From NCBI GenBank assembly GCA_017405115.1, contig JAFRBA010000060.1, positions 1-47,073 of the forward strand: DNA of 47,073 bases. The letters run 5' to 3'. Position 1 is the first letter of the stretch; every line of letters starts with the position of its first letter. The translations under genes were made by a program, and so were the position numbers. The notes under the pieces were generated by a model. The model made no database searches and was not told the origin of the DNA. It saw nothing but the letters and a program-made list of their open reading frames with translations. The DNA comes from Kiritimatiellia bacterium. Its GTDB lineage: Bacteria; Verrucomicrobiota; Kiritimatiellia; RFP12; UBA1067. Shown here piece by piece: positions 1 to 47,073 of this stretch.

Positions 1-4
1 CCCC

Positions 5-33
5 TTGCGTCGTTTGGGAGAATATGGTATCAT
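5..33 (+). promoter_or_regulatory. Promoter of the first surface-protein operon
   Basis: TTGCGT (5-10) and TATCAT (28-33) are separated by 17 bp. The -10 is preceded by ATATGG, the same extended -10 context seen at other promoters in this window. The predicted transcript starts near 40, giving a leader of about 110 nt before the ATG at 152. No better promoter is visible upstream of that gene. Prediction from sequence only. Confidence 0.6.
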
Positions 34-116
34 TCTCTCGTTCTCGTGATGGGATGGCATTGGCTGGGTGGTCGGTGCGGACATCCCGTCATGGCAGGGC
101 AGGGCGTGTGCACGGG

Positions 117-144
117 CGCATAACCCTACTCAATTGGGAAAGTT
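117..144 (+). repeat. 28-bp element, copy A, in a 5' leader
   Basis: CGCATAACCCTAC, four variable bases (TCAA), then TTGGGAAAGTT. The reverse complement of 46941-46968 has the same 13-bp and 11-bp blocks with AGGG in the middle, so 24 of 28 positions match. Copy A ends 7 nt before the ATG at 152 and covers the region where a ribosome binding site should lie. I found no third copy in the window. Confidence 0.8.
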
Positions 145-151
145 GTACTCT

Positions 152-3043
152 ATGGTAAAGTTCTGCTACAACAACGCTGTCGGGAGAGCGGCGAGGGCCG
201 CAGTTGCGGTCCTTGCGCTTGGAGCGGCATCGGCGGCATCGGCGGCGACGTGGACCAACGGCAACTGGTCCGTCGCCGAGAACTGGGCGGAGGGCGTGGT
301 GCCAGACGCAGGAGCGGCGGTGACGATAGACAACGCAACCGCCGGCGCGACGTTCAACGTGGACGTGGATTCGGTCTCCATAAGTTCGCTGACCTTCGCT
401 TCCGGCGGAAAGCAGTGCTACGTGGTGGGCGGCACTCTGAACATCTCGGCGTCAGCCGCCGTCGTCGCCAACCACTCCATGACGATCTCGAATTCCCTCG
501 TGCTGTCCCATGCGACGACAAAGCTGCAAGCCGCTACCAGCGGGCGCAGCTACTATTGCGGCGACGTCACCCTGACACATGCGACGGGCGACCTCTACAG
601 CTTTGGCAAGGGCGGCAGCACCTTTTGCGGAACCGTGACCGTGCCGCGAGACTTCCGCCCTGGCGGCGGCGCCCTTTGGCAGGGCGGCAGTAACCACTAC
701 TTTTACGGCCCGCTGAAGTGCCGCCACGTGCTGAACGCCTCGTCGTACGACGACACGACCTACCACTACGAATCCACTTCCAACAGCTGGACCTACTTCG
801 AGACCGGCAACTACGTTAGGAACGCGGTCGCCACGGACGGCGCATTGCCGGGGACGACAGTCCTGCGCGCATACGGGAGCGACTACTATTCTGGCGGCAC
901 ATGCAACCTGAATGGCACCGACCAGACGATCGACAGGCTGAGCGGCACCACGAAGAAGCTTACCGTGAACGGCGGCTCGACCGCGATGACGCTGACCCTA
1001 TGCGCGACGGCCAGCGACACTTCGAAGGCGGTGCTGAACGGTTCGCTCTCGCTCGTCTATGCGCCTACGGACTCAAGCTGCGCCCAGACGATCAACGGCG
1101 GCGAATGCTCGATGAACGGCTCGCTGACGGTTTCGAACGGCACGTTCCGCGTCTCCGGGGCGTCGTCGCTCGCGAACGTGAAGCGCATCGTCGTCGCGGA
1201 CGGCGCTACGTTCGACTTTGCGGTCTCGGCGACGAACGCGCTCGTCGGCGTCACGAACATCGTCCTCGGCGCGGGGGCGCATTTCACCATCGCCGCGTCC
1301 GCCGTGACGCCGTTCTCGGCGTCCGCCGTCACGCTGGAGGCGGATTCCACTGCAACGTTCGACCTGCCGGAGGGCGCGAACTACCTGTTTGCATCCGCAG
1401 TCGTGGACGGCGTTCCGCTCGACGGCGACACGTACACCGGCGGCGTCGCGCCGTTCTCCGGGACGGGCGAGATAACGGTGCCGGCAGTGGAGAAGCCGAC
1501 GGTCGACGCGACGTGGGACGGCGGCGGCGACGACGACGGCATCGCGACGCCGGGCAACTGGGACGGCAACGAAACGCCGGCGCTCGGCGCGGCTTCGCTC
1601 TATCCGCTTTTCGCCACGGGCGGAACGCAGGCGACGATCGACCGCGCGCTCGACTTCAAGGGCGTCCACTTCGGCGGAGCGTCGGGGAGGTTCGATCTCG
1701 TGTCCGGCGGTGGCGCGGCGAACCTTGCCGTGCGGCAGCTGGGCTTCGCCGTTGACGCGACGCACACGAACGCGGTGGACGTGCCGGTGAAGGTGAAGAG
1801 CGACCAGACGTGGAGCATTGGCGCGAATTCGACGCTACAGTTCAAGCAGCCCGTCGCGATGGACGTGGCGTATGCCGTGACGGTCGCCGGCTCCGGCGTC
1901 ACGACGGGTTCCGTCGACACCAAGCGGCAGACAAGCGTCTTGCGGATCGACGGGGACAACGGCTTCCTCGGCGACGTCACGATCAACAACGCGCTTGTCA
2001 ACGTCTATTCCACGACGAACGCCTTCGGACCCGCAAGCGACACGACCGTCACGCTCTCGGATTCAATGCTCTACCTTCACGGAAGCGTGATCGAGCGTCC
2101 AGTCAAGCTCAATGGACAGAACAACGAATACTACTGGTTCAGGCCATACGGCACGAACGTGTTCACCAAGATGTTCACGCAAACCTGCATTTACTGGAGG
2201 CCGGAGCTAAAAGGCAAAGTCATCACTGAAGGCGGCGTCACCGTGCAATGCGACGTCTTCTTCAACGGCGACGCGGGCACGGAGTGGATTGTTCGCGGAA
2301 AGCCATGGAAGCATACGGGAACTACCTCGGCGTACTGCCGGCTGGAAGTGAACAGCAGCTCCATCCGATTCGAAGTGGACGGCAACTTGATGCCGTACCT
2401 GTTCCTGAATGGCGGCCAGGTGCACTGCGAAGTGGACGATCCGTTCAACGGGAGGCCGGCCATCCAGTTGCAATGCAACAAACCAAACTCGACCTTGCAC
2501 CTGCATGGGCACGAGGTATCGTTTGGCACGATGGCCACCATGACGGCCGGCAGGATAGACAGCGACCTGCCAGGCATCCTGCGCCTTACCGCGCATAGCA
2601 CCACGATCACGAACAAGGCCGTGCGCTTCACGGGCGAGGCGGGATTCGAGATGGGCGGAACTGGAGCGGTGGTGTTCACGAACGCGATTGAGTCTGCAGG
2701 GCGCGTCGGCGTGACGAAGGGACGGCTGGAGTTCACCGAGACGGGCAGCTGGCTGAACTGCACGAACGTGACAGCGAGCGGGACGGGGCGGCTCAAGCTC
2801 GGACAGTCCAAGGTCTTCCACAGGCGCGCGAACCTGACGATTGTCGACAGCGGCGTGGTTGAGCTCGCGGAGGGCGTGAGCCATAGATTCCGCCACGCCT
2901 TCATTGACGGCGTGGAGGTAAAACCCGGCCTGTACTCCGGCGCGGAAGGGCCGAGCTCGGCGGACAAGACATACGCCGCGCACTTCGCGGGCAAGGGCGC
3001 GATCCGCGTGTGCGGCAACGGTTTCCTGCTGGTGTTCCACTGA
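152..3043 (+). CDS. Secreted beta-strand-repeat surface protein
   Basis: This 963-residue protein is probably an exported surface or adhesin-like protein. The ATG at 152 is chosen because it opens a clear Sec signal peptide (basic n-region, then an Ala/Val/Leu core, AxA-type cleavage near residue 30); the in-frame upstream start at 68 adds 28 unlike residues. The mature part is low in charge and rich in Gly, Thr, Ser and Asn. It has two units of the 'TW.. GNW.. NW ..G.VP' type found in autotransporter-associated beta-strand repeats, at the N-terminus and around residue 450. No autotransporter barrel is visible. It ends GFLLVFH, close to the GFLLMLW end of the beta-helix protein at 11026-13122. 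Its stop codon overlaps the next start (TGATG), so the downstream genes are probably coupled. Ligand and function are unknown. Confidence 0.8.
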   Translation: MVKFCYNNAVGRAARAAVAVLALGAASAASAATWTNGNWSVAENWAEGVVPDAGAAVTIDNATAGATFNVDVDSVSISSLTFASGGKQCYVVGGTLNISASAAVVANHSMTISNSLVLSHATTKLQAATSGRSYYCGDVTLTHATGDLYSFGKGGSTFCGTVTVPRDFRPGGGALWQGGSNHYFYGPLKCRHVLNASSYDDTTYHYESTSNSWTYFETGNYVRNAVATDGALPGTTVLRAYGSDYYSGGTCNLNGTDQTIDRLSGTTKKLTVNGGSTAMTLTLCATASDTSKAVLNGSLSLVYAPTDSSCAQTINGGECSMNGSLTVSNGTFRVSGASSLANVKRIVVADGATFDFAVSATNALVGVTNIVLGAGAHFTIAASAVTPFSASAVTLEADSTATFDLPEGANYLFASAVVDGVPLDGDTYTGGVAPFSGTGEITVPAVEKPTVDATWDGGGDDDGIATPGNWDGNETPALGAASLYPLFATGGTQATIDRALDFKGVHFGGASGRFDLVSGGGAANLAVRQLGFAVDATHTNAVDVPVKVKSDQTWSIGANSTLQFKQPVAMDVAYAVTVAGSGVTTGSVDTKRQTSVLRIDGDNGFLGDVTINNALVNVYSTTNAFGPASDTTVTLSDSMLYLHGSVIERPVKLNGQNNEYYWFRPYGTNVFTKMFTQTCIYWRPELKGKVITEGGVTVQCDVFFNGDAGTEWIVRGKPWKHTGTTSAYCRLEVNSSSIRFEVDGNLMPYLFLNGGQVHCEVDDPFNGRPAIQLQCNKPNSTLHLHGHEVSFGTMATMTAGRIDSDLPGILRLTAHSTTITNKAVRFTGEAGFEMGGTGAVVFTNAIESAGRVGVTKGRLEFTETGSWLNCTNVTASGTGRLKLGQSKVFHRRANLTIVDSGVVELAEGVSHRFRHAFIDGVEVKPGLYSGAEGPSSADKTYAAHFAGKGAIRVCGNGFLLVFH

Positions 3044-4362
3044 TGGCGACGCGCGTTTTTCCTTTCGCGGCTTCGTCCTTGACGAATCGAGTTCCACGCA
3101 AGGCGGGAGGCTGGCGGCTCGTTGCGGTTTGCGCGGCGGCGGTCGCCGCGTTCACGGCGGGGGCGCAGGGAGTCGCCGCCGAAACTCCCCGCGTTCTCGA
3201 CTGCCACGACTTCTGCTACTACCGCTGGCGCGGCGCTGGCGAGACGTTCGCGATGGTCACGGCCGTGCTCACGAACAGCCCGGCGCTGCGGAAGAAGTTC
3301 TGGGACAAGGTGGCGTCGGACACCACGCCCGTCATATACCAGCTCACGTTCCCCAAGACGCCTGGGTGGCGGTACAATCTGCCGACTAACATGACGGTGG
3401 CAATCAGCGCGATCGACGAGTTCTTCGCGCCCGGCGACGGAGTGACGCCATGCCCCGAGAAGCTCTTCGCGGTAACGCCGAGCGAGGAAAACATCGACTG
3501 GGCGGGGCAGGTAGAAATGCAGAACGCCATCTACGACCACCTCAAGAACAAGTACGGCGTGAGGACCTACCAATGGCTCACCGAACCATACAAGCCCAGG
3601 CTCAACATCCGGGCCGACGGCTGGGTGTTCGACGCCTACCACATAGAGGAACCGCAGAAGTTCCACGCGCACGTCGAGAGCTTCGTCCTCACGGGCGTGC
3701 CCGTCGTGGCGTGCCTTTGGGCGAGCGGCCATTTCTCGAAGTACTATCCCGACAAGTCGTGGGACGAGTTGACGCGCTTCACGCTGGAGCGTGTCGCGAT
3801 CTGCAGGACGCTCGATCTGCCGGTGGTGCTCTTCGCCGTCGCGGGACGGCTGGGGCAGGTGGACTTGTGGTTCAAGGACGCCGACAACCCGGGCGAACGC
3901 TACTATCGCGAGACGATCAAGCGCCACCTCGCCGCGATCCCGCAACTGGATCGGCCGGCGTGGAAGCCCGCGAAGAAGACCTGGACCGTGGCCTCCAACG
4001 GCGTCGCAGGGGCGAAGATCGACCTGAAGAAGTTCACGCTGACGAAGGAGACGACGTTCGGCGACGTGCATGAATGGAAGCTCACGAGCAGGGGGCTTGA
4101 ACTGACTGCGAAATCGGGCAGGCTTTCGTGGAACTTGCGCACCGTTGGCGGAGCGAGCGGCGGGCGGCTGACGCTGCGCCACTCGGCGGGGGCAAAGGGC
4201 AGGTTCTGCGGCATGGAGCTTTCTGCGGACGGCGTCACCGAAGTGGAGTGCGAGGAGTTCGACGCGCGCCCGGCGTTTCTGGAGGCGGAGGCGCCGATCG
4301 TGCTCCAGGAGATTTCATTTGAAGGCGAAGGCCTGGTTGAGAAAAAGGAGAACAAGCAATGA
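3043..4362 (+). CDS. Secreted protein of unrecognised family, paralogue 1
   Basis: A 439-residue protein. The ATG overlaps the TGA of the preceding gene, and a hydrophobic segment around residues 30-45 looks like a rather long signal peptide or anchor. I do not recognise the family. The core resembles a TIM-barrel hydrolase: alternating helices and strand ends carrying acidic residues, such as TPSEEN, QWLTEP, DGWVFDAY and SFVLTGVPVV. The C-terminal 100 residues look like a small beta domain. The whole protein aligns with the next gene (shared motifs FxYYRWxGxGETF, QLTFPKT, YGVxTYQWLTEP, FYRETIK-like). The context of secreted glycosidases suggests a glycan-directed role, but that is inference only. 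Confidence 0.75.
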   Translation: MATRVFPFAASSLTNRVPRKAGGWRLVAVCAAAVAAFTAGAQGVAAETPRVLDCHDFCYYRWRGAGETFAMVTAVLTNSPALRKKFWDKVASDTTPVIYQLTFPKTPGWRYNLPTNMTVAISAIDEFFAPGDGVTPCPEKLFAVTPSEENIDWAGQVEMQNAIYDHLKNKYGVRTYQWLTEPYKPRLNIRADGWVFDAYHIEEPQKFHAHVESFVLTGVPVVACLWASGHFSKYYPDKSWDELTRFTLERVAICRTLDLPVVLFAVAGRLGQVDLWFKDADNPGERYYRETIKRHLAAIPQLDRPAWKPAKKTWTVASNGVAGAKIDLKKFTLTKETTFGDVHEWKLTSRGLELTAKSGRLSWNLRTVGGASGGRLTLRHSAGAKGRFCGMELSADGVTEVECEEFDARPAFLEAEAPIVLQEISFEGEGLVEKKENKQ

Positions 4363-6050
4363 AGACTGAAATGGGCAGACTCGCGGCGGTTTGCGCGGTG
4401 GTGATTTGCGCGACCGCGCTCGGCGCGACATCGGACGTGAACTTGAAGGACCGCGCGCTCGGCGGCAATGACTTCAGCTACTACCGCTGGTCCGGCGCAG
4501 GCGAGACTTTCGTGATGACGACCGCCGCCGTCACGACGAATCTGGAACGGCGCGCCAAGTTCTGGAAACGGGTGGAGTTCGCGACCGTCCCGACAATCTT
4601 CCAGCTCACGTTCCCGAAGACGGCGCCAGACTGGAAGCAGAAGCTGCCGAAGACTGCGGAGGAGGCCGTCGCCGCCATCGACGCGTTCTTCGCGCCGGGC
4701 GAAGGCTTGGAGCCGTGCCCGAAGAAGATATACGCCGTGACGCCGTGCGAGGAGAACGTGACATGGGAGGGCCAGACCGAAGTGCAGAACGCAATAGCCA
4801 GGCACCTCAGAGCCAAGTACGGCGTGAAGACCTACCAGTGGCTGACCGAGCCGATGAAGCCCACGCTTGCGATACAGGCCGACGGCTGGGTGTTCGACGC
4901 GTACTGCATCACCGACCCCGGTTCGTTCTACGCGCACCTTGAAAGCTTCGTCCTCACCGGCGTGCCGGTGGTGCCGTGCATCTGGGCGAGCGGGCACTTC
5001 TGCAAGTACCACACGAACAGGACCTGGGACGACCTGACGCGCTTCACGGTGGAGCGGATGGACATGTGCCGCGCACTCGATCTGCCGGTGATGGTGTTCT
5101 CGGTGGCTGGCAAGTCGGGCAGCGTGGGGGCGTGGTTCGGGAAGACCGACGATCCTGGCGAACGCTACTACCGCGAGACGATCAAGCACTACCTCTCCGC
5201 CGTGCCGACGATGCCAAAGGCGTCTTGGAGGCCGGTGCAGAAGACGTGGCGCGCGAACGTCAAGCGCGACGGCACGGTGCGGTCCAAGGTGGACTTGAAG
5301 TCGTTCGGGCTTGTGGACGAAACGACGTTCGACGACGTCCGGGCGTGGCGGCTCGCCGACACGGGACTGAATCTCGTCGCCGGCCGAGGCCGGCTCTCAT
5401 GGCAGATGCGTCCGCAGGGGCGCGTTCGCAAGGGGCGGTTCTCGCTGCGCCATTCGCCGAACGCCAAGGGGACGTTCTGCGGCAGGCCGCTTTCGCCAAG
5501 GGGCCTTACGGAGATGGACGTCGGCGAGTTCGACTGCAAGACGCTGGTGCTGGACGCCACGGCGCCGATCACGCTTACGGAGCTCTCGTTCTTCGGAGAA
5601 GGCGATTGCAGCGTCGAGGTCGTGGGCGTGGAGATGGACACCTCGTACGGGCGCACGGATTACCGCCGCCAGTTCGCGTTTGACTCCGAAGAGGCGGCGC
5701 AAGCCGGCGAGAAAGGCCACGTGGCGAGGAAGCGCGTGGTGCGGAAGGTGCTGCTGCCGGGATGCGGCGGCAAGCTGATGGTCGAGGCAAAGGCGTTCGC
5801 CCACAAGTCGTATGCAGGATCGGTGAAGATGTGGCTGTCGCTCGACGGCGAGACGCCGCTGGCGGAGGTGGCGACTGCGGGCGACAACAAGGTCTGGCAT
5901 GACCTGTCGATAGAGCACAAGATAGCCGATGGCGTGGACGCGGTGTACCTGGTCTTTGATGTCGTTGTGTCGTGTGGCGTCAACACGGGCGCGACGGCTG
6001 GCGCGAAAGTGACGACCTGCGACTTCAAGTTTCGCCCCGAGCATCCGTAG
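4359..6050 (+). CDS. Secreted protein of unrecognised family, paralogue 2, with extra C-terminal domain
   Basis: A 563-residue paralogue of the gene just upstream, overlapping it by 4 nt (ATGA), so the pair is translationally coupled. A Sec signal peptide is clear (residues 1-25, ending ALGA). The first 410 or so residues match paralogue 1. The last 150 residues form an extra domain with a VYLVFDVVVS strand, reminiscent of carbohydrate-binding CBM6-like jelly rolls. A tandem duplication followed by gain (or loss in the partner) of a binding domain explains the pair. The 3' end overlaps the convergent AraC gene by 26 nt. Function is unknown; a glycoside hydrolase is a reasonable guess from context. 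Confidence 0.75.
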   Translation: MKTEMGRLAAVCAVVICATALGATSDVNLKDRALGGNDFSYYRWSGAGETFVMTTAAVTTNLERRAKFWKRVEFATVPTIFQLTFPKTAPDWKQKLPKTAEEAVAAIDAFFAPGEGLEPCPKKIYAVTPCEENVTWEGQTEVQNAIARHLRAKYGVKTYQWLTEPMKPTLAIQADGWVFDAYCITDPGSFYAHLESFVLTGVPVVPCIWASGHFCKYHTNRTWDDLTRFTVERMDMCRALDLPVMVFSVAGKSGSVGAWFGKTDDPGERYYRETIKHYLSAVPTMPKASWRPVQKTWRANVKRDGTVRSKVDLKSFGLVDETTFDDVRAWRLADTGLNLVAGRGRLSWQMRPQGRVRKGRFSLRHSPNAKGTFCGRPLSPRGLTEMDVGEFDCKTLVLDATAPITLTELSFFGEGDCSVEVVGVEMDTSYGRTDYRRQFAFDSEEAAQAGEKGHVARKRVVRKVLLPGCGGKLMVEAKAFAHKSYAGSVKMWLSLDGETPLAEVATAGDNKVWHDLSIEHKIADGVDAVYLVFDVVVSCGVNTGATAGAKVTTCDFKFRPEHP

Positions 6051-6966
6051 CATCCATTCGCCACCCCCGCCCTTGTCCTCGCATTTGAGCGTGTGCCGCG
6101 CGGTACTCCGCCGCGGAAGTGCTCGTGTGCTTCTTGAAGAAGTGCGAAAAGTACCACGTCGAGTTGAAGCCAAGCGTCTCGGCGATTTCAGCGATGGGCA
6201 TTGTGCTCGACCGCAGCAGGTTCTTGGCCCACGCGAGGCGAATGCCAAGTTGGTATTGGAGCGGAGACGATCCTGTTTCTTTCGTGAAGAGGTAGCGGAA
6301 AGAGCGGTATTTCAAACCAAGCGACTCCGCAAGCGACTCGAAGTCTATTGTCGCGTTTGAATGTTCGGTTATGTATGTCTGCGCGCGGTGGACCAGCTCT
6401 GCGTTCGACGTGCTGGATCCGTCGCCCGAATGGGCGTCCGCCAGCGCGGCGACGAGCACCGGAATCTGCGCGGCCGCGGTGTACACGTTGTTGTGTCCGC
6501 TTTCGAGAATGTAGGTTACGGTGTCGAGAAAAAGCTGGTGGAATCGGCTGTCTGCTGACAGATCCCGCACTTCGCCGCCCGAGTCAAATCCGGCGCCACC
6601 GACAAGCCTCGTTGCAAGATCGCCGTTGAAGCCAATGCATAGCGTCGTCCATCCAGTTGCCGGATCCGGCCTGTAGCGGTGCCAGCATTCCGGTGGAATG
6701 ACTATCAAGGAGCCGCGCTCCACCCTGAACCGCCGCCGACTGAATTCCACCGTGCCGCACCCGCTTTCGATCAGCGATATCTGCCATTCGTGCAGTACGC
6801 GTCCGACATCCCAGCTGAAGTAGTATTCGTCGGGATGCTCGCGGGACGGGAACTCCGCTCCGGGTTCGCTCCGGCTGTGGCCAACATATGTCGCGTATAG
6901 CCCCCACTTCCTCTGCGTGGCGTTGACGGGGAAGTACCTAAAGGAGTATCTGTAGGGTGAGTTCAT
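6025..6966 (-). CDS. AraC-family transcriptional regulator
   Basis: A 313-residue cytoplasmic regulator. The N-terminal half is a cupin-type AraC ligand-binding domain (HEWQISLIESG...GSLIVIPPECWHRY). The C-terminal 100 residues are a double helix-turn-helix AraC domain, with the second helix-turn-helix around IAEIAETLGFNSTWYFSHFFKKHT. The start at 6966 is chosen because the domain begins there and a -10 box (TATCAT) lies just 6 nt upstream, implying a leaderless message; longer in-frame extensions contain no recognisable domain. It is divergent from the isomerase/GH106 operon at 7073 and is its likely regulator. Base composition is visibly lower in GC than the enzyme genes. Confidence 0.9.
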   Translation of the reverse strand: MNSPYRYSFRYFPVNATQRKWGLYATYVGHSRSEPGAEFPSREHPDEYYFSWDVGRVLHEWQISLIESGCGTVEFSRRRFRVERGSLIVIPPECWHRYRPDPATGWTTLCIGFNGDLATRLVGGAGFDSGGEVRDLSADSRFHQLFLDTVTYILESGHNNVYTAAAQIPVLVAALADAHSGDGSSTSNAELVHRAQTYITEHSNATIDFESLAESLGLKYRSFRYLFTKETGSSPLQYQLGIRLAWAKNLLRSSTMPIAEIAETLGFNSTWYFSHFFKKHTSTSAAEYRAAHAQMRGQGRGWRMDATDARGET

Positions 6967-6972
6967 GGGCGT

Positions 6973-6978
6973 ATGATA
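6973..6978 (-). promoter_or_regulatory. Extended -10 of the AraC gene (leaderless)
   Basis: On the minus strand the sequence reads ATATGG-TATCAT, then six bases, then ATG. The start codon therefore falls at the expected transcription start. TTGCGC lies 18 bp upstream as a weak -35. Confidence 0.6.
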
Positions 6979-6987
6979 CCATATCTT

Positions 6988-7015
6988 TGTCAAAAAGCGC
7001 AAGTATGTCAAAAAG
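6988..7015. promoter_or_regulatory. Candidate AraC operator: two direct repeats
   Basis: TGTCAAAAAG occurs at 6988-6997 and again at 7006-7015, 18 bp apart, between the divergent AraC gene and the isomerase operon. Pairs of direct half-sites are typical of AraC-family binding sites. The copies overlap the regulator's own promoter and lie upstream of the operon's -35. Confidence 0.45.
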
Positions 7016-7020
7016 GAGTG

Positions 7021-7050
7021 TTGCGTGTGAGGCGAATGTTTTGGTATCAT
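7021..7050 (+). promoter_or_regulatory. Promoter of the 16-kb glycan operon
   Basis: TTGCGT (7021-7026) and TATCAT (7045-7050) are 18 bp apart; the -10 is preceded by TTTTGG. The predicted start is near 7057, directly before the GAGGAG ribosome binding site of the isomerase homologue. Confidence 0.6.
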
Positions 7051-7072
7051 TTGCGGCGTGAGGAGAAAAAAG

Positions 7073-8740
7073 ATGGCAACGGCTGGAAAGAAATCCAAAT
7101 TTTTAAACTTGGCATTTATTGTGGCGGTGTGCCTTTCCGTCAATGCGGACAGCGCCTCGCCGCGCGTCGAGCGCCGAAAGCCGCTGACGGCGAATGTCGG
7201 AGTCGTATCGGTCGGGCTCGACACTTATTGGAAGCAGTGTCCCGGGCTTTACGACGACATGGTGAAGAAGGAAGACGCATTCGTGAGGATGTTGAACGTT
7301 GCGGCGGCGCGCTCGGCGAGCGCGCCCTACCATGCGGCCGACGGTAGGGCGGTTTCGATGAAACCGCCGAGCGGCTTGAACATCCACCGCTTCGGCATGT
7401 CGGACAATCCGCAGAAAGCGGCGTCGCTGATTCCGGCGATGAAGGCCGCCGACCTCGACTTGCTCTTCGTGGACATGGTGACGTATGCCACAAGCTCGAC
7501 GTTCGCGCCGTTCGTGCGCGAGCTCACCTGCCCGATCGTTCTCGTCGCGCTCCAGCCAGACTCTCGTCTCGACTACGAACACGCGACGATCTACAGGCAG
7601 CTCTACAACGACGACCTCTGCTCCGTCCCCGAATTCACCGGCGTCGCCATCCGCTATGGCCGCCCCGTCGCCGATGTCATCATCGGGCAGCTGGAGGGGG
7701 ACGCGAAGGCCAACGAGGAAATCCGGCAATGGTGCAGCGTCGCGCATGTCCTCCACGACCTGCGCCGCGCTCGGATCGGACTCATGGGGCATGTGCTGGA
7801 GGCCATGTACGACATGCAGGTAGACCCAACCGCCATCTCCCGCACCTTTGGCTGCCATGTCGCGCTCTGCGAGCCGGACGATATCTTGCCGTTCTACCGG
7901 GAGTTGGGGAACGGGGAACAGGGAACGGGGAACGGTAGGGCGGTTTCGATGAAACCGCCGGAAGCGCAGGCCGTCGCCGCCATGAAGAAGCGCATCCTCT
8001 CGTTTTTTGACACGCCCGATCCCGTTTCCGACCCGTGGACCGAAAAACTCACCGACCACGATCTTGATGTGGCTGCCAAGGCTGCCGTCGCCCTTGAGAA
8101 GTTTATCGAGAAGCGCGATCTCGACGGCTTCGCATACTATTACGAAGGCGAGGCCGGGTCGCCCACGCGCGAACTCGTTACGAACTTCATCGTCGGAAAC
8201 TCGCTCCTCACGGCGGCGGGCTTCCCGATGTGCGGAGAGTTCGACCTCAAGAACTGCATTGCGATGATGATCTTCGATCGTCTCGACATCGGCGGCAGCT
8301 TCGCGGAGTTCCATCCGATCGACTTCGAGCGAGGAACGGTTCTCGTCGGCCACGACGGGCCGCACCATCTCAACATCGCCGCGAAGAAGCCGGTTCTCCG
8401 CTCGCTCAAGAAGTACCACGGCAAGCCGGGGAGCGGCGCGGGCGTGGAGTTCAACATCAAGGAAGGGCCGATCACGATGATGTCCATCGGACTCAAGGCC
8501 GACGGTTCGTTCAAGTTCATCGTGGCGGAAGGGGAGTCGCTTGCGGGCCCCATACCTCCGACGGGCAACACAAATACCCACGGGCTCTTCAAGCCGGACG
8601 TCCGCACCTTCCTGCGCCGCTGGTCGATGGAAGGCCCGACGCACCATTTCGCGCTCGGCGTCGGGCATCACGCCGCTGAACTGAAGAAGCTCGGCCGCGC
8701 CCTCGGCATCGAGACCGTCGTCGTCACGGAGGAGAAGTAG
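7073..8740 (+). CDS. Signal-peptide-bearing L-arabinose/L-fucose isomerase-family protein
   Basis: A 555-residue protein resembling L-arabinose/L-fucose isomerases, which interconvert aldoses and ketoses and are normally cytoplasmic. The four metal/catalytic positions of AraA appear conserved: Glu389 (GEFDLKN), Glu412 (FAEFHP), His427 (VGHDGP) and His524/525 (GPTHHF), with spacings close to those of E. coli AraA. Unusually, it begins with a basic region plus a hydrophobic segment (FLNLAFIVAVCLSV) ending ADSA, like a Sec signal peptide. The ATG at 7073 is chosen for the GAGGAG site; a GTG at 7058 is possible. Two palindromic repeat copies are read through in frame (7343-7368 and 7906-7959), adding linker-like GRAVSMKPP segments. 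First gene of the operon, 2 nt before GH106. Confidence 0.8.
   Translation: MATAGKKSKFLNLAFIVAVCLSVNADSASPRVERRKPLTANVGVVSVGLDTYWKQCPGLYDDMVKKEDAFVRMLNVAAARSASAPYHAADGRAVSMKPPSGLNIHRFGMSDNPQKAASLIPAMKAADLDLLFVDMVTYATSSTFAPFVRELTCPIVLVALQPDSRLDYEHATIYRQLYNDDLCSVPEFTGVAIRYGRPVADVIIGQLEGDAKANEEIRQWCSVAHVLHDLRRARIGLMGHVLEAMYDMQVDPTAISRTFGCHVALCEPDDILPFYRELGNGEQGTGNGRAVSMKPPEAQAVAAMKKRILSFFDTPDPVSDPWTEKLTDHDLDVAAKAAVALEKFIEKRDLDGFAYYYEGEAGSPTRELVTNFIVGNSLLTAAGFPMCGEFDLKNCIAMMIFDRLDIGGSFAEFHPIDFERGTVLVGHDGPHHLNIAAKKPVLRSLKKYHGKPGSGAGVEFNIKEGPITMMSIGLKADGSFKFIVAEGESLAGPIPPTGNTNTHGLFKPDVRTFLRRWSMEGPTHHFALGVGHHAAELKKLGRALGIETVVVTEEK
7343..7368 (+). repeat. Intragenic REP-like palindrome, copy 1
   Basis: GGTAGGGC followed by a palindrome with arms GGCGGTTTC and GAAACCGCC around a GAT loop. 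It is read in frame as GRAVSMKPP inside the isomerase homologue. The same 26 bp recur at 7934-7959 and, with one change, at 10273-10298. Confidence 0.9.
7906..7959 (+). repeat. Four 7-bp tandem repeats plus REP-like palindrome, copy 2
   Basis: GGGGAAC, GGGGAAC, AGGGAAC and GGGGAAC (7906-7933) lead directly into a second exact copy of the 26-bp palindrome (7934-7959). The composite is 54 bp, exactly 18 codons, so the isomerase reading frame is preserved. Its translation is Gly/Asn-rich, then GRAVSMKPP, unlike the flanking domain sequence. Confidence 0.9.
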
Positions 8741-8742
8741 GA

Positions 8743-11022
8743 ATGTTGCGTAAGGCGATGTTCCTGACGGTTGCGGCCTGCGCGGCTGCGATTGCGCTGC
8801 CCGACGGCAGGTGCTATGCGGGGCTGGACCCTGCGGCGTTCGCCGGTCCGCCGCGCGAGAGCCGTCCGTGGACGTACTGGCTGTGGCAGAACGGAAATGT
8901 CGACGAGGAAGACGTGACACGCGACCTGGAAGCGATTAAGAGGCTCGGGTTCGGCGGTGTCCTCATGTTCGACAACAGGGGCTACGGCTACGAGGACGGA
9001 ATGCCCCCGGTCAAGCTCCAGGTGATGACGGAAGAGTGGTTCGACCGTGTCGCGTTTGCGATACGGGAGTGCGCCAGACTTGGGCTCGAGTTCGAGATGA
9101 ACGCGTCGTCGTCCGGCGGGTCGCTTTGCGGCTTTGCCGACGGCAAGTTCTACGAGGTGGACATAACAGACCCCGCAGCCGTGTCCAATCACCTTGAGCG
9201 CTTCTTAGGGCCGATCATACGGCGCGTGCCCGAAGCGGTTGGCAGCACGTTCACGCACATCTATTCCGTGAGCTGGGAGGGACGGGTGCCGCCTTCGGTG
9301 AAGCCGGCCGAGCGCGATGCGTTCATACTCAGGAACTTCTACGGCGTCATGCGGGAATGGGCCCATGCGCACGGGCTGAAGATGAGCGCCGAGTCTGGCG
9401 GGCCTTGGCATCGCACGCCTGGGCACTTTGCGGAATCCGACCAGCTCGCCTACCTCGGCGTGAACGACCTGCCGCAAGGGGAGTTCTGGCCGCAGGGGAG
9501 GCTTCTCCCGTGGTGCACGCCGATGCATCTCGTGAAGCCTGTGGCGTCCGCCGCGCACGTGCGCGGCCTCAGGCGTGTCAGCGTGGAGGCGTTCACCCAC
9601 ATGACGCACCACTGGTCAATGGATCCCGCCGCGCTGAAGAAAAGCGCAGACGACGCTTTCGCCGACGGCGCAAACCATTTCGTGTGGCACACGTTCACGT
9701 GCTCGCCGCCGCGCTTCGGGGTTCCGGGCGCCGAGTATTTCGCGGGGAGCCATATCAACCAGAATGTGACATGGCATGCCGACGCCGGCGCCTTCGTCGA
9801 CTACCTCGCGCGCTGCCAGTACATGCTGCAGTACGGCGAGCCCGTGGCCGACCTCGCCGTGAACGGCGGCGACAGGCCGTATCTCGACTGGGGGCACCAT
9901 CGCCTCGACGGACACGACTGGGATCTGCTGGACGACGCGGACTACAGGAGCCTGCGCCTCGAGGGCGACAGGCTTGTCCTGCCTTCCGGCCGCTCCTATC
10001 CGGCGACGCTGCCCGCGCCGGACTGCGAGGGCTGCGAGGCGTTCGCCCACCGACGGTGCGAAGCCGACGACTGCGACATCTACTTCCTCGTGGGTCCCGC
10101 GTTCCGCAACGCGACGCTGCGCGCGCCCTTGGGGAATCGCCGCGTCGAACTGTGGGATCCCGTGACGGGACGGCGCGCGCCGGCCGACGCCCGCCGGTTT
10201 CGAGACGGGCGCACGCGCGTCGCGCTCGACCTGCCGCGCACCGGAAGCTGCTTCGTCGTCTTCGCGCCGAATGGTAGGGCGGTTTCGACGAAACCGCCGC
10301 GTGAGGCGAAAACGGCGGCATCATCGATGCCGCCCTACCAAATTACTATCACCAACTCCTGGCGTGTTTCCTTTGCTTACCTCGACGGCATATCTGCAGC
10401 GCCGCCTGCGCCGGTCGAGATGGCTACGCTGCGCGAGTGGACGGCATGCGGTAGAGACGGCGAAGCCGCATCGACATCCCTCCGCTACTTCTCCGGCACC
10501 GCAACATACCGCACGACGGTGATTGTCGGAAACAACACGAACAACTTCAAGGACAACCTTGTATTGGACGGCTCGCAACCGCGAGCCGGTTCTAAAACCG
10601 CGCACAGTTGTGCGCGGAATGAAGAAAGTTGTTTTTACAGTTGTTCTAGTTGTTTCCCGACAATCCTCTCGCTCGGCGAGCTGCCATCCGGCCTCGCGCG
10701 CGTCTTCGTGAATGGCAAGGACTGTGGCGTCGTGTGGTGTGCACCTTGGGAAGCTGACGTCTCGTCCGCAATGCGCGAAGGCGAGAACGAGCTGGAGATA
10801 CGCTACACCAACAACTGGCACAACCGGCTCGTCGGGGACTGTGCCCTCAAGCCGGAGGAACGCGTGACGCGGACAACCGTCCGGCTGACGACGGAGAAGC
10901 GCGACGAGTTCGGCGACAAGCTGCCGTACAGCCGCGCGGTTTCTGCGCACGATCCGCTCATCCCGTCCGGCCTGCTCGGTCCGGTAAAGGTCGTCTACGA
11001 AACAACAAGAGATAAGGAATGA
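8743..11022 (+). CDS. GH106-type alpha-L-rhamnosidase (secreted)
   Basis: A 759-residue secreted enzyme. The signal peptide (residues 1-27, ending CYA) is followed by the family opening PRPWTYW-type motif, here SRPWTYWLWQNGNV, then LEAIKRLGFGGVLMFDNRGYG, a conserved Glu in SAESGGP (217) and another in VSVEAFTHM (282). The C-terminus is a GH2-like sugar-binding beta domain (SLGELPSGLARVFVNGKDCGVVW). GH106 enzymes remove terminal alpha-L-rhamnose, for example from pectin. It is shorter than many GH106 enzymes, although two palindromic insertions (10273-10339 and 10521-10665) sit in frame within the C-terminal part. Whether these leave the protein active is unclear. Start chosen for GGAG upstream and the signal peptide. 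It lies between the isomerase homologue and the beta-helix gene. Confidence 0.85.
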   Translation: MLRKAMFLTVAACAAAIALPDGRCYAGLDPAAFAGPPRESRPWTYWLWQNGNVDEEDVTRDLEAIKRLGFGGVLMFDNRGYGYEDGMPPVKLQVMTEEWFDRVAFAIRECARLGLEFEMNASSSGGSLCGFADGKFYEVDITDPAAVSNHLERFLGPIIRRVPEAVGSTFTHIYSVSWEGRVPPSVKPAERDAFILRNFYGVMREWAHAHGLKMSAESGGPWHRTPGHFAESDQLAYLGVNDLPQGEFWPQGRLLPWCTPMHLVKPVASAAHVRGLRRVSVEAFTHMTHHWSMDPAALKKSADDAFADGANHFVWHTFTCSPPRFGVPGAEYFAGSHINQNVTWHADAGAFVDYLARCQYMLQYGEPVADLAVNGGDRPYLDWGHHRLDGHDWDLLDDADYRSLRLEGDRLVLPSGRSYPATLPAPDCEGCEAFAHRRCEADDCDIYFLVGPAFRNATLRAPLGNRRVELWDPVTGRRAPADARRFRDGRTRVALDLPRTGSCFVVFAPNGRAVSTKPPREAKTAASSMPPYQITITNSWRVSFAYLDGISAAPPAPVEMATLREWTACGRDGEAASTSLRYFSGTATYRTTVIVGNNTNNFKDNLVLDGSQPRAGSKTAHSCARNEESCFYSCSSCFPTILSLGELPSGLARVFVNGKDCGVVWCAPWEADVSSAMREGENELEIRYTNNWHNRLVGDCALKPEERVTRTTVRLTTEKRDEFGDKLPYSRAVSAHDPLIPSGLLGPVKVVYETTRDKE
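10273..10339 (+). repeat. Double REP-like element inside GH106
   Basis: Two palindromes face each other. The left unit begins GGTAGGGCGG and has arms GGCGGTTTC/GAAACCGCC around GAC. The right unit has arms GGCGGCATC/GATGCCGCC around ATC and ends CCGCCCTACC, the inverse of the left head. This head-to-head arrangement is like REPIN elements. It is translated in frame as GRAVSTKPP...SSMPPYQ. Confidence 0.9.
10521..10665 (+). repeat. 145-bp hairpin element inside GH106
   Basis: The outer arms (10521-10545 and 10640-10665) are near-perfect inverted repeats starting GATTGTCGG and ending CCGACAATC. Inside are GGCTCGC/GCGAGCC (10570-10587), CGGTT/AACCG (10587-10600) and CCGCGCACA/TGTGCGCGG (10598-10617). 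It interrupts the C-terminal sugar-binding domain between TYRTTV and LSLGEL and remains open in frame, encoding Asn-, Ser- and Cys-rich sequence. The shape is that of a miniature inverted-repeat element. Confidence 0.85.
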
Positions 11023-11025
11023 CCA

Positions 11026-13122
11026 ATGAAAAAGATGCTAACAGCAAAGGCAAGGTCAGCATTGATCGCGATTCCGGCGGTCGCTGCGACGACCGTGTTC
11101 GCCGCGCCGCAGGTCTACTACGTGAGCGACGTGACGTCTCTCACGAACGTCCTTGCGAACCTTCCTGACGTAACGGACGACACGTACAACGGTTCGCGCA
11201 TCGAGCTTGCGCCGGGCGTCTACAACCTTGCGGGCGTCTACATGAACGAATACTCGCACCTCTACGTGAAGCACGCGCGCGACCTGCTCATTGCGGGAAT
11301 GGGCAAGGGACCGGGCGACACGGTGCTTCTCGGCGGCGGCGCTGCCGGCAACCACCGCGTGCTCGAGCTGTACGGCGGCGGGGACTCCTGGTGGAACACG
11401 ATATCCAACCTGACGATCGCAGGTGGCTACAGCACGACGCGCGGCGGCGCGGCGGCGTATTCGCGGTCTGTGGCGACGATGTACGTCGACTGCGTTGTCT
11501 CAAACAACACATCGACATTCAACGATAACAGTTGGACCGGCGGAGCCGTCAAGAACGGATGCGCGGTGCGAACATATTTCGCAAACAACTCGTCCCGGCT
11601 GGCGGGAGGAGCGATTGAATGCGGCGCATACAAGGCGACGATGGACCTGCAGCCGTACACCGAGAGCTGCTACTTCACCAACAACGTACAGACGACGGGG
11701 TATTCCTCTTACTTCGGCGGTGGTGCAGTGTCCGGTGGATACCATACGAACTGCACTTTCGTCGGCAACCGCGCCGCGTACGGCGGTGCCGGCGGCTTCA
11801 GCAACACCGGCGGCTTCCCCGTGTTCGTCAACTGCACCTTCACGGCGAACAGCTCCACTTCCTTTGGCGGTGCGCTTCATCGCCCTAGGGCGTGCACGAA
11901 CTGCGTGTTCACCGCCAATTCCGGCAACGGAGGCGCCATCTTCGCCCAATACAACTACAGCGGCGACCAGTTTGTCGTGTCGCGCTGCTTCTTCACCAAC
12001 AACGTCAGCACTTCCTACGGCGGCGCGATACGTGCGAACAGCGGCATCTTCGACAGCGTCTTCTTCGGCAACGAGTCCGCATACGGCGGCGGGGCGTTCG
12101 GGCAGCTCATTGCACAGCCGGGCGAAACGACCCTCTCCGGATGCACGTTCGTCAGCAACACCGTCACATCGACGGTGAACGCCGCCGAGCGCTACGGCGG
12201 TGCAGTGCACATGGCCGGCGGCATCGTGGAGGGCTGCACGTTCATCGACAACCTCCAGACCAACGGTGCGGCCGCCGCGATGTACCTCAACGGAGCAAGC
12301 GGCAAATTCGCCGTGTCGAACTGCACGTTTATCGGGAATCAAGGAAAATACGACGGCGGTGTCGTGCGCGGCAGCAATCGCCAGAAGCTGTCCGGCTGCA
12401 CGTTCACCGGCACGATGAAGGGCTACCACGGCGTGATAGCCAATGGGATGGACTTCGAGGACTGCATTATTTCAAACGTCACGTGCTCCGGGTGGCATCT
12501 CTACAACTGCAACCTCACCCGCTGCAGCGTCATCTCGAACACGTTTGACCAGAACCTCCCCTTGGACTGTTCCGACGCCGCCGCCGCGAACGTCTACTCT
12601 AACGTGAACTGCGTGTTCTACGGCAATTCCTATGTCGTGAACTCCCACTTTATCAAGAACAAGACGCTTGTCAACTGCACGTTCGCTGCGAACATGGCGA
12701 CGGGCGCAGGCAACTATGGAACCCAGCTGCACGGTTGCGTCGGATACAACTGCCTGTTTTTCGGCAACATCCTCGATGCTGCCACGCCTTGCGACCTGCG
12801 GACGAAGGTGCTCGGCGGCACCGTTCCGTTCGAGATGCACAACTGCATATTCACGGCCCTTGACACGGAAGTGACGGCCGAAGGCTTCGACAACTGCTCG
12901 CTCGTCCCCATGGCGAAGATACACTGCGAATGGAAAGACGGTCGTCTATGCCTTGCGCCGCGCTCCTGCGCGGTGGACGCCGCGACTTCGCCGGCGTGGC
13001 TCCTCACGGCAATCGGGAACAGCGACGTGTACGGCAATCCGCGCGTCTTCAACGCCGGCCTTGACGTCGGCGCGGTGGAATGCCAGGAGCGCAAGCCCGG
13101 TTTCCTGCTGATGCTGTGGTGA
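11026..13122 (+). CDS. Secreted right-handed beta-helix surface protein
   Basis: A 698-residue protein with a Sec signal peptide (residues 1-27, ending VFA). It then has about 20 turns of a parallel beta-helix with repeated motifs such as GGA(V/I), NCTF..N and CVFT.NSG, like polymorphic outer-membrane/Pel-type helices. Such folds serve as adhesins, passenger domains or polysaccharide lyases; no lyase catalytic site is recognisable. It ends GFLLMLW, matching the GFLLVFH end of the first gene in the window. The start follows a GATAAGGAA site, 3 nt after the GH106 stop, so it belongs to the enzyme operon and probably displays or binds at the cell surface. Confidence 0.8.
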   Translation: MKKMLTAKARSALIAIPAVAATTVFAAPQVYYVSDVTSLTNVLANLPDVTDDTYNGSRIELAPGVYNLAGVYMNEYSHLYVKHARDLLIAGMGKGPGDTVLLGGGAAGNHRVLELYGGGDSWWNTISNLTIAGGYSTTRGGAAAYSRSVATMYVDCVVSNNTSTFNDNSWTGGAVKNGCAVRTYFANNSSRLAGGAIECGAYKATMDLQPYTESCYFTNNVQTTGYSSYFGGGAVSGGYHTNCTFVGNRAAYGGAGGFSNTGGFPVFVNCTFTANSSTSFGGALHRPRACTNCVFTANSGNGGAIFAQYNYSGDQFVVSRCFFTNNVSTSYGGAIRANSGIFDSVFFGNESAYGGGAFGQLIAQPGETTLSGCTFVSNTVTSTVNAAERYGGAVHMAGGIVEGCTFIDNLQTNGAAAAMYLNGASGKFAVSNCTFIGNQGKYDGGVVRGSNRQKLSGCTFTGTMKGYHGVIANGMDFEDCIISNVTCSGWHLYNCNLTRCSVISNTFDQNLPLDCSDAAAANVYSNVNCVFYGNSYVVNSHFIKNKTLVNCTFAANMATGAGNYGTQLHGCVGYNCLFFGNILDAATPCDLRTKVLGGTVPFEMHNCIFTALDTEVTAEGFDNCSLVPMAKIHCEWKDGRLCLAPRSCAVDAATSPAWLLTAIGNSDVYGNPRVFNAGLDVGAVECQERKPGFLLMLW

Positions 13123-13139
13123 TGAGGAAGGTCCGCATC

Positions 13140-14729
13140 ATGAAGGTTCCTGTGCTGTGTGCCATTGCCGTTGCCGTCCTCTCGCACGAGGCTGTGGCGG
13201 CGAAGAAGTACATCTTCTCGGGGTGGGACCTAGGCGATGTCACGCCGCAGGAGGTCCTGCTGCTCGCGGACGAGTTCGACAAGACCGCCTGCGACGGCGT
13301 CGCCATGCCGATAGGGCGCGTCTGCCCGGGCTGGACGGGCCAGCGGTCGCGGGAGGTCTTGGACGATCCGGGGATGAAGTTCTCCGAATTCGAGTTCCTC
13401 GTGCCCGTCTTCAGGAAGATCGTCGAGCACCCGTCGCTGCGCGAGAGCATGATTCTTGTTCACCTCGCGCCGACGAACCGCATCGCATGGGCGGACGACG
13501 CCCGCTGGCGGACGGCAGCCGGGAACCTCGCGACCGCCGCTAGGCTGGCGAAGGCGGGCGGGCTCAGGGGGCTTGTCGTCGACGTCGAGGACTACCGGAA
13601 GAAGCTGCAGTACAGGCACGACCCGGCGGAGGGCGACTACGCGGCGACATGCCGGCTCGCACGGCGGCGCGCCAAGGAGATGTTCGCCGCCGCATTCGCC
13701 GAGTTCCCCGGCATGGTCGTGCTCTCGTTCCAGCTGTTCACGATGGATCCCTACTACCTGAAGGGGGATCCGGTGACTGAGATGATAGAGCGACGCGACC
13801 TGTGGCCGGCGTTCGTAAACGGAATCCTGGACGCGATGCCGCCGACGGCGAAGCTGGTGGACGGCAACGAGAACGAGGGCTACCACGCCCGTGCGGAGAG
13901 ACGCGACTTCTACAAGGGCGTCTACGACCAGATGGTCGCCGTCCTGCCGCTCGTCGCCAGGGAGAACCGCGTCAAGTACCGCTCGCAGGTGTCGGTGTCG
14001 TTCGGGCTCTATCTCGACTCCTACATCTGCGCAACGAACGGAGGCTGGTACATGCCGCCGGTGCGCGGCAAGCGCATCACGCACCTCGAGGACAACCTTC
14101 GCCAGGCGACCGAGTGCGCCGACGAATACGTGTGGTTCTGGGGCGAGAAGGGCTTTTACGTCGACTGGCCGGCCGACCTGAAGGAGCGCAGCGGCGACAC
14201 GTGGCGCAGCAGCGGCCTCGGCACCTGGCGCGGCAAGTACTTCAGCGGCGGGCTCGCCCCGATGAAGCCGTGGCGCGAGGCGATGGACGGAGACTTCGAC
14301 CTCATGGCGCGCGGCGTCAAGGACCCGCAGCGCTGCGTGCGCGAGCAGTACGAGCGCCAGAAGGCCGACGGCACGTTCGTCAACATGGCCGTCGGACGCG
14401 GCGCGTCGAAGAACGTCGGCGAGACGGGGCACGTGCACGGGCGCATCTGCAATCTGGAGGTCGACGGCTGGTACGGCATCCGAGCCGAGGGGCGCGGCGC
14501 CGTCGTGCGCGGCAACTGCTACTTCCAGCACCACGGGGCGTGGCGATGGAAGCTCGGCGCGTTCAAGATGGGCTTCGGCGCGGCGGACGCGGACGGCTGG
14601 CGCCGCGGCAGTGCGCTCGTGCGCATTCCAGACGGTGCGACAGACGTCTTCTACGTTCTGGATGGTCCGCAGAACGACAAGGCGGCCAAGACCGAGTTCA
14701 GGAACATCGAGTTCTTCAGGATACGATAG
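13140..14729 (+). CDS. Secreted putative glycosidase of unrecognised family
   Basis: A 529-residue protein. ATG 13140 is chosen over 13122 because AGGAAGG lies 8 nt upstream; the signal peptide follows (residues 1-20, ending AVAA). The body looks like a TIM barrel: strand-end motifs IFSGWDLGD, LVVDVEDYR, VVLSFQLF, KLVDGNENEGYH and YVWFWGEKGFYVDWP contain paired Asp/Glu residues typical of retaining glycosidases. The last 130 residues form a beta-rich domain that could bind carbohydrate. I cannot assign it to a numbered GH family. It lies between a beta-helix protein and a phosphatase/esterase fusion in the rhamnosidase operon. Confidence 0.7.
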   Translation: MKVPVLCAIAVAVLSHEAVAAKKYIFSGWDLGDVTPQEVLLLADEFDKTACDGVAMPIGRVCPGWTGQRSREVLDDPGMKFSEFEFLVPVFRKIVEHPSLRESMILVHLAPTNRIAWADDARWRTAAGNLATAARLAKAGGLRGLVVDVEDYRKKLQYRHDPAEGDYAATCRLARRRAKEMFAAAFAEFPGMVVLSFQLFTMDPYYLKGDPVTEMIERRDLWPAFVNGILDAMPPTAKLVDGNENEGYHARAERRDFYKGVYDQMVAVLPLVARENRVKYRSQVSVSFGLYLDSYICATNGGWYMPPVRGKRITHLEDNLRQATECADEYVWFWGEKGFYVDWPADLKERSGDTWRSSGLGTWRGKYFSGGLAPMKPWREAMDGDFDLMARGVKDPQRCVREQYERQKADGTFVNMAVGRGASKNVGETGHVHGRICNLEVDGWYGIRAEGRGAVVRGNCYFQHHGAWRWKLGAFKMGFGAADADGWRRGSALVRIPDGATDVFYVLDGPQNDKAAKTEFRNIEFFRIR

Positions 14730-14736
14730 GAGCGGC

Positions 14737-16620
14737 ATGGCGATGAATCAGGTTGCGGCGTTTCTGTTCGCGGCGGTTTCCGCCGTCTCCTCCGACACTA
14801 GGCCTATCGCGAAGCGACCGGTCTCAGAGTTCGTCGAAAAGGCCAGGGCGGCTTATGCCGCCGAAGCGCATTGCCCTTGCACGAACAGCGTGTGGACGGC
14901 GTCGATGCATGCCCCGGGCGCATTCAACGACCGCCCCGTGCCAGTGCGCATCGAGTGGGCGCGGTCCGGCGACGTCGGCGCGACCTACACGCTCTCCCTG
15001 CGCGCGAAGACTGCGTCCGAGCCGGTGCGCGTCATCGCAGGGCTGAAGGATCCTCTGTTCGACGCCGAGAACCTGCTTGCCGGCACGGACTACGAATGGT
15101 TCGCCCAGAGCGTCTCCGCGAGCGGCGGATGCACGGACGTCGGACACGGCGAGTTCTCCACAGAGGCCGGAGTTGTTCGGTGGCTGTCTGTTCCGGGAGC
15201 GCGCAACGTGCGCGACATCGGCGGCTGGACGGGGCTCCGCCAGGGCCGCGTCTACCGAGGTTCGCAGCTCAACGGCCTGCCGCGGCATCCGGTAGGGCTT
15301 TCCGCCGAGGGCCGCAAGGTGCTCGTGCGCGACCTTCGCGTCAGGACGGAAGTGGACTTCCGAGCGCCGAACCGGGAGGAGCGCGGCGACTTCGTGTCCG
15401 AAAGCGCGGCGGGGCTGAGGCTCCTGAGCCGCCCGGTGCCGCCGCCGCCCGCCTTGTTCGCCCCGAAGGCGGCGTCGGCGTATCGCGCCGCGCTCATGGT
15501 TTTCGCCGACGATGGGAACTATCCCGTCTACATGCACTGCGCCGCAGGCGCCGAGCGCACGGGGATGGTTGCGTTCATGCTTGAAGGCCTGTGCGGCGCG
15601 CCGGAGGAGGTGCTCTGCGCGGATTTCGAGCTGACTGGGTTTTCGTGCTTCGACGAGCGGCCTCGCAGCCTGCCGCGGTTCCGCGCGTGCATCGAGAAGA
15701 TTCGCGCCCGCCCCGGCGCCACGCTGCATGAGAAGTTCGCCGACTTCGCCGTGAAAGGCCTCGGGTTGTCGGAAGGCGATGTCGCCGCGATCAGGCGAAA
15801 TCTCGCAGGCGGAACGGGGCGCGGCGGAGTCAGGGTCGTCAGGGACGTCCCGTACGATCCGTCGATCGGGAAGGTCGGCTCCGGCGACCTCTATCTTCCG
15901 GACGGCGAAGAAATGGGCCTTGTGCTGCTCATCCACGGGGGCGGCTGGGCGTATGGCGACAGGCGGATGTGCGACGGCATCGCCGACTTCTTCGTGCGCG
16001 AACTCGGCATGGCCGTCTACAACATCGACTACCGGCTTGCATCGGCAAGGCATCCGTTCCCCGCCTGCGCCGACGACTGCGTCAATGCCGCCTGGGTCGC
16101 TCTGTCGCCGGAGTTCCGCGCGAAGCACGGCCTTGCGGCGCATAGCCTGTGGGTCTGCGGCGGCTCGGCCGGCGGTCATCTGGCGCTATGGGTCGGAGTC
16201 AGGGTCGGAGTCCCCGGCGTGGCGGGCGTGCTGGACATATCCGGCATCGGCGACGCCGCAATCGACCGCGCCGCGAATCCAGGGCGCTACCCCGTCTTGT
16301 TCGGCGGAACGGCGACGGACGGGCAGGTCGCCTCCATGTCGATCACGTCGATGAAGCTGCCGCGATGCGGTCCGCCCGTCCTGTGCACGCACGCAGTCGA
16401 CGACACGGTCGTGCCGATCGCATCGGCTGAGGCGTTCGCGACGGCGTATCGGGCGGCCGGCAGCCGGTGCGAGTTCTTCCGCTACCGGGCGACGGAGGAG
16501 ATGTCCCGCCTGACGGGCCACATGATCTGGATTCCCGGCTCGTGGCCGCACAAGCTAATCCCGTCGCTTGAACGGGAGCTCGCCCGGTTCATTGACAGAG
16601 TGGAAGGCGTGCGCCGATGA
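14737..16620 (+). CDS. Tyrosine-phosphatase-like / alpha-beta hydrolase fusion
   Basis: A 627-residue two-enzyme protein. After a short hydrophobic N-terminus (possible signal peptide) and a fibronectin-like region, residues 145-365 match the tyrosine/serine phosphatase family: RNVRDIGGW, then the P-loop CAAGAERTG with Cys268 and Arg274. Residues 370-627 are an esterase-type alpha/beta hydrolase with an HGGGW oxyanion motif (His400), nucleophile Ser477 in GGSAGGH, and probable Asp555/556 and His605. The esterase half may remove acetyl or feruloyl groups from the glycan. The substrate of the phosphatase half is unknown. The start is supported by AGGAG at 14728. It overlaps GH78 by 4 nt. Both active sites look intact. 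Confidence 0.85.
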   Translation: MAMNQVAAFLFAAVSAVSSDTRPIAKRPVSEFVEKARAAYAAEAHCPCTNSVWTASMHAPGAFNDRPVPVRIEWARSGDVGATYTLSLRAKTASEPVRVIAGLKDPLFDAENLLAGTDYEWFAQSVSASGGCTDVGHGEFSTEAGVVRWLSVPGARNVRDIGGWTGLRQGRVYRGSQLNGLPRHPVGLSAEGRKVLVRDLRVRTEVDFRAPNREERGDFVSESAAGLRLLSRPVPPPPALFAPKAASAYRAALMVFADDGNYPVYMHCAAGAERTGMVAFMLEGLCGAPEEVLCADFELTGFSCFDERPRSLPRFRACIEKIRARPGATLHEKFADFAVKGLGLSEGDVAAIRRNLAGGTGRGGVRVVRDVPYDPSIGKVGSGDLYLPDGEEMGLVLLIHGGGWAYGDRRMCDGIADFFVRELGMAVYNIDYRLASARHPFPACADDCVNAAWVALSPEFRAKHGLAAHSLWVCGGSAGGHLALWVGVRVGVPGVAGVLDISGIGDAAIDRAANPGRYPVLFGGTATDGQVASMSITSMKLPRCGPPVLCTHAVDDTVVPIASAEAFATAYRAAGSRCEFFRYRATEEMSRLTGHMIWIPGSWPHKLIPSLERELARFIDRVEGVRR

Positions 16621-18875
16621 ACAGGGGAACGCCGTTTCTCGTCGCATCCCTTCTAGCCGTCGCCGCCTCCGCGGCCGAGTGGATAAGGCCCGTAGACGTA
16701 GCAAGAAACCGTTCATTCGTTCTTTCGCGGGTCTTTGTCTGCACAGGCGAAGTAGCCCGGGCAGAGCTGAAGGCGTCCGCCGCCGGAATAGGCGTGTGGC
16801 GAATAAACGGCAAACGTGTCGGCGACGCCTACTACGAACCAGTCGCGTCGTACTATGAGCGAAAGGTGTTCTGCAGGACGTACGACATCGCCTCGATGCT
16901 GGGCGCGACGAACACCGTGGAAGTCGAGGTCGGCGGCGGTTGGTGGGAACAGAACCTGGCGTGGGCGTGCGAGAGGAAGCAGAGCCTGCTCGGCGTCGGG
17001 TACGGATCGCCGGCTGCATGGGGCGAGATTGCCGTCGAATGCGCCGACGGCGAACGAGTTCTCCTGGAAACCGACGCATCCTGGACCGCCCGCGACGGCC
17101 GGTCGGTCTGGAACAACATCTACGGCGGCGAGGTGTTCGACGCTCGGCCCGCGACGGGCGCGCCGCGTCCTGTCCACGCGGTTAAGGGGCTGCCGGCCCG
17201 CCCGGTGGAGTGCCCGGTGGCGCCGTGTCGCCGCATGAAGACGTTCAGGGGCTCGTATTCGTGCCTGCTCGGACCGTCTGGCGACTTCTGGATATGCGAC
17301 TTCGGCACGAACCTCGCCGGAACAGTCTCGTTCAACCTGCCGCCGCTCGTCCCAGGTTCCCGGCTAAAGGTGCGGCTCGCGGAGACGCTCACGGCCGAGG
17401 GATTCCTCGATCCGCGCAGCGGCGGTTCGTGGGCGACGCACCATGCGCCGGAATACGTCTACATCGCGCCGGAAGTCCCCGCGTCGGCGAAGTGGACGCC
17501 GGAGTTCTCGTACACGTCGTTCAGGTTCGCGGAAATCAGCGGCTTCGAGCCACACCCAGATGGGAACTGGGGAGCACGTCCTCCGGCCGATCTCGTCGAA
17601 GCCGTGATGATCGCGACGGACGCGAAGAGGACGGGCTTCGTGAAATGCGGGCACGAGCCGACGCAGCGCATCGTCGACATTGCCGACTGGACGATCCTCT
17701 GCAACATGCACGGCTTTCCCGAAGACTGCCCCGGACGGGAGAAGGGGGGATGGCTGGGCGACGCGCAAGTGGTCTGCGCGTACGCGCTGCAGAACTTCGA
17801 CCTCGCCGCGCTGTACGCGAAGTTCTGCGGCGACATCTCCGACGGGCTCGCGGTCAAGGGCACGATACCGTTCCAGGTGCCGACGCATCGGGCGTTTTCT
17901 TGGGGCGCGGCGTCTCCGCTGTGGCGGGCGGCCGCAGTGGTCATACCCTACGAGCTGCTCATGCGCTGCGCCGACGGCGCGGCGGCGAGCAACAACTGGG
18001 AGGCCGCCGAGTGTGCGCTCGCTCTCTTCGAGAAGGAGGCCGAAGACGGACTTGTCCGCACCGGACTCGGCGACTGGATACCTCCGTGCGCGAAAGAGCT
18101 GAAGATGCCGGTGGCGCACTCCTCGTCGCTCTGCTGGATCGATTGCGCGAACAAAACAGCCGAAATGGCGGAACGGCTTGGTCTGTGCACAAGGGACGAC
18201 TATCGCGCCGTCGCGCGGCGCGTTAAGGAACGCTTCGTCTCGGAGTTCTACAACCGCGCCGCGCATAGCTACGGACACGACGGCACGGATGCCGCGGCAT
18301 ACTGCCTGGGCGTCTTCCCCGAGGGCGACGGCGCGAACCTGGTCGGCGCACTCGTTGCGCGCCTGCGCAAGAACGGCCATCGCATGACGACGGGCATCTA
18401 TTCAAGCCCGTATCTTGCCAAGGCGCTTGTTCGCGCGGGCCATGCGGACGATCTCGTGAAGTGCTTCTTCTGCGATCCGTCGGCGTCGTACGCCGCCGTC
18501 GTCAGGCATGGCCACACGACGATGCCGGAGGAGCTACGCGACCAGCTCCTCGTGCCGAGGAAGGCGCGCGGGCAGCGCAGTTTGTCTCACCCGATGCACT
18601 GCGGATGGCTGCGCGTCCTCGCGGAGGACGTCGCCGGCATCGTGCCGCTGGAGCCGGGGTATGCGCGTTTCGAGGTTGCGCCGTGCGATGGCGACGCATA
18701 CAGTGAGCTGTCAGTCGCCGTGCCGACGCCGACAGGGCAGATCAGATTCTCGCGAGACGGCGGCGGCAACGTCCGGCTTGCGGTTCCGGCGGGAACGCGC
18801 TGCGAATACCGTCCGACGGGGGCTGTGCTGCTGCCGGGCGAATACTGTTTCGGAAACATGGCGAAAGGAGAATGA
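16617..18875 (+). CDS. GH78 alpha-L-rhamnosidase (secreted)
   Basis: A 752-residue secreted enzyme that should release terminal alpha-L-rhamnose. It has a signal peptide (residues 1-19, ASA-A), an N-terminal beta domain typical of GH78 (GVWRINGKRVGDAYYEP...EVGGGWW), then an (alpha/alpha)6 barrel. Asp370, Glu375 and Asp382 in EDCPGREKGGWLGD have the spacing of Asp567, Glu572 and Asp579 in Bacillus RhaB. A later Glu (638/639 in TTMPEE) is in the position of the second catalytic acid. A C-terminal beta-sandwich completes the family layout. It overlaps the preceding gene by 4 nt (ATGA). Together with GH106 it gives the operon two rhamnosidases of different fold. Confidence 0.92.
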   Translation: MNRGTPFLVASLLAVAASAAEWIRPVDVARNRSFVLSRVFVCTGEVARAELKASAAGIGVWRINGKRVGDAYYEPVASYYERKVFCRTYDIASMLGATNTVEVEVGGGWWEQNLAWACERKQSLLGVGYGSPAAWGEIAVECADGERVLLETDASWTARDGRSVWNNIYGGEVFDARPATGAPRPVHAVKGLPARPVECPVAPCRRMKTFRGSYSCLLGPSGDFWICDFGTNLAGTVSFNLPPLVPGSRLKVRLAETLTAEGFLDPRSGGSWATHHAPEYVYIAPEVPASAKWTPEFSYTSFRFAEISGFEPHPDGNWGARPPADLVEAVMIATDAKRTGFVKCGHEPTQRIVDIADWTILCNMHGFPEDCPGREKGGWLGDAQVVCAYALQNFDLAALYAKFCGDISDGLAVKGTIPFQVPTHRAFSWGAASPLWRAAAVVIPYELLMRCADGAAASNNWEAAECALALFEKEAEDGLVRTGLGDWIPPCAKELKMPVAHSSSLCWIDCANKTAEMAERLGLCTRDDYRAVARRVKERFVSEFYNRAAHSYGHDGTDAAAYCLGVFPEGDGANLVGALVARLRKNGHRMTTGIYSSPYLAKALVRAGHADDLVKCFFCDPSASYAAVVRHGHTTMPEELRDQLLVPRKARGQRSLSHPMHCGWLRVLAEDVAGIVPLEPGYARFEVAPCDGDAYSELSVAVPTPTGQIRFSRDGGGNVRLAVPAGTRCEYRPTGAVLLPGEYCFGNMAKGE

Positions 18876-18939
18876 AAGATATGACCATGGGGAAGCTGAT
18901 TGCCACGGTGGTGATTGCGGCGACGGCGTGCGCATACGC
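18860..18939 (+). repeat. Duplicated ribosome-binding/signal-peptide cassette, copy 1
   Basis: This stretch and 20637-20716 share the ribosome binding region, the ATG cluster and the signal-peptide codons. Positions 18893-18936 and 20670-20713 are identical over 44 bp, although the mature proteins are unrelated. Confidence 0.9.
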
Positions 18940-20620
18940 CAGTCGCTGTGGCTCCGAGGCCGGGACGACATTCAGGACGCTTGGCGCGATGATTGACGTG
19001 TCGCGCGGTCGCGTGCTGAGGGTCGACTACCTCAAGGGGCGATTCGAGCGGATGCGCAGGATGGGATACAACGCCGTGATGCTCTACGCCGAGGACACGT
19101 TCAGGCTCGAAGGCGAGCCGAAGTGGGGATATATGCGCGGCGGATACACCGAGGCCGACATCGGCGAGCTGAAGCGGCATGCGGACGGGATTGGCCTGTC
19201 CATGATCCCCTGCATTGAGACGCTCGGGCACATGGAGCGTCCGCTTCGCTGGCCTGAATACGGGAGCGTCAGGAACACGGATTCCACGCTGCTAGTCGGC
19301 GAGGAGAGGACTTATGAGCTCATCGACAAGATGGTGGCGTTCTGGGCGCGCGCAGTCGGCGGGACCCGCATTCACGTTGGCATGGATGAGGCCGTGGGGT
19401 TTGCCGGCGCGAAATACGCGGCGAAGAACGGCAGACGCCCAGACCTGGACGTGTTCCTCGGCCATCTCGCCCGCGTCAACGACATCTGCGCGCGACACGG
19501 TTTCACCGAGCCGATCATTTGGAGCGACATGCTATATCGCGTCGGCTCGAAGACGCACGACTACTACGACCCATCCGCGAAGGTGGACCCGGCGCTGGCT
19601 GGAAGAATCCCCGGGAATGTCCGGCTCTGTTACTGGGACTACTACCATGCGGAGCAGACATACTACGAGGGGATGATCGACGGCCACCGCCGGCTTGGGT
19701 CGGAGCCGATTCTGGCGGGCGGCATTCAGGTCTGGCAGCATTTCTTCCATGACCGCGAGAAGACGCTGGCCACGATGAAGGCAATGGTCTCGGCGGCGAA
19801 GGCGAAGGGCGTCGAGGAGCTGTTCTTCACACTGTGGGGTGACGACGGGGCGTACGCAACTCCTGACGCCTCGGAGGAGGGGCTGTTCGCGTGCGCAGAG
19901 CTGGCCGCTGGCCGCACGGCCGATCCCACGGACGAGAACTCCGCCAGGTTTCGAGAGATCACGGGACTTGACTACCGGGCGTTCGTCGTGCTTGGGGACG
20001 TGACGCGGCACTATGGCGACGAGTGGCCCGACATGATTCTCGAGGCGGCCACGCTCTACGACGACCCGCTCCACTGCGCCAACTACCGCAACTGGCTCGC
20101 GCGCAGACCAAGTCTGACGACCGACAGGCGCTTCTACTGCGCGCGATACATGGATGCCGCATGGCGTGACAGCGGCGAAAACGTCATGGCGGACCACCGC
20201 CGCGTCCTGTCGAACTGCATCCGCCTGGGCGAACGCCTTCCGCCTGCAGTCCGCACGCTTGTGACGGTGCTGTCGGAGAAGCTCGAATACCAGGCGCGAT
20301 TGCTGTCTGCATGGCGGGACGGAGACCGCGCGGCCCTCCGCGAAATCGCGGATGTCGCCCTGCCGCGGCTTGTTCGTGACATGCGCGCCTTCATGGCTGC
20401 CTATCGCGCGGACTGGATGGCGACGTCGCAGCCGTTTGGACTCGGCCTAGTGCAAAAGCGCAACGCTGGGCAGCTCGAGCGCCTTGAGGAGGCGAAGCGA
20501 CGTTTAGACGAATATCTGGACGGGACGTCGGCGACGATTGAGGAGCTTGACGAGGCAATGGCGCCATACGGCGAATACGATGCGCGGCTGCCGTTCGGCA
20601 CGCCTTGGCTCTGGTTCTGA
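18881..20620 (+). CDS. GH20-type beta-N-acetylhexosaminidase (secreted)
   Basis: A 579-residue secreted enzyme of the hexosaminidase superfamily, expected to release terminal N-acetylhexosamine. The catalytic Asp-Glu pair is in HVGMDEA (Asp169-Glu170). Other barrel motifs are NAVMLYAEDTF, SMIPCIETLGH and EPIIWSDML. ATG 18881 is preferred because GGAG ends at 18870; an upstream ATG at 18872 would overlap GH78 by 4 nt but leave only 1 nt of spacing. The signal peptide (KLIATVVIAATACAYA) is almost identical in DNA to that of the next gene. The 200-residue C-terminus is helical. The usual GH20 N-terminal domain is missing, as in exo-hexosaminidases of the short type. Confidence 0.85.
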   Translation: MTMGKLIATVVIAATACAYASRCGSEAGTTFRTLGAMIDVSRGRVLRVDYLKGRFERMRRMGYNAVMLYAEDTFRLEGEPKWGYMRGGYTEADIGELKRHADGIGLSMIPCIETLGHMERPLRWPEYGSVRNTDSTLLVGEERTYELIDKMVAFWARAVGGTRIHVGMDEAVGFAGAKYAAKNGRRPDLDVFLGHLARVNDICARHGFTEPIIWSDMLYRVGSKTHDYYDPSAKVDPALAGRIPGNVRLCYWDYYHAEQTYYEGMIDGHRRLGSEPILAGGIQVWQHFFHDREKTLATMKAMVSAAKAKGVEELFFTLWGDDGAYATPDASEEGLFACAELAAGRTADPTDENSARFREITGLDYRAFVVLGDVTRHYGDEWPDMILEAATLYDDPLHCANYRNWLARRPSLTTDRRFYCARYMDAAWRDSGENVMADHRRVLSNCIRLGERLPPAVRTLVTVLSEKLEYQARLLSAWRDGDRAALREIADVALPRLVRDMRAFMAAYRADWMATSQPFGLGLVQKRNAGQLERLEEAKRRLDEYLDGTSATIEELDEAMAPYGEYDARLPFGTPWLWF

Positions 20621-20636
20621 CACACTATTTCAAGAC

Positions 20637-20716
20637 GGCGAAAGGTGAATGAATGACATGAACATGGAGAAGCTGATTGCCACGGTGGTGATTGCGGCGA
20701 CGGCGTGCGCATATGC
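20637..20716 (+). repeat. Duplicated ribosome-binding/signal-peptide cassette, copy 2
   Basis: Partner of 18860-18939; see there. The identical core is 20670-20713. The copy sits at the junction between GH20 and the DUF4838 gene. Confidence 0.9.
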
Positions 20717-23180
20717 GGGCCGCTGGGACGCTGAGCGCGCGGAGTGGAAGCGCTTCTGCGAGACGTTCGAGCCAGACTATTCCGACGGGTCGAAGTACCT
20801 CCACCCGAAGGAAGGCAACAGGTTCGACGAGCCGTTCGCGCTCGTCAAGGACGGAAAGCCCGCCGCGAAGGTTGTCTGGCAGAAGGGGCCGTGGTATGCG
20901 GACGACCTCTCGACCGACGTCACCGGCACGGCGGTGTCGGAGTTCGTCGCGCTCGTCAAGATGATCACCGGCGTGGAACTTCCCGTCTTCCCGTCCCCGC
21001 ACTACGGGCCCGACATGCCCGCGGTGCTCGTCGGCAAGGCGTGCTTCTTCCCGTACGACCAGACGGTGTGGCGGCAGCGGGTGCATGCGGAGAAGAACAG
21101 CCGCCTGACGCCGGCGATCGTCGAGACCGTGAACGGAGACCTCAAGGCCCTGCGCGGCTCGGACGGCTTCGCCATCCACCGGTTCGGACGCGACCTCGCG
21201 GTGTACGGCTGCTCCGAGAAGGGCGCGCTGAACGGCGTTTATGCACTTATCGAGAACAACACCGACATCATCTTCACGCGAACCGACGAGAAGGTCGGAA
21301 CGGTCTACTCCGAGCGTCCCGGGGAGCTTTCCCTCGTGTGGGGCGCGGACGTGCTGGAGAAGCCGTCGATGGAGATGCGCGGGTTCTGGAACCAGAGCAT
21401 ATACCCATGGCGACGCTACTGGAACGCGAACTACTGCACGACGTCCGAGTCCCGCCAGTGGAGCGACGAGCGGTTTTTCACGCGCGGCGGGCACAACTCC
21501 GGCGACTTCGTGCCGCCTGCGAGCGAGCGCCCGGACCTGCACGGCCTCGTCTCCGGCAAACGCGGCGACTACGGCTACATGCTCTGCTTCTCGAATCCGG
21601 ACCTTCCGGCCGTATACCGCGAAAGCGTGCTGCGCTACATGGACCAGCGGCAGCCGTCGCGTGCGGCGGGGCTGGACATCGGGCTCGACGACACGATGAA
21701 CTGGTGCGAGTGCGAGAACTGCGCGAAGCCGCTGCGCCTGCCTGACGGCCGGGCCCTGGAGCGGTCGGACCAGGCGTTCATGTGCACGCAGTGGTTTCTG
21801 CTCCTGAACGACAGCGCGCGCGCGCTGGCGACCGAATACCCCGGCATGAAGATCGACACCCTCGCCTACTTCCAGACGGCACCGGAGCCCGCGTGCGAAG
21901 TGGCGGAGAACATCGTCGTCGGATTCTGCCCGTACATGCGGGCGAACGACCTTGCGCCGGTCTATGCCGAGGAGAACGAGATCTGGATCGACCGCTTCGA
22001 GGGCTGGACCCGCAAGGTCCCCGACCGGCACCGGCTGTACATACGCGGCTACGACGGCCTCGGGCTGCTCTTCCCGCGTCCCCTCTGCCATACGCACCAG
22101 CGCGACTGGCGGCTCTTCGCGAAAGGCGCCTGCGGCATCAAGCACGAGGGGTCGGACACCGCTAGGCTGGACGGCGTCGACAAGGACGGCAAGCCCACGA
22201 CCGCGGCGAAGGTGTTCGACTACTCGGCGATCGAGTTCTGGGTGATGTGCCGGCTGATGTGGAACATTGACGCCGACGTGGAGCAGCTCTACAAGAAGTT
22301 CTGCTGGCGGGCGTACCGCGAGGCCGCGCCGGCGATGGAGCGGTTCTACGGCACGATCCGCCGCGACTTCCTGCGGCGCGGCATTCCGAGCACGATCGGC
22401 GAGGACGGTTCGAGCGCAACGAAGATCTACATTGTCGACGGCGGCAGGGAGGCGGAGCTGCGCGGCTATCTCGACGAGGCGCTTGCAAAGGCGAGGCACC
22501 CGAAGTCCCGCGTGCTTGTGGAGAGGGTGAAGGCGCGTTTCGAGCACTACGTGGATGCGGTTAAGAACGCCAAGACGAGCTCTCTCAACGTGCCGCTCGT
22601 CGTGCGGGTCCGCGACGCGGGCTTCGACGACGCCGACTGGAAGACCGCCGCCGTCATCGACCGTCTCTACGAACCCCTGGCGGCGAACGCGGGGCGCGAC
22701 GTGGAGGGCGCGCATCCGGCCCGGATCGAGCTGACGCACGACGGGAAGGCGCTGTCGCTGCGCGCGACGTTCTGGGAGGACATGTCGAAGATCGTCTCGT
22801 CGAAGGCGAAGCCGGGTTCCGAGGAGGTGTACGGCTCCAGCTTCGAGGTTTTCTTCACCGACAACTCGTCGCCCGACAGGTACTACCTCTTTCGGATGGA
22901 CAACGCCGGGAACGTGGCGGACTACATCGGCTACGACGACTCCTGGAACCGCAGGGGCACGACGACGGCGGTGCGGAAATACGACGACCGATGGGTGCTG
23001 CTAATGAAGGTTCCGCTGGAGGAGATCGGCATGGACATCATCCGGGACAACGTGCTGAAGGCGGCGTTCATCCGCGTGCGGCCGATCCAGGGCTCCAGCT
23101 CGAACATGGAGTACACGGGCTGGAAGTTCAACCAATTCCACAAGCCGGCGACATTCGGCACGCTGACCTTGCAGCGCTGA
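20658..23180 (+). CDS. DUF4838 glycosidase-like protein with CBM9-type domain, paralogue 1
   Basis: An 840-residue secreted protein. Order: signal peptide (1-18), an alpha-glucuronidase-like N-terminal domain (about 60-190; GFAIHRFGRDLAVYGCSEKGALNGVYALIEN), a DUF4838 barrel (about 300-570) and a C-terminal family-9-type carbohydrate-binding/DOMON-like domain (about 640-835). Cys350, Cys352 and Cys355 form a CxCxxC motif conserved in the two paralogues downstream, possibly a metal or disulfide site. DUF4838 proteins occur widely in polysaccharide loci, but the reaction is not established to my knowledge. The start at 20658 is chosen by analogy with the duplicated leader of GH20; 20649 is also possible. 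Last gene of the 16-kb operon. Confidence 0.85.
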   Translation: MNMEKLIATVVIAATACAYAGRWDAERAEWKRFCETFEPDYSDGSKYLHPKEGNRFDEPFALVKDGKPAAKVVWQKGPWYADDLSTDVTGTAVSEFVALVKMITGVELPVFPSPHYGPDMPAVLVGKACFFPYDQTVWRQRVHAEKNSRLTPAIVETVNGDLKALRGSDGFAIHRFGRDLAVYGCSEKGALNGVYALIENNTDIIFTRTDEKVGTVYSERPGELSLVWGADVLEKPSMEMRGFWNQSIYPWRRYWNANYCTTSESRQWSDERFFTRGGHNSGDFVPPASERPDLHGLVSGKRGDYGYMLCFSNPDLPAVYRESVLRYMDQRQPSRAAGLDIGLDDTMNWCECENCAKPLRLPDGRALERSDQAFMCTQWFLLLNDSARALATEYPGMKIDTLAYFQTAPEPACEVAENIVVGFCPYMRANDLAPVYAEENEIWIDRFEGWTRKVPDRHRLYIRGYDGLGLLFPRPLCHTHQRDWRLFAKGACGIKHEGSDTARLDGVDKDGKPTTAAKVFDYSAIEFWVMCRLMWNIDADVEQLYKKFCWRAYREAAPAMERFYGTIRRDFLRRGIPSTIGEDGSSATKIYIVDGGREAELRGYLDEALAKARHPKSRVLVERVKARFEHYVDAVKNAKTSSLNVPLVVRVRDAGFDDADWKTAAVIDRLYEPLAANAGRDVEGAHPARIELTHDGKALSLRATFWEDMSKIVSSKAKPGSEEVYGSSFEVFFTDNSSPDRYYLFRMDNAGNVADYIGYDDSWNRRGTTTAVRKYDDRWVLLMKVPLEEIGMDIIRDNVLKAAFIRVRPIQGSSSNMEYTGWKFNQFHKPATFGTLTLQR

Positions 23181-23243
23181 CGGAAAAAGGAGATCGTTCC
23201 GAAGCGGCACGCTCCCGCGCGAAAGCCATGCGGGCGGTCTCTT

Positions 23244-24413
23244 CTATCGATGGGACTTCCGCCATGCCGCCGGCGAGGAGCCGTGGCGGAGTTTGAACAG
23301 ACGTGTGAAGTACGACACATGGCGGAACGCGCAGGTGTTGGCGATTTCCGATATCGGCATGTCTGATTCCGCGAGCATCCGCTTTGCGCGCTCCATGCGC
23401 GTTTCTATGATTGCTTCGTTGATGGAGCGTCCGTCCACCTGTCTGAACCGCATGTCTAAAAGACGCCTCGAGACGCCGAGGTGTCTGGCAACGGTCTCAG
23501 GCGTTATGCCGAGGTGGGCGTGGCACCGAATGTAGTCGGCTGCGTCGACCGCAAGGTTGTAGCCAGTCGTCTTTGCCCGCGTCGACTCGCGATCGAAGAA
23601 CATGTGCCCGCGCGTCAGAACGTGGCGCACGGGTTGCGGCGTCCGCGCTCGGAGCAGCTTCTCCATCTCCCGTCCGGCGCTTTCCCCGAGCCCGACGTGG
23701 TCCGGGCAGAGGCTCGACAGCCGGGGCGCGTTCGAGAGGCAGTAGAACTCGTCGTTGTCCACCCCCACGATCGAGATGCCGGTGGGCACGGGTATAGCGC
23801 ATTCCGCGCAGATGTCCGCGACTAAGCGGGCGTGGTGGTCGTTGGCGACGAACAGGGCCGCGGGGCGGGGCAGGGACACGAGCCACTTCCTGAGATTGCC
23901 CCGGACGTCTTCGCCGAAGCCCTGCTCCGGCCGGCTGAACGCCGTCGCCGCTATGCCATTCGCCCGAAGCGCCGCGCGGAAGCCCTTTTCCCTGAGCAGC
24001 GAATACGCGACGCGCCCCGTCGGCACGAACGCATACGTCCTGAACTTTCCGAGGCCCATGAGGAGCTTTGCGGCGCTTCGCCCAAGCCCCTCGTCGTCGA
24101 CGAGCGTGTACGTGATGTCGCGCTTTCGCCGCTTCAGCGCCGTCTGCCCGAGCGTCGCGGACACGATCTTCATCTTCGACTCCGCGACGATCTCCTCCAG
24201 ATCCGGCGGCAGGTCCCGCAGCATGATCGCTCCGGCGACCCCGTCGCCCTCCATCCTGGCGAACGCGGCCTTGCTGATCGATGCGTCGTTGGGAAGGGTC
24301 TGGAGCATCCATCCGCCGTGCGTCCGTATCCAGGCGAAGAGCCCCGTCGCGAAGTCCCGTGCGGACTGCGACGAGAAGTCGATTATCGCCACGACTTTCA
24401 ATGGTCTTTTCAT
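23244..24413 (-). CDS. XylR-type regulator: sugar-binding domain plus AraC DNA-binding domain
   Basis: A 389-residue regulator. Residues 1-270 form a LacI/periplasmic-binding-protein fold (KVVAIIDFSS, FVANDHHARLVADIC, GISIVGVDNDEFYC), which senses a sugar. Residues 285-389 form an AraC double helix-turn-helix (GITPETVARHLGVSRRLLDMRF and ISEIANTCAFRHVSYFTRLFKLRHG). This is the layout of E. coli XylR. The start is supported by the fold and by an extended -10 only 9 nt upstream. It is divergent from the DUF4838 pair at 24543 and convergent with the operon ending at 23180. It probably regulates the DUF4838 genes. Confidence 0.92.
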   Translation of the reverse strand: MKRPLKVVAIIDFSSQSARDFATGLFAWIRTHGGWMLQTLPNDASISKAAFARMEGDGVAGAIMLRDLPPDLEEIVAESKMKIVSATLGQTALKRRKRDITYTLVDDEGLGRSAAKLLMGLGKFRTYAFVPTGRVAYSLLREKGFRAALRANGIAATAFSRPEQGFGEDVRGNLRKWLVSLPRPAALFVANDHHARLVADICAECAIPVPTGISIVGVDNDEFYCLSNAPRLSSLCPDHVGLGESAGREMEKLLRARTPQPVRHVLTRGHMFFDRESTRAKTTGYNLAVDAADYIRCHAHLGITPETVARHLGVSRRLLDMRFRQVDGRSINEAIIETRMERAKRMLAESDMPISEIANTCAFRHVSYFTRLFKLRHGSSPAAWRKSHR

Positions 24414-24422
24414 TGCCGGGGA

Positions 24423-24428
24423 ATTATA
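24423..24428 (-). promoter_or_regulatory. Extended -10 of the XylR-type regulator (near-leaderless)
   Basis: On the minus strand AATATGA-TATAAT is followed 9 nt later by the ATG. The predicted leader is about 2-3 nt and has no ribosome binding site. Confidence 0.6.
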
Positions 24429-24437
24429 TCATATTTC

Positions 24438-24492
24438 TTGCCGGAGAATGCAATCGCCGAATTGCGACGGCAACGTTTTCTTGCTTCAAAGT
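24438..24492. promoter_or_regulatory. Candidate operator cluster between regulator and DUF4838 genes
   Basis: TTGC-8 nt-GCAA occurs at 24438-24453 and again 43 bp downstream at 24481-24496, each preceded by TTTC. A third, tighter TTGC-4 nt-GCAA lies at 24462-24473. The downstream copy overlaps the -35 region of the gene at 24543. Symmetric sites repeated about four helical turns apart suit a dimeric sugar-responsive regulator. Confidence 0.45.
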
Positions 24493-24508
24493 GCAAGCGG
24501 GATTTTGC

Positions 24509-24514
24509 TATAAT
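24509..24514 (+). promoter_or_regulatory. Extended -10 for the DUF4838 pair
   Basis: TGC-TATAAT, an extended -10. Transcription should start near 24521, about 22 nt before the ATG at 24543. The ATG at 24513 lies inside the -10 and cannot be the start. Confidence 0.6.
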
Positions 24515-24542
24515 GTCCACAATTGCGCCATCTAATGCAAAC

Positions 24543-27140
24543 ATGAAAACGATTCAGACAATGAGAACGAGCTGTGTCTTGCTCCTGGCCACCGGCGCGG
24601 CGGCGCTGCCCGGCATCGGAGCACCCGTTGGATGCGCCGGCTACGACGAGCCGGTCCTGCGCGCCCTGCGCGCGGAGTGGAAGGCGTTCCGCGAGAGCTT
24701 CGAGCCTGACTACTCCGACGGGTCGAAGCACCTTCTCCCGAAGGAGGGGAACCGTTTCGCCGAGCCGTTCGTCCTCGTGAAGGACGGCAAGCCTGCCGCG
24801 CAGATCGTCTACAAGGCGAGCAACTGGTGGTATGACGCGCTCTACACGGAAGTCACGAAGAACGCGGCTGAGGAGCTCCAGTCGCTTGTGAAGATGCTGA
24901 CGGGCGTGACGCTGCCGGTCAACCCCGTCAAGGGGCCCGACAAGGACCTGCCGGCGGTCATGGTCGGCAAGGGGGTGTTCTTCCCGTTCGACATGGGCAA
25001 CAGGAAGCCGGGGACGAAGAAGGGGTGGAACGACCACCTGACGCAGGAGATGGTCGACGTCGTGAAGGGCGACCTCGCCGCGCTCCGCGGCTCCGACGGG
25101 TTCGCGATCCGCCGCTTCGGGCGCAACCTGCATGTCTACGGTGCGGACGAGAAAGGCGCGCTGAACGGCGTCTACGCGCTCGTCGAGAACAACACCGACC
25201 TCATCTTCGCCCGTCCGGACGAGACGATCGGCACCGTCTACACGCCGCTCGACGGCAATCTCTCCCTCGTATGGGGCGACGGCGTGGTCGAGAGGCCGTC
25301 CATGACGATGCGCGGATTCTGGAACATCTGCCATCCGCGCTACTACAACGGCAACTTCCTCAACCAGACGATCGACCAGGCGCGGAAGTGGAGCGACGCG
25401 AACCCCGTCATGCGCGGCGGGCACAACTCCGGCAACTTCGTGCCGCCGTCTTCGGAGCGCCCCGACCTGCACGGGCTCGTCTCGGGCAAGCGCGGCGACT
25501 ACGGGTTCATGCTCTGCTTCTCGAATCCCGCTCTCGCCCCGGTGTTCGTCGACAACGTCCTGCGCTACGCCGACCAACGCGCGATGTCCAGGATGTCCGG
25601 CATAGGCATCTCGCTCGACGACACGACCAACTGGTGCGAGTGCAGGGAGTGCGCGAAGCCGCTGCGGCTCGGGGACGGCACGGTGGTCGAGCATTCCGAC
25701 CCCGCGTTCATGTCGACGCAGTGGTTCCGGCTCATAAACCGCGCGGCCGACGCCGTTGCGGAGGCGCACCCCGGCAGGCGGATCCAGACGCTCGCGTACT
25801 TCCAGACGGCCGAACCGCCGAAGTGCCCGGTTTCGGAGAACCTCGTTGTCGGGTACTGTCCCTACATGCGCGCGAACGACACCAACCCCGTGTTCTGCGA
25901 GGAGAACCTCGTGTGGCTCGACCGCTGCGAGCGGTGGGGCGCGAAGGTGCCGGATCCGCGCCGGCTCTACCTTCGCGGCTACGACGGCCTCGGGCTCGTC
26001 TTCCCGCGTCCCCTCGGCCACGTGCACAAGATCGACTGGAAGCTCTACACGCGGCACGTCTGCGGCTTCATGCACGAGAGCTCGGCGCAGAGCGTCGACA
26101 GGATCGAGAAGGACGGCTCGCCCAGCAAGACTGCGGCCATATTCGACTACTCGGCGATCGAGTACTACGTGATGTCCCGGCTCATGTGGAACCTCGACTC
26201 CGACGTTGAGCAGCTCTACAAGCGCTTCTGCTGGCGCGCGTTCCGCGAGGCGGCGGTGCCGATGGAGCGCTTCTACGGCACGATCCGCCGCGCATGGATG
26301 CGGAAGTTCGTCCCGAGCTCCATCGGCGAGGACGGGCAGAACGCCACGAAGGTCTACATAATCGACGGCGGGCTGGAGGGCGAGCTGCGCGGCTACCTCG
26401 ACGACGCGCTGGCGAAGGCGCGCCACCCCGCGTCGAAGGCGCTCGTCGAGCGCGTGAAGAACCGGTTCGAGTTCTTCGTCGACAAGGTGAAGAACGCGAG
26501 GACGAGCTCCCTGAACGTGCCGCTCGTGCCGTTCGCGAAGGACCCCGGGTTCGACGACGCAGACTGGAAGCTCGCCGCGACGATTGACCACCTGTACGAA
26601 CCCGTAAAGGCGATTCGCGACAACAAGGAGGTCGAGGGGGCGTATCCGGCGCGGATCGACCTCGCGCACGACGGCAAGTGCCTCTACGTCCGCGCTGTGC
26701 TCTGGGAGGACATGGAGAAGATCTCGTGCACTCCGCGCGGAGCCGTGACGGGCGATTCCGCGACGGACGAGAAGATCTTCGGTTCGCGCGTCGAGTTCTT
26801 CTTCGGCGACAATTTCAAGCCCGGCACGTACTATCTCATCCAGGCGGACAACGCCGGTGCCGTCGCGGACTACTGCGGGTACGACCCGTCGTGGAACAGG
26901 AAGGACGCGCGCGTCGAGACGCGCAAGTACGACGACAGGTGGGCGGTGCTCATGAAGATTCCGTTGCCGGAGATCGGCATGGACATCATCGCCGACAACA
27001 CGCTCAAGGCGGCCTTCATCCGCCTCCGCCTGACGCGCGACAAGGACGAGAAGGGTCAGAGCGTTGGCGACTGCACGTCGTGGAAGTACTCGTTCTTCCA
27101 CAGGTATTCGTCGTTTGGAACACTTACACTGCAGAGGTGA
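24543..27140 (+). CDS. DUF4838 glycosidase-like protein with CBM9-type domain, paralogue 2
   Basis: An 865-residue secreted protein, a close paralogue of 20658-23180 along its whole length: a signal peptide (cleavage near residue 30), an alpha-glucuronidase-like N-terminal domain, a DUF4838 barrel with the CxCxxC motif as CECREC, and a C-terminal family-9-type carbohydrate-binding domain (DADWKLAATIDHLYEP...YYLIQADNAGAVADYCGYD). ATG 24543 is chosen because it follows the -10 at 24509; no good ribosome binding site is visible. It lies 5 nt before paralogue 3. Divergent from, and probably controlled by, the XylR-type regulator. Confidence 0.85.
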   Translation: MKTIQTMRTSCVLLLATGAAALPGIGAPVGCAGYDEPVLRALRAEWKAFRESFEPDYSDGSKHLLPKEGNRFAEPFVLVKDGKPAAQIVYKASNWWYDALYTEVTKNAAEELQSLVKMLTGVTLPVNPVKGPDKDLPAVMVGKGVFFPFDMGNRKPGTKKGWNDHLTQEMVDVVKGDLAALRGSDGFAIRRFGRNLHVYGADEKGALNGVYALVENNTDLIFARPDETIGTVYTPLDGNLSLVWGDGVVERPSMTMRGFWNICHPRYYNGNFLNQTIDQARKWSDANPVMRGGHNSGNFVPPSSERPDLHGLVSGKRGDYGFMLCFSNPALAPVFVDNVLRYADQRAMSRMSGIGISLDDTTNWCECRECAKPLRLGDGTVVEHSDPAFMSTQWFRLINRAADAVAEAHPGRRIQTLAYFQTAEPPKCPVSENLVVGYCPYMRANDTNPVFCEENLVWLDRCERWGAKVPDPRRLYLRGYDGLGLVFPRPLGHVHKIDWKLYTRHVCGFMHESSAQSVDRIEKDGSPSKTAAIFDYSAIEYYVMSRLMWNLDSDVEQLYKRFCWRAFREAAVPMERFYGTIRRAWMRKFVPSSIGEDGQNATKVYIIDGGLEGELRGYLDDALAKARHPASKALVERVKNRFEFFVDKVKNARTSSLNVPLVPFAKDPGFDDADWKLAATIDHLYEPVKAIRDNKEVEGAYPARIDLAHDGKCLYVRAVLWEDMEKISCTPRGAVTGDSATDEKIFGSRVEFFFGDNFKPGTYYLIQADNAGAVADYCGYDPSWNRKDARVETRKYDDRWAVLMKIPLPEIGMDIIADNTLKAAFIRLRLTRDKDEKGQSVGDCTSWKYSFFHRYSSFGTLTLQR

Positions 27141-27145
27141 CGGAG

Positions 27146-29536
27146 ATGCGTACGGCTGTTTTCCTCCTTGTGCTTTCTGCCGCGTTCGCATCGGGCGCGG
27201 CGGAGCGAGACGTTACGGTTTGGCGGCTGCCGCTCGACGCCTCGAAGTGGAGCGGCGACGGGCGCAGCGACGGTTCGGTGTCGGTGCTGGAGGAAGGCGG
27301 GACGCGCTTCCTCCGCCTGTCGTGCACGCGCAACACGAACGACTGGGGCTTCGCGGCGCACGCCGTCCTTCCGGAGCGGTGGACGGTCCCTGAGGGACGG
27401 CTAATGGTGCGCTGCCGCGTGCGCCAGAGCCGCCGCGTGATGATGGGCGCGTTCTGGGGCATGTGGTATTCGCCGCGCCGCGCGTTCGGCAAGCCGGTGT
27501 ATGTGGCGTCCGCCCCGATGCAACGGCTGATCGACGAACTCCACCTCGACACCTTCCCGGTCGGCGTGTGGATCGACTGCGAGGAAGACGCCCGGTGCCT
27601 CACGAACATCGTCGACCGCTTCACGGTGACGCTGAACGTCCAGGGCGGCAAGCCGGGCGAACAGACGAGCGTCGACATCGCGGACTTCGAGCTCTTCATG
27701 CGCGACGACCCGGAGACCGTCGCGAAGCGGGCGGAGTGGGAGAGCTTCCGCCGGAACTTCCGCGCGGACTATTCCGACGGGTCGAAGCACCTTCTGCCGA
27801 AGGAGGGGAACCGCTTCAAGGCGCCGTTCCGCGTGGCGGAAGGCGGCAAGCCCGCCTGCCAGATCGTCGTCGCGAGCACGCCGTGGTGGTATGAGAAGCT
27901 GTGCAACGAGACTACGGCGAAGGCCGCGTCCGAGCTCCAGCGCCTCCTCCGGCTCATTACGGGGGCGGAGGTGCCGGTCGTCGGGCTGCACGGGCTGAAG
28001 GAGGAAATCCCCTCGATCTTCGTCGGCAAGGGGTGCTTCCGCTTCGCCGGGACGTGGCGCGCCAAGAGCATGTGGCAGCGCCGCGCCACGAACAGCGACG
28101 ACCCGGCGTTCTTCGAGATGGAGCGCGACCTCGCGGCGCTGGAAGGAACCGACGGCTTCGCGATCCGCTCGCTCGGGCGCGACGTCTACGTCTACGGCGC
28201 GTCCGAGAAGGGCGCGATGAACGGCGTCTACGCGCTCGTCGAGAACAACACCGACTTCATCGCGGTGCGCCCGAACCCGAAAATCGGCTGCGTGTTCACG
28301 AAGAGCCCAGACCTCTCCCTCGTCTGGGGAGAGAAGGTCCTGGACGTCCCGAAGGGGAACGTGCGCGGGTTCTGGAACACGCTCGGGTTCGAGTACTGGA
28401 ACGCCAACCGCTGCTCCAATTCGCCGCGCCCGTGGACGGACGCGCTGCCGTACACGCGCGGCGGGCACAACATCAGCAACTTCCTTCCGCGCTTCGAGGA
28501 GCATCCCGAATACTACGGGCTCTACGACGGCCGCCGCGACAAGGCGTACGGCAACATGCAGTGCTTCGCGAAGCCGGACTTCGACAGCGTGACGCTTTCG
28601 CTCGTGAAGAACTTCGCGCGGGCGGTGCAGATGACCGAGCTCGCGGGGCTTTCGGTTTCGCTCGACGACAGCAGGCGCTGGTGCCAGTGCGACCTCTGCC
28701 AGGCGCCGATCCGGCTGCCGGACGGGTCGGTCGTCGACCCGCGCGACCGCGACTTCATGTCGACGCGCTACTTCCTCTGGCTGAACAAGGCGGCGCGCGA
28801 ACTCGCGGCGGCGCATCCCGGCAAGGGCGTCAAGACGATCGCGTACTTCCAGAGCGTCGAGCCGCCGCGCTGCGACATCGAGCCGAACATCGGCGTCGGG
28901 TTCTGTCCGTACCCCGTCGCCGACGACCTCGCGCCGGTCTTCATGCCGCAGAACATGCGCTGGCTCAGGCGCCTCGCGGGCTGGTCGAAGAAGGTGCCGC
29001 GCAGCCGGCTCTACATACGCGGCTACGACGGGCTGGGAATGGCGTTTCCGCGTCCGCTCGCGCACACGCGCGCCCGCAACCTCCGGGAGTTCTACCGGTA
29101 CGCCGACGGCATCGACTCCGAGTCGGTGGCGTCGTCGCGCGACGGCCCCGACCCCCGGACGCACGAACGCTCCTCGACGATGGACACGATGGACATCACG
29201 GCGATCGAATACTGGGTGACGATGCGGCTGTACTGGAATCCGGACGAGGACGTGGAGCAGCTCTACAAGAAGTTCTGCTGGCGGGCGTTCCGCGAGGCGG
29301 CCGTTCCGATGGAGCGGTTCTACGGCGCATTCCGCGAGGAGATCATCCGCGCCGGAGTGCATCCCAAGTGGAATTTCGACGTGGGTACGCTCAAGTGCCT
29401 CGACGAACTCCGCGCCCGGCTCGACGAGGCGGAGGCCGCGGCGAAGCATCCGGTCAGCGCGCAGCTTGTCGCGTGCGCGAAGCGGCGGTTCCTGGAACTG
29501 GTCGAAGCGTCGAAAGCCAAGAAGGCGAAGAAGTGA
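27146..29536 (+). CDS. DUF4838 glycosidase-like protein, paralogue 3, rearranged accessory domain
   Basis: A 796-residue secreted protein. The signal peptide (residues 1-19, ASGA) is followed by an extra 170-residue beta-rich domain absent from paralogues 1 and 2. The shared part then begins at AEWESFRRNFRADYSDGSKHLLPKEGNRF and continues through the alpha-glucuronidase-like domain (GFAIRSLGRDVYVYGASEKGAMNGVYALVEN) and DUF4838 (CxCxxC as CQCDLC). It stops after the barrel, with no family-9-type domain. So the accessory domain is N-terminal here and C-terminal in its siblings. The start is supported by GACGGAG directly upstream. Co-transcribed with paralogue 2. Confidence 0.85.
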   Translation: MRTAVFLLVLSAAFASGAAERDVTVWRLPLDASKWSGDGRSDGSVSVLEEGGTRFLRLSCTRNTNDWGFAAHAVLPERWTVPEGRLMVRCRVRQSRRVMMGAFWGMWYSPRRAFGKPVYVASAPMQRLIDELHLDTFPVGVWIDCEEDARCLTNIVDRFTVTLNVQGGKPGEQTSVDIADFELFMRDDPETVAKRAEWESFRRNFRADYSDGSKHLLPKEGNRFKAPFRVAEGGKPACQIVVASTPWWYEKLCNETTAKAASELQRLLRLITGAEVPVVGLHGLKEEIPSIFVGKGCFRFAGTWRAKSMWQRRATNSDDPAFFEMERDLAALEGTDGFAIRSLGRDVYVYGASEKGAMNGVYALVENNTDFIAVRPNPKIGCVFTKSPDLSLVWGEKVLDVPKGNVRGFWNTLGFEYWNANRCSNSPRPWTDALPYTRGGHNISNFLPRFEEHPEYYGLYDGRRDKAYGNMQCFAKPDFDSVTLSLVKNFARAVQMTELAGLSVSLDDSRRWCQCDLCQAPIRLPDGSVVDPRDRDFMSTRYFLWLNKAARELAAAHPGKGVKTIAYFQSVEPPRCDIEPNIGVGFCPYPVADDLAPVFMPQNMRWLRRLAGWSKKVPRSRLYIRGYDGLGMAFPRPLAHTRARNLREFYRYADGIDSESVASSRDGPDPRTHERSSTMDTMDITAIEYWVTMRLYWNPDEDVEQLYKKFCWRAFREAAVPMERFYGAFREEIIRAGVHPKWNFDVGTLKCLDELRARLDEAEAAAKHPVSAQLVACAKRRFLELVEASKAKKAKK

Positions 29537-29592
29537 CGGGCGAGAGCCGTTATGTAATACTTAACACTACTAAGAATGAAATGGAGGTTGTC

Positions 29593-31096
29593 ATGAATCG
29601 CATGAAAGTAAAGTCTGGCATGGCCGCGCCGCTTGTGCTGGCCGTCACGGTGCTTGGCGCGTCTAGCGCCGCTTCGGCGGAGACGCCGTGCTGGGCCGTC
29701 CGCGAATGGAAGGGCGCTCCGGCATTGTTCCGGGACGGCAAGCCGACGCGTCATAGACTACTTCCGCTGCAGCCACCGGCTGACTGTCGACAACCTCGCC
29801 CACTACGCGCGGATCGTCAAGGAGGAGTCGGGAGGGCGCCTGCCGACGCTGGCGTTCTACGGCTACACGCCCGACTGGAACTGGACGGTCGAGTGCGACC
29901 ACCGCGACATCTACCGCGCGCTCTGCCTCAAGGACCTCGACATGCTCTCCGCGCCCCATTCCTACTGCCGGCGAAAGCTCGGCGAGGACGGGCTTTTCAG
30001 GTGCTTCGTCGACTCCAACATCCTGCACGGCAAGTACTTCATCGACGAGGGCGACGACCGCACGCACCTCGTATACAGGGACCGGAAATCCGACGATCCC
30101 CGTGTCCCGCGCACGCCTGAAGACACGGACGCGCTTCTCTGGCGCCAGTTCGGCCAGGCCGTCACGCACGGCGTCGGGCTCTGGTACATGGATATCATAC
30201 GGTACCAGTACCGCGACCCCGCCATCCTCAAGACGATCGCCGAGGTGCGGAAGGTGTCGGAGCGTTCGCTTTCCTACGACCGCACGCACATCTCGCAGGT
30301 CGCGCTCGTCACGAATCCCGAAAGCGAGTTCTACATGGCCTACCGGCAGACGGACGGAAACCGCGTGTCGATCGTCTGCTACGGCGACCAGATCGGCGAG
30401 TTCTGCCGAGCGGGCGCGCCGTTCGACTGGTACATCGCCGACGACCTAGGCGCCGTCGTCGAGCGGAAGTACCGCGTCGTCGTCTTCGTCGGGTGCGAGT
30501 ACCTGACGGAAAAGCAGGCGGCGCTCGTCGAGCGGCTCAAGTCCGACGGACGCGCGCTCGTGTTCGTCCATGCGACCGGATACGTCTCGGAAAACGCATT
30601 GTCGCGTCCGCGGATGGAGCGCATCTGCGGGCAGGCGATGAAGCCCGGCACGGTGCGCGGGCTTCTCTTCGAGAAGGACTCCGGCAGGTTCTTCGGCGCG
30701 GGCGAACACCAGGACGGGCTGTTCCTGCCCGACGGCGGCGAGACGATCGCCTGCGGTTTCGGCGAACTCTCGAAGACGCCCGTCGTGACGCGCCGTGCGC
30801 ATGACGGCTGGACGTCGGTCTTCGCCTCGATTCCGCGGCTTGACGCCGCGATGCTGCGGACTATCTACCGCGATGCGGGCGTACACGTCTATACCGACGA
30901 GGACGTCGTCCTCTCGGCCAACAGGAACTGGCTGATGCTCCACACCAATCATGCGGGCGACTACGACGTGCGTCTGCCGCGCACCTGCCGTCGCGTGACG
31001 GACGTGACGACAGGCAGGACAGTCGCGACAGACGCCGACCGGTTCGTGCATCCGATGGGCAGGTTCCGCACGGCCGTCTTCCTCATGGAGGACTGA
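29593..31096 (+). pseudogene. Beta-galactosidase-like glycosidase, internally deleted and frameshifted
   Basis: ATG 29593 follows a good GGAGG site and opens a signal peptide (ending ASSAASA) and the start of a glycosidase (PALFRDGKPTR). At about 29745-29752 the frame changes, and the rest continues in another frame from VIDYFRCSHRLTVDNLAHYARI to the stop at 31096. The continued part resembles the second half of a GH42-like barrel (HGKYFIDEGDDRTHL, FGQAVTHGVGLWYMDI) plus a class-I-glutamine-amidotransferase-like domain (VVVFVGCEYLTEKQAALVERLKSDGRALVFVHATG). The first part of the barrel, including the expected acid/base residue, is absent. I read this as a deletion that also shifted the frame. 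A sequencing or assembly error cannot restore the missing barrel. Confidence 0.75.
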
Positions 31097-31158
31097 TGAG
31101 CATCGTCGCCTCTTTGTCATCATTCCGCCAGATCCCGCGCGTTTTTTCGTGTGAATTG

Positions 31159-31191
31159 TTCTAAATGTCGATCTTGGATTGCGATTTAGAA
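31159..31191. repeat. 33-bp palindrome upstream of the ATPase gene
   Basis: TTCTAAAT (31159-31166) and ATTTAGAA (31184-31191) are perfect inverted repeats. The symmetry extends imperfectly almost to the centre. A second palindrome, CCATTT/AAATGG (31234-31250), repeats the ATTTAGA core. This looks like an operator or a small RNA hairpin. Confidence 0.55.
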
Positions 31192-31208
31192 TCATTGAGC
31201 CCCTCATG

Positions 31209-31237
31209 TTGACTAAATCAAGTCAATTTGATACCAT
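31209..31237 (+). promoter_or_regulatory. Promoter of the AAA ATPase gene
   Basis: TTGACT (31209-31214), a 17-bp spacer and TACCAT (31232-31237). The -35 overlaps an inverted repeat TTGACT/AGTCAA (31209-31226), a possible repressor site. This promoter differs from the ATGG-type promoters elsewhere. Confidence 0.55.
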
Positions 31238-31260
31238 TTAGAGCAAATGGAGGGATTGTC

Positions 31261-32682
31261 ATGGTCGGCAGAACAAAAGAGCTCAAGGTGATACGTGAGT
31301 GTATTGAGGCGGATAGGTCGCGTCTTGTCGTCGTTTACGGGCGCAGACGTGTTGGAAAGACGTTTCTCGTCCGTGAGGCGTTTGATTATCGCTTTACGTT
31401 CACTCACACAGGTCTTGAAAAGGGTGGTCTGCGCGAACAGCTGTCTGAGTTCTGGAGTTCTCTCAAAAGGCAGTGGAATGCAGACTGCAGAATGCCGTCC
31501 AACTGGGTTGAGGCATTTGATCTGCTGAAGGATGCGATTGAAGGCAGCAAGGATTTACGCAAGGCGATATTCATCGACGAACTGCCGTGGATGGATACAA
31601 GGAATTCGGGCTTTGTAAAGGCCGTGGAGGCCTTCTGGAACGGATGGGCGAGCGCCCGCAAGGACGTTGTCATGGTCGTGTGCGGCAGTGCCGCCGCCTG
31701 GATGACGAAGAAAATTCTGCAGAACAGAGGAGGGTTGTTCAACAGGGCGAACCGGACGATTTACCTGGAGCCTTTTACCTTGGCGGAATGCGAGGCGTAT
31801 GTGAGGGCGGAAGGCCTTGTCTTGGATCGCAAGGACATTGCCTCGGCCTACATGGTCTTCGGCGGCGCGCCGTATTACTGGAGTCTTCTCGACAAAGGCG
31901 AAAGCCTTTCCCAGAACATTGACCGTCTTTTCTTCGGGTCACGTCCGGAGTTGGCGGAGGAGTTTGGCAGGTTGTACAAGTCTGTGTTTGCGAATCCGGA
32001 ACCATATGTTGCCGTGGTGACGGCGCTCGGAAAGAAGAAGTGCGGCATGACCAGAGACGAAATCGTCTCATCGGTCGCGGGCATGGAAAACGACGGTGTG
32101 CTTACGACCGTGTTGCGTAATCTGGAGACAAGCGGCTTTGTCCGAAGGTACGTGGAGACCGGAAAACGGAAGAAGGGAAGCGTGTTCCAGCTGATCGACA
32201 ACTACACGCTGTTTTACTTCCAGTTCGTACAGGGCTATGCCGGGCACGACGAGCACCGCTGGACGAACATGGTACACGACCAGCGGCGTCTGACATGGGA
32301 GGGGTTGTCGTTTGAGCGTGTTTGCCTTCAGCATTCTCGTCAGATCAAGGCCGCTTTGGGCATATCGGGGGTGGAGACGGGCGAGTCTTCATGGCGGTGT
32401 GTTTCCGACGATCCAGATGTCAGGGGTGCGCAGATAGACCTTGTCATAGAGCGAGGGGACGGAGTCGTCAATCTCTGCGAGATGAAGTTCGCGTCGGAGA
32501 AATTCGCGATAGACGCGGACTATGCGGCGCGCCTTCGGGAGAAGGTGGGAGCGTTCAAGCGCGAGACGGGCACACGCGACAACTGCCACCTCACTTTTGT
32601 GACGACGTACGGGCTGCGCAGGAACAGCCACTGCGGCATCGTCCAGTCGGAAGTCACATTGGACGACTTGTTCAAGGAGTAG
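31261..32682 (+). CDS. AAA ATPase of the archaeal-ATPase/DUF234 type
   Basis: A 473-residue cytoplasmic ATPase. Walker A is GRRRVGKTFL (about residues 26-35), Walker B is KAIFIDELPW, and the sensor region is VVCGSAAAWM. The C-terminal 150 residues match DUF234, with a nuclease-like fold ending ...GAQIDLVIERGDGVVNLCEMKFA, an E/D...ExK pattern. These proteins are common, often horizontally acquired, and their role is uncertain; defence or toxin-like roles have been suggested for relatives. ATG 31261 is chosen for GGAGGG 7 nt upstream. GC is visibly lower than in neighbouring genes and the promoter is different, both pointing to transfer. Confidence 0.88.
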   Translation: MVGRTKELKVIRECIEADRSRLVVVYGRRRVGKTFLVREAFDYRFTFTHTGLEKGGLREQLSEFWSSLKRQWNADCRMPSNWVEAFDLLKDAIEGSKDLRKAIFIDELPWMDTRNSGFVKAVEAFWNGWASARKDVVMVVCGSAAAWMTKKILQNRGGLFNRANRTIYLEPFTLAECEAYVRAEGLVLDRKDIASAYMVFGGAPYYWSLLDKGESLSQNIDRLFFGSRPELAEEFGRLYKSVFANPEPYVAVVTALGKKKCGMTRDEIVSSVAGMENDGVLTTVLRNLETSGFVRRYVETGKRKKGSVFQLIDNYTLFYFQFVQGYAGHDEHRWTNMVHDQRRLTWEGLSFERVCLQHSRQIKAALGISGVETGESSWRCVSDDPDVRGAQIDLVIERGDGVVNLCEMKFASEKFAIDADYAARLREKVGAFKRETGTRDNCHLTFVTTYGLRRNSHCGIVQSEVTLDDLFKE

Positions 32683-32759
32683 GGTGAGGTGCTCTCGCCG
32701 TCCGGCTCCGAGAAAAGCTATTGCGCGATTGCCCAAAAGGATAGCGACGCAGATTGCCG

Positions 32760-32788
32760 TTGATACGGCAAACGATAAATGGTAACAT
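32760..32788 (+). promoter_or_regulatory. Promoter of the GH127-GH2 pair
   Basis: TTGATA (32760-32765), 17 bp, then TAACAT (32783-32788) preceded by AAATGG. Predicted start near 32795, about 20 nt before the ATG at 32816. Confidence 0.55.
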
Positions 32789-32815
32789 AGCGGAAGAAAG
32801 AAACGAGAGGAAGAG

Positions 32816-34669
32816 ATGAATACGAGGACATTTCTGACATGGACGGTCGCCCTTGCCGCGGCCGAATGCTGCACGGTGGCGTCCGGGGCGGCCTGCGAGG
32901 TGCGCCTGCGCGGGCCGGAGGGCTCGCGGCTCGACGCATGCATCGAGCGGAACGTCGCGAAGACGGATCCGCTCTACCTCGCCGAGTGCTTCTCGCGCAG
33001 GAACGAGTCGCGCCTGTGGCAGTCCGAGTTCTGGGGCAAGTACATGCATTCGGCCGTTCCGTACTGGCAGTACACGAAGGACGCAGCTCTTAAGGCGAAG
33101 ATCGACGCCGGCGTCGAGGCGGTCCTCGCCGCACAGTTGCCGGACGGCTACATCGGGAACTACCTCGAGAAAGACCGCTGCCGCCACGACTGGGACGTCT
33201 GGGGCATGAAGTACACGATGCTCGGCCTCATCCACTACTTCGACGCGACCGGCGACCAACGCGCTCTGGATGCGGCCTGCCGAGTGTGCGACTACCTCCG
33301 CGCGTTCTTCCCGGCGAAAATGCCGCTCAGGAAGTCGTCCGAGTGGAACGGGCTCGCGAGCTGCAGCGTCATCGAGCCGGTCGTGTGGCTCTACCGGCGA
33401 ACAGGGCGCAGGGAGTATCTTGACTTCGCCAAGTACGCCCTGTCGGAGCTGGAGGAGCCGGAGGACAGCTGCCAGATCCTGCGGGAGGCCGAGCGCGGGG
33501 TGCACGTAGCCAACCGAGGCATCTGGACGACCAACTGCGTCTACGGCGTGAACATCGCGATCAAGGCGTACGAGAGCATGAGCTGCTGGCAGGGGATCCT
33601 CGACATCTACGAGGAGACGCATGACGGCCGGCTCCTTTCCGCCGCAGTGAAGACGGCCGAGGACATCGCGGCGACCGAAATCAACATCGTCGGCGGCGCA
33701 GCGTCCCACGAGCGGTGGTATCACGGTGCCGCCCGCCAGGCGCGTCCCTACGCGGCGCTGCAGGAGACGTGCGTGCAGACGACCTGGATGCGCCTCTGCG
33801 CCAAACTCTTCTTCATCACCGGCGAGAGCCGCTGGGCCGACGAGGTCGAGAAGACGTTCCTCAACGCCTATCTTGCGGCGCTTAACGTGCAGAACGACAC
33901 GTTCGCGCAGTACACGCCGCTCGCCGGCTGGCGCGCGAAAGGGTGCGAGCACTGCAGGATGCACACGAACTGCTGCAACGCCAACGGCCCGCGAGGCTTT
34001 CTCGCGTACATGGACGCCTTCATGCGCGCCGCCGACGACACGGCGTTCCTCAACTTCTACACGTGCGCGTCGGTCTCGGGCTGGCTGCCGGCGGGCCGCG
34101 TCGCGTTCGACGTGTACGGCGAGTATCCGCGCGTCGGAAACGTCGACATCACCTACGCGGGCGACGAGGGCGTCGAGTTCACGCTCGCCCTGCGCCGCCC
34201 GTCGTGGCGCGGCGCGATGGCGGTCAAGCTGAACGGCGAGCCCGTTTTCGACGAACCGTCCGGTGGATACTTGCGGCTGAAGCGCAGGTGGGTAGTCGGC
34301 GACAGGGTGTCCGTCTCGTTCGACATGCCGTGTGCGGCGCATGTCCTTGACGGGCATGTCGCCTTCACGCGCGGTCCTGTAGTGCTCGCGCGCGACGCGC
34401 GGTTCGGCGACGGCGACATATCGGAGGTCGTCAAGGCTGACATGGACTTCGCCGCCCCCGTCCCGTACGACGAGATCCGCCCGGTGTCGCTCGACATGGC
34501 AATGGCGTTCTCGCTGCCGCTGAAGATGGGCCCGCACACCGTGCGTACGATACCCGGCCGTCCGGCGCGGGTCGCGTTCACCGACTATGCGTCGGCGGGC
34601 AACACGTGGATGCAGGACTCCTGTTACCGAGTCTGGCTGCCGCTGGAGCTCAACCCGTTCGCAAAATGA
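32816..34669 (+). CDS. GH127-type beta-L-arabinofuranosidase (secreted)
   Basis: A 617-residue secreted enzyme of the DUF1680/GH127 family, which cleaves beta-L-arabinofuranosides using a metal-bound cysteine nucleophile. Features: a signal peptide (residues 1-25), an (alpha/alpha)6 barrel with family motifs SEFWGKYMHSAVPYW, QLPDGYIGNY and WDVWGMKYTMLGL, an ETC motif at 317-319, and the Cys386-Cys387 pair (NCCNANGPR), which corresponds to the catalytic/metal cysteines of GH127 (Cys417-Cys418 in HypBA1). A C-terminal beta-sandwich follows. The ribosome binding site GAGAGGAAGAG is directly upstream. It lies 23 nt before GH2, so the two probably act together on arabinose- and galactose-containing side chains. 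Confidence 0.88.
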   Translation: MNTRTFLTWTVALAAAECCTVASGAACEVRLRGPEGSRLDACIERNVAKTDPLYLAECFSRRNESRLWQSEFWGKYMHSAVPYWQYTKDAALKAKIDAGVEAVLAAQLPDGYIGNYLEKDRCRHDWDVWGMKYTMLGLIHYFDATGDQRALDAACRVCDYLRAFFPAKMPLRKSSEWNGLASCSVIEPVVWLYRRTGRREYLDFAKYALSELEEPEDSCQILREAERGVHVANRGIWTTNCVYGVNIAIKAYESMSCWQGILDIYEETHDGRLLSAAVKTAEDIAATEINIVGGAASHERWYHGAARQARPYAALQETCVQTTWMRLCAKLFFITGESRWADEVEKTFLNAYLAALNVQNDTFAQYTPLAGWRAKGCEHCRMHTNCCNANGPRGFLAYMDAFMRAADDTAFLNFYTCASVSGWLPAGRVAFDVYGEYPRVGNVDITYAGDEGVEFTLALRRPSWRGAMAVKLNGEPVFDEPSGGYLRLKRRWVVGDRVSVSFDMPCAAHVLDGHVAFTRGPVVLARDARFGDGDISEVVKADMDFAAPVPYDEIRPVSLDMAMAFSLPLKMGPHTVRTIPGRPARVAFTDYASAGNTWMQDSCYRVWLPLELNPFAK

Positions 34670-34692
34670 AGCCAAGGCTACTGGAGGTGTAG

Positions 34693-37044
34693 ATGAAGAC
34701 TGTTGCATTCCGCCTAGCGCTGCCGATGCTGGCGGTTGTCTTTGCAGCCACATCCCCCATCGGCGCACTTTCGTCCCCGATTGTCACGCCCCTCTCCGGC
34801 GAGGCATGGGAGTTTTCGCGGCCAGGCGGGGAGTGGTCCCAGGTGCGCGTTCCGCACGACTGGGCGATTGCTGGTCCGTTCAACCCCGCCGAGAAGGGCT
34901 GGCAGGGGAAGCTGCCGTGGAGAGGCGAGGGACGCTACCGCCGTGTCTTCGACCTGACTGACGGGCAGAAGGCGCTCCTCGCGTCCGGCGGTCGGGCATA
35001 CCTGGATTTCGACGGGGTCATGGCGTCTCCTCGCGTCCGGCTGAACGGCATGGACCTCGGCGGAGTCGAATACGGCTACATGAGCTTCACGCTCGACGCG
35101 ACGGCGGCTGTTCGCGGCGCGACGAACCTCCTGGAGGTCGCCTGCTCGACCCTGAAGCACGACTCGCGCTGGTATCCGGGCGCGGGGATATACCGCGACG
35201 TCCGGCTCAAGGTCGTTCCGAAGCGGCACGTGCTGCCCGGGACGATGCGGATATCTACCGAGGTCGAAGCGGATGGGCGGCTTGCCAAAGTGTCGGTTCG
35301 CTACGTGTCGTCGACGGAAGGGGAGAAAGCTTGTCTGCTTGAAATCCCGAATCCGCGCCTGTGGTCGCTCGACGACCCCCGGCTCTACACGCTAGTGGCG
35401 GAGGGGGAGACGTTCCGCTACGGAATACGGACGTTCAAGTTCGACCCGGACAGGGGGTTCTTCCTCAACGGACGGAGGGTGCAGATCAAGGGCGTCTGCC
35501 TCCACTCCGACCTAGGGCCCCTAGGCATGGCCTACGACCACGACGCGATGAAGCGCCAGCTTCTCATCATGAAGGACATGGGAGTCAATGCGCTCAGGAC
35601 GTCGCACAACTGTCCATGCCCAGACGTGCTCGACCTGTGCGACGAAATGGGCATCTTTGTCTGGGACGAGTGCTTCGACAGCTGGTCCCCAGGCGCGACC
35701 GGACGCGGGAATGGCGTCGTGCTCGAGGACTATGTGGAGGACAACCTGCGGCGGTTCGTCCGCCGAGACCGCAACCACCCGTGCGTATTCGTCTGGTCGA
35801 TCGGCAACGAGCTGCCTGGCTGGAGCGAAAAGGGCGACTGGTACCGCTGCGGCATGCGCCGCGACAGGTTCGAGCGCTTCCGCGCGGCGATCCGCGAGGA
35901 GGACGACACGCGACCGGTCGGCATCGCGTGCGCCTGGCTCGACACGCTCGAGGACCTGCCGGGGCTGTACGAGCCGATGGACATCGTCGGATGGAACTAC
36001 GCCGAGAAGTACATTCCGTTCCGGGCAAAGTATCCGCACAAGAGCGTTCTCTACACGGAGTCCGCAAGCGCGCTTTCGGAATACGGCTTCTACGAGCTCC
36101 CGGTCGCGTCCCACAAAAAGGGCTATAGCCTGGACGTCCTCCGCGTCGGCTCCTTCGACCACTGTGCCGCGCCGTGGAGCGACATCGCCGACCATGAATT
36201 CGCGCGCATGGAGCGCGATTCGTACTGCGGCGGCGACTTCGTCTGGACGGGCATAGACTACCTCGGCGAGCCGACGCCGATCGCCAACGGCGGACACATT
36301 TCGACGAACGAGGAGCTTCTTGCAAGGAGTTCATACTTCGGGGCGGTGGATCTATGCGGCATCCCGAAGGACCGCTTCTGGCTTTACCGGTCATATTGGA
36401 ACAGGGGGAGCGAAACCGTTCACATTGTGCCCGCGCACTGGAACTTCGGCTCGTCGGCGGGCGAGCCGCGACTCGAGCTGCCGGTCTACGTGTACACGTC
36501 CGGCGATTCGGCGGAGCTTTTCCTGAATGGGCGATCCCTCGGAACCAGGCGCAAGGGCGACGCGCCCGAGCGCGTTCCAGGCTGCACGAACGACTACTAT
36601 GACGTGTGCGCGAAATACCGCCTTCGGTGGTTCGGCGTTCCCTACGAGCCTGGTGAGCTGAGGGCGGTCGCGCGCCGGGACGGGAAGGTCGTCGGCGAGA
36701 AGGTTCTGCGCACGGCGGGCCCGGTTGCGAGGCTTCGTCTTTCGGACGATCCCTTCAACGCGCCGGAGGCGAAGACGCGATTCGTGCGCGTCGAGGCGGT
36801 TGACGCCGTCGGGACTCCCTGTCCGCACGAGTCCGTGCGCGTCGCATTCTCCATTTCAGGGCCCGGCGAGATCGTCTCCGTGGGGAACGGCAATCCGAAG
36901 GGATATGATTCGTTCAAGGATGTCTCGTCGCATCCCCTCCACTGCGGCATATGCGTCGCCGTTGTCCGGCGCACCGGCGCGGGACGCATCGTCCTCACCG
37001 CGTCCGCCGCAGGACTCAAAGGGGCGTCTTTCGAATTGCCGTAG
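34693..37044 (+). CDS. GH2 beta-galactosidase-type enzyme (secreted)
   Basis: A 783-residue secreted GH2 enzyme. After the signal peptide (residues 1-25) come the sugar-binding domain (VPHDWAIAGPF), an immunoglobulin-like domain and the TIM barrel. The acid/base is Glu373 (WSIGNELPG) and the nucleophile is Glu456 (LYTESAS), 83 residues apart, in the GH2 range. The C-terminus has two further beta domains of the DUF4982 and GH2 C-terminal types. Beta-galactosidase is the likeliest activity, but beta-glucuronidase or mannosidase cannot be excluded. GGAGGTG lies 4 nt before the ATG. Confidence 0.9.
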   Translation: MKTVAFRLALPMLAVVFAATSPIGALSSPIVTPLSGEAWEFSRPGGEWSQVRVPHDWAIAGPFNPAEKGWQGKLPWRGEGRYRRVFDLTDGQKALLASGGRAYLDFDGVMASPRVRLNGMDLGGVEYGYMSFTLDATAAVRGATNLLEVACSTLKHDSRWYPGAGIYRDVRLKVVPKRHVLPGTMRISTEVEADGRLAKVSVRYVSSTEGEKACLLEIPNPRLWSLDDPRLYTLVAEGETFRYGIRTFKFDPDRGFFLNGRRVQIKGVCLHSDLGPLGMAYDHDAMKRQLLIMKDMGVNALRTSHNCPCPDVLDLCDEMGIFVWDECFDSWSPGATGRGNGVVLEDYVEDNLRRFVRRDRNHPCVFVWSIGNELPGWSEKGDWYRCGMRRDRFERFRAAIREEDDTRPVGIACAWLDTLEDLPGLYEPMDIVGWNYAEKYIPFRAKYPHKSVLYTESASALSEYGFYELPVASHKKGYSLDVLRVGSFDHCAAPWSDIADHEFARMERDSYCGGDFVWTGIDYLGEPTPIANGGHISTNEELLARSSYFGAVDLCGIPKDRFWLYRSYWNRGSETVHIVPAHWNFGSSAGEPRLELPVYVYTSGDSAELFLNGRSLGTRRKGDAPERVPGCTNDYYDVCAKYRLRWFGVPYEPGELRAVARRDGKVVGEKVLRTAGPVARLRLSDDPFNAPEAKTRFVRVEAVDAVGTPCPHESVRVAFSISGPGEIVSVGNGNPKGYDSFKDVSSHPLHCGICVAVVRRTGAGRIVLTASAAGLKGASFELP

Positions 37045-37115
37045 CTGGGTTCCGGCAGATTTCGGCCGAGGCTGTCGTTTTGGGCACGGTCTCTCCGCGC
37101 CCCGGTAAAATGTGA

Positions 37116-37121
37116 TATAAT
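37116..37121 (+). promoter_or_regulatory. Extended -10 of the small-ORF pair (near-leaderless)
   Basis: TGTGA-TATAAT lies 8 nt before the ATG at 37130, so the predicted message has 0-2 nt of leader. Confidence 0.6.
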
Positions 37122-37129
37122 ACACGCAA

Positions 37130-37408
37130 ATGCATGTAAATGTTGACAGCGTGGCTCGGTTGAGCAGCAGGGCGGATTACACCATATTTTCATATGGCGG
37201 CAGGTCTATTCGCTTTGTCGCACCGTACAGTCTGCGACGGTATCTGCGCGTCAAGAAGTGGCATGACGGCTATCTGGAGGTCGAGGCAGACTACGGCGAT
37301 GGAACGGAAGTGGACTACATCGACTTGCGTCCCGTGCTTAGAAATCTTATGATTGATCCGAAAAAGTTTCTAAAGCCTGTCAAAAGAGTGGAGGTGTCGT
37401 ATGCCTAG
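37130..37408 (+). CDS. Small protein of unknown function (module gene 1)
   Basis: A 92-residue soluble protein with mixed alpha/beta character (ADYTIFSYGGRSIRFVAPYSLRRYL, WHDGYLEVEADYGDGTEVDYIDL). I do not recognise the family. GC is lower than in flanking genes. It has its own promoter and overlaps a second small frame by 8 nt. The compact, overlapping, low-GC arrangement resembles toxin-antitoxin or other mobile two-gene modules, but nothing in the sequence proves that. Confidence 0.6.
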   Translation: MHVNVDSVARLSSRADYTIFSYGGRSIRFVAPYSLRRYLRVKKWHDGYLEVEADYGDGTEVDYIDLRPVLRNLMIDPKKFLKPVKRVEVSYA

Positions 37409-37558
37409 GAGAAAAGCCAAGGCAATCGCCGACGCTAGCGAAAGGGTGATTTGACACGAAAAGAACAGGCAGGGATCCGGCGCTACATCAAGAAGCATTA
37501 TCTGACGATGTATGCAAAATGGTCTCGCAAGTCCAAACAGGGGTTTTACGTAGGATAA
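37401..37558 (+). pseudogene. Small basic protein, apparently frameshifted (module gene 2)
   Basis: ATG 37401 has a good GGAGG site and encodes MPRRKAKAIADASERVI before a stop at 37452-37454. The next frame opens at 37451 (TTG) and continues as LTRKEQAGIRRYIKKHYLT and on to TAA at 37556, a basic helical sequence. A single -1 shift near 37450 would join them into one protein of about 52 residues. Alternatives are programmed frameshifting or two separate peptides. The family is unrecognised. Confidence 0.45.
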
Positions 37559-37626
37559 GAACGCCTTGTAGACCTCGGTCGGGGCTGTGGCTTCGGGCGG
37601 TTGGGGGACGGTAACGGAATTCCGAC

Positions 37627-38877
37627 ATGAAATCGATATTCATGCTTGAACTGAAGACGCTCGTCCGATCGCGGACGCTTGCGATGCTCACTGTCGCGGC
37701 CGTCGCGTGGATGGTGGCGTTCCCCCGCCTGGCCAGGGGCGACGGAACAGCGGAGGGCCTCCGCGAGCTGACGATACACTTCTCGCTTGGTGGAGTCTTC
37801 GCCCTCCTGGTCGTCGCCCTGCTGGCCTCCGCAGCAGGCTCCGTCGCGCGCGAACGGGCCGCGAAGCGCCTGCAGCTCACGCTGGTGAGGCCCGTGCGCT
37901 ACGCCGCCGTCGCGTTCGGCAAGATCGCCGCGCACACCGTCGTCGGCGCATTCGTGCTGGCCGTGGCCTGCGTCGTCCTGGCGCTGCAGGCAGACCTCCG
38001 CGTCCTGTGCCGTCATGTGCTCTCGCCGACCCTGCCGTCGCCGCGCGAGGAGGCCAGGGCAATGTACGCAGCCTACATGGCGGACACGAACACCCCGGTC
38101 GAGGTGCGTCGCGCCAAGCCCTCCGTCGTGCTGCGGCTCCTGGAGAACAGGGCCATAGACCATTACCAGACGATACCGACGAACGCGTGCGCCTCGTGGA
38201 CCTTCGCCGGGCTTTCCTCGTACGGCCGCACGGACGGCCTGGCGGTGCGCATGCGCTTCACCAACCAGCTGGAGATGCGCCAGACCGTCGAGGGAGTCTT
38301 CCGCCTCGGCGAACGCACTGGCGCCGTGAGCAACATCACGCAGGCCGTTCTCACGGTGCCGGTCTCGGGCTCCGGCGAGCCGGGCACGAAGCTGGTCTTC
38401 GAGAACCACGGCCAGGCCGCGCTCATGCTCCGCCCGAGGCGCGACATCAACCTGCTCGTCCCGTCCGACGCCTTTGGCTGGAACATGCTGAGGGCCTACG
38501 CGGTGCTCGTGTCCGTCCTCGCGCTCGTCGTTTCCCTGGGCGTGCTGCTCTCGGCGGGCCTCGGCCGCCCCGTCGCGCTGTTCGTGGCCTTCGTCGCCCT
38601 CGCCGTCGGCGAGATGAGCCCGAGCGTCGTCGAGCAGTATCCCGACGAGCTGGAGACGAACCTGGCGGACCGGATGGGTCTTGCGATAACCCGGTTCGCA
38701 TCGCTCGTGACTCGTCCTGTGTCGGAGCTCTCGCCGATCGGCGCCCTGTCGCGGGACGAATGCGTGGAGCGGCGCAACGTGTGGCGCATGGTCGCGGTAG
38801 ACCTGGTGGCGCTGCCCCTGCTGCTGTCGCTTCTGGCCGGACTGGTCATTCCGCGAAAGCAGGACGATATGGTATAA
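37627..38877 (+). CDS. Orphan ABC-2-type membrane permease
   Basis: A 416-residue inner-membrane protein resembling ABC-2 transporter permeases. Predicted membrane segments lie near residues 15-33, 56-75 and 97-117, then a soluble loop of about 170 residues with beta character, then three or four further segments between about 285 and 410. The motif ASAAGSVARERAAKRLQLTLVRPV at the second helix end is typical of ABC-2 permeases (ERe..gT...L..P). No ATPase gene adjoins it in the window. The stop TAA lies inside the -10 box of thrH. A weak ACGGAA site precedes the ATG. Confidence 0.75.
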   Translation: MKSIFMLELKTLVRSRTLAMLTVAAVAWMVAFPRLARGDGTAEGLRELTIHFSLGGVFALLVVALLASAAGSVARERAAKRLQLTLVRPVRYAAVAFGKIAAHTVVGAFVLAVACVVLALQADLRVLCRHVLSPTLPSPREEARAMYAAYMADTNTPVEVRRAKPSVVLRLLENRAIDHYQTIPTNACASWTFAGLSSYGRTDGLAVRMRFTNQLEMRQTVEGVFRLGERTGAVSNITQAVLTVPVSGSGEPGTKLVFENHGQAALMLRPRRDINLLVPSDAFGWNMLRAYAVLVSVLALVVSLGVLLSAGLGRPVALFVAFVALAVGEMSPSVVEQYPDELETNLADRMGLAITRFASLVTRPVSELSPIGALSRDECVERRNVWRMVAVDLVALPLLLSLLAGLVIPRKQDDMV

Positions 38878-38878
38878 T
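38873..38878 (+). promoter_or_regulatory. Extended -10 of thrH-nadA, overlapping a stop codon
   Basis: ATATGG-TATAAT. The TAA of the permease gene (38875-38877) is part of the -10 hexamer. The predicted start, near 38885, leaves a 13-nt leader with GGAGG before the ATG at 38898. Confidence 0.7.
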
Positions 38879-38897
38879 GTGCGGAAACGGAGGTAGG

Positions 38898-39497
38898 ATG
38901 AACATAGTGTGCCTAGACCTTGAGGGGGTTCTCGTGCCGGAGATATGGATCGCCTTTGCCGAGGCGACTGGGATCCCCGAGTTCCGCCGCACGACGCGCG
39001 ACGAACCCGACTACGACAAGCTGATGCGCTTCAGGCTGGACCTTCTCGCCAGGCACGGCCTCGGCCTCGGCGAGATACAAGCGGCGATCGCCGGCGTCGA
39101 GCCTCTCGAGGGTGCCAGGGAGTTCCTCGACGCGCTGCGCGTACGGACGCAGGTCGTGATAATCTCCGACACGTTCGAGCAATTCGCCCGTCCGCTCATG
39201 CGCAAGCTCGGCTGGCCGACTCTCTTCTGCAACACCCTCGAGGTCGGGGAGGGCGGAAGGGTGACGGGCTACCGCTTGCGCTGCTCGCAGTCGAAGCTGA
39301 CGACGGTCAAGGCGCTGCAGAGCTGCGGGTTCGAGACGATCGCGGCGGGCGACAGCTTCAACGACATCGCGATGATACGCGCCTCCAAGGCGGGCTTCCT
39401 CTTCCGCTCGACAGAGCGGATAAAGGCGGAAAACCCCGATCTGCCGGCAGTTGAGACCTATGACGACTTCCTGAAGGGGATACTAGATGCTCTCTGA
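38898..39497 (+). CDS. thrH: Phosphoserine phosphatase/homoserine phosphotransferase ThrH
   Basis: A 199-residue HAD-family enzyme that dephosphorylates phosphoserine and can transfer the phosphate to homoserine. It matches Pseudomonas ThrH closely: CLDLEGVLVPEIWIAFAE (nucleophile Asp7, with Glu9 in place of the usual second Asp), the Thr/Ser motif in IISDTFEQF, and GDSFNDIAMI for metal binding. The length equals that of the family (about 200). ATG 38898 follows a GGAGG site; the same frame is open further upstream, but that is a high-GC artefact across the permease. Its end overlaps nadA by 11 nt, suggesting coupling of serine/threonine and NAD synthesis. Confidence 0.93.
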   Translation: MNIVCLDLEGVLVPEIWIAFAEATGIPEFRRTTRDEPDYDKLMRFRLDLLARHGLGLGEIQAAIAGVEPLEGAREFLDALRVRTQVVIISDTFEQFARPLMRKLGWPTLFCNTLEVGEGGRVTGYRLRCSQSKLTTVKALQSCGFETIAAGDSFNDIAMIRASKAGFLFRSTERIKAENPDLPAVETYDDFLKGILDAL

Positions 39498-40386
39498 CGA
39501 GATCCGCAGACTGGCCGAGGTGCGCCGAGCCGTCATCCTCGCCCACAACTACTGCCGCGGCGAGGTGCAGGACGTCGCGGACTTCACCGGCGACTCGCTG
39601 GAGCTGGCCAGGAAGGCGACCGAGGTCAAGGCGGACGTGATCGTCTTCTGCGGCGTGTACTTCATGGCCGAGACCGCGAAGATACTCAACCCGTCGAAGA
39701 CCGTGCTGATTCCTGATCCGACTGCCGGCTGCCCGATGGCCGACATGGTGACGGCGGAGCAGCTGCGCGAGCTGAAGTCGCGCCATCCCGGGGCGAAGTC
39801 CGTGTGCTACGTCAACTCCACCGCCGAGGTCAAGGCCGAGTGCGACATCTGCGTGACGAGCGGCAACGCCGAGCGCGTCATGGCGCTCTTTCCGCCCGAG
39901 CAGGAGATAATCTTCGTGCCGGACCAGCATCTGGGCGGGCACATCGCCGGCATCCTGGGCCGGTCCTACGTGCTATGGCCGGGGTACTGCCCGACGCACG
40001 CCGCGATCACGGCCAATGCCATCGCGGAGGCGCGGCGGCTGCATCCCGGCGCGCCGGTGCTGGTGCACCCCGAGTGCGCGCGCGACGTCCGCGAAGCCGC
40101 GGACGAGCGGCTCTCCACCGGCGGAATGTGCCGCTACGCCCGCGAATCCGCCGCGCCGGAGATCGTCGTTGGCACGGAGGTGGGCATACTGCACCGCCTG
40201 CGCAGGGAGAACCCCGGCAAGCGGTTCTATCCCGTCAACGAGCGGCTTGTCTGCCCGAACATGAAGAAGAACACGCTCGAGAACCTGCTCGACTCGCTCG
40301 TGGAGATGAAGACCGAGGTCGTGGTTCCCGAGGAGACGTCCGCGCGCGCGAAGCGCGCCATCGACGCGATGCTAGCCGTTCCGTGA
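39487..40386 (+). CDS. nadA: Quinolinate synthase A
   Basis: A 299-residue [4Fe-4S] enzyme that condenses iminoaspartate with dihydroxyacetone phosphate to make quinolinate in NAD synthesis. The three cluster ligands are visible: Cys82 (TAGCPMAD), Cys168 (WPGYCPTHA) and Cys256 (LVCPNMKK), with the spacing of the Thermotoga enzyme. LAHNYCRGEVQDVADFTGDS is the conserved N-terminus. The length is that of the short, single-domain type. It overlaps thrH; nadB and nadC are not in the window. Confidence 0.96.
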   Translation: MLSDEIRRLAEVRRAVILAHNYCRGEVQDVADFTGDSLELARKATEVKADVIVFCGVYFMAETAKILNPSKTVLIPDPTAGCPMADMVTAEQLRELKSRHPGAKSVCYVNSTAEVKAECDICVTSGNAERVMALFPPEQEIIFVPDQHLGGHIAGILGRSYVLWPGYCPTHAAITANAIAEARRLHPGAPVLVHPECARDVREAADERLSTGGMCRYARESAAPEIVVGTEVGILHRLRRENPGKRFYPVNERLVCPNMKKNTLENLLDSLVEMKTEVVVPEETSARAKRAIDAMLAVP

Positions 40387-40394
40387 ATTTATGG

Positions 40395-40400
40395 TATAAT
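40395..40400 (+). promoter_or_regulatory. Extended -10 of ruvA (near-leaderless)
   Basis: TTATGG-TATAAT lies 8 nt upstream of the ruvA ATG at 40409. The predicted leader is about 2 nt and there is no ribosome binding site. No -35 is recognisable. Confidence 0.7.
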
Positions 40401-40408
40401 AAGCAAGC

Positions 40409-40993
40409 ATGATTGCGTACGTTAGGGGAATTCTGGCCGAGAAGGAGCCGATGCGCGTCGTCGTCGAGGCGGCGGGCGTCGGCTACGAGGCGTTCATCCC
40501 GCTCTCGACGTACGACCGGCTGCCGCGCGAGGGCGAGGAGGTTCGGCTTCTCGTCGCGCACTGCGTGCGGGAGGACGACGAAGTGCTCTACGGCTTTGCG
40601 ACTGCCGACGAGCGCGAGATGTTCGGCAGGCTCACGGGGGTAAGCGGGGTGGGCCCGAAGATCGCGATAGCCATCCTCTCCGGTTCGTCCGTGGGCGAGC
40701 TGGCATCGGCGATCGCCGGCGGCGACTCTAAGAGGATCTCGGCGATAAAGGGGGTCGGCAAGAAGACTGCCGAGAAGATATGCGTCGAGCTGCGCGACAA
40801 GGTTGGCGCGTTCGCCGCGCGTGCGGCAGGAGGCGGGTCCGCGAAGCCGATGCTGCAGGACGCGGTTCTGGCGCTCCGCTCGCTCGGCTTCAACGAGGAG
40901 ACGGCTTCGAAGATGGTGGCCGACGTCGTGGCGAAGAACCCCGGCGCGGACACGGTGGAGCAGATCATCAAGCAGGCGCTTCTGCTTCGATAG
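40409..40993 (+). CDS. ruvA: Holliday junction branch migration protein RuvA
   Basis: A 194-residue DNA repair protein that binds four-way junctions and loads RuvB. It has an N-terminal OB fold (MIAYVRGILAEKEP...YLYGF-type, here DEVLYGF), two helix-hairpin-helix motifs (LTGVSGVGPKIAIAILS and IKGVGKKTAEKICVEL) and a C-terminal RuvB-binding three-helix domain (DAVLALRSLGFNEETA). Full family length. ruvB and ruvC are not in the window. It has its own promoter and is followed by alaS. Confidence 0.96.
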   Translation: MIAYVRGILAEKEPMRVVVEAAGVGYEAFIPLSTYDRLPREGEEVRLLVAHCVREDDEVLYGFATADEREMFGRLTGVSGVGPKIAIAILSGSSVGELASAIAGGDSKRISAIKGVGKKTAEKICVELRDKVGAFAARAAGGGSAKPMLQDAVLALRSLGFNEETASKMVADVVAKNPGADTVEQIIKQALLLR

Positions 40994-41056
40994 GGCGTCA
41001 AAAGTTCTTTCCCTTTGCCGCGCTTGCGACGTTCGGCGCATGGGCGGAAAATATGG

Positions 41057-41062
41057 TATAAT
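41057..41062 (+). promoter_or_regulatory. Extended -10 of alaS
   Basis: AATATGG-TATAAT. The predicted start near 41069 gives a leader of about 20 nt with an AAAGGGAAG site before the ATG at 41089. Confidence 0.7.
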
Positions 41063-41088
41063 TCGCAAACAACAAAGGGAAGAAAAAG

Positions 41089-42948
41089 ATGGCGGTGAAG
41101 AATCTAACGGCGGACGAGCTCCGCGACAAGTACCTCAAGTTTTTCGAGACGAAGGGGCACGCGGTCATACAGGGCGCGTCGGTCATACCTGAGAACGACC
41201 CGACGGTGCTGTTCACCACGGCGGGCATGCATCCGCTGGTGCCGTACCTGATGGGGCAGATGCCGCATCCGGCGGGGACGCGCCTCACGGACGTCCAGAA
41301 GTGCGTGCGCACCGGCGACATCGACGAGGTGGGCGACTCGGCGCACCTCACGTTCTTCGAGATGCTCGGCAACTGGTCGCTCAACGACTACTTCAAGAAG
41401 GAGGCGATCTCCTGGTCGTTCGAGTTCCTCACTGAGCACCTCGGCTTCAGCCCCGAGCAGCTCAACGTCACGGTCTTCCGCGGCGAGGGCAAGGAGGGCG
41501 AAGAGGGCTACATACCGGCCGACGAGGAGGCCGTGGCGATCTGGAAGTCGGTGGGCATCCCCGATGAGCGCATCTTCCGTCTGCCGCGCGAGGACAACTG
41601 GTGGGGCCCCGCGGGAACGACCGGCCCGTGCGGACCCGACACGGAGATGTTCATCGACACCGGCAAGGAGAAGTGCGGCCCCGACTGCCGCCCCGGCTGC
41701 CACTGCGGGAAGTACATCGAGATATGGAACGACGTCTTCATGCAGTACAACAAGAACGAGGAGGGCAAGTTCGTTCCGCTCGGCCGCCACAACGTGGACA
41801 CCGGCATGGGCGTCGAGCGCACGGTGTGCATGCTCAGCGGCGCGCCTACCGTCTACGACACCGAGATATTCGCGCCGATAATGGCGAAGATAGAGGAGCT
41901 TTCGGGTTCCGCAGGCAAGAGTTCGGGGGCGCCGGAGTCCCCGTCCATTCCGGCCGACGAGGCTCTTCGCGCGCGCCGCATCGTCGCGGACCACATGCGC
42001 ACGGCGACGTTCATCCTCTGCGACCCGAAGGGGGGCGTGAAGCCCGGCAACATCGGCGCGAACTACGTGCTCAGGCGCCTCATCCGCCGCGCCGTGCGCT
42101 ACGCCCGCATGCTCGGCATAGGGGAGGGCTTCACCGTGAAGCTCGCCGAGGTGATATGCGAGAAGTACGGCCACGTCTACCCGGAACTGAAGGCCAACCT
42201 GGAGCAGTGCCGGCTCGACCTGGAGGCGGAGGAGAAGCGCTTCAACGCCACGCTGGACAAGGGCGAGGCCATGTACAGGAAGGTCTCCGAGCAGCTCAGG
42301 CTGCACAGCCAGTCGCAGATAAGCGGCAAGACGGCGTTCAAGCTGTACGACACGTTCGGCTTCCCGCTCGAGATGACCATGGAGATGGCGAAGAAGGACG
42401 GCCTGACCGTTGACGTGGACGGCTTCGACGAGGCGAACCGCAAGCACCAGGAGCTTTCGCGCACGACTAGCGCGGGCTCGTTCAAGGCGGGTCTGCAGGA
42501 CAACAGCGAGGTCGTGACGCGCATGCACACGGCGACGCATCTCCTGCACGCCGCGCTGCACAGGGTGCTTGGGCCCACGGCGAACCAGAAGGGCTCGAAC
42601 ATAACCGCCGAGCGCCTCCGCTTCGACTTCACGTGGCCGGAGAAGATGACCGACGCGCAGATCGCCGAGGTCGAGCGGCTCGTCAACGAGTGGATCGCGC
42701 AGGGCATCGACGTGACGAAGAAGGTGACGACGGTCGAGGAGGCCAAGAACGAGGGCGCGATGGCGCTTTTCGGCTCGAAGTACGGCGACCAGGTCTCGCT
42801 CTACTCGATCGGCGACGTGTCGAAGGAGATATGCTGCGGGCCGCACGTGGCGAACACCAGGGAGCTCGGCAGCTTCAAGATCGTCAAGGAGCAGTCCAGC
42901 TCGGCCGGCGTCCGGCGCATAAAGGCGGTTATTGGCAATCTGTCCTGA
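41089..42948 (+). CDS. alaS: Alanyl-tRNA synthetase lacking the C-Ala domain
   Basis: A 619-residue enzyme that charges tRNA-Ala. The class II catalytic core (residues 1-250; FFEMLGNWS, NWWGPAGTTGPCGPDTEMF), the tRNA-recognition helices and the editing domain are present. The editing-site zinc ligands His480, His484, Cys582 and His586 have exactly the spacing of the E. coli enzyme (564, 568, 666, 670). The protein ends 33 residues later, whereas typical bacterial AlaRS is about 875 residues and has a C-terminal DHHA1 (C-Ala) domain. No frame downstream resumes that domain, so this is a natural short form or an old loss, not a recent frameshift. The start is supported by an AAGGGAAG site and its own promoter. 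Confidence 0.95.
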   Translation: MAVKNLTADELRDKYLKFFETKGHAVIQGASVIPENDPTVLFTTAGMHPLVPYLMGQMPHPAGTRLTDVQKCVRTGDIDEVGDSAHLTFFEMLGNWSLNDYFKKEAISWSFEFLTEHLGFSPEQLNVTVFRGEGKEGEEGYIPADEEAVAIWKSVGIPDERIFRLPREDNWWGPAGTTGPCGPDTEMFIDTGKEKCGPDCRPGCHCGKYIEIWNDVFMQYNKNEEGKFVPLGRHNVDTGMGVERTVCMLSGAPTVYDTEIFAPIMAKIEELSGSAGKSSGAPESPSIPADEALRARRIVADHMRTATFILCDPKGGVKPGNIGANYVLRRLIRRAVRYARMLGIGEGFTVKLAEVICEKYGHVYPELKANLEQCRLDLEAEEKRFNATLDKGEAMYRKVSEQLRLHSQSQISGKTAFKLYDTFGFPLEMTMEMAKKDGLTVDVDGFDEANRKHQELSRTTSAGSFKAGLQDNSEVVTRMHTATHLLHAALHRVLGPTANQKGSNITAERLRFDFTWPEKMTDAQIAEVERLVNEWIAQGIDVTKKVTTVEEAKNEGAMALFGSKYGDQVSLYSIGDVSKEICCGPHVANTRELGSFKIVKEQSSSAGVRRIKAVIGNLS

Positions 42949-43128
42949 CGACGGGATCTGAGTGCGAATCGATGGTGTGCCACGTCATTGGCAAAAAGGG
43001 TCTGACACTTCCGTATATGTTTTGCTGTATATGCTTGACGGCGGGGAAAGCGATGAGACAGGCTGTGCAGCAAGTTGCGCGGCGGTTGGGATTTCGTCCG
43101 CACCGTAATCGCACTGCGGCGGATATGG

Positions 43129-43134
43129 TATAAT
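43129..43134 (+). promoter_or_regulatory. Orphan extended -10 pointing at the 3' end of the MATE gene
   Basis: GATATGG-TATAAT, identical in form to the alaS and thrH promoters, but no convincing gene follows on the plus strand. A transcript from about 43141 would run antisense to the MATE gene, whose stop is at 43206. The stretch 42949-43205 contains no other feature I can support. Confidence 0.55.
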
Positions 43135-43205
43135 GCGCAGCAGTGGGACAGAGCAAAAATATGCGCGCTACTGCGCCGTCCTTACTCCACCAACGGGGTC
43201 AGCCC

Positions 43206-44576
43206 CTATGACGTTATTGTTGTGGCTGATTGGCGAAAGTCGGTCTTTGTCCGGCGGGGGCGCCGCCGCGCCAGCCTGCGAGAAAGAAGTGCCGTCGAGA
43301 CGACGCCAGACAGGATCATAGTAGCCCAGTACGCGGGGACGGTAGGATGGATGAACCTCACTGCGAAGTAGGCGGGTATCCAAACTGCGAACGAGGTCGT
43401 CATCTGTATGCGGAAGGTCGCGGCGGTGTCGCCCAGTCCGCGAAGAGCGCCCTGAAGCACCAGCGTGCACATCTCGAACATCGACTTCGCGGCGACGACG
43501 GCGGCGAGCAGCGCGGCGGTTGCGAAGTATTCGCCCGTCTCGAATGCCGGCGCGTTCGGCAGGAACATGCGCATAAGCTCCGTCCTGAACAGCCAAAAAG
43601 CCAGCACGTACGCGGCCGCGACCACGGCGGTCGTGACGACGGCGGACGACACTATGCCGCGAATCTCGGCGCGGTCGTTGCGTCCGCTCGACCTTCCGAC
43701 AAGTATCTCCACTGCTGACGAGAGGCCCTGTATGCAGCCGTATGGAATGCCGTTTATTGCGAAGAGGGCGGTGGACGCCGCGACGGCCGCTGGAGAGCAT
43801 TCCGCAATCAAGGCCGTGAAGACGAAGAATCCGCCGATTTCGAGGACGGTGCGGAATCCGTTCGGCAGGCCGAGGCGGATTATCTCCAGGGTCTCGCCTG
43901 TGGAGAGGGAAGGCCTGAGCGACACGGCTCTCTGCCGGAAGAGCGGATGCCGCGCTATTGCGGCGGCGAGTATCAGGCACGGTACGAAGTGCGCCAATGT
44001 CTGGGCGATGCCTGCGCCCGCGATTCCGCCAGGAAGTCCCGCGAAGCCAGATATGAACACAGGGGCGATCGCCATGTTGACTGCAAAGCCAAGTATGGTG
44101 ACGGCGCCGACGAACGCCGTCTTCCCCTGTCCCGTGAAGAATCCGCCGAGAACCTGCGCAAGGATCGTGAACGCCGCGTTCAGCATTAGTATGTCGAAAT
44201 AGAGCGTCTCGGCGGCGAGCACTTCGGACGAGGTGTTGAAGGCGTCGAGCACCAGCCGGGCGACTGGCATCCCGAGCGCGAGCAGGGGCATGGTGAACAG
44301 CGTCAGCCACACCGACTGCACGAACGCCGCCATCGCGCCCCGTCCGTCGCCCGCGCCGTCGCGTCTTGCGAAGATTGTTCCGGCGTAGCCGAGCGTCGCG
44401 TTGAAGAAGGCCATGTACGCCACGGCCAGCATTGAGCCCGGCAGAGACGCATGGAGAGCAATCGTGGAATGGCGCGCGAGGAAGAACTGGGTGACCAGAG
44501 TGTTGGCTGCAAACGCAAGCTGCGCAAGCAGGAGCGGCGCGGCGGTGCGGAGGGTTGTTGTGAACATGCCGCCCAT
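43206..44576 (-). CDS. MATE-family efflux transporter
   Basis: A 456-residue inner-membrane exporter of the multidrug and toxin extrusion family, with about 12 predicted membrane segments in two homologous halves. Typical features are the N-terminal PLLLAQLAFAANTLVTQFFLA and GYAGTIFARRDG segments and the second half starting near PSLSTGETLEIIRLGLPNGFRTVLEIG. It starts one base after the stop of the upstream regulator and so is its operon partner. The substrate is unknown. A second in-frame ATG three codons in is also possible. Confidence 0.92.
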   Translation of the reverse strand: MGGMFTTTLRTAAPLLLAQLAFAANTLVTQFFLARHSTIALHASLPGSMLAVAYMAFFNATLGYAGTIFARRDGAGDGRGAMAAFVQSVWLTLFTMPLLALGMPVARLVLDAFNTSSEVLAAETLYFDILMLNAAFTILAQVLGGFFTGQGKTAFVGAVTILGFAVNMAIAPVFISGFAGLPGGIAGAGIAQTLAHFVPCLILAAAIARHPLFRQRAVSLRPSLSTGETLEIIRLGLPNGFRTVLEIGGFFVFTALIAECSPAAVAASTALFAINGIPYGCIQGLSSAVEILVGRSSGRNDRAEIRGIVSSAVVTTAVVAAAYVLAFWLFRTELMRMFLPNAPAFETGEYFATAALLAAVVAAKSMFEMCTLVLQGALRGLGDTAATFRIQMTTSFAVWIPAYFAVRFIHPTVPAYWATMILSGVVSTALLSRRLARRRPRRTKTDFRQSATTITS

Positions 44577-44577
44577 T

Positions 44578-45735
44578 CTACGGTCTGCCTGCCATCTTCT
44601 TGGCGCGCCATTCGCGCATGGTCATTCCAGTGCGGCTCCTGAAGAGGCGTTTTAGGTATATGTCGGAGTCCCAGCCGCAGAGGTTGGCGATAGGCGCTAT
44701 CGACTGCGAGGGACGCAAGAGGAGCTCCTTGACGTGTTCTATGCGGACGTCGGTTATTTCCTCGGTGATGCGCTTGCCGGTGGCGTTTTTGAATTCGATC
44801 TCCGCCTGCCGCTCAGATGTTCCGAACGACTTTACGACATCCGCCGCCTTTAGCCCGCCGCACGCTTCGCGGCGGATGAGGTCTAATGCGGATAGCACGC
44901 GCTCCGAATGTGCCGCGACGCGCCTTGTTGAAAGCCTGGTTGTTATGCCCAGGGGCGTGTAGAACTTCTTCTCGGGCTTGAGTTCCGGATCGTCCATGAG
45001 CCGCGCGAGAAGCCTCGTCGCGGTGCGTCCGGCGCCGGTGAAGTCCGGGCGGACGCTGGAGAGCGAAGGCCTCAGGTTGTCGCAGAATGCAGGTTCGTCG
45101 TCCACGCCGACCACGAAGACGTCCCCAGGGACGACTATGCCTTCCATCCGGCACGTATCGAGTATCGCGGCGGCGAAGTTGTCGTTCGCGGCGAAGATTC
45201 CGCATGGTTTGGGCAGTTTCGCGAGGAAGGGCCTAAGGCGCGAGGCGAAGTCCGCCTTGTTGCCGAATGTCCAGGAGTCGTTCATCACGCTGAACTGGCG
45301 CTTCATCTGCCGAAGACGTTCGCAGAACCGCTGTTCGCGCCGACGGCTCCATCCTACGCGGTGCGTCCAGCCTATGAATGCGAAGTGGCGGCATTCGGTC
45401 TTGGCGAGCTCCGCGACGGCGAGGTCTGCGATGCGGTCGGAATCGTTGGTGACGGTAAACGCCGCGGGGTCTTCAAGGTTCTTGTTGTCAGGGTCGATGT
45501 GTACGACGGGGATGGAGGCGTAGACGTCTGACTTCAGAGTAGACTTGCCTGAGCCTTCCAGAATGCAGCCGGAGGGATTCCAGTATTCTACAACATTCTC
45601 GATCGGCTCATCGATGCGACACAGCTCGATTTCCTCCACGTGCATGCCGAGCTGCGAGCACACTTCGCGTACGCCCGTGAGCATTGGCACGCGAGAGCCC
45701 GCATACAGATCGGTTATGAAAAGGATCGTCTTCAT
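44578..45735 (-). CDS. XylR-type regulator: sugar-binding domain plus AraC DNA-binding domain
   Basis: A 385-residue regulator. Residues 1-265 form a LacI/periplasmic-binding fold (TILFITDLYAGSRVPMLTGVREVC, GIFAANDNFAAAILDTC, DVFVVGVDDEPAFCDNLRPSLSSV). The C-terminal 100 residues are an AraC double helix-turn-helix (GLKAADVVKSFGTSERQAEIEF and IAPIANLCGWDSDIYLKRLFRSRTG). ATG 45735 is chosen over 45771 because the latter lies inside the promoter. It is co-transcribed with the MATE gene and divergent from the beta-helix gene at 45915, with a direct-repeat operator between them. It probably controls both. Confidence 0.9.
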   Translation of the reverse strand: MKTILFITDLYAGSRVPMLTGVREVCSQLGMHVEEIELCRIDEPIENVVEYWNPSGCILEGSGKSTLKSDVYASIPVVHIDPDNKNLEDPAAFTVTNDSDRIADLAVAELAKTECRHFAFIGWTHRVGWSRRREQRFCERLRQMKRQFSVMNDSWTFGNKADFASRLRPFLAKLPKPCGIFAANDNFAAAILDTCRMEGIVVPGDVFVVGVDDEPAFCDNLRPSLSSVRPDFTGAGRTATRLLARLMDDPELKPEKKFYTPLGITTRLSTRRVAAHSERVLSALDLIRREACGGLKAADVVKSFGTSERQAEIEFKNATGKRITEEITDVRIEHVKELLLRPSQSIAPIANLCGWDSDIYLKRLFRSRTGMTMREWRAKKMAGRP

Positions 45736-45761
45736 TGTCCAAGTTCGATTTTGCGTGTTGA

Positions 45762-45767
45762 ATTGTA
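45762..45767 (-). promoter_or_regulatory. -10 of the regulator-MATE operon
   Basis: On the minus strand CTATGA-TACAAT, a weaker version of the local extended -10, 26 nt before the ATG at 45735. Confidence 0.5.
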
Positions 45768-45796
45768 TCATAGTGCATCCGAACCGCGCAACAGGA

Positions 45797-45836
45797 AATT
45801 TCGGTTTTGGTTACAAAACAATTTCGGTTTTGGTTA
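45797..45836. promoter_or_regulatory. Candidate operator: two 17-bp direct repeats
   Basis: AATTTCGGTTTTGGTTA occurs at 45797-45813 and again, perfectly, at 45820-45836, 23 bp apart (about two helical turns). The second copy abuts the -35 position of the beta-helix gene promoter. This is the classic geometry of an AraC-type activator site, and the divergent gene encodes such a regulator. Confidence 0.75.
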
Positions 45837-45858
45837 GCGCATGGAGCGGCCAATTTGA

Positions 45859-45864
45859 TATAAT
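45859..45864 (+). promoter_or_regulatory. -10 of the beta-helix gene
   Basis: TTTGA-TATAAT, an extended -10 (TGA-TATAAT). The predicted start near 45871 leaves a 44-nt leader containing AAAGGAG before the ATG at 45915. There is no good -35, which fits a need for activator binding at the repeats upstream. Confidence 0.6.
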
Positions 45865-45914
45865 GCGTGTATCTTAAGGCAACTTGTCGACAAATCTCGC
45901 AAAGGAGACATGAA

Positions 45915-46940
45915 ATGAAGCAGATGTTCAACAATGGCATCGTCGCCGCGTTGTCGGCACTGGTCTCGTTCGTAGCTGTGGCCGCCGACTACTACGTTGC
46001 CTCCGACGGCACTTACGATGGTGCTCCCGACGGTGCAACGACATACACGGCAATAGACGACGCGATAAGTGCAGCGACTTCCGCTTCAGACAATATCTAC
46101 GTCGAGGCTGGAACATATTCGACGACTACGCAATGGGGCCCAAACCTGAAGGCTCGGCTTATTGGCATGGGCGCAACGCGAGATGATGTTGTCATCCAGT
46201 CCGCCGGCACGTACCGCACCCTGCGCATGGCGGCAGGGTCGTGGGTGGAGAACGTTACTATAGTCGGAGAAGGCACGTGGCAGGCCGACAAGGGCGGTGC
46301 CATCGAAATGTCCGGCGGCACTGTCACCAACTGCGTCGTACGCGACGGAACTGCGAAGGCAAATGGGAATGTCGCCGGCGGCAACCTGTATGTGAACAAC
46401 GACGCCGCGATCGTCACGGACTGCGAGATCCACGGCGGCTCGGCCACGAACCGCGGCGGCAACGTCTATCTCGACAAGGGCCTTGTCTGCAACTGCGTCA
46501 TCTACGGCGGCGTGAGCCCCAACAACATCGGCGGCAACATCTACCAGTATGGCGGCACGGTCTCCAACTGCGTCATCTACGGCGGCACGGCGAAGAACGA
46601 CGGCGGAAACGTCCGCATGAACGGCGCGGGCATCATCGTCGATTGCGTCATCTCCAATGGAACGGTCCTGGCAAACGAAAAGAAGGGCGCCAACGTCTAC
46701 ATGGACTCGACGGCGAAGATGTCGCGCTGCCGGCTTGTCGGCGGCGCGAACACGGCGGGCTACAACGGCGGCAGTCTCGCGCTCGGTTCCTCGTCGGCCC
46801 TCGCCGAGGACTGCCTCGTCGAGGGAAGCGCGTGCGGCGGCGTCCTCATGATCGGAACGGCCTACCTCTACAGCTCCACCGTCGTGAACAACGACAAGTA
46901 CGGCTGCTGGGCGTGGAGTGCCAACCAGAACTTCTACTAG
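45915..46940 (+). CDS. Secreted short beta-helix protein
   Basis: A 341-residue secreted protein. AAAGGAG and a signal peptide (residues 1-24, ending VAVAA) support ATG 45915. The mature part begins like pectate-lyase-superfamily helices (DYYVASDGTYDGAPDGATTYTAIDDAIS) and continues with regular turns of the form GGTVTNCVIYGGTAKN.GGN and related units. No lyase active site is recognisable. Unlike the two large surface proteins it lacks the GFLL-type C-terminus. The 28-bp element begins on the base after the stop codon. Regulated probably by the divergent XylR-type protein. Confidence 0.8.
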   Translation: MKQMFNNGIVAALSALVSFVAVAADYYVASDGTYDGAPDGATTYTAIDDAISAATSASDNIYVEAGTYSTTTQWGPNLKARLIGMGATRDDVVIQSAGTYRTLRMAAGSWVENVTIVGEGTWQADKGGAIEMSGGTVTNCVVRDGTAKANGNVAGGNLYVNNDAAIVTDCEIHGGSATNRGGNVYLDKGLVCNCVIYGGVSPNNIGGNIYQYGGTVSNCVIYGGTAKNDGGNVRMNGAGIIVDCVISNGTVLANEKKGANVYMDSTAKMSRCRLVGGANTAGYNGGSLALGSSSALAEDCLVEGSACGGVLMIGTAYLYSSTVVNNDKYGCWAWSANQNFY

Positions 46941-46968
46941 AACTTTCCCAACCCTGTAGGGTTATGCG
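46941..46968 (-). repeat. 28-bp element, copy B, in a 3' UTR
   Basis: AACTTTCCCAA, four bases (CCCT), then GTAGGGTTATGCG: the reverse complement of the element at 117-144 apart from the four central bases. It starts on the base after the beta-helix stop codon and lies before a terminator. In this copy AACCCT and AGGGTT can also form a small hairpin. Confidence 0.8.
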
Positions 46969-46979
46969 AAATTGATGCG

Positions 46980-47003
46980 AAAGCCGCCTTCCCGGCGGCT
47001 TTT
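46980..47003 (+). terminator. Rho-independent terminator of the beta-helix gene
   Basis: Arms AAAGCCGCC (46980-46988) and GGCGGCTTT (46994-47002) with a 5-nt loop, then further T. It ends the transcript of 45915-46940. From 47004 to the window end I see no feature. Confidence 0.85.
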
Positions 47004-47073
47004 CTGCTGCTTATCCTTTTCTGGCGTTTTTTGAGTGTCGATTCTGCCAGCGTCAGGCTTGCGAATTCCCTAG

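Follow-up and report, generated by a model that had tools for sequence, protein, structure and literature searches.

REPs (repetitive extragenic palindromes) of the GTAG superfamily have been described in the PVC superphylum by Di Nocera et al. (2013; PMC3733652), and the accessible part of that paper gives a REP as a palindrome of 20–40 bp, with a stem of 5–13 bp and a loop of 2–20 bp. A flanking RAYT gene is often, although not always, associated with GTAG REPs. According to the same text, most REPs are intergenic, and intragenic GTAG REPs occur in many species of several phyla and are most numerous in the verrucomicrobium Opitutus terrae, with an emphasis on replication and repair genes; within one functional class they lie at different sites, except in recB, and neutral insertion into linkers or loops is considered. 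Rickettsia palindromic elements (RPEs; Ogata et al. 2000 and 2002, as presented in the texts cited here) are selfish palindromes of about 100–150 bp found in frame in many unrelated genes, and end in CGTC in R. conorii (accessible parts of PMC10969869, PMC3767692 and PMC3733652, the last for the CGTC end). In our literature search, Verrucomicrobia together with REPIN and RAYT led only to PMC3733652, and Kiritimatiellae together with both palindromes and repeats led to works that, by title, concern communities and symbioses. A description of loops shared by several unrelated repeat families was not found in the literature covered, most subscription papers being outside that coverage.

Here we analyzed a stretch of 47,073 nucleotides from a Kiritimatiellia bacterium, hereafter the window. 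An earlier note on this DNA had proposed that an isomerase-family gene contains selfish palindromes whose translation is tolerated as a linker, with Rickettsia as the best-known parallel. The first idea is supported, as it fits most of the tests that could be run, i.e., recurrence, dispersal, empty sites and predicted loops. The parallel stands insofar as RPEs are the older case, but not as the sole one, GTAG REPs within genes having been reported in 2013 (PMC3733652, accessible part). The intragenic kind of REP has therefore been known since that year, and what is new, within the literature searched, is that fixed places in enzymes are filled not only by REPs but also by unrelated repeats.

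Results

GTAG Hairpins in Two Adjacent Genes

The genes and repeats concerned are the following (window coordinates, strand, description).

7058..8740, plus strand: host gene 1, L-arabinose/L-fucose isomerase family protein of 560 aa (Pfam, Foldseek)
7306..7331, minus strand: REP hairpin GGTAGGGCGCGCTCGCCGAGCGCGCC, reads RSASAPY, within residues 83–92
7343..7368, plus strand: REP hairpin, copy 1 of the 26-bp unit, reads GRAVSMKPP, residues 96–104
7906..7933, plus strand: four heptads, GGGGAAC/AGGGAAC, read GNGEQGTGN
7934..7959, plus strand: REP hairpin, copy 2 of the 26-bp unit, reads GRAVSMKPP, residues 293–301
8743..11022, plus strand: host gene 2, GH106 alpha-L-rhamnosidase family protein of 759 aa (PF17132, E 2.3e-55)
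10273..10298, plus strand: REP hairpin, copy 3 of the unit (one mismatch), reads GRAVSTKPP, from residue 511
10314..10339, minus strand: REP hairpin GGTAGGGCGGCATCGATGATGCCGCC, reads TAASSMPPY
10519..10662, plus strand: a different repeat, also in frame, about 144 bp long and containing two hairpins (10569–10588 and 10598–10617), at the second variable GH106 site

The earlier note had reported identical 26-bp units twice in one gene, and we located both, at 7343–7368 and 7934–7959. Their codons begin exactly at 7343 and 7934, as counted from the gene start at 7058, in the frame that gives GRAVSMKPP, and the four heptads (the third being AGGGAAC) form together with the second unit a block of 54 bp, or 18 codons, in agreement with the same note. 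When up to three mismatches were allowed, the unit was found three times in the window (7343, 7934 and 10273), while none was expected from 100 dinucleotide shuffles. Beyond these copies, we found GTAG hairpins in the opposite orientation at 7306–7331 (palindrome 7306–7326, with GTAGGGCG at 7323 on the minus strand) and at 10314–10339. The two adjacent genes carry five GTAG-tagged hairpins, each of which is open in the frame of its gene. The TTTC unit has a single open frame on its own strand, which is the one used, and three on the other strand.

The five window hairpins belong to the GTAG superfamily of REPs, three features of which they show. All consist of GGTAG and a hairpin, the tag standing outside the palindrome at one end. 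They measure 26 bp, with a stem of 9–10 bp and a loop of 3 bases or 1, the single-base loop of the ten-pair copies being, on paper, below the 2–20 bp given in the accessible part of PMC3733652. As for dimers, the geometry of the sequence gives a head-to-head pair in the isomerase gene (7306–7331/7343–7368, 11 bp apart), which also holds a single REP copy behind the four GGGGAAC-type heptads; the GH106 gene has a pair oriented tail to tail (10273–10298/10314–10339, 15 bp apart). Pairs occur also in the related genome G009 (e.g., C9:125473/125514). Compared with the accessible text of PMC3733652, the elements are like published GTAG REPs in the GTAG outside the palindrome, the stem of 9–10 bp, the dispersal in relatives, the head-to-head and tail-to-tail dimers, the several stem types per genome, and the in-frame copies and double insertions within known genes. 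With RPEs they share the character of palindromic selfish DNA in frame, with orthologues that have the insert at the matching place (PMC10969869, PMC3767692 and PMC3733652, accessible parts). Unlike RPEs, which are Rickettsia elements, the window hairpins have a GTAG end rather than CGTC and are 26 bp rather than 100–150 bp long.

The repeat at 10519–10662 has AACAAC-rich ends, and a related peptide is found at the other GH106 site in the homologue P0136 and partly in P0143. Heptameric tandem repeats of the STRR type are known from cyanobacteria. As candidates for this type, the window heptads share with it the GGGGAAC-like tandem units of 7 bp, and are located here inside genes, at loops that also bear REPs. 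Elsewhere in the window, we noticed a TATGGTATAAT-like motif that occurs six times and might be an extended -10 promoter (15–38, 38860–38883, 40382–40405, 41044–41067, 43116–43139 and 45846–45869), a paralogous pair at 3010–6050, and a long coding stretch at 20625–30120 in three divergent copies spaced by about 3–4 kb.

The Host Genes and a Model of the Isomerase

Both host genes look functional. The isomerase matched PF11762 above the cut-off and PF02952 just below it, and its best Foldseek match was the L-arabinose isomerase 7chl (TMt 0.84). With the inserts excluded, comparison with the relative L003 gave a dN of 0.047 and a dS of 0.92, and the dN against three other relatives was 0.077 to 0.103; the dN/dS against the four was 0.05 to 0.11. 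The conservation of metal residues suggested earlier was borne out in an alignment of 48 sequences, where E394, E417, H432, H436 and H437 were invariant and H529 and H530 nearly so. By alignment to 7chl, these residues are putative metal ligands, and they presumably match those of the E. coli L-arabinose isomerase as well.

An AlphaFold model of the isomerase had a mean pLDDT of 84.3 and a confident core. Apart from the N-terminus, the segments with pLDDT below 50 were residues 87–104, which span most of the REP pair (83–104) between a helix (64–86) and a strand (106–115), and residues 287–295, within the heptad and REP block (283–301) between two helices (273–284 and 300–316). The inserts are thus predicted to be low-confidence loops, where the low pLDDT may partly stem from the thin alignment at these positions.

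The N-terminus of the isomerase (window 7058–7160) is signal-peptide-like. In the matched stretches, an N-terminal extension was present in 17 of 20 members of the close group vs. 10 of 53 more distant ones; this distribution, together with the signal-peptide-like start, suggests that the protein may be an exported sugar isomerase.

Filled and Empty Insertion Places in Homologues

The isomerase set comprised the best 120 of 6387 database matches and the window protein, 121 in total, with a core length of 506; P0001 is the window protein again, which is therefore counted twice. In the mature proteins, internal inserts of at least 4 residues occurred at three places only, core positions 67 (16 sequences), 176–181 (24) and 246 (52), while all others fell within the initial 20 positions or at the C-terminal end. 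At least one internal insert was present in 58 of the 121 proteins and all three in 7, while 63 had none. The inserts contained REP readings, GGGGAAC heptads and several further recurring peptides, leaving 2, 2 and 6 unclassified at the three places; these classes are peptide patterns picked after the inserts had been seen. On a FastTree phylogeny of the core, the filled or empty state changed at least 9, 11 and 25 times at the three places, counts in which gain and loss are indistinguishable and which have no shuffled control.

Comparing homologous isomerases with and without inserts, as the earlier note had advised, we found that close ones have empty or otherwise filled sites. In P0007, which shares 89% identity with the window protein, the first place holds a REP and the third is empty. 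In the DNA of 19 relatives most sites are empty, with a REP in L005 and heptads in L004 and L018; the latter arrays occupy the same site as window 7906–7933 and differ in length. TTTCAAC-type heptads and other palindromes were found at insert sites in L013, L015 and L073. For the locus comparison, 72 of 79 loci were used, with L029, L059, L068, L071, L077, L079 and L080 omitted as partial or second copies. Among the close loci (the window and 19 relatives, 72–85% identity), the first, second and third places were filled in 6, 1 and 7 of 20, respectively. That distant homologues might share the insert residues, which would have spoken against insertion, was rejected, as none of the 53 loci of 55–67% identity has an insert; at least 4 of the 53 (L022, L034, L056 and L061) are named Kiritimatiellae, and the contrast is thus one of close vs. 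distant loci rather than of taxon vs. taxon. The closest records include ones named Kiritimatiellae and Verrucomicrobia.

GH106 homologues, in the alignment rows printed, have variable inserts at two sites. P0128 and P0130 (52% and 50% identical) have the same REP dimer peptide as the window protein at the matching place. P0121, which is 93% identical, has other residues where the dimer lies, and hence does not offer a clean empty site.

Dispersal of the Elements in Related Genomes

A unit occurring nowhere else in the genome would, according to the earlier note, have refuted its reading. A copy lies in the next window gene, and the unit is dispersed in the genomes of relatives: its core was found in 4 of 20 genomes with close isomerases, with 12 copies in G009. 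Its absence from the remaining 16 of the 20 counts against a transposed REP, and no copy of the core was found in 79 genome loci around the isomerase. A plasmid collection gave no match to the unit, and two viral contigs contain a loose core of it. The hairpin unit of 7306–7331 is likewise repeated in G007 and G009. A looser REP pattern matched 87, 165, 44 and 22 times in G009, G007, G008 and G010, respectively, as compared with 2, 2, 0 and 2 matches of a reversed-pattern control, showing multi-copy dispersal in these genomes. Of 193 genomes of the class, 109 had a match, in many cases no more than background, and the maximum was 189 in G152 (control 0). The inner stem is left free by this pattern; in the fetched stretches, all five inner stem pairs were complementary in 55 of 63 matches in G009 and 22 of 39 in G007, with seven and five different fully paired stems, respectively. 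Eighteen stem variants selected for their pairing were also aligned; support for the stem is taken from the inner-pair count and not from this alignment.

Gene calls were made with a simple script based on codon usage, in 20 stretches of each genome (381 kb of G009 and 348 kb of G007), which had been picked for pattern matches, so that the division into inside and between genes is that of a sample. In G009, 43 of 84 REPs lay inside called genes, 38 between them and 3 at edges (one tally gave 85 hairpins, 84 being those that begin with GGTAGGG); in G007, the corresponding numbers were 16, 11 and 2 of 29. REPs were scarcer in genes than expected by chance, at 51% vs. a coding fraction of 0.88 in G009 (binomial p 9e-17) and 55% vs. 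0.90 in G007 (p 2e-6). The earlier statement that REPs normally avoid genes is right in this sense of under-representation, but intragenic GTAG REPs had already been published (PMC3733652, accessible part). Coding-like flanks were present on both sides of 33 of 43 in-gene REPs in G009 and 12 of 16 in G007. Unlike the REPs in the accessible text of PMC3733652, about half of the copies sampled in these two genomes lie inside called genes, the close kin are named Kiritimatiellae, fixed places per enzyme also take unrelated repeats, and a frame bias was measured, as described below.

REP hosts are genes of many kinds, and unrelated proteins share the same REP peptides. Hosts in relatives include CTP synthase, the carbamoyl-phosphate synthase small chain (CarA), a glycyl radical enzyme and an acyl-ACP thioesterase. 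In G009, a REP of CTP synthase reading GRDARPARP runs into a gap relative to 9kao, and two REPs of CarA lie in or beside gaps relative to 1cs0. A CTP synthase was identified in 15 of 18 relatives, and the sequences of sufficient length differ at three places, mostly the second and third; a REP-like reading recurs in G004. The solved homologue of the glycyl radical enzyme has its own residues where three REPs lie, which does not indicate a clean insertion, and the best PDB match of the thioesterase stops before the REP. One called G009 gene (L131:5804–8545) has nine in-frame REP hairpins, and matches DUF4838 and a metallophosphatase, perhaps as a fusion.

Reading Frames of In-Gene REPs

The frames of 59 pooled REPs were compared with a null in which every open frame is equally likely (Monte Carlo, 20,000 draws). 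The GGRGATALP-type frame, the first of the opposite strand, was used 30 times as compared with 12.8 expected, and the two Arg-rich frames only 2 and 4 times, with 11.0 and 12.8 expected. The pooled p was 5e-5, the lowest value that 20,000 draws can give; restricting the count to one REP per gene, the first in each of 35, gave a p of 0.005. By genome, the bias was significant in G009 (p 5e-5) and not in G007 (p 0.28). These data suggest a filter acting at the level of the protein, a reading to be taken with caution because the gene calls come from a simple script.

Candidate Transposase Genes

Matches to PF01797 were found in 20 of 20 genomes (68 matches; above the cut-off in 19 genomes), and all 20 open frames examined contain the H-x-H motif. 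A GGTAGGG element within 1 kb of the PF01797 gene was absent at 18 of 20 fetched loci, some loci ending at contig ends, and present at two, L109 and L118, both with imperfect stems. Another GTAG palindrome, with a 14-pair stem if G-T pairs are allowed, lies upstream of the likely start of a RAYT-like gene in L109 (4052–4085) and L114 (3121–3153), and its core also adjoins REPs in L082. Repeated in-frame peptides (GASRPG; RRQDGGSPSQGG; SCRSADGPSA...NAGEPPALRH) were seen in PF01797-bearing open frames of L111, L124 and L128.

Discussion

We consider it likely, with a probability of roughly 80%, that GTAG REPs were transposed into genes and kept where benign, and that the loops in which they lie are permissive sites. 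By this mechanism, the isomerase and GH106 genes would have received copies of single REPs and of head-to-head or tail-to-tail pairs; the enzyme responsible would most likely be a transposase of the HUH (RAYT) type that works on the hairpin in its single-stranded form. Of the REPs that land in genes, most would have been lost, and those retained would be in frame and in length-tolerant loops, tending to be read as mild linkers over Arg-rich peptides. We infer that the inserts would be translated and neutral, and that the filter on the protein may be the cause of the frame bias. The same loops also gather heptad arrays and other repeats, which argues that they are permissive sites and not the targets of any single element.

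An alternative is that the repeats arise in place, by slippage or recombination among existing repeats, without transposition. The heptad arrays, which vary in length at the same sites, are consistent with this, as are the lack of a transposase tied to the REP family at the 20 fetched PF01797 loci and the other residues of P0121 at the dimer's place. However, identical units at unrelated loci of several genomes, in both orientations and as dimers, require copying between loci. Slippage could account for the heptads but hardly for the REPs, and we regard an origin in place as unlikely overall.

It is also conceivable that the inserts are adaptive, repeat-lengthened loops being retained for altered oligomerization, stability or secretion, as the same places are filled repeatedly and P0128 and P0130 have the window's dimer at the same GH106 site. 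We think this quite unlikely, since the inserts differ freely in sequence and length, 63 of the 121 isomerases lack them altogether, the same peptides occur in unrelated proteins, and nothing in the low predicted confidence points to a defined role. A role of the hairpins in mRNA, in pausing, decay or attenuation, with translation being incidental, would be in line with the stems of 9–10 bp and with the RNA functions of REPs proposed in the accessible part of PMC3733652; it appears very unlikely given that heptads and other repeats occupy the same places instead and that hosts are of many kinds. Finally, although related records are largely metagenome-assembled, an assembly artefact or pseudogene is hardly credible in view of P0001 (100% identical over 99% of the query, on a contig of 8011 bases, and representing 5 member sequences), the dN/dS of 0.05 to 0.11 vs. 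four relatives, the same elements in other genomes and the confident core of the model.

Beyond the transposition of GTAG REPs into genes and their retention in permissive loops, we tentatively propose, while doubting that it will hold in full, that the conserved enzymes of this clade each have a few fixed docking loops that admit unrelated repeat families, so that in-frame insertions in essential enzymes would be turned over genome-wide and the repeats shaped as harmless linkers. Selfish DNA translated inside working proteins is rare, and the present findings would add a further uncultured lineage, and enzymes of the kind of CTP synthase, to the cases known. REP-filled loops may provide a natural map of insertion-accepting sites in enzymes, and both the frame bias and the recurrence of the places allow a direct test, by the comparison of filled and empty orthologues, of whether such inserts are neutral passengers.
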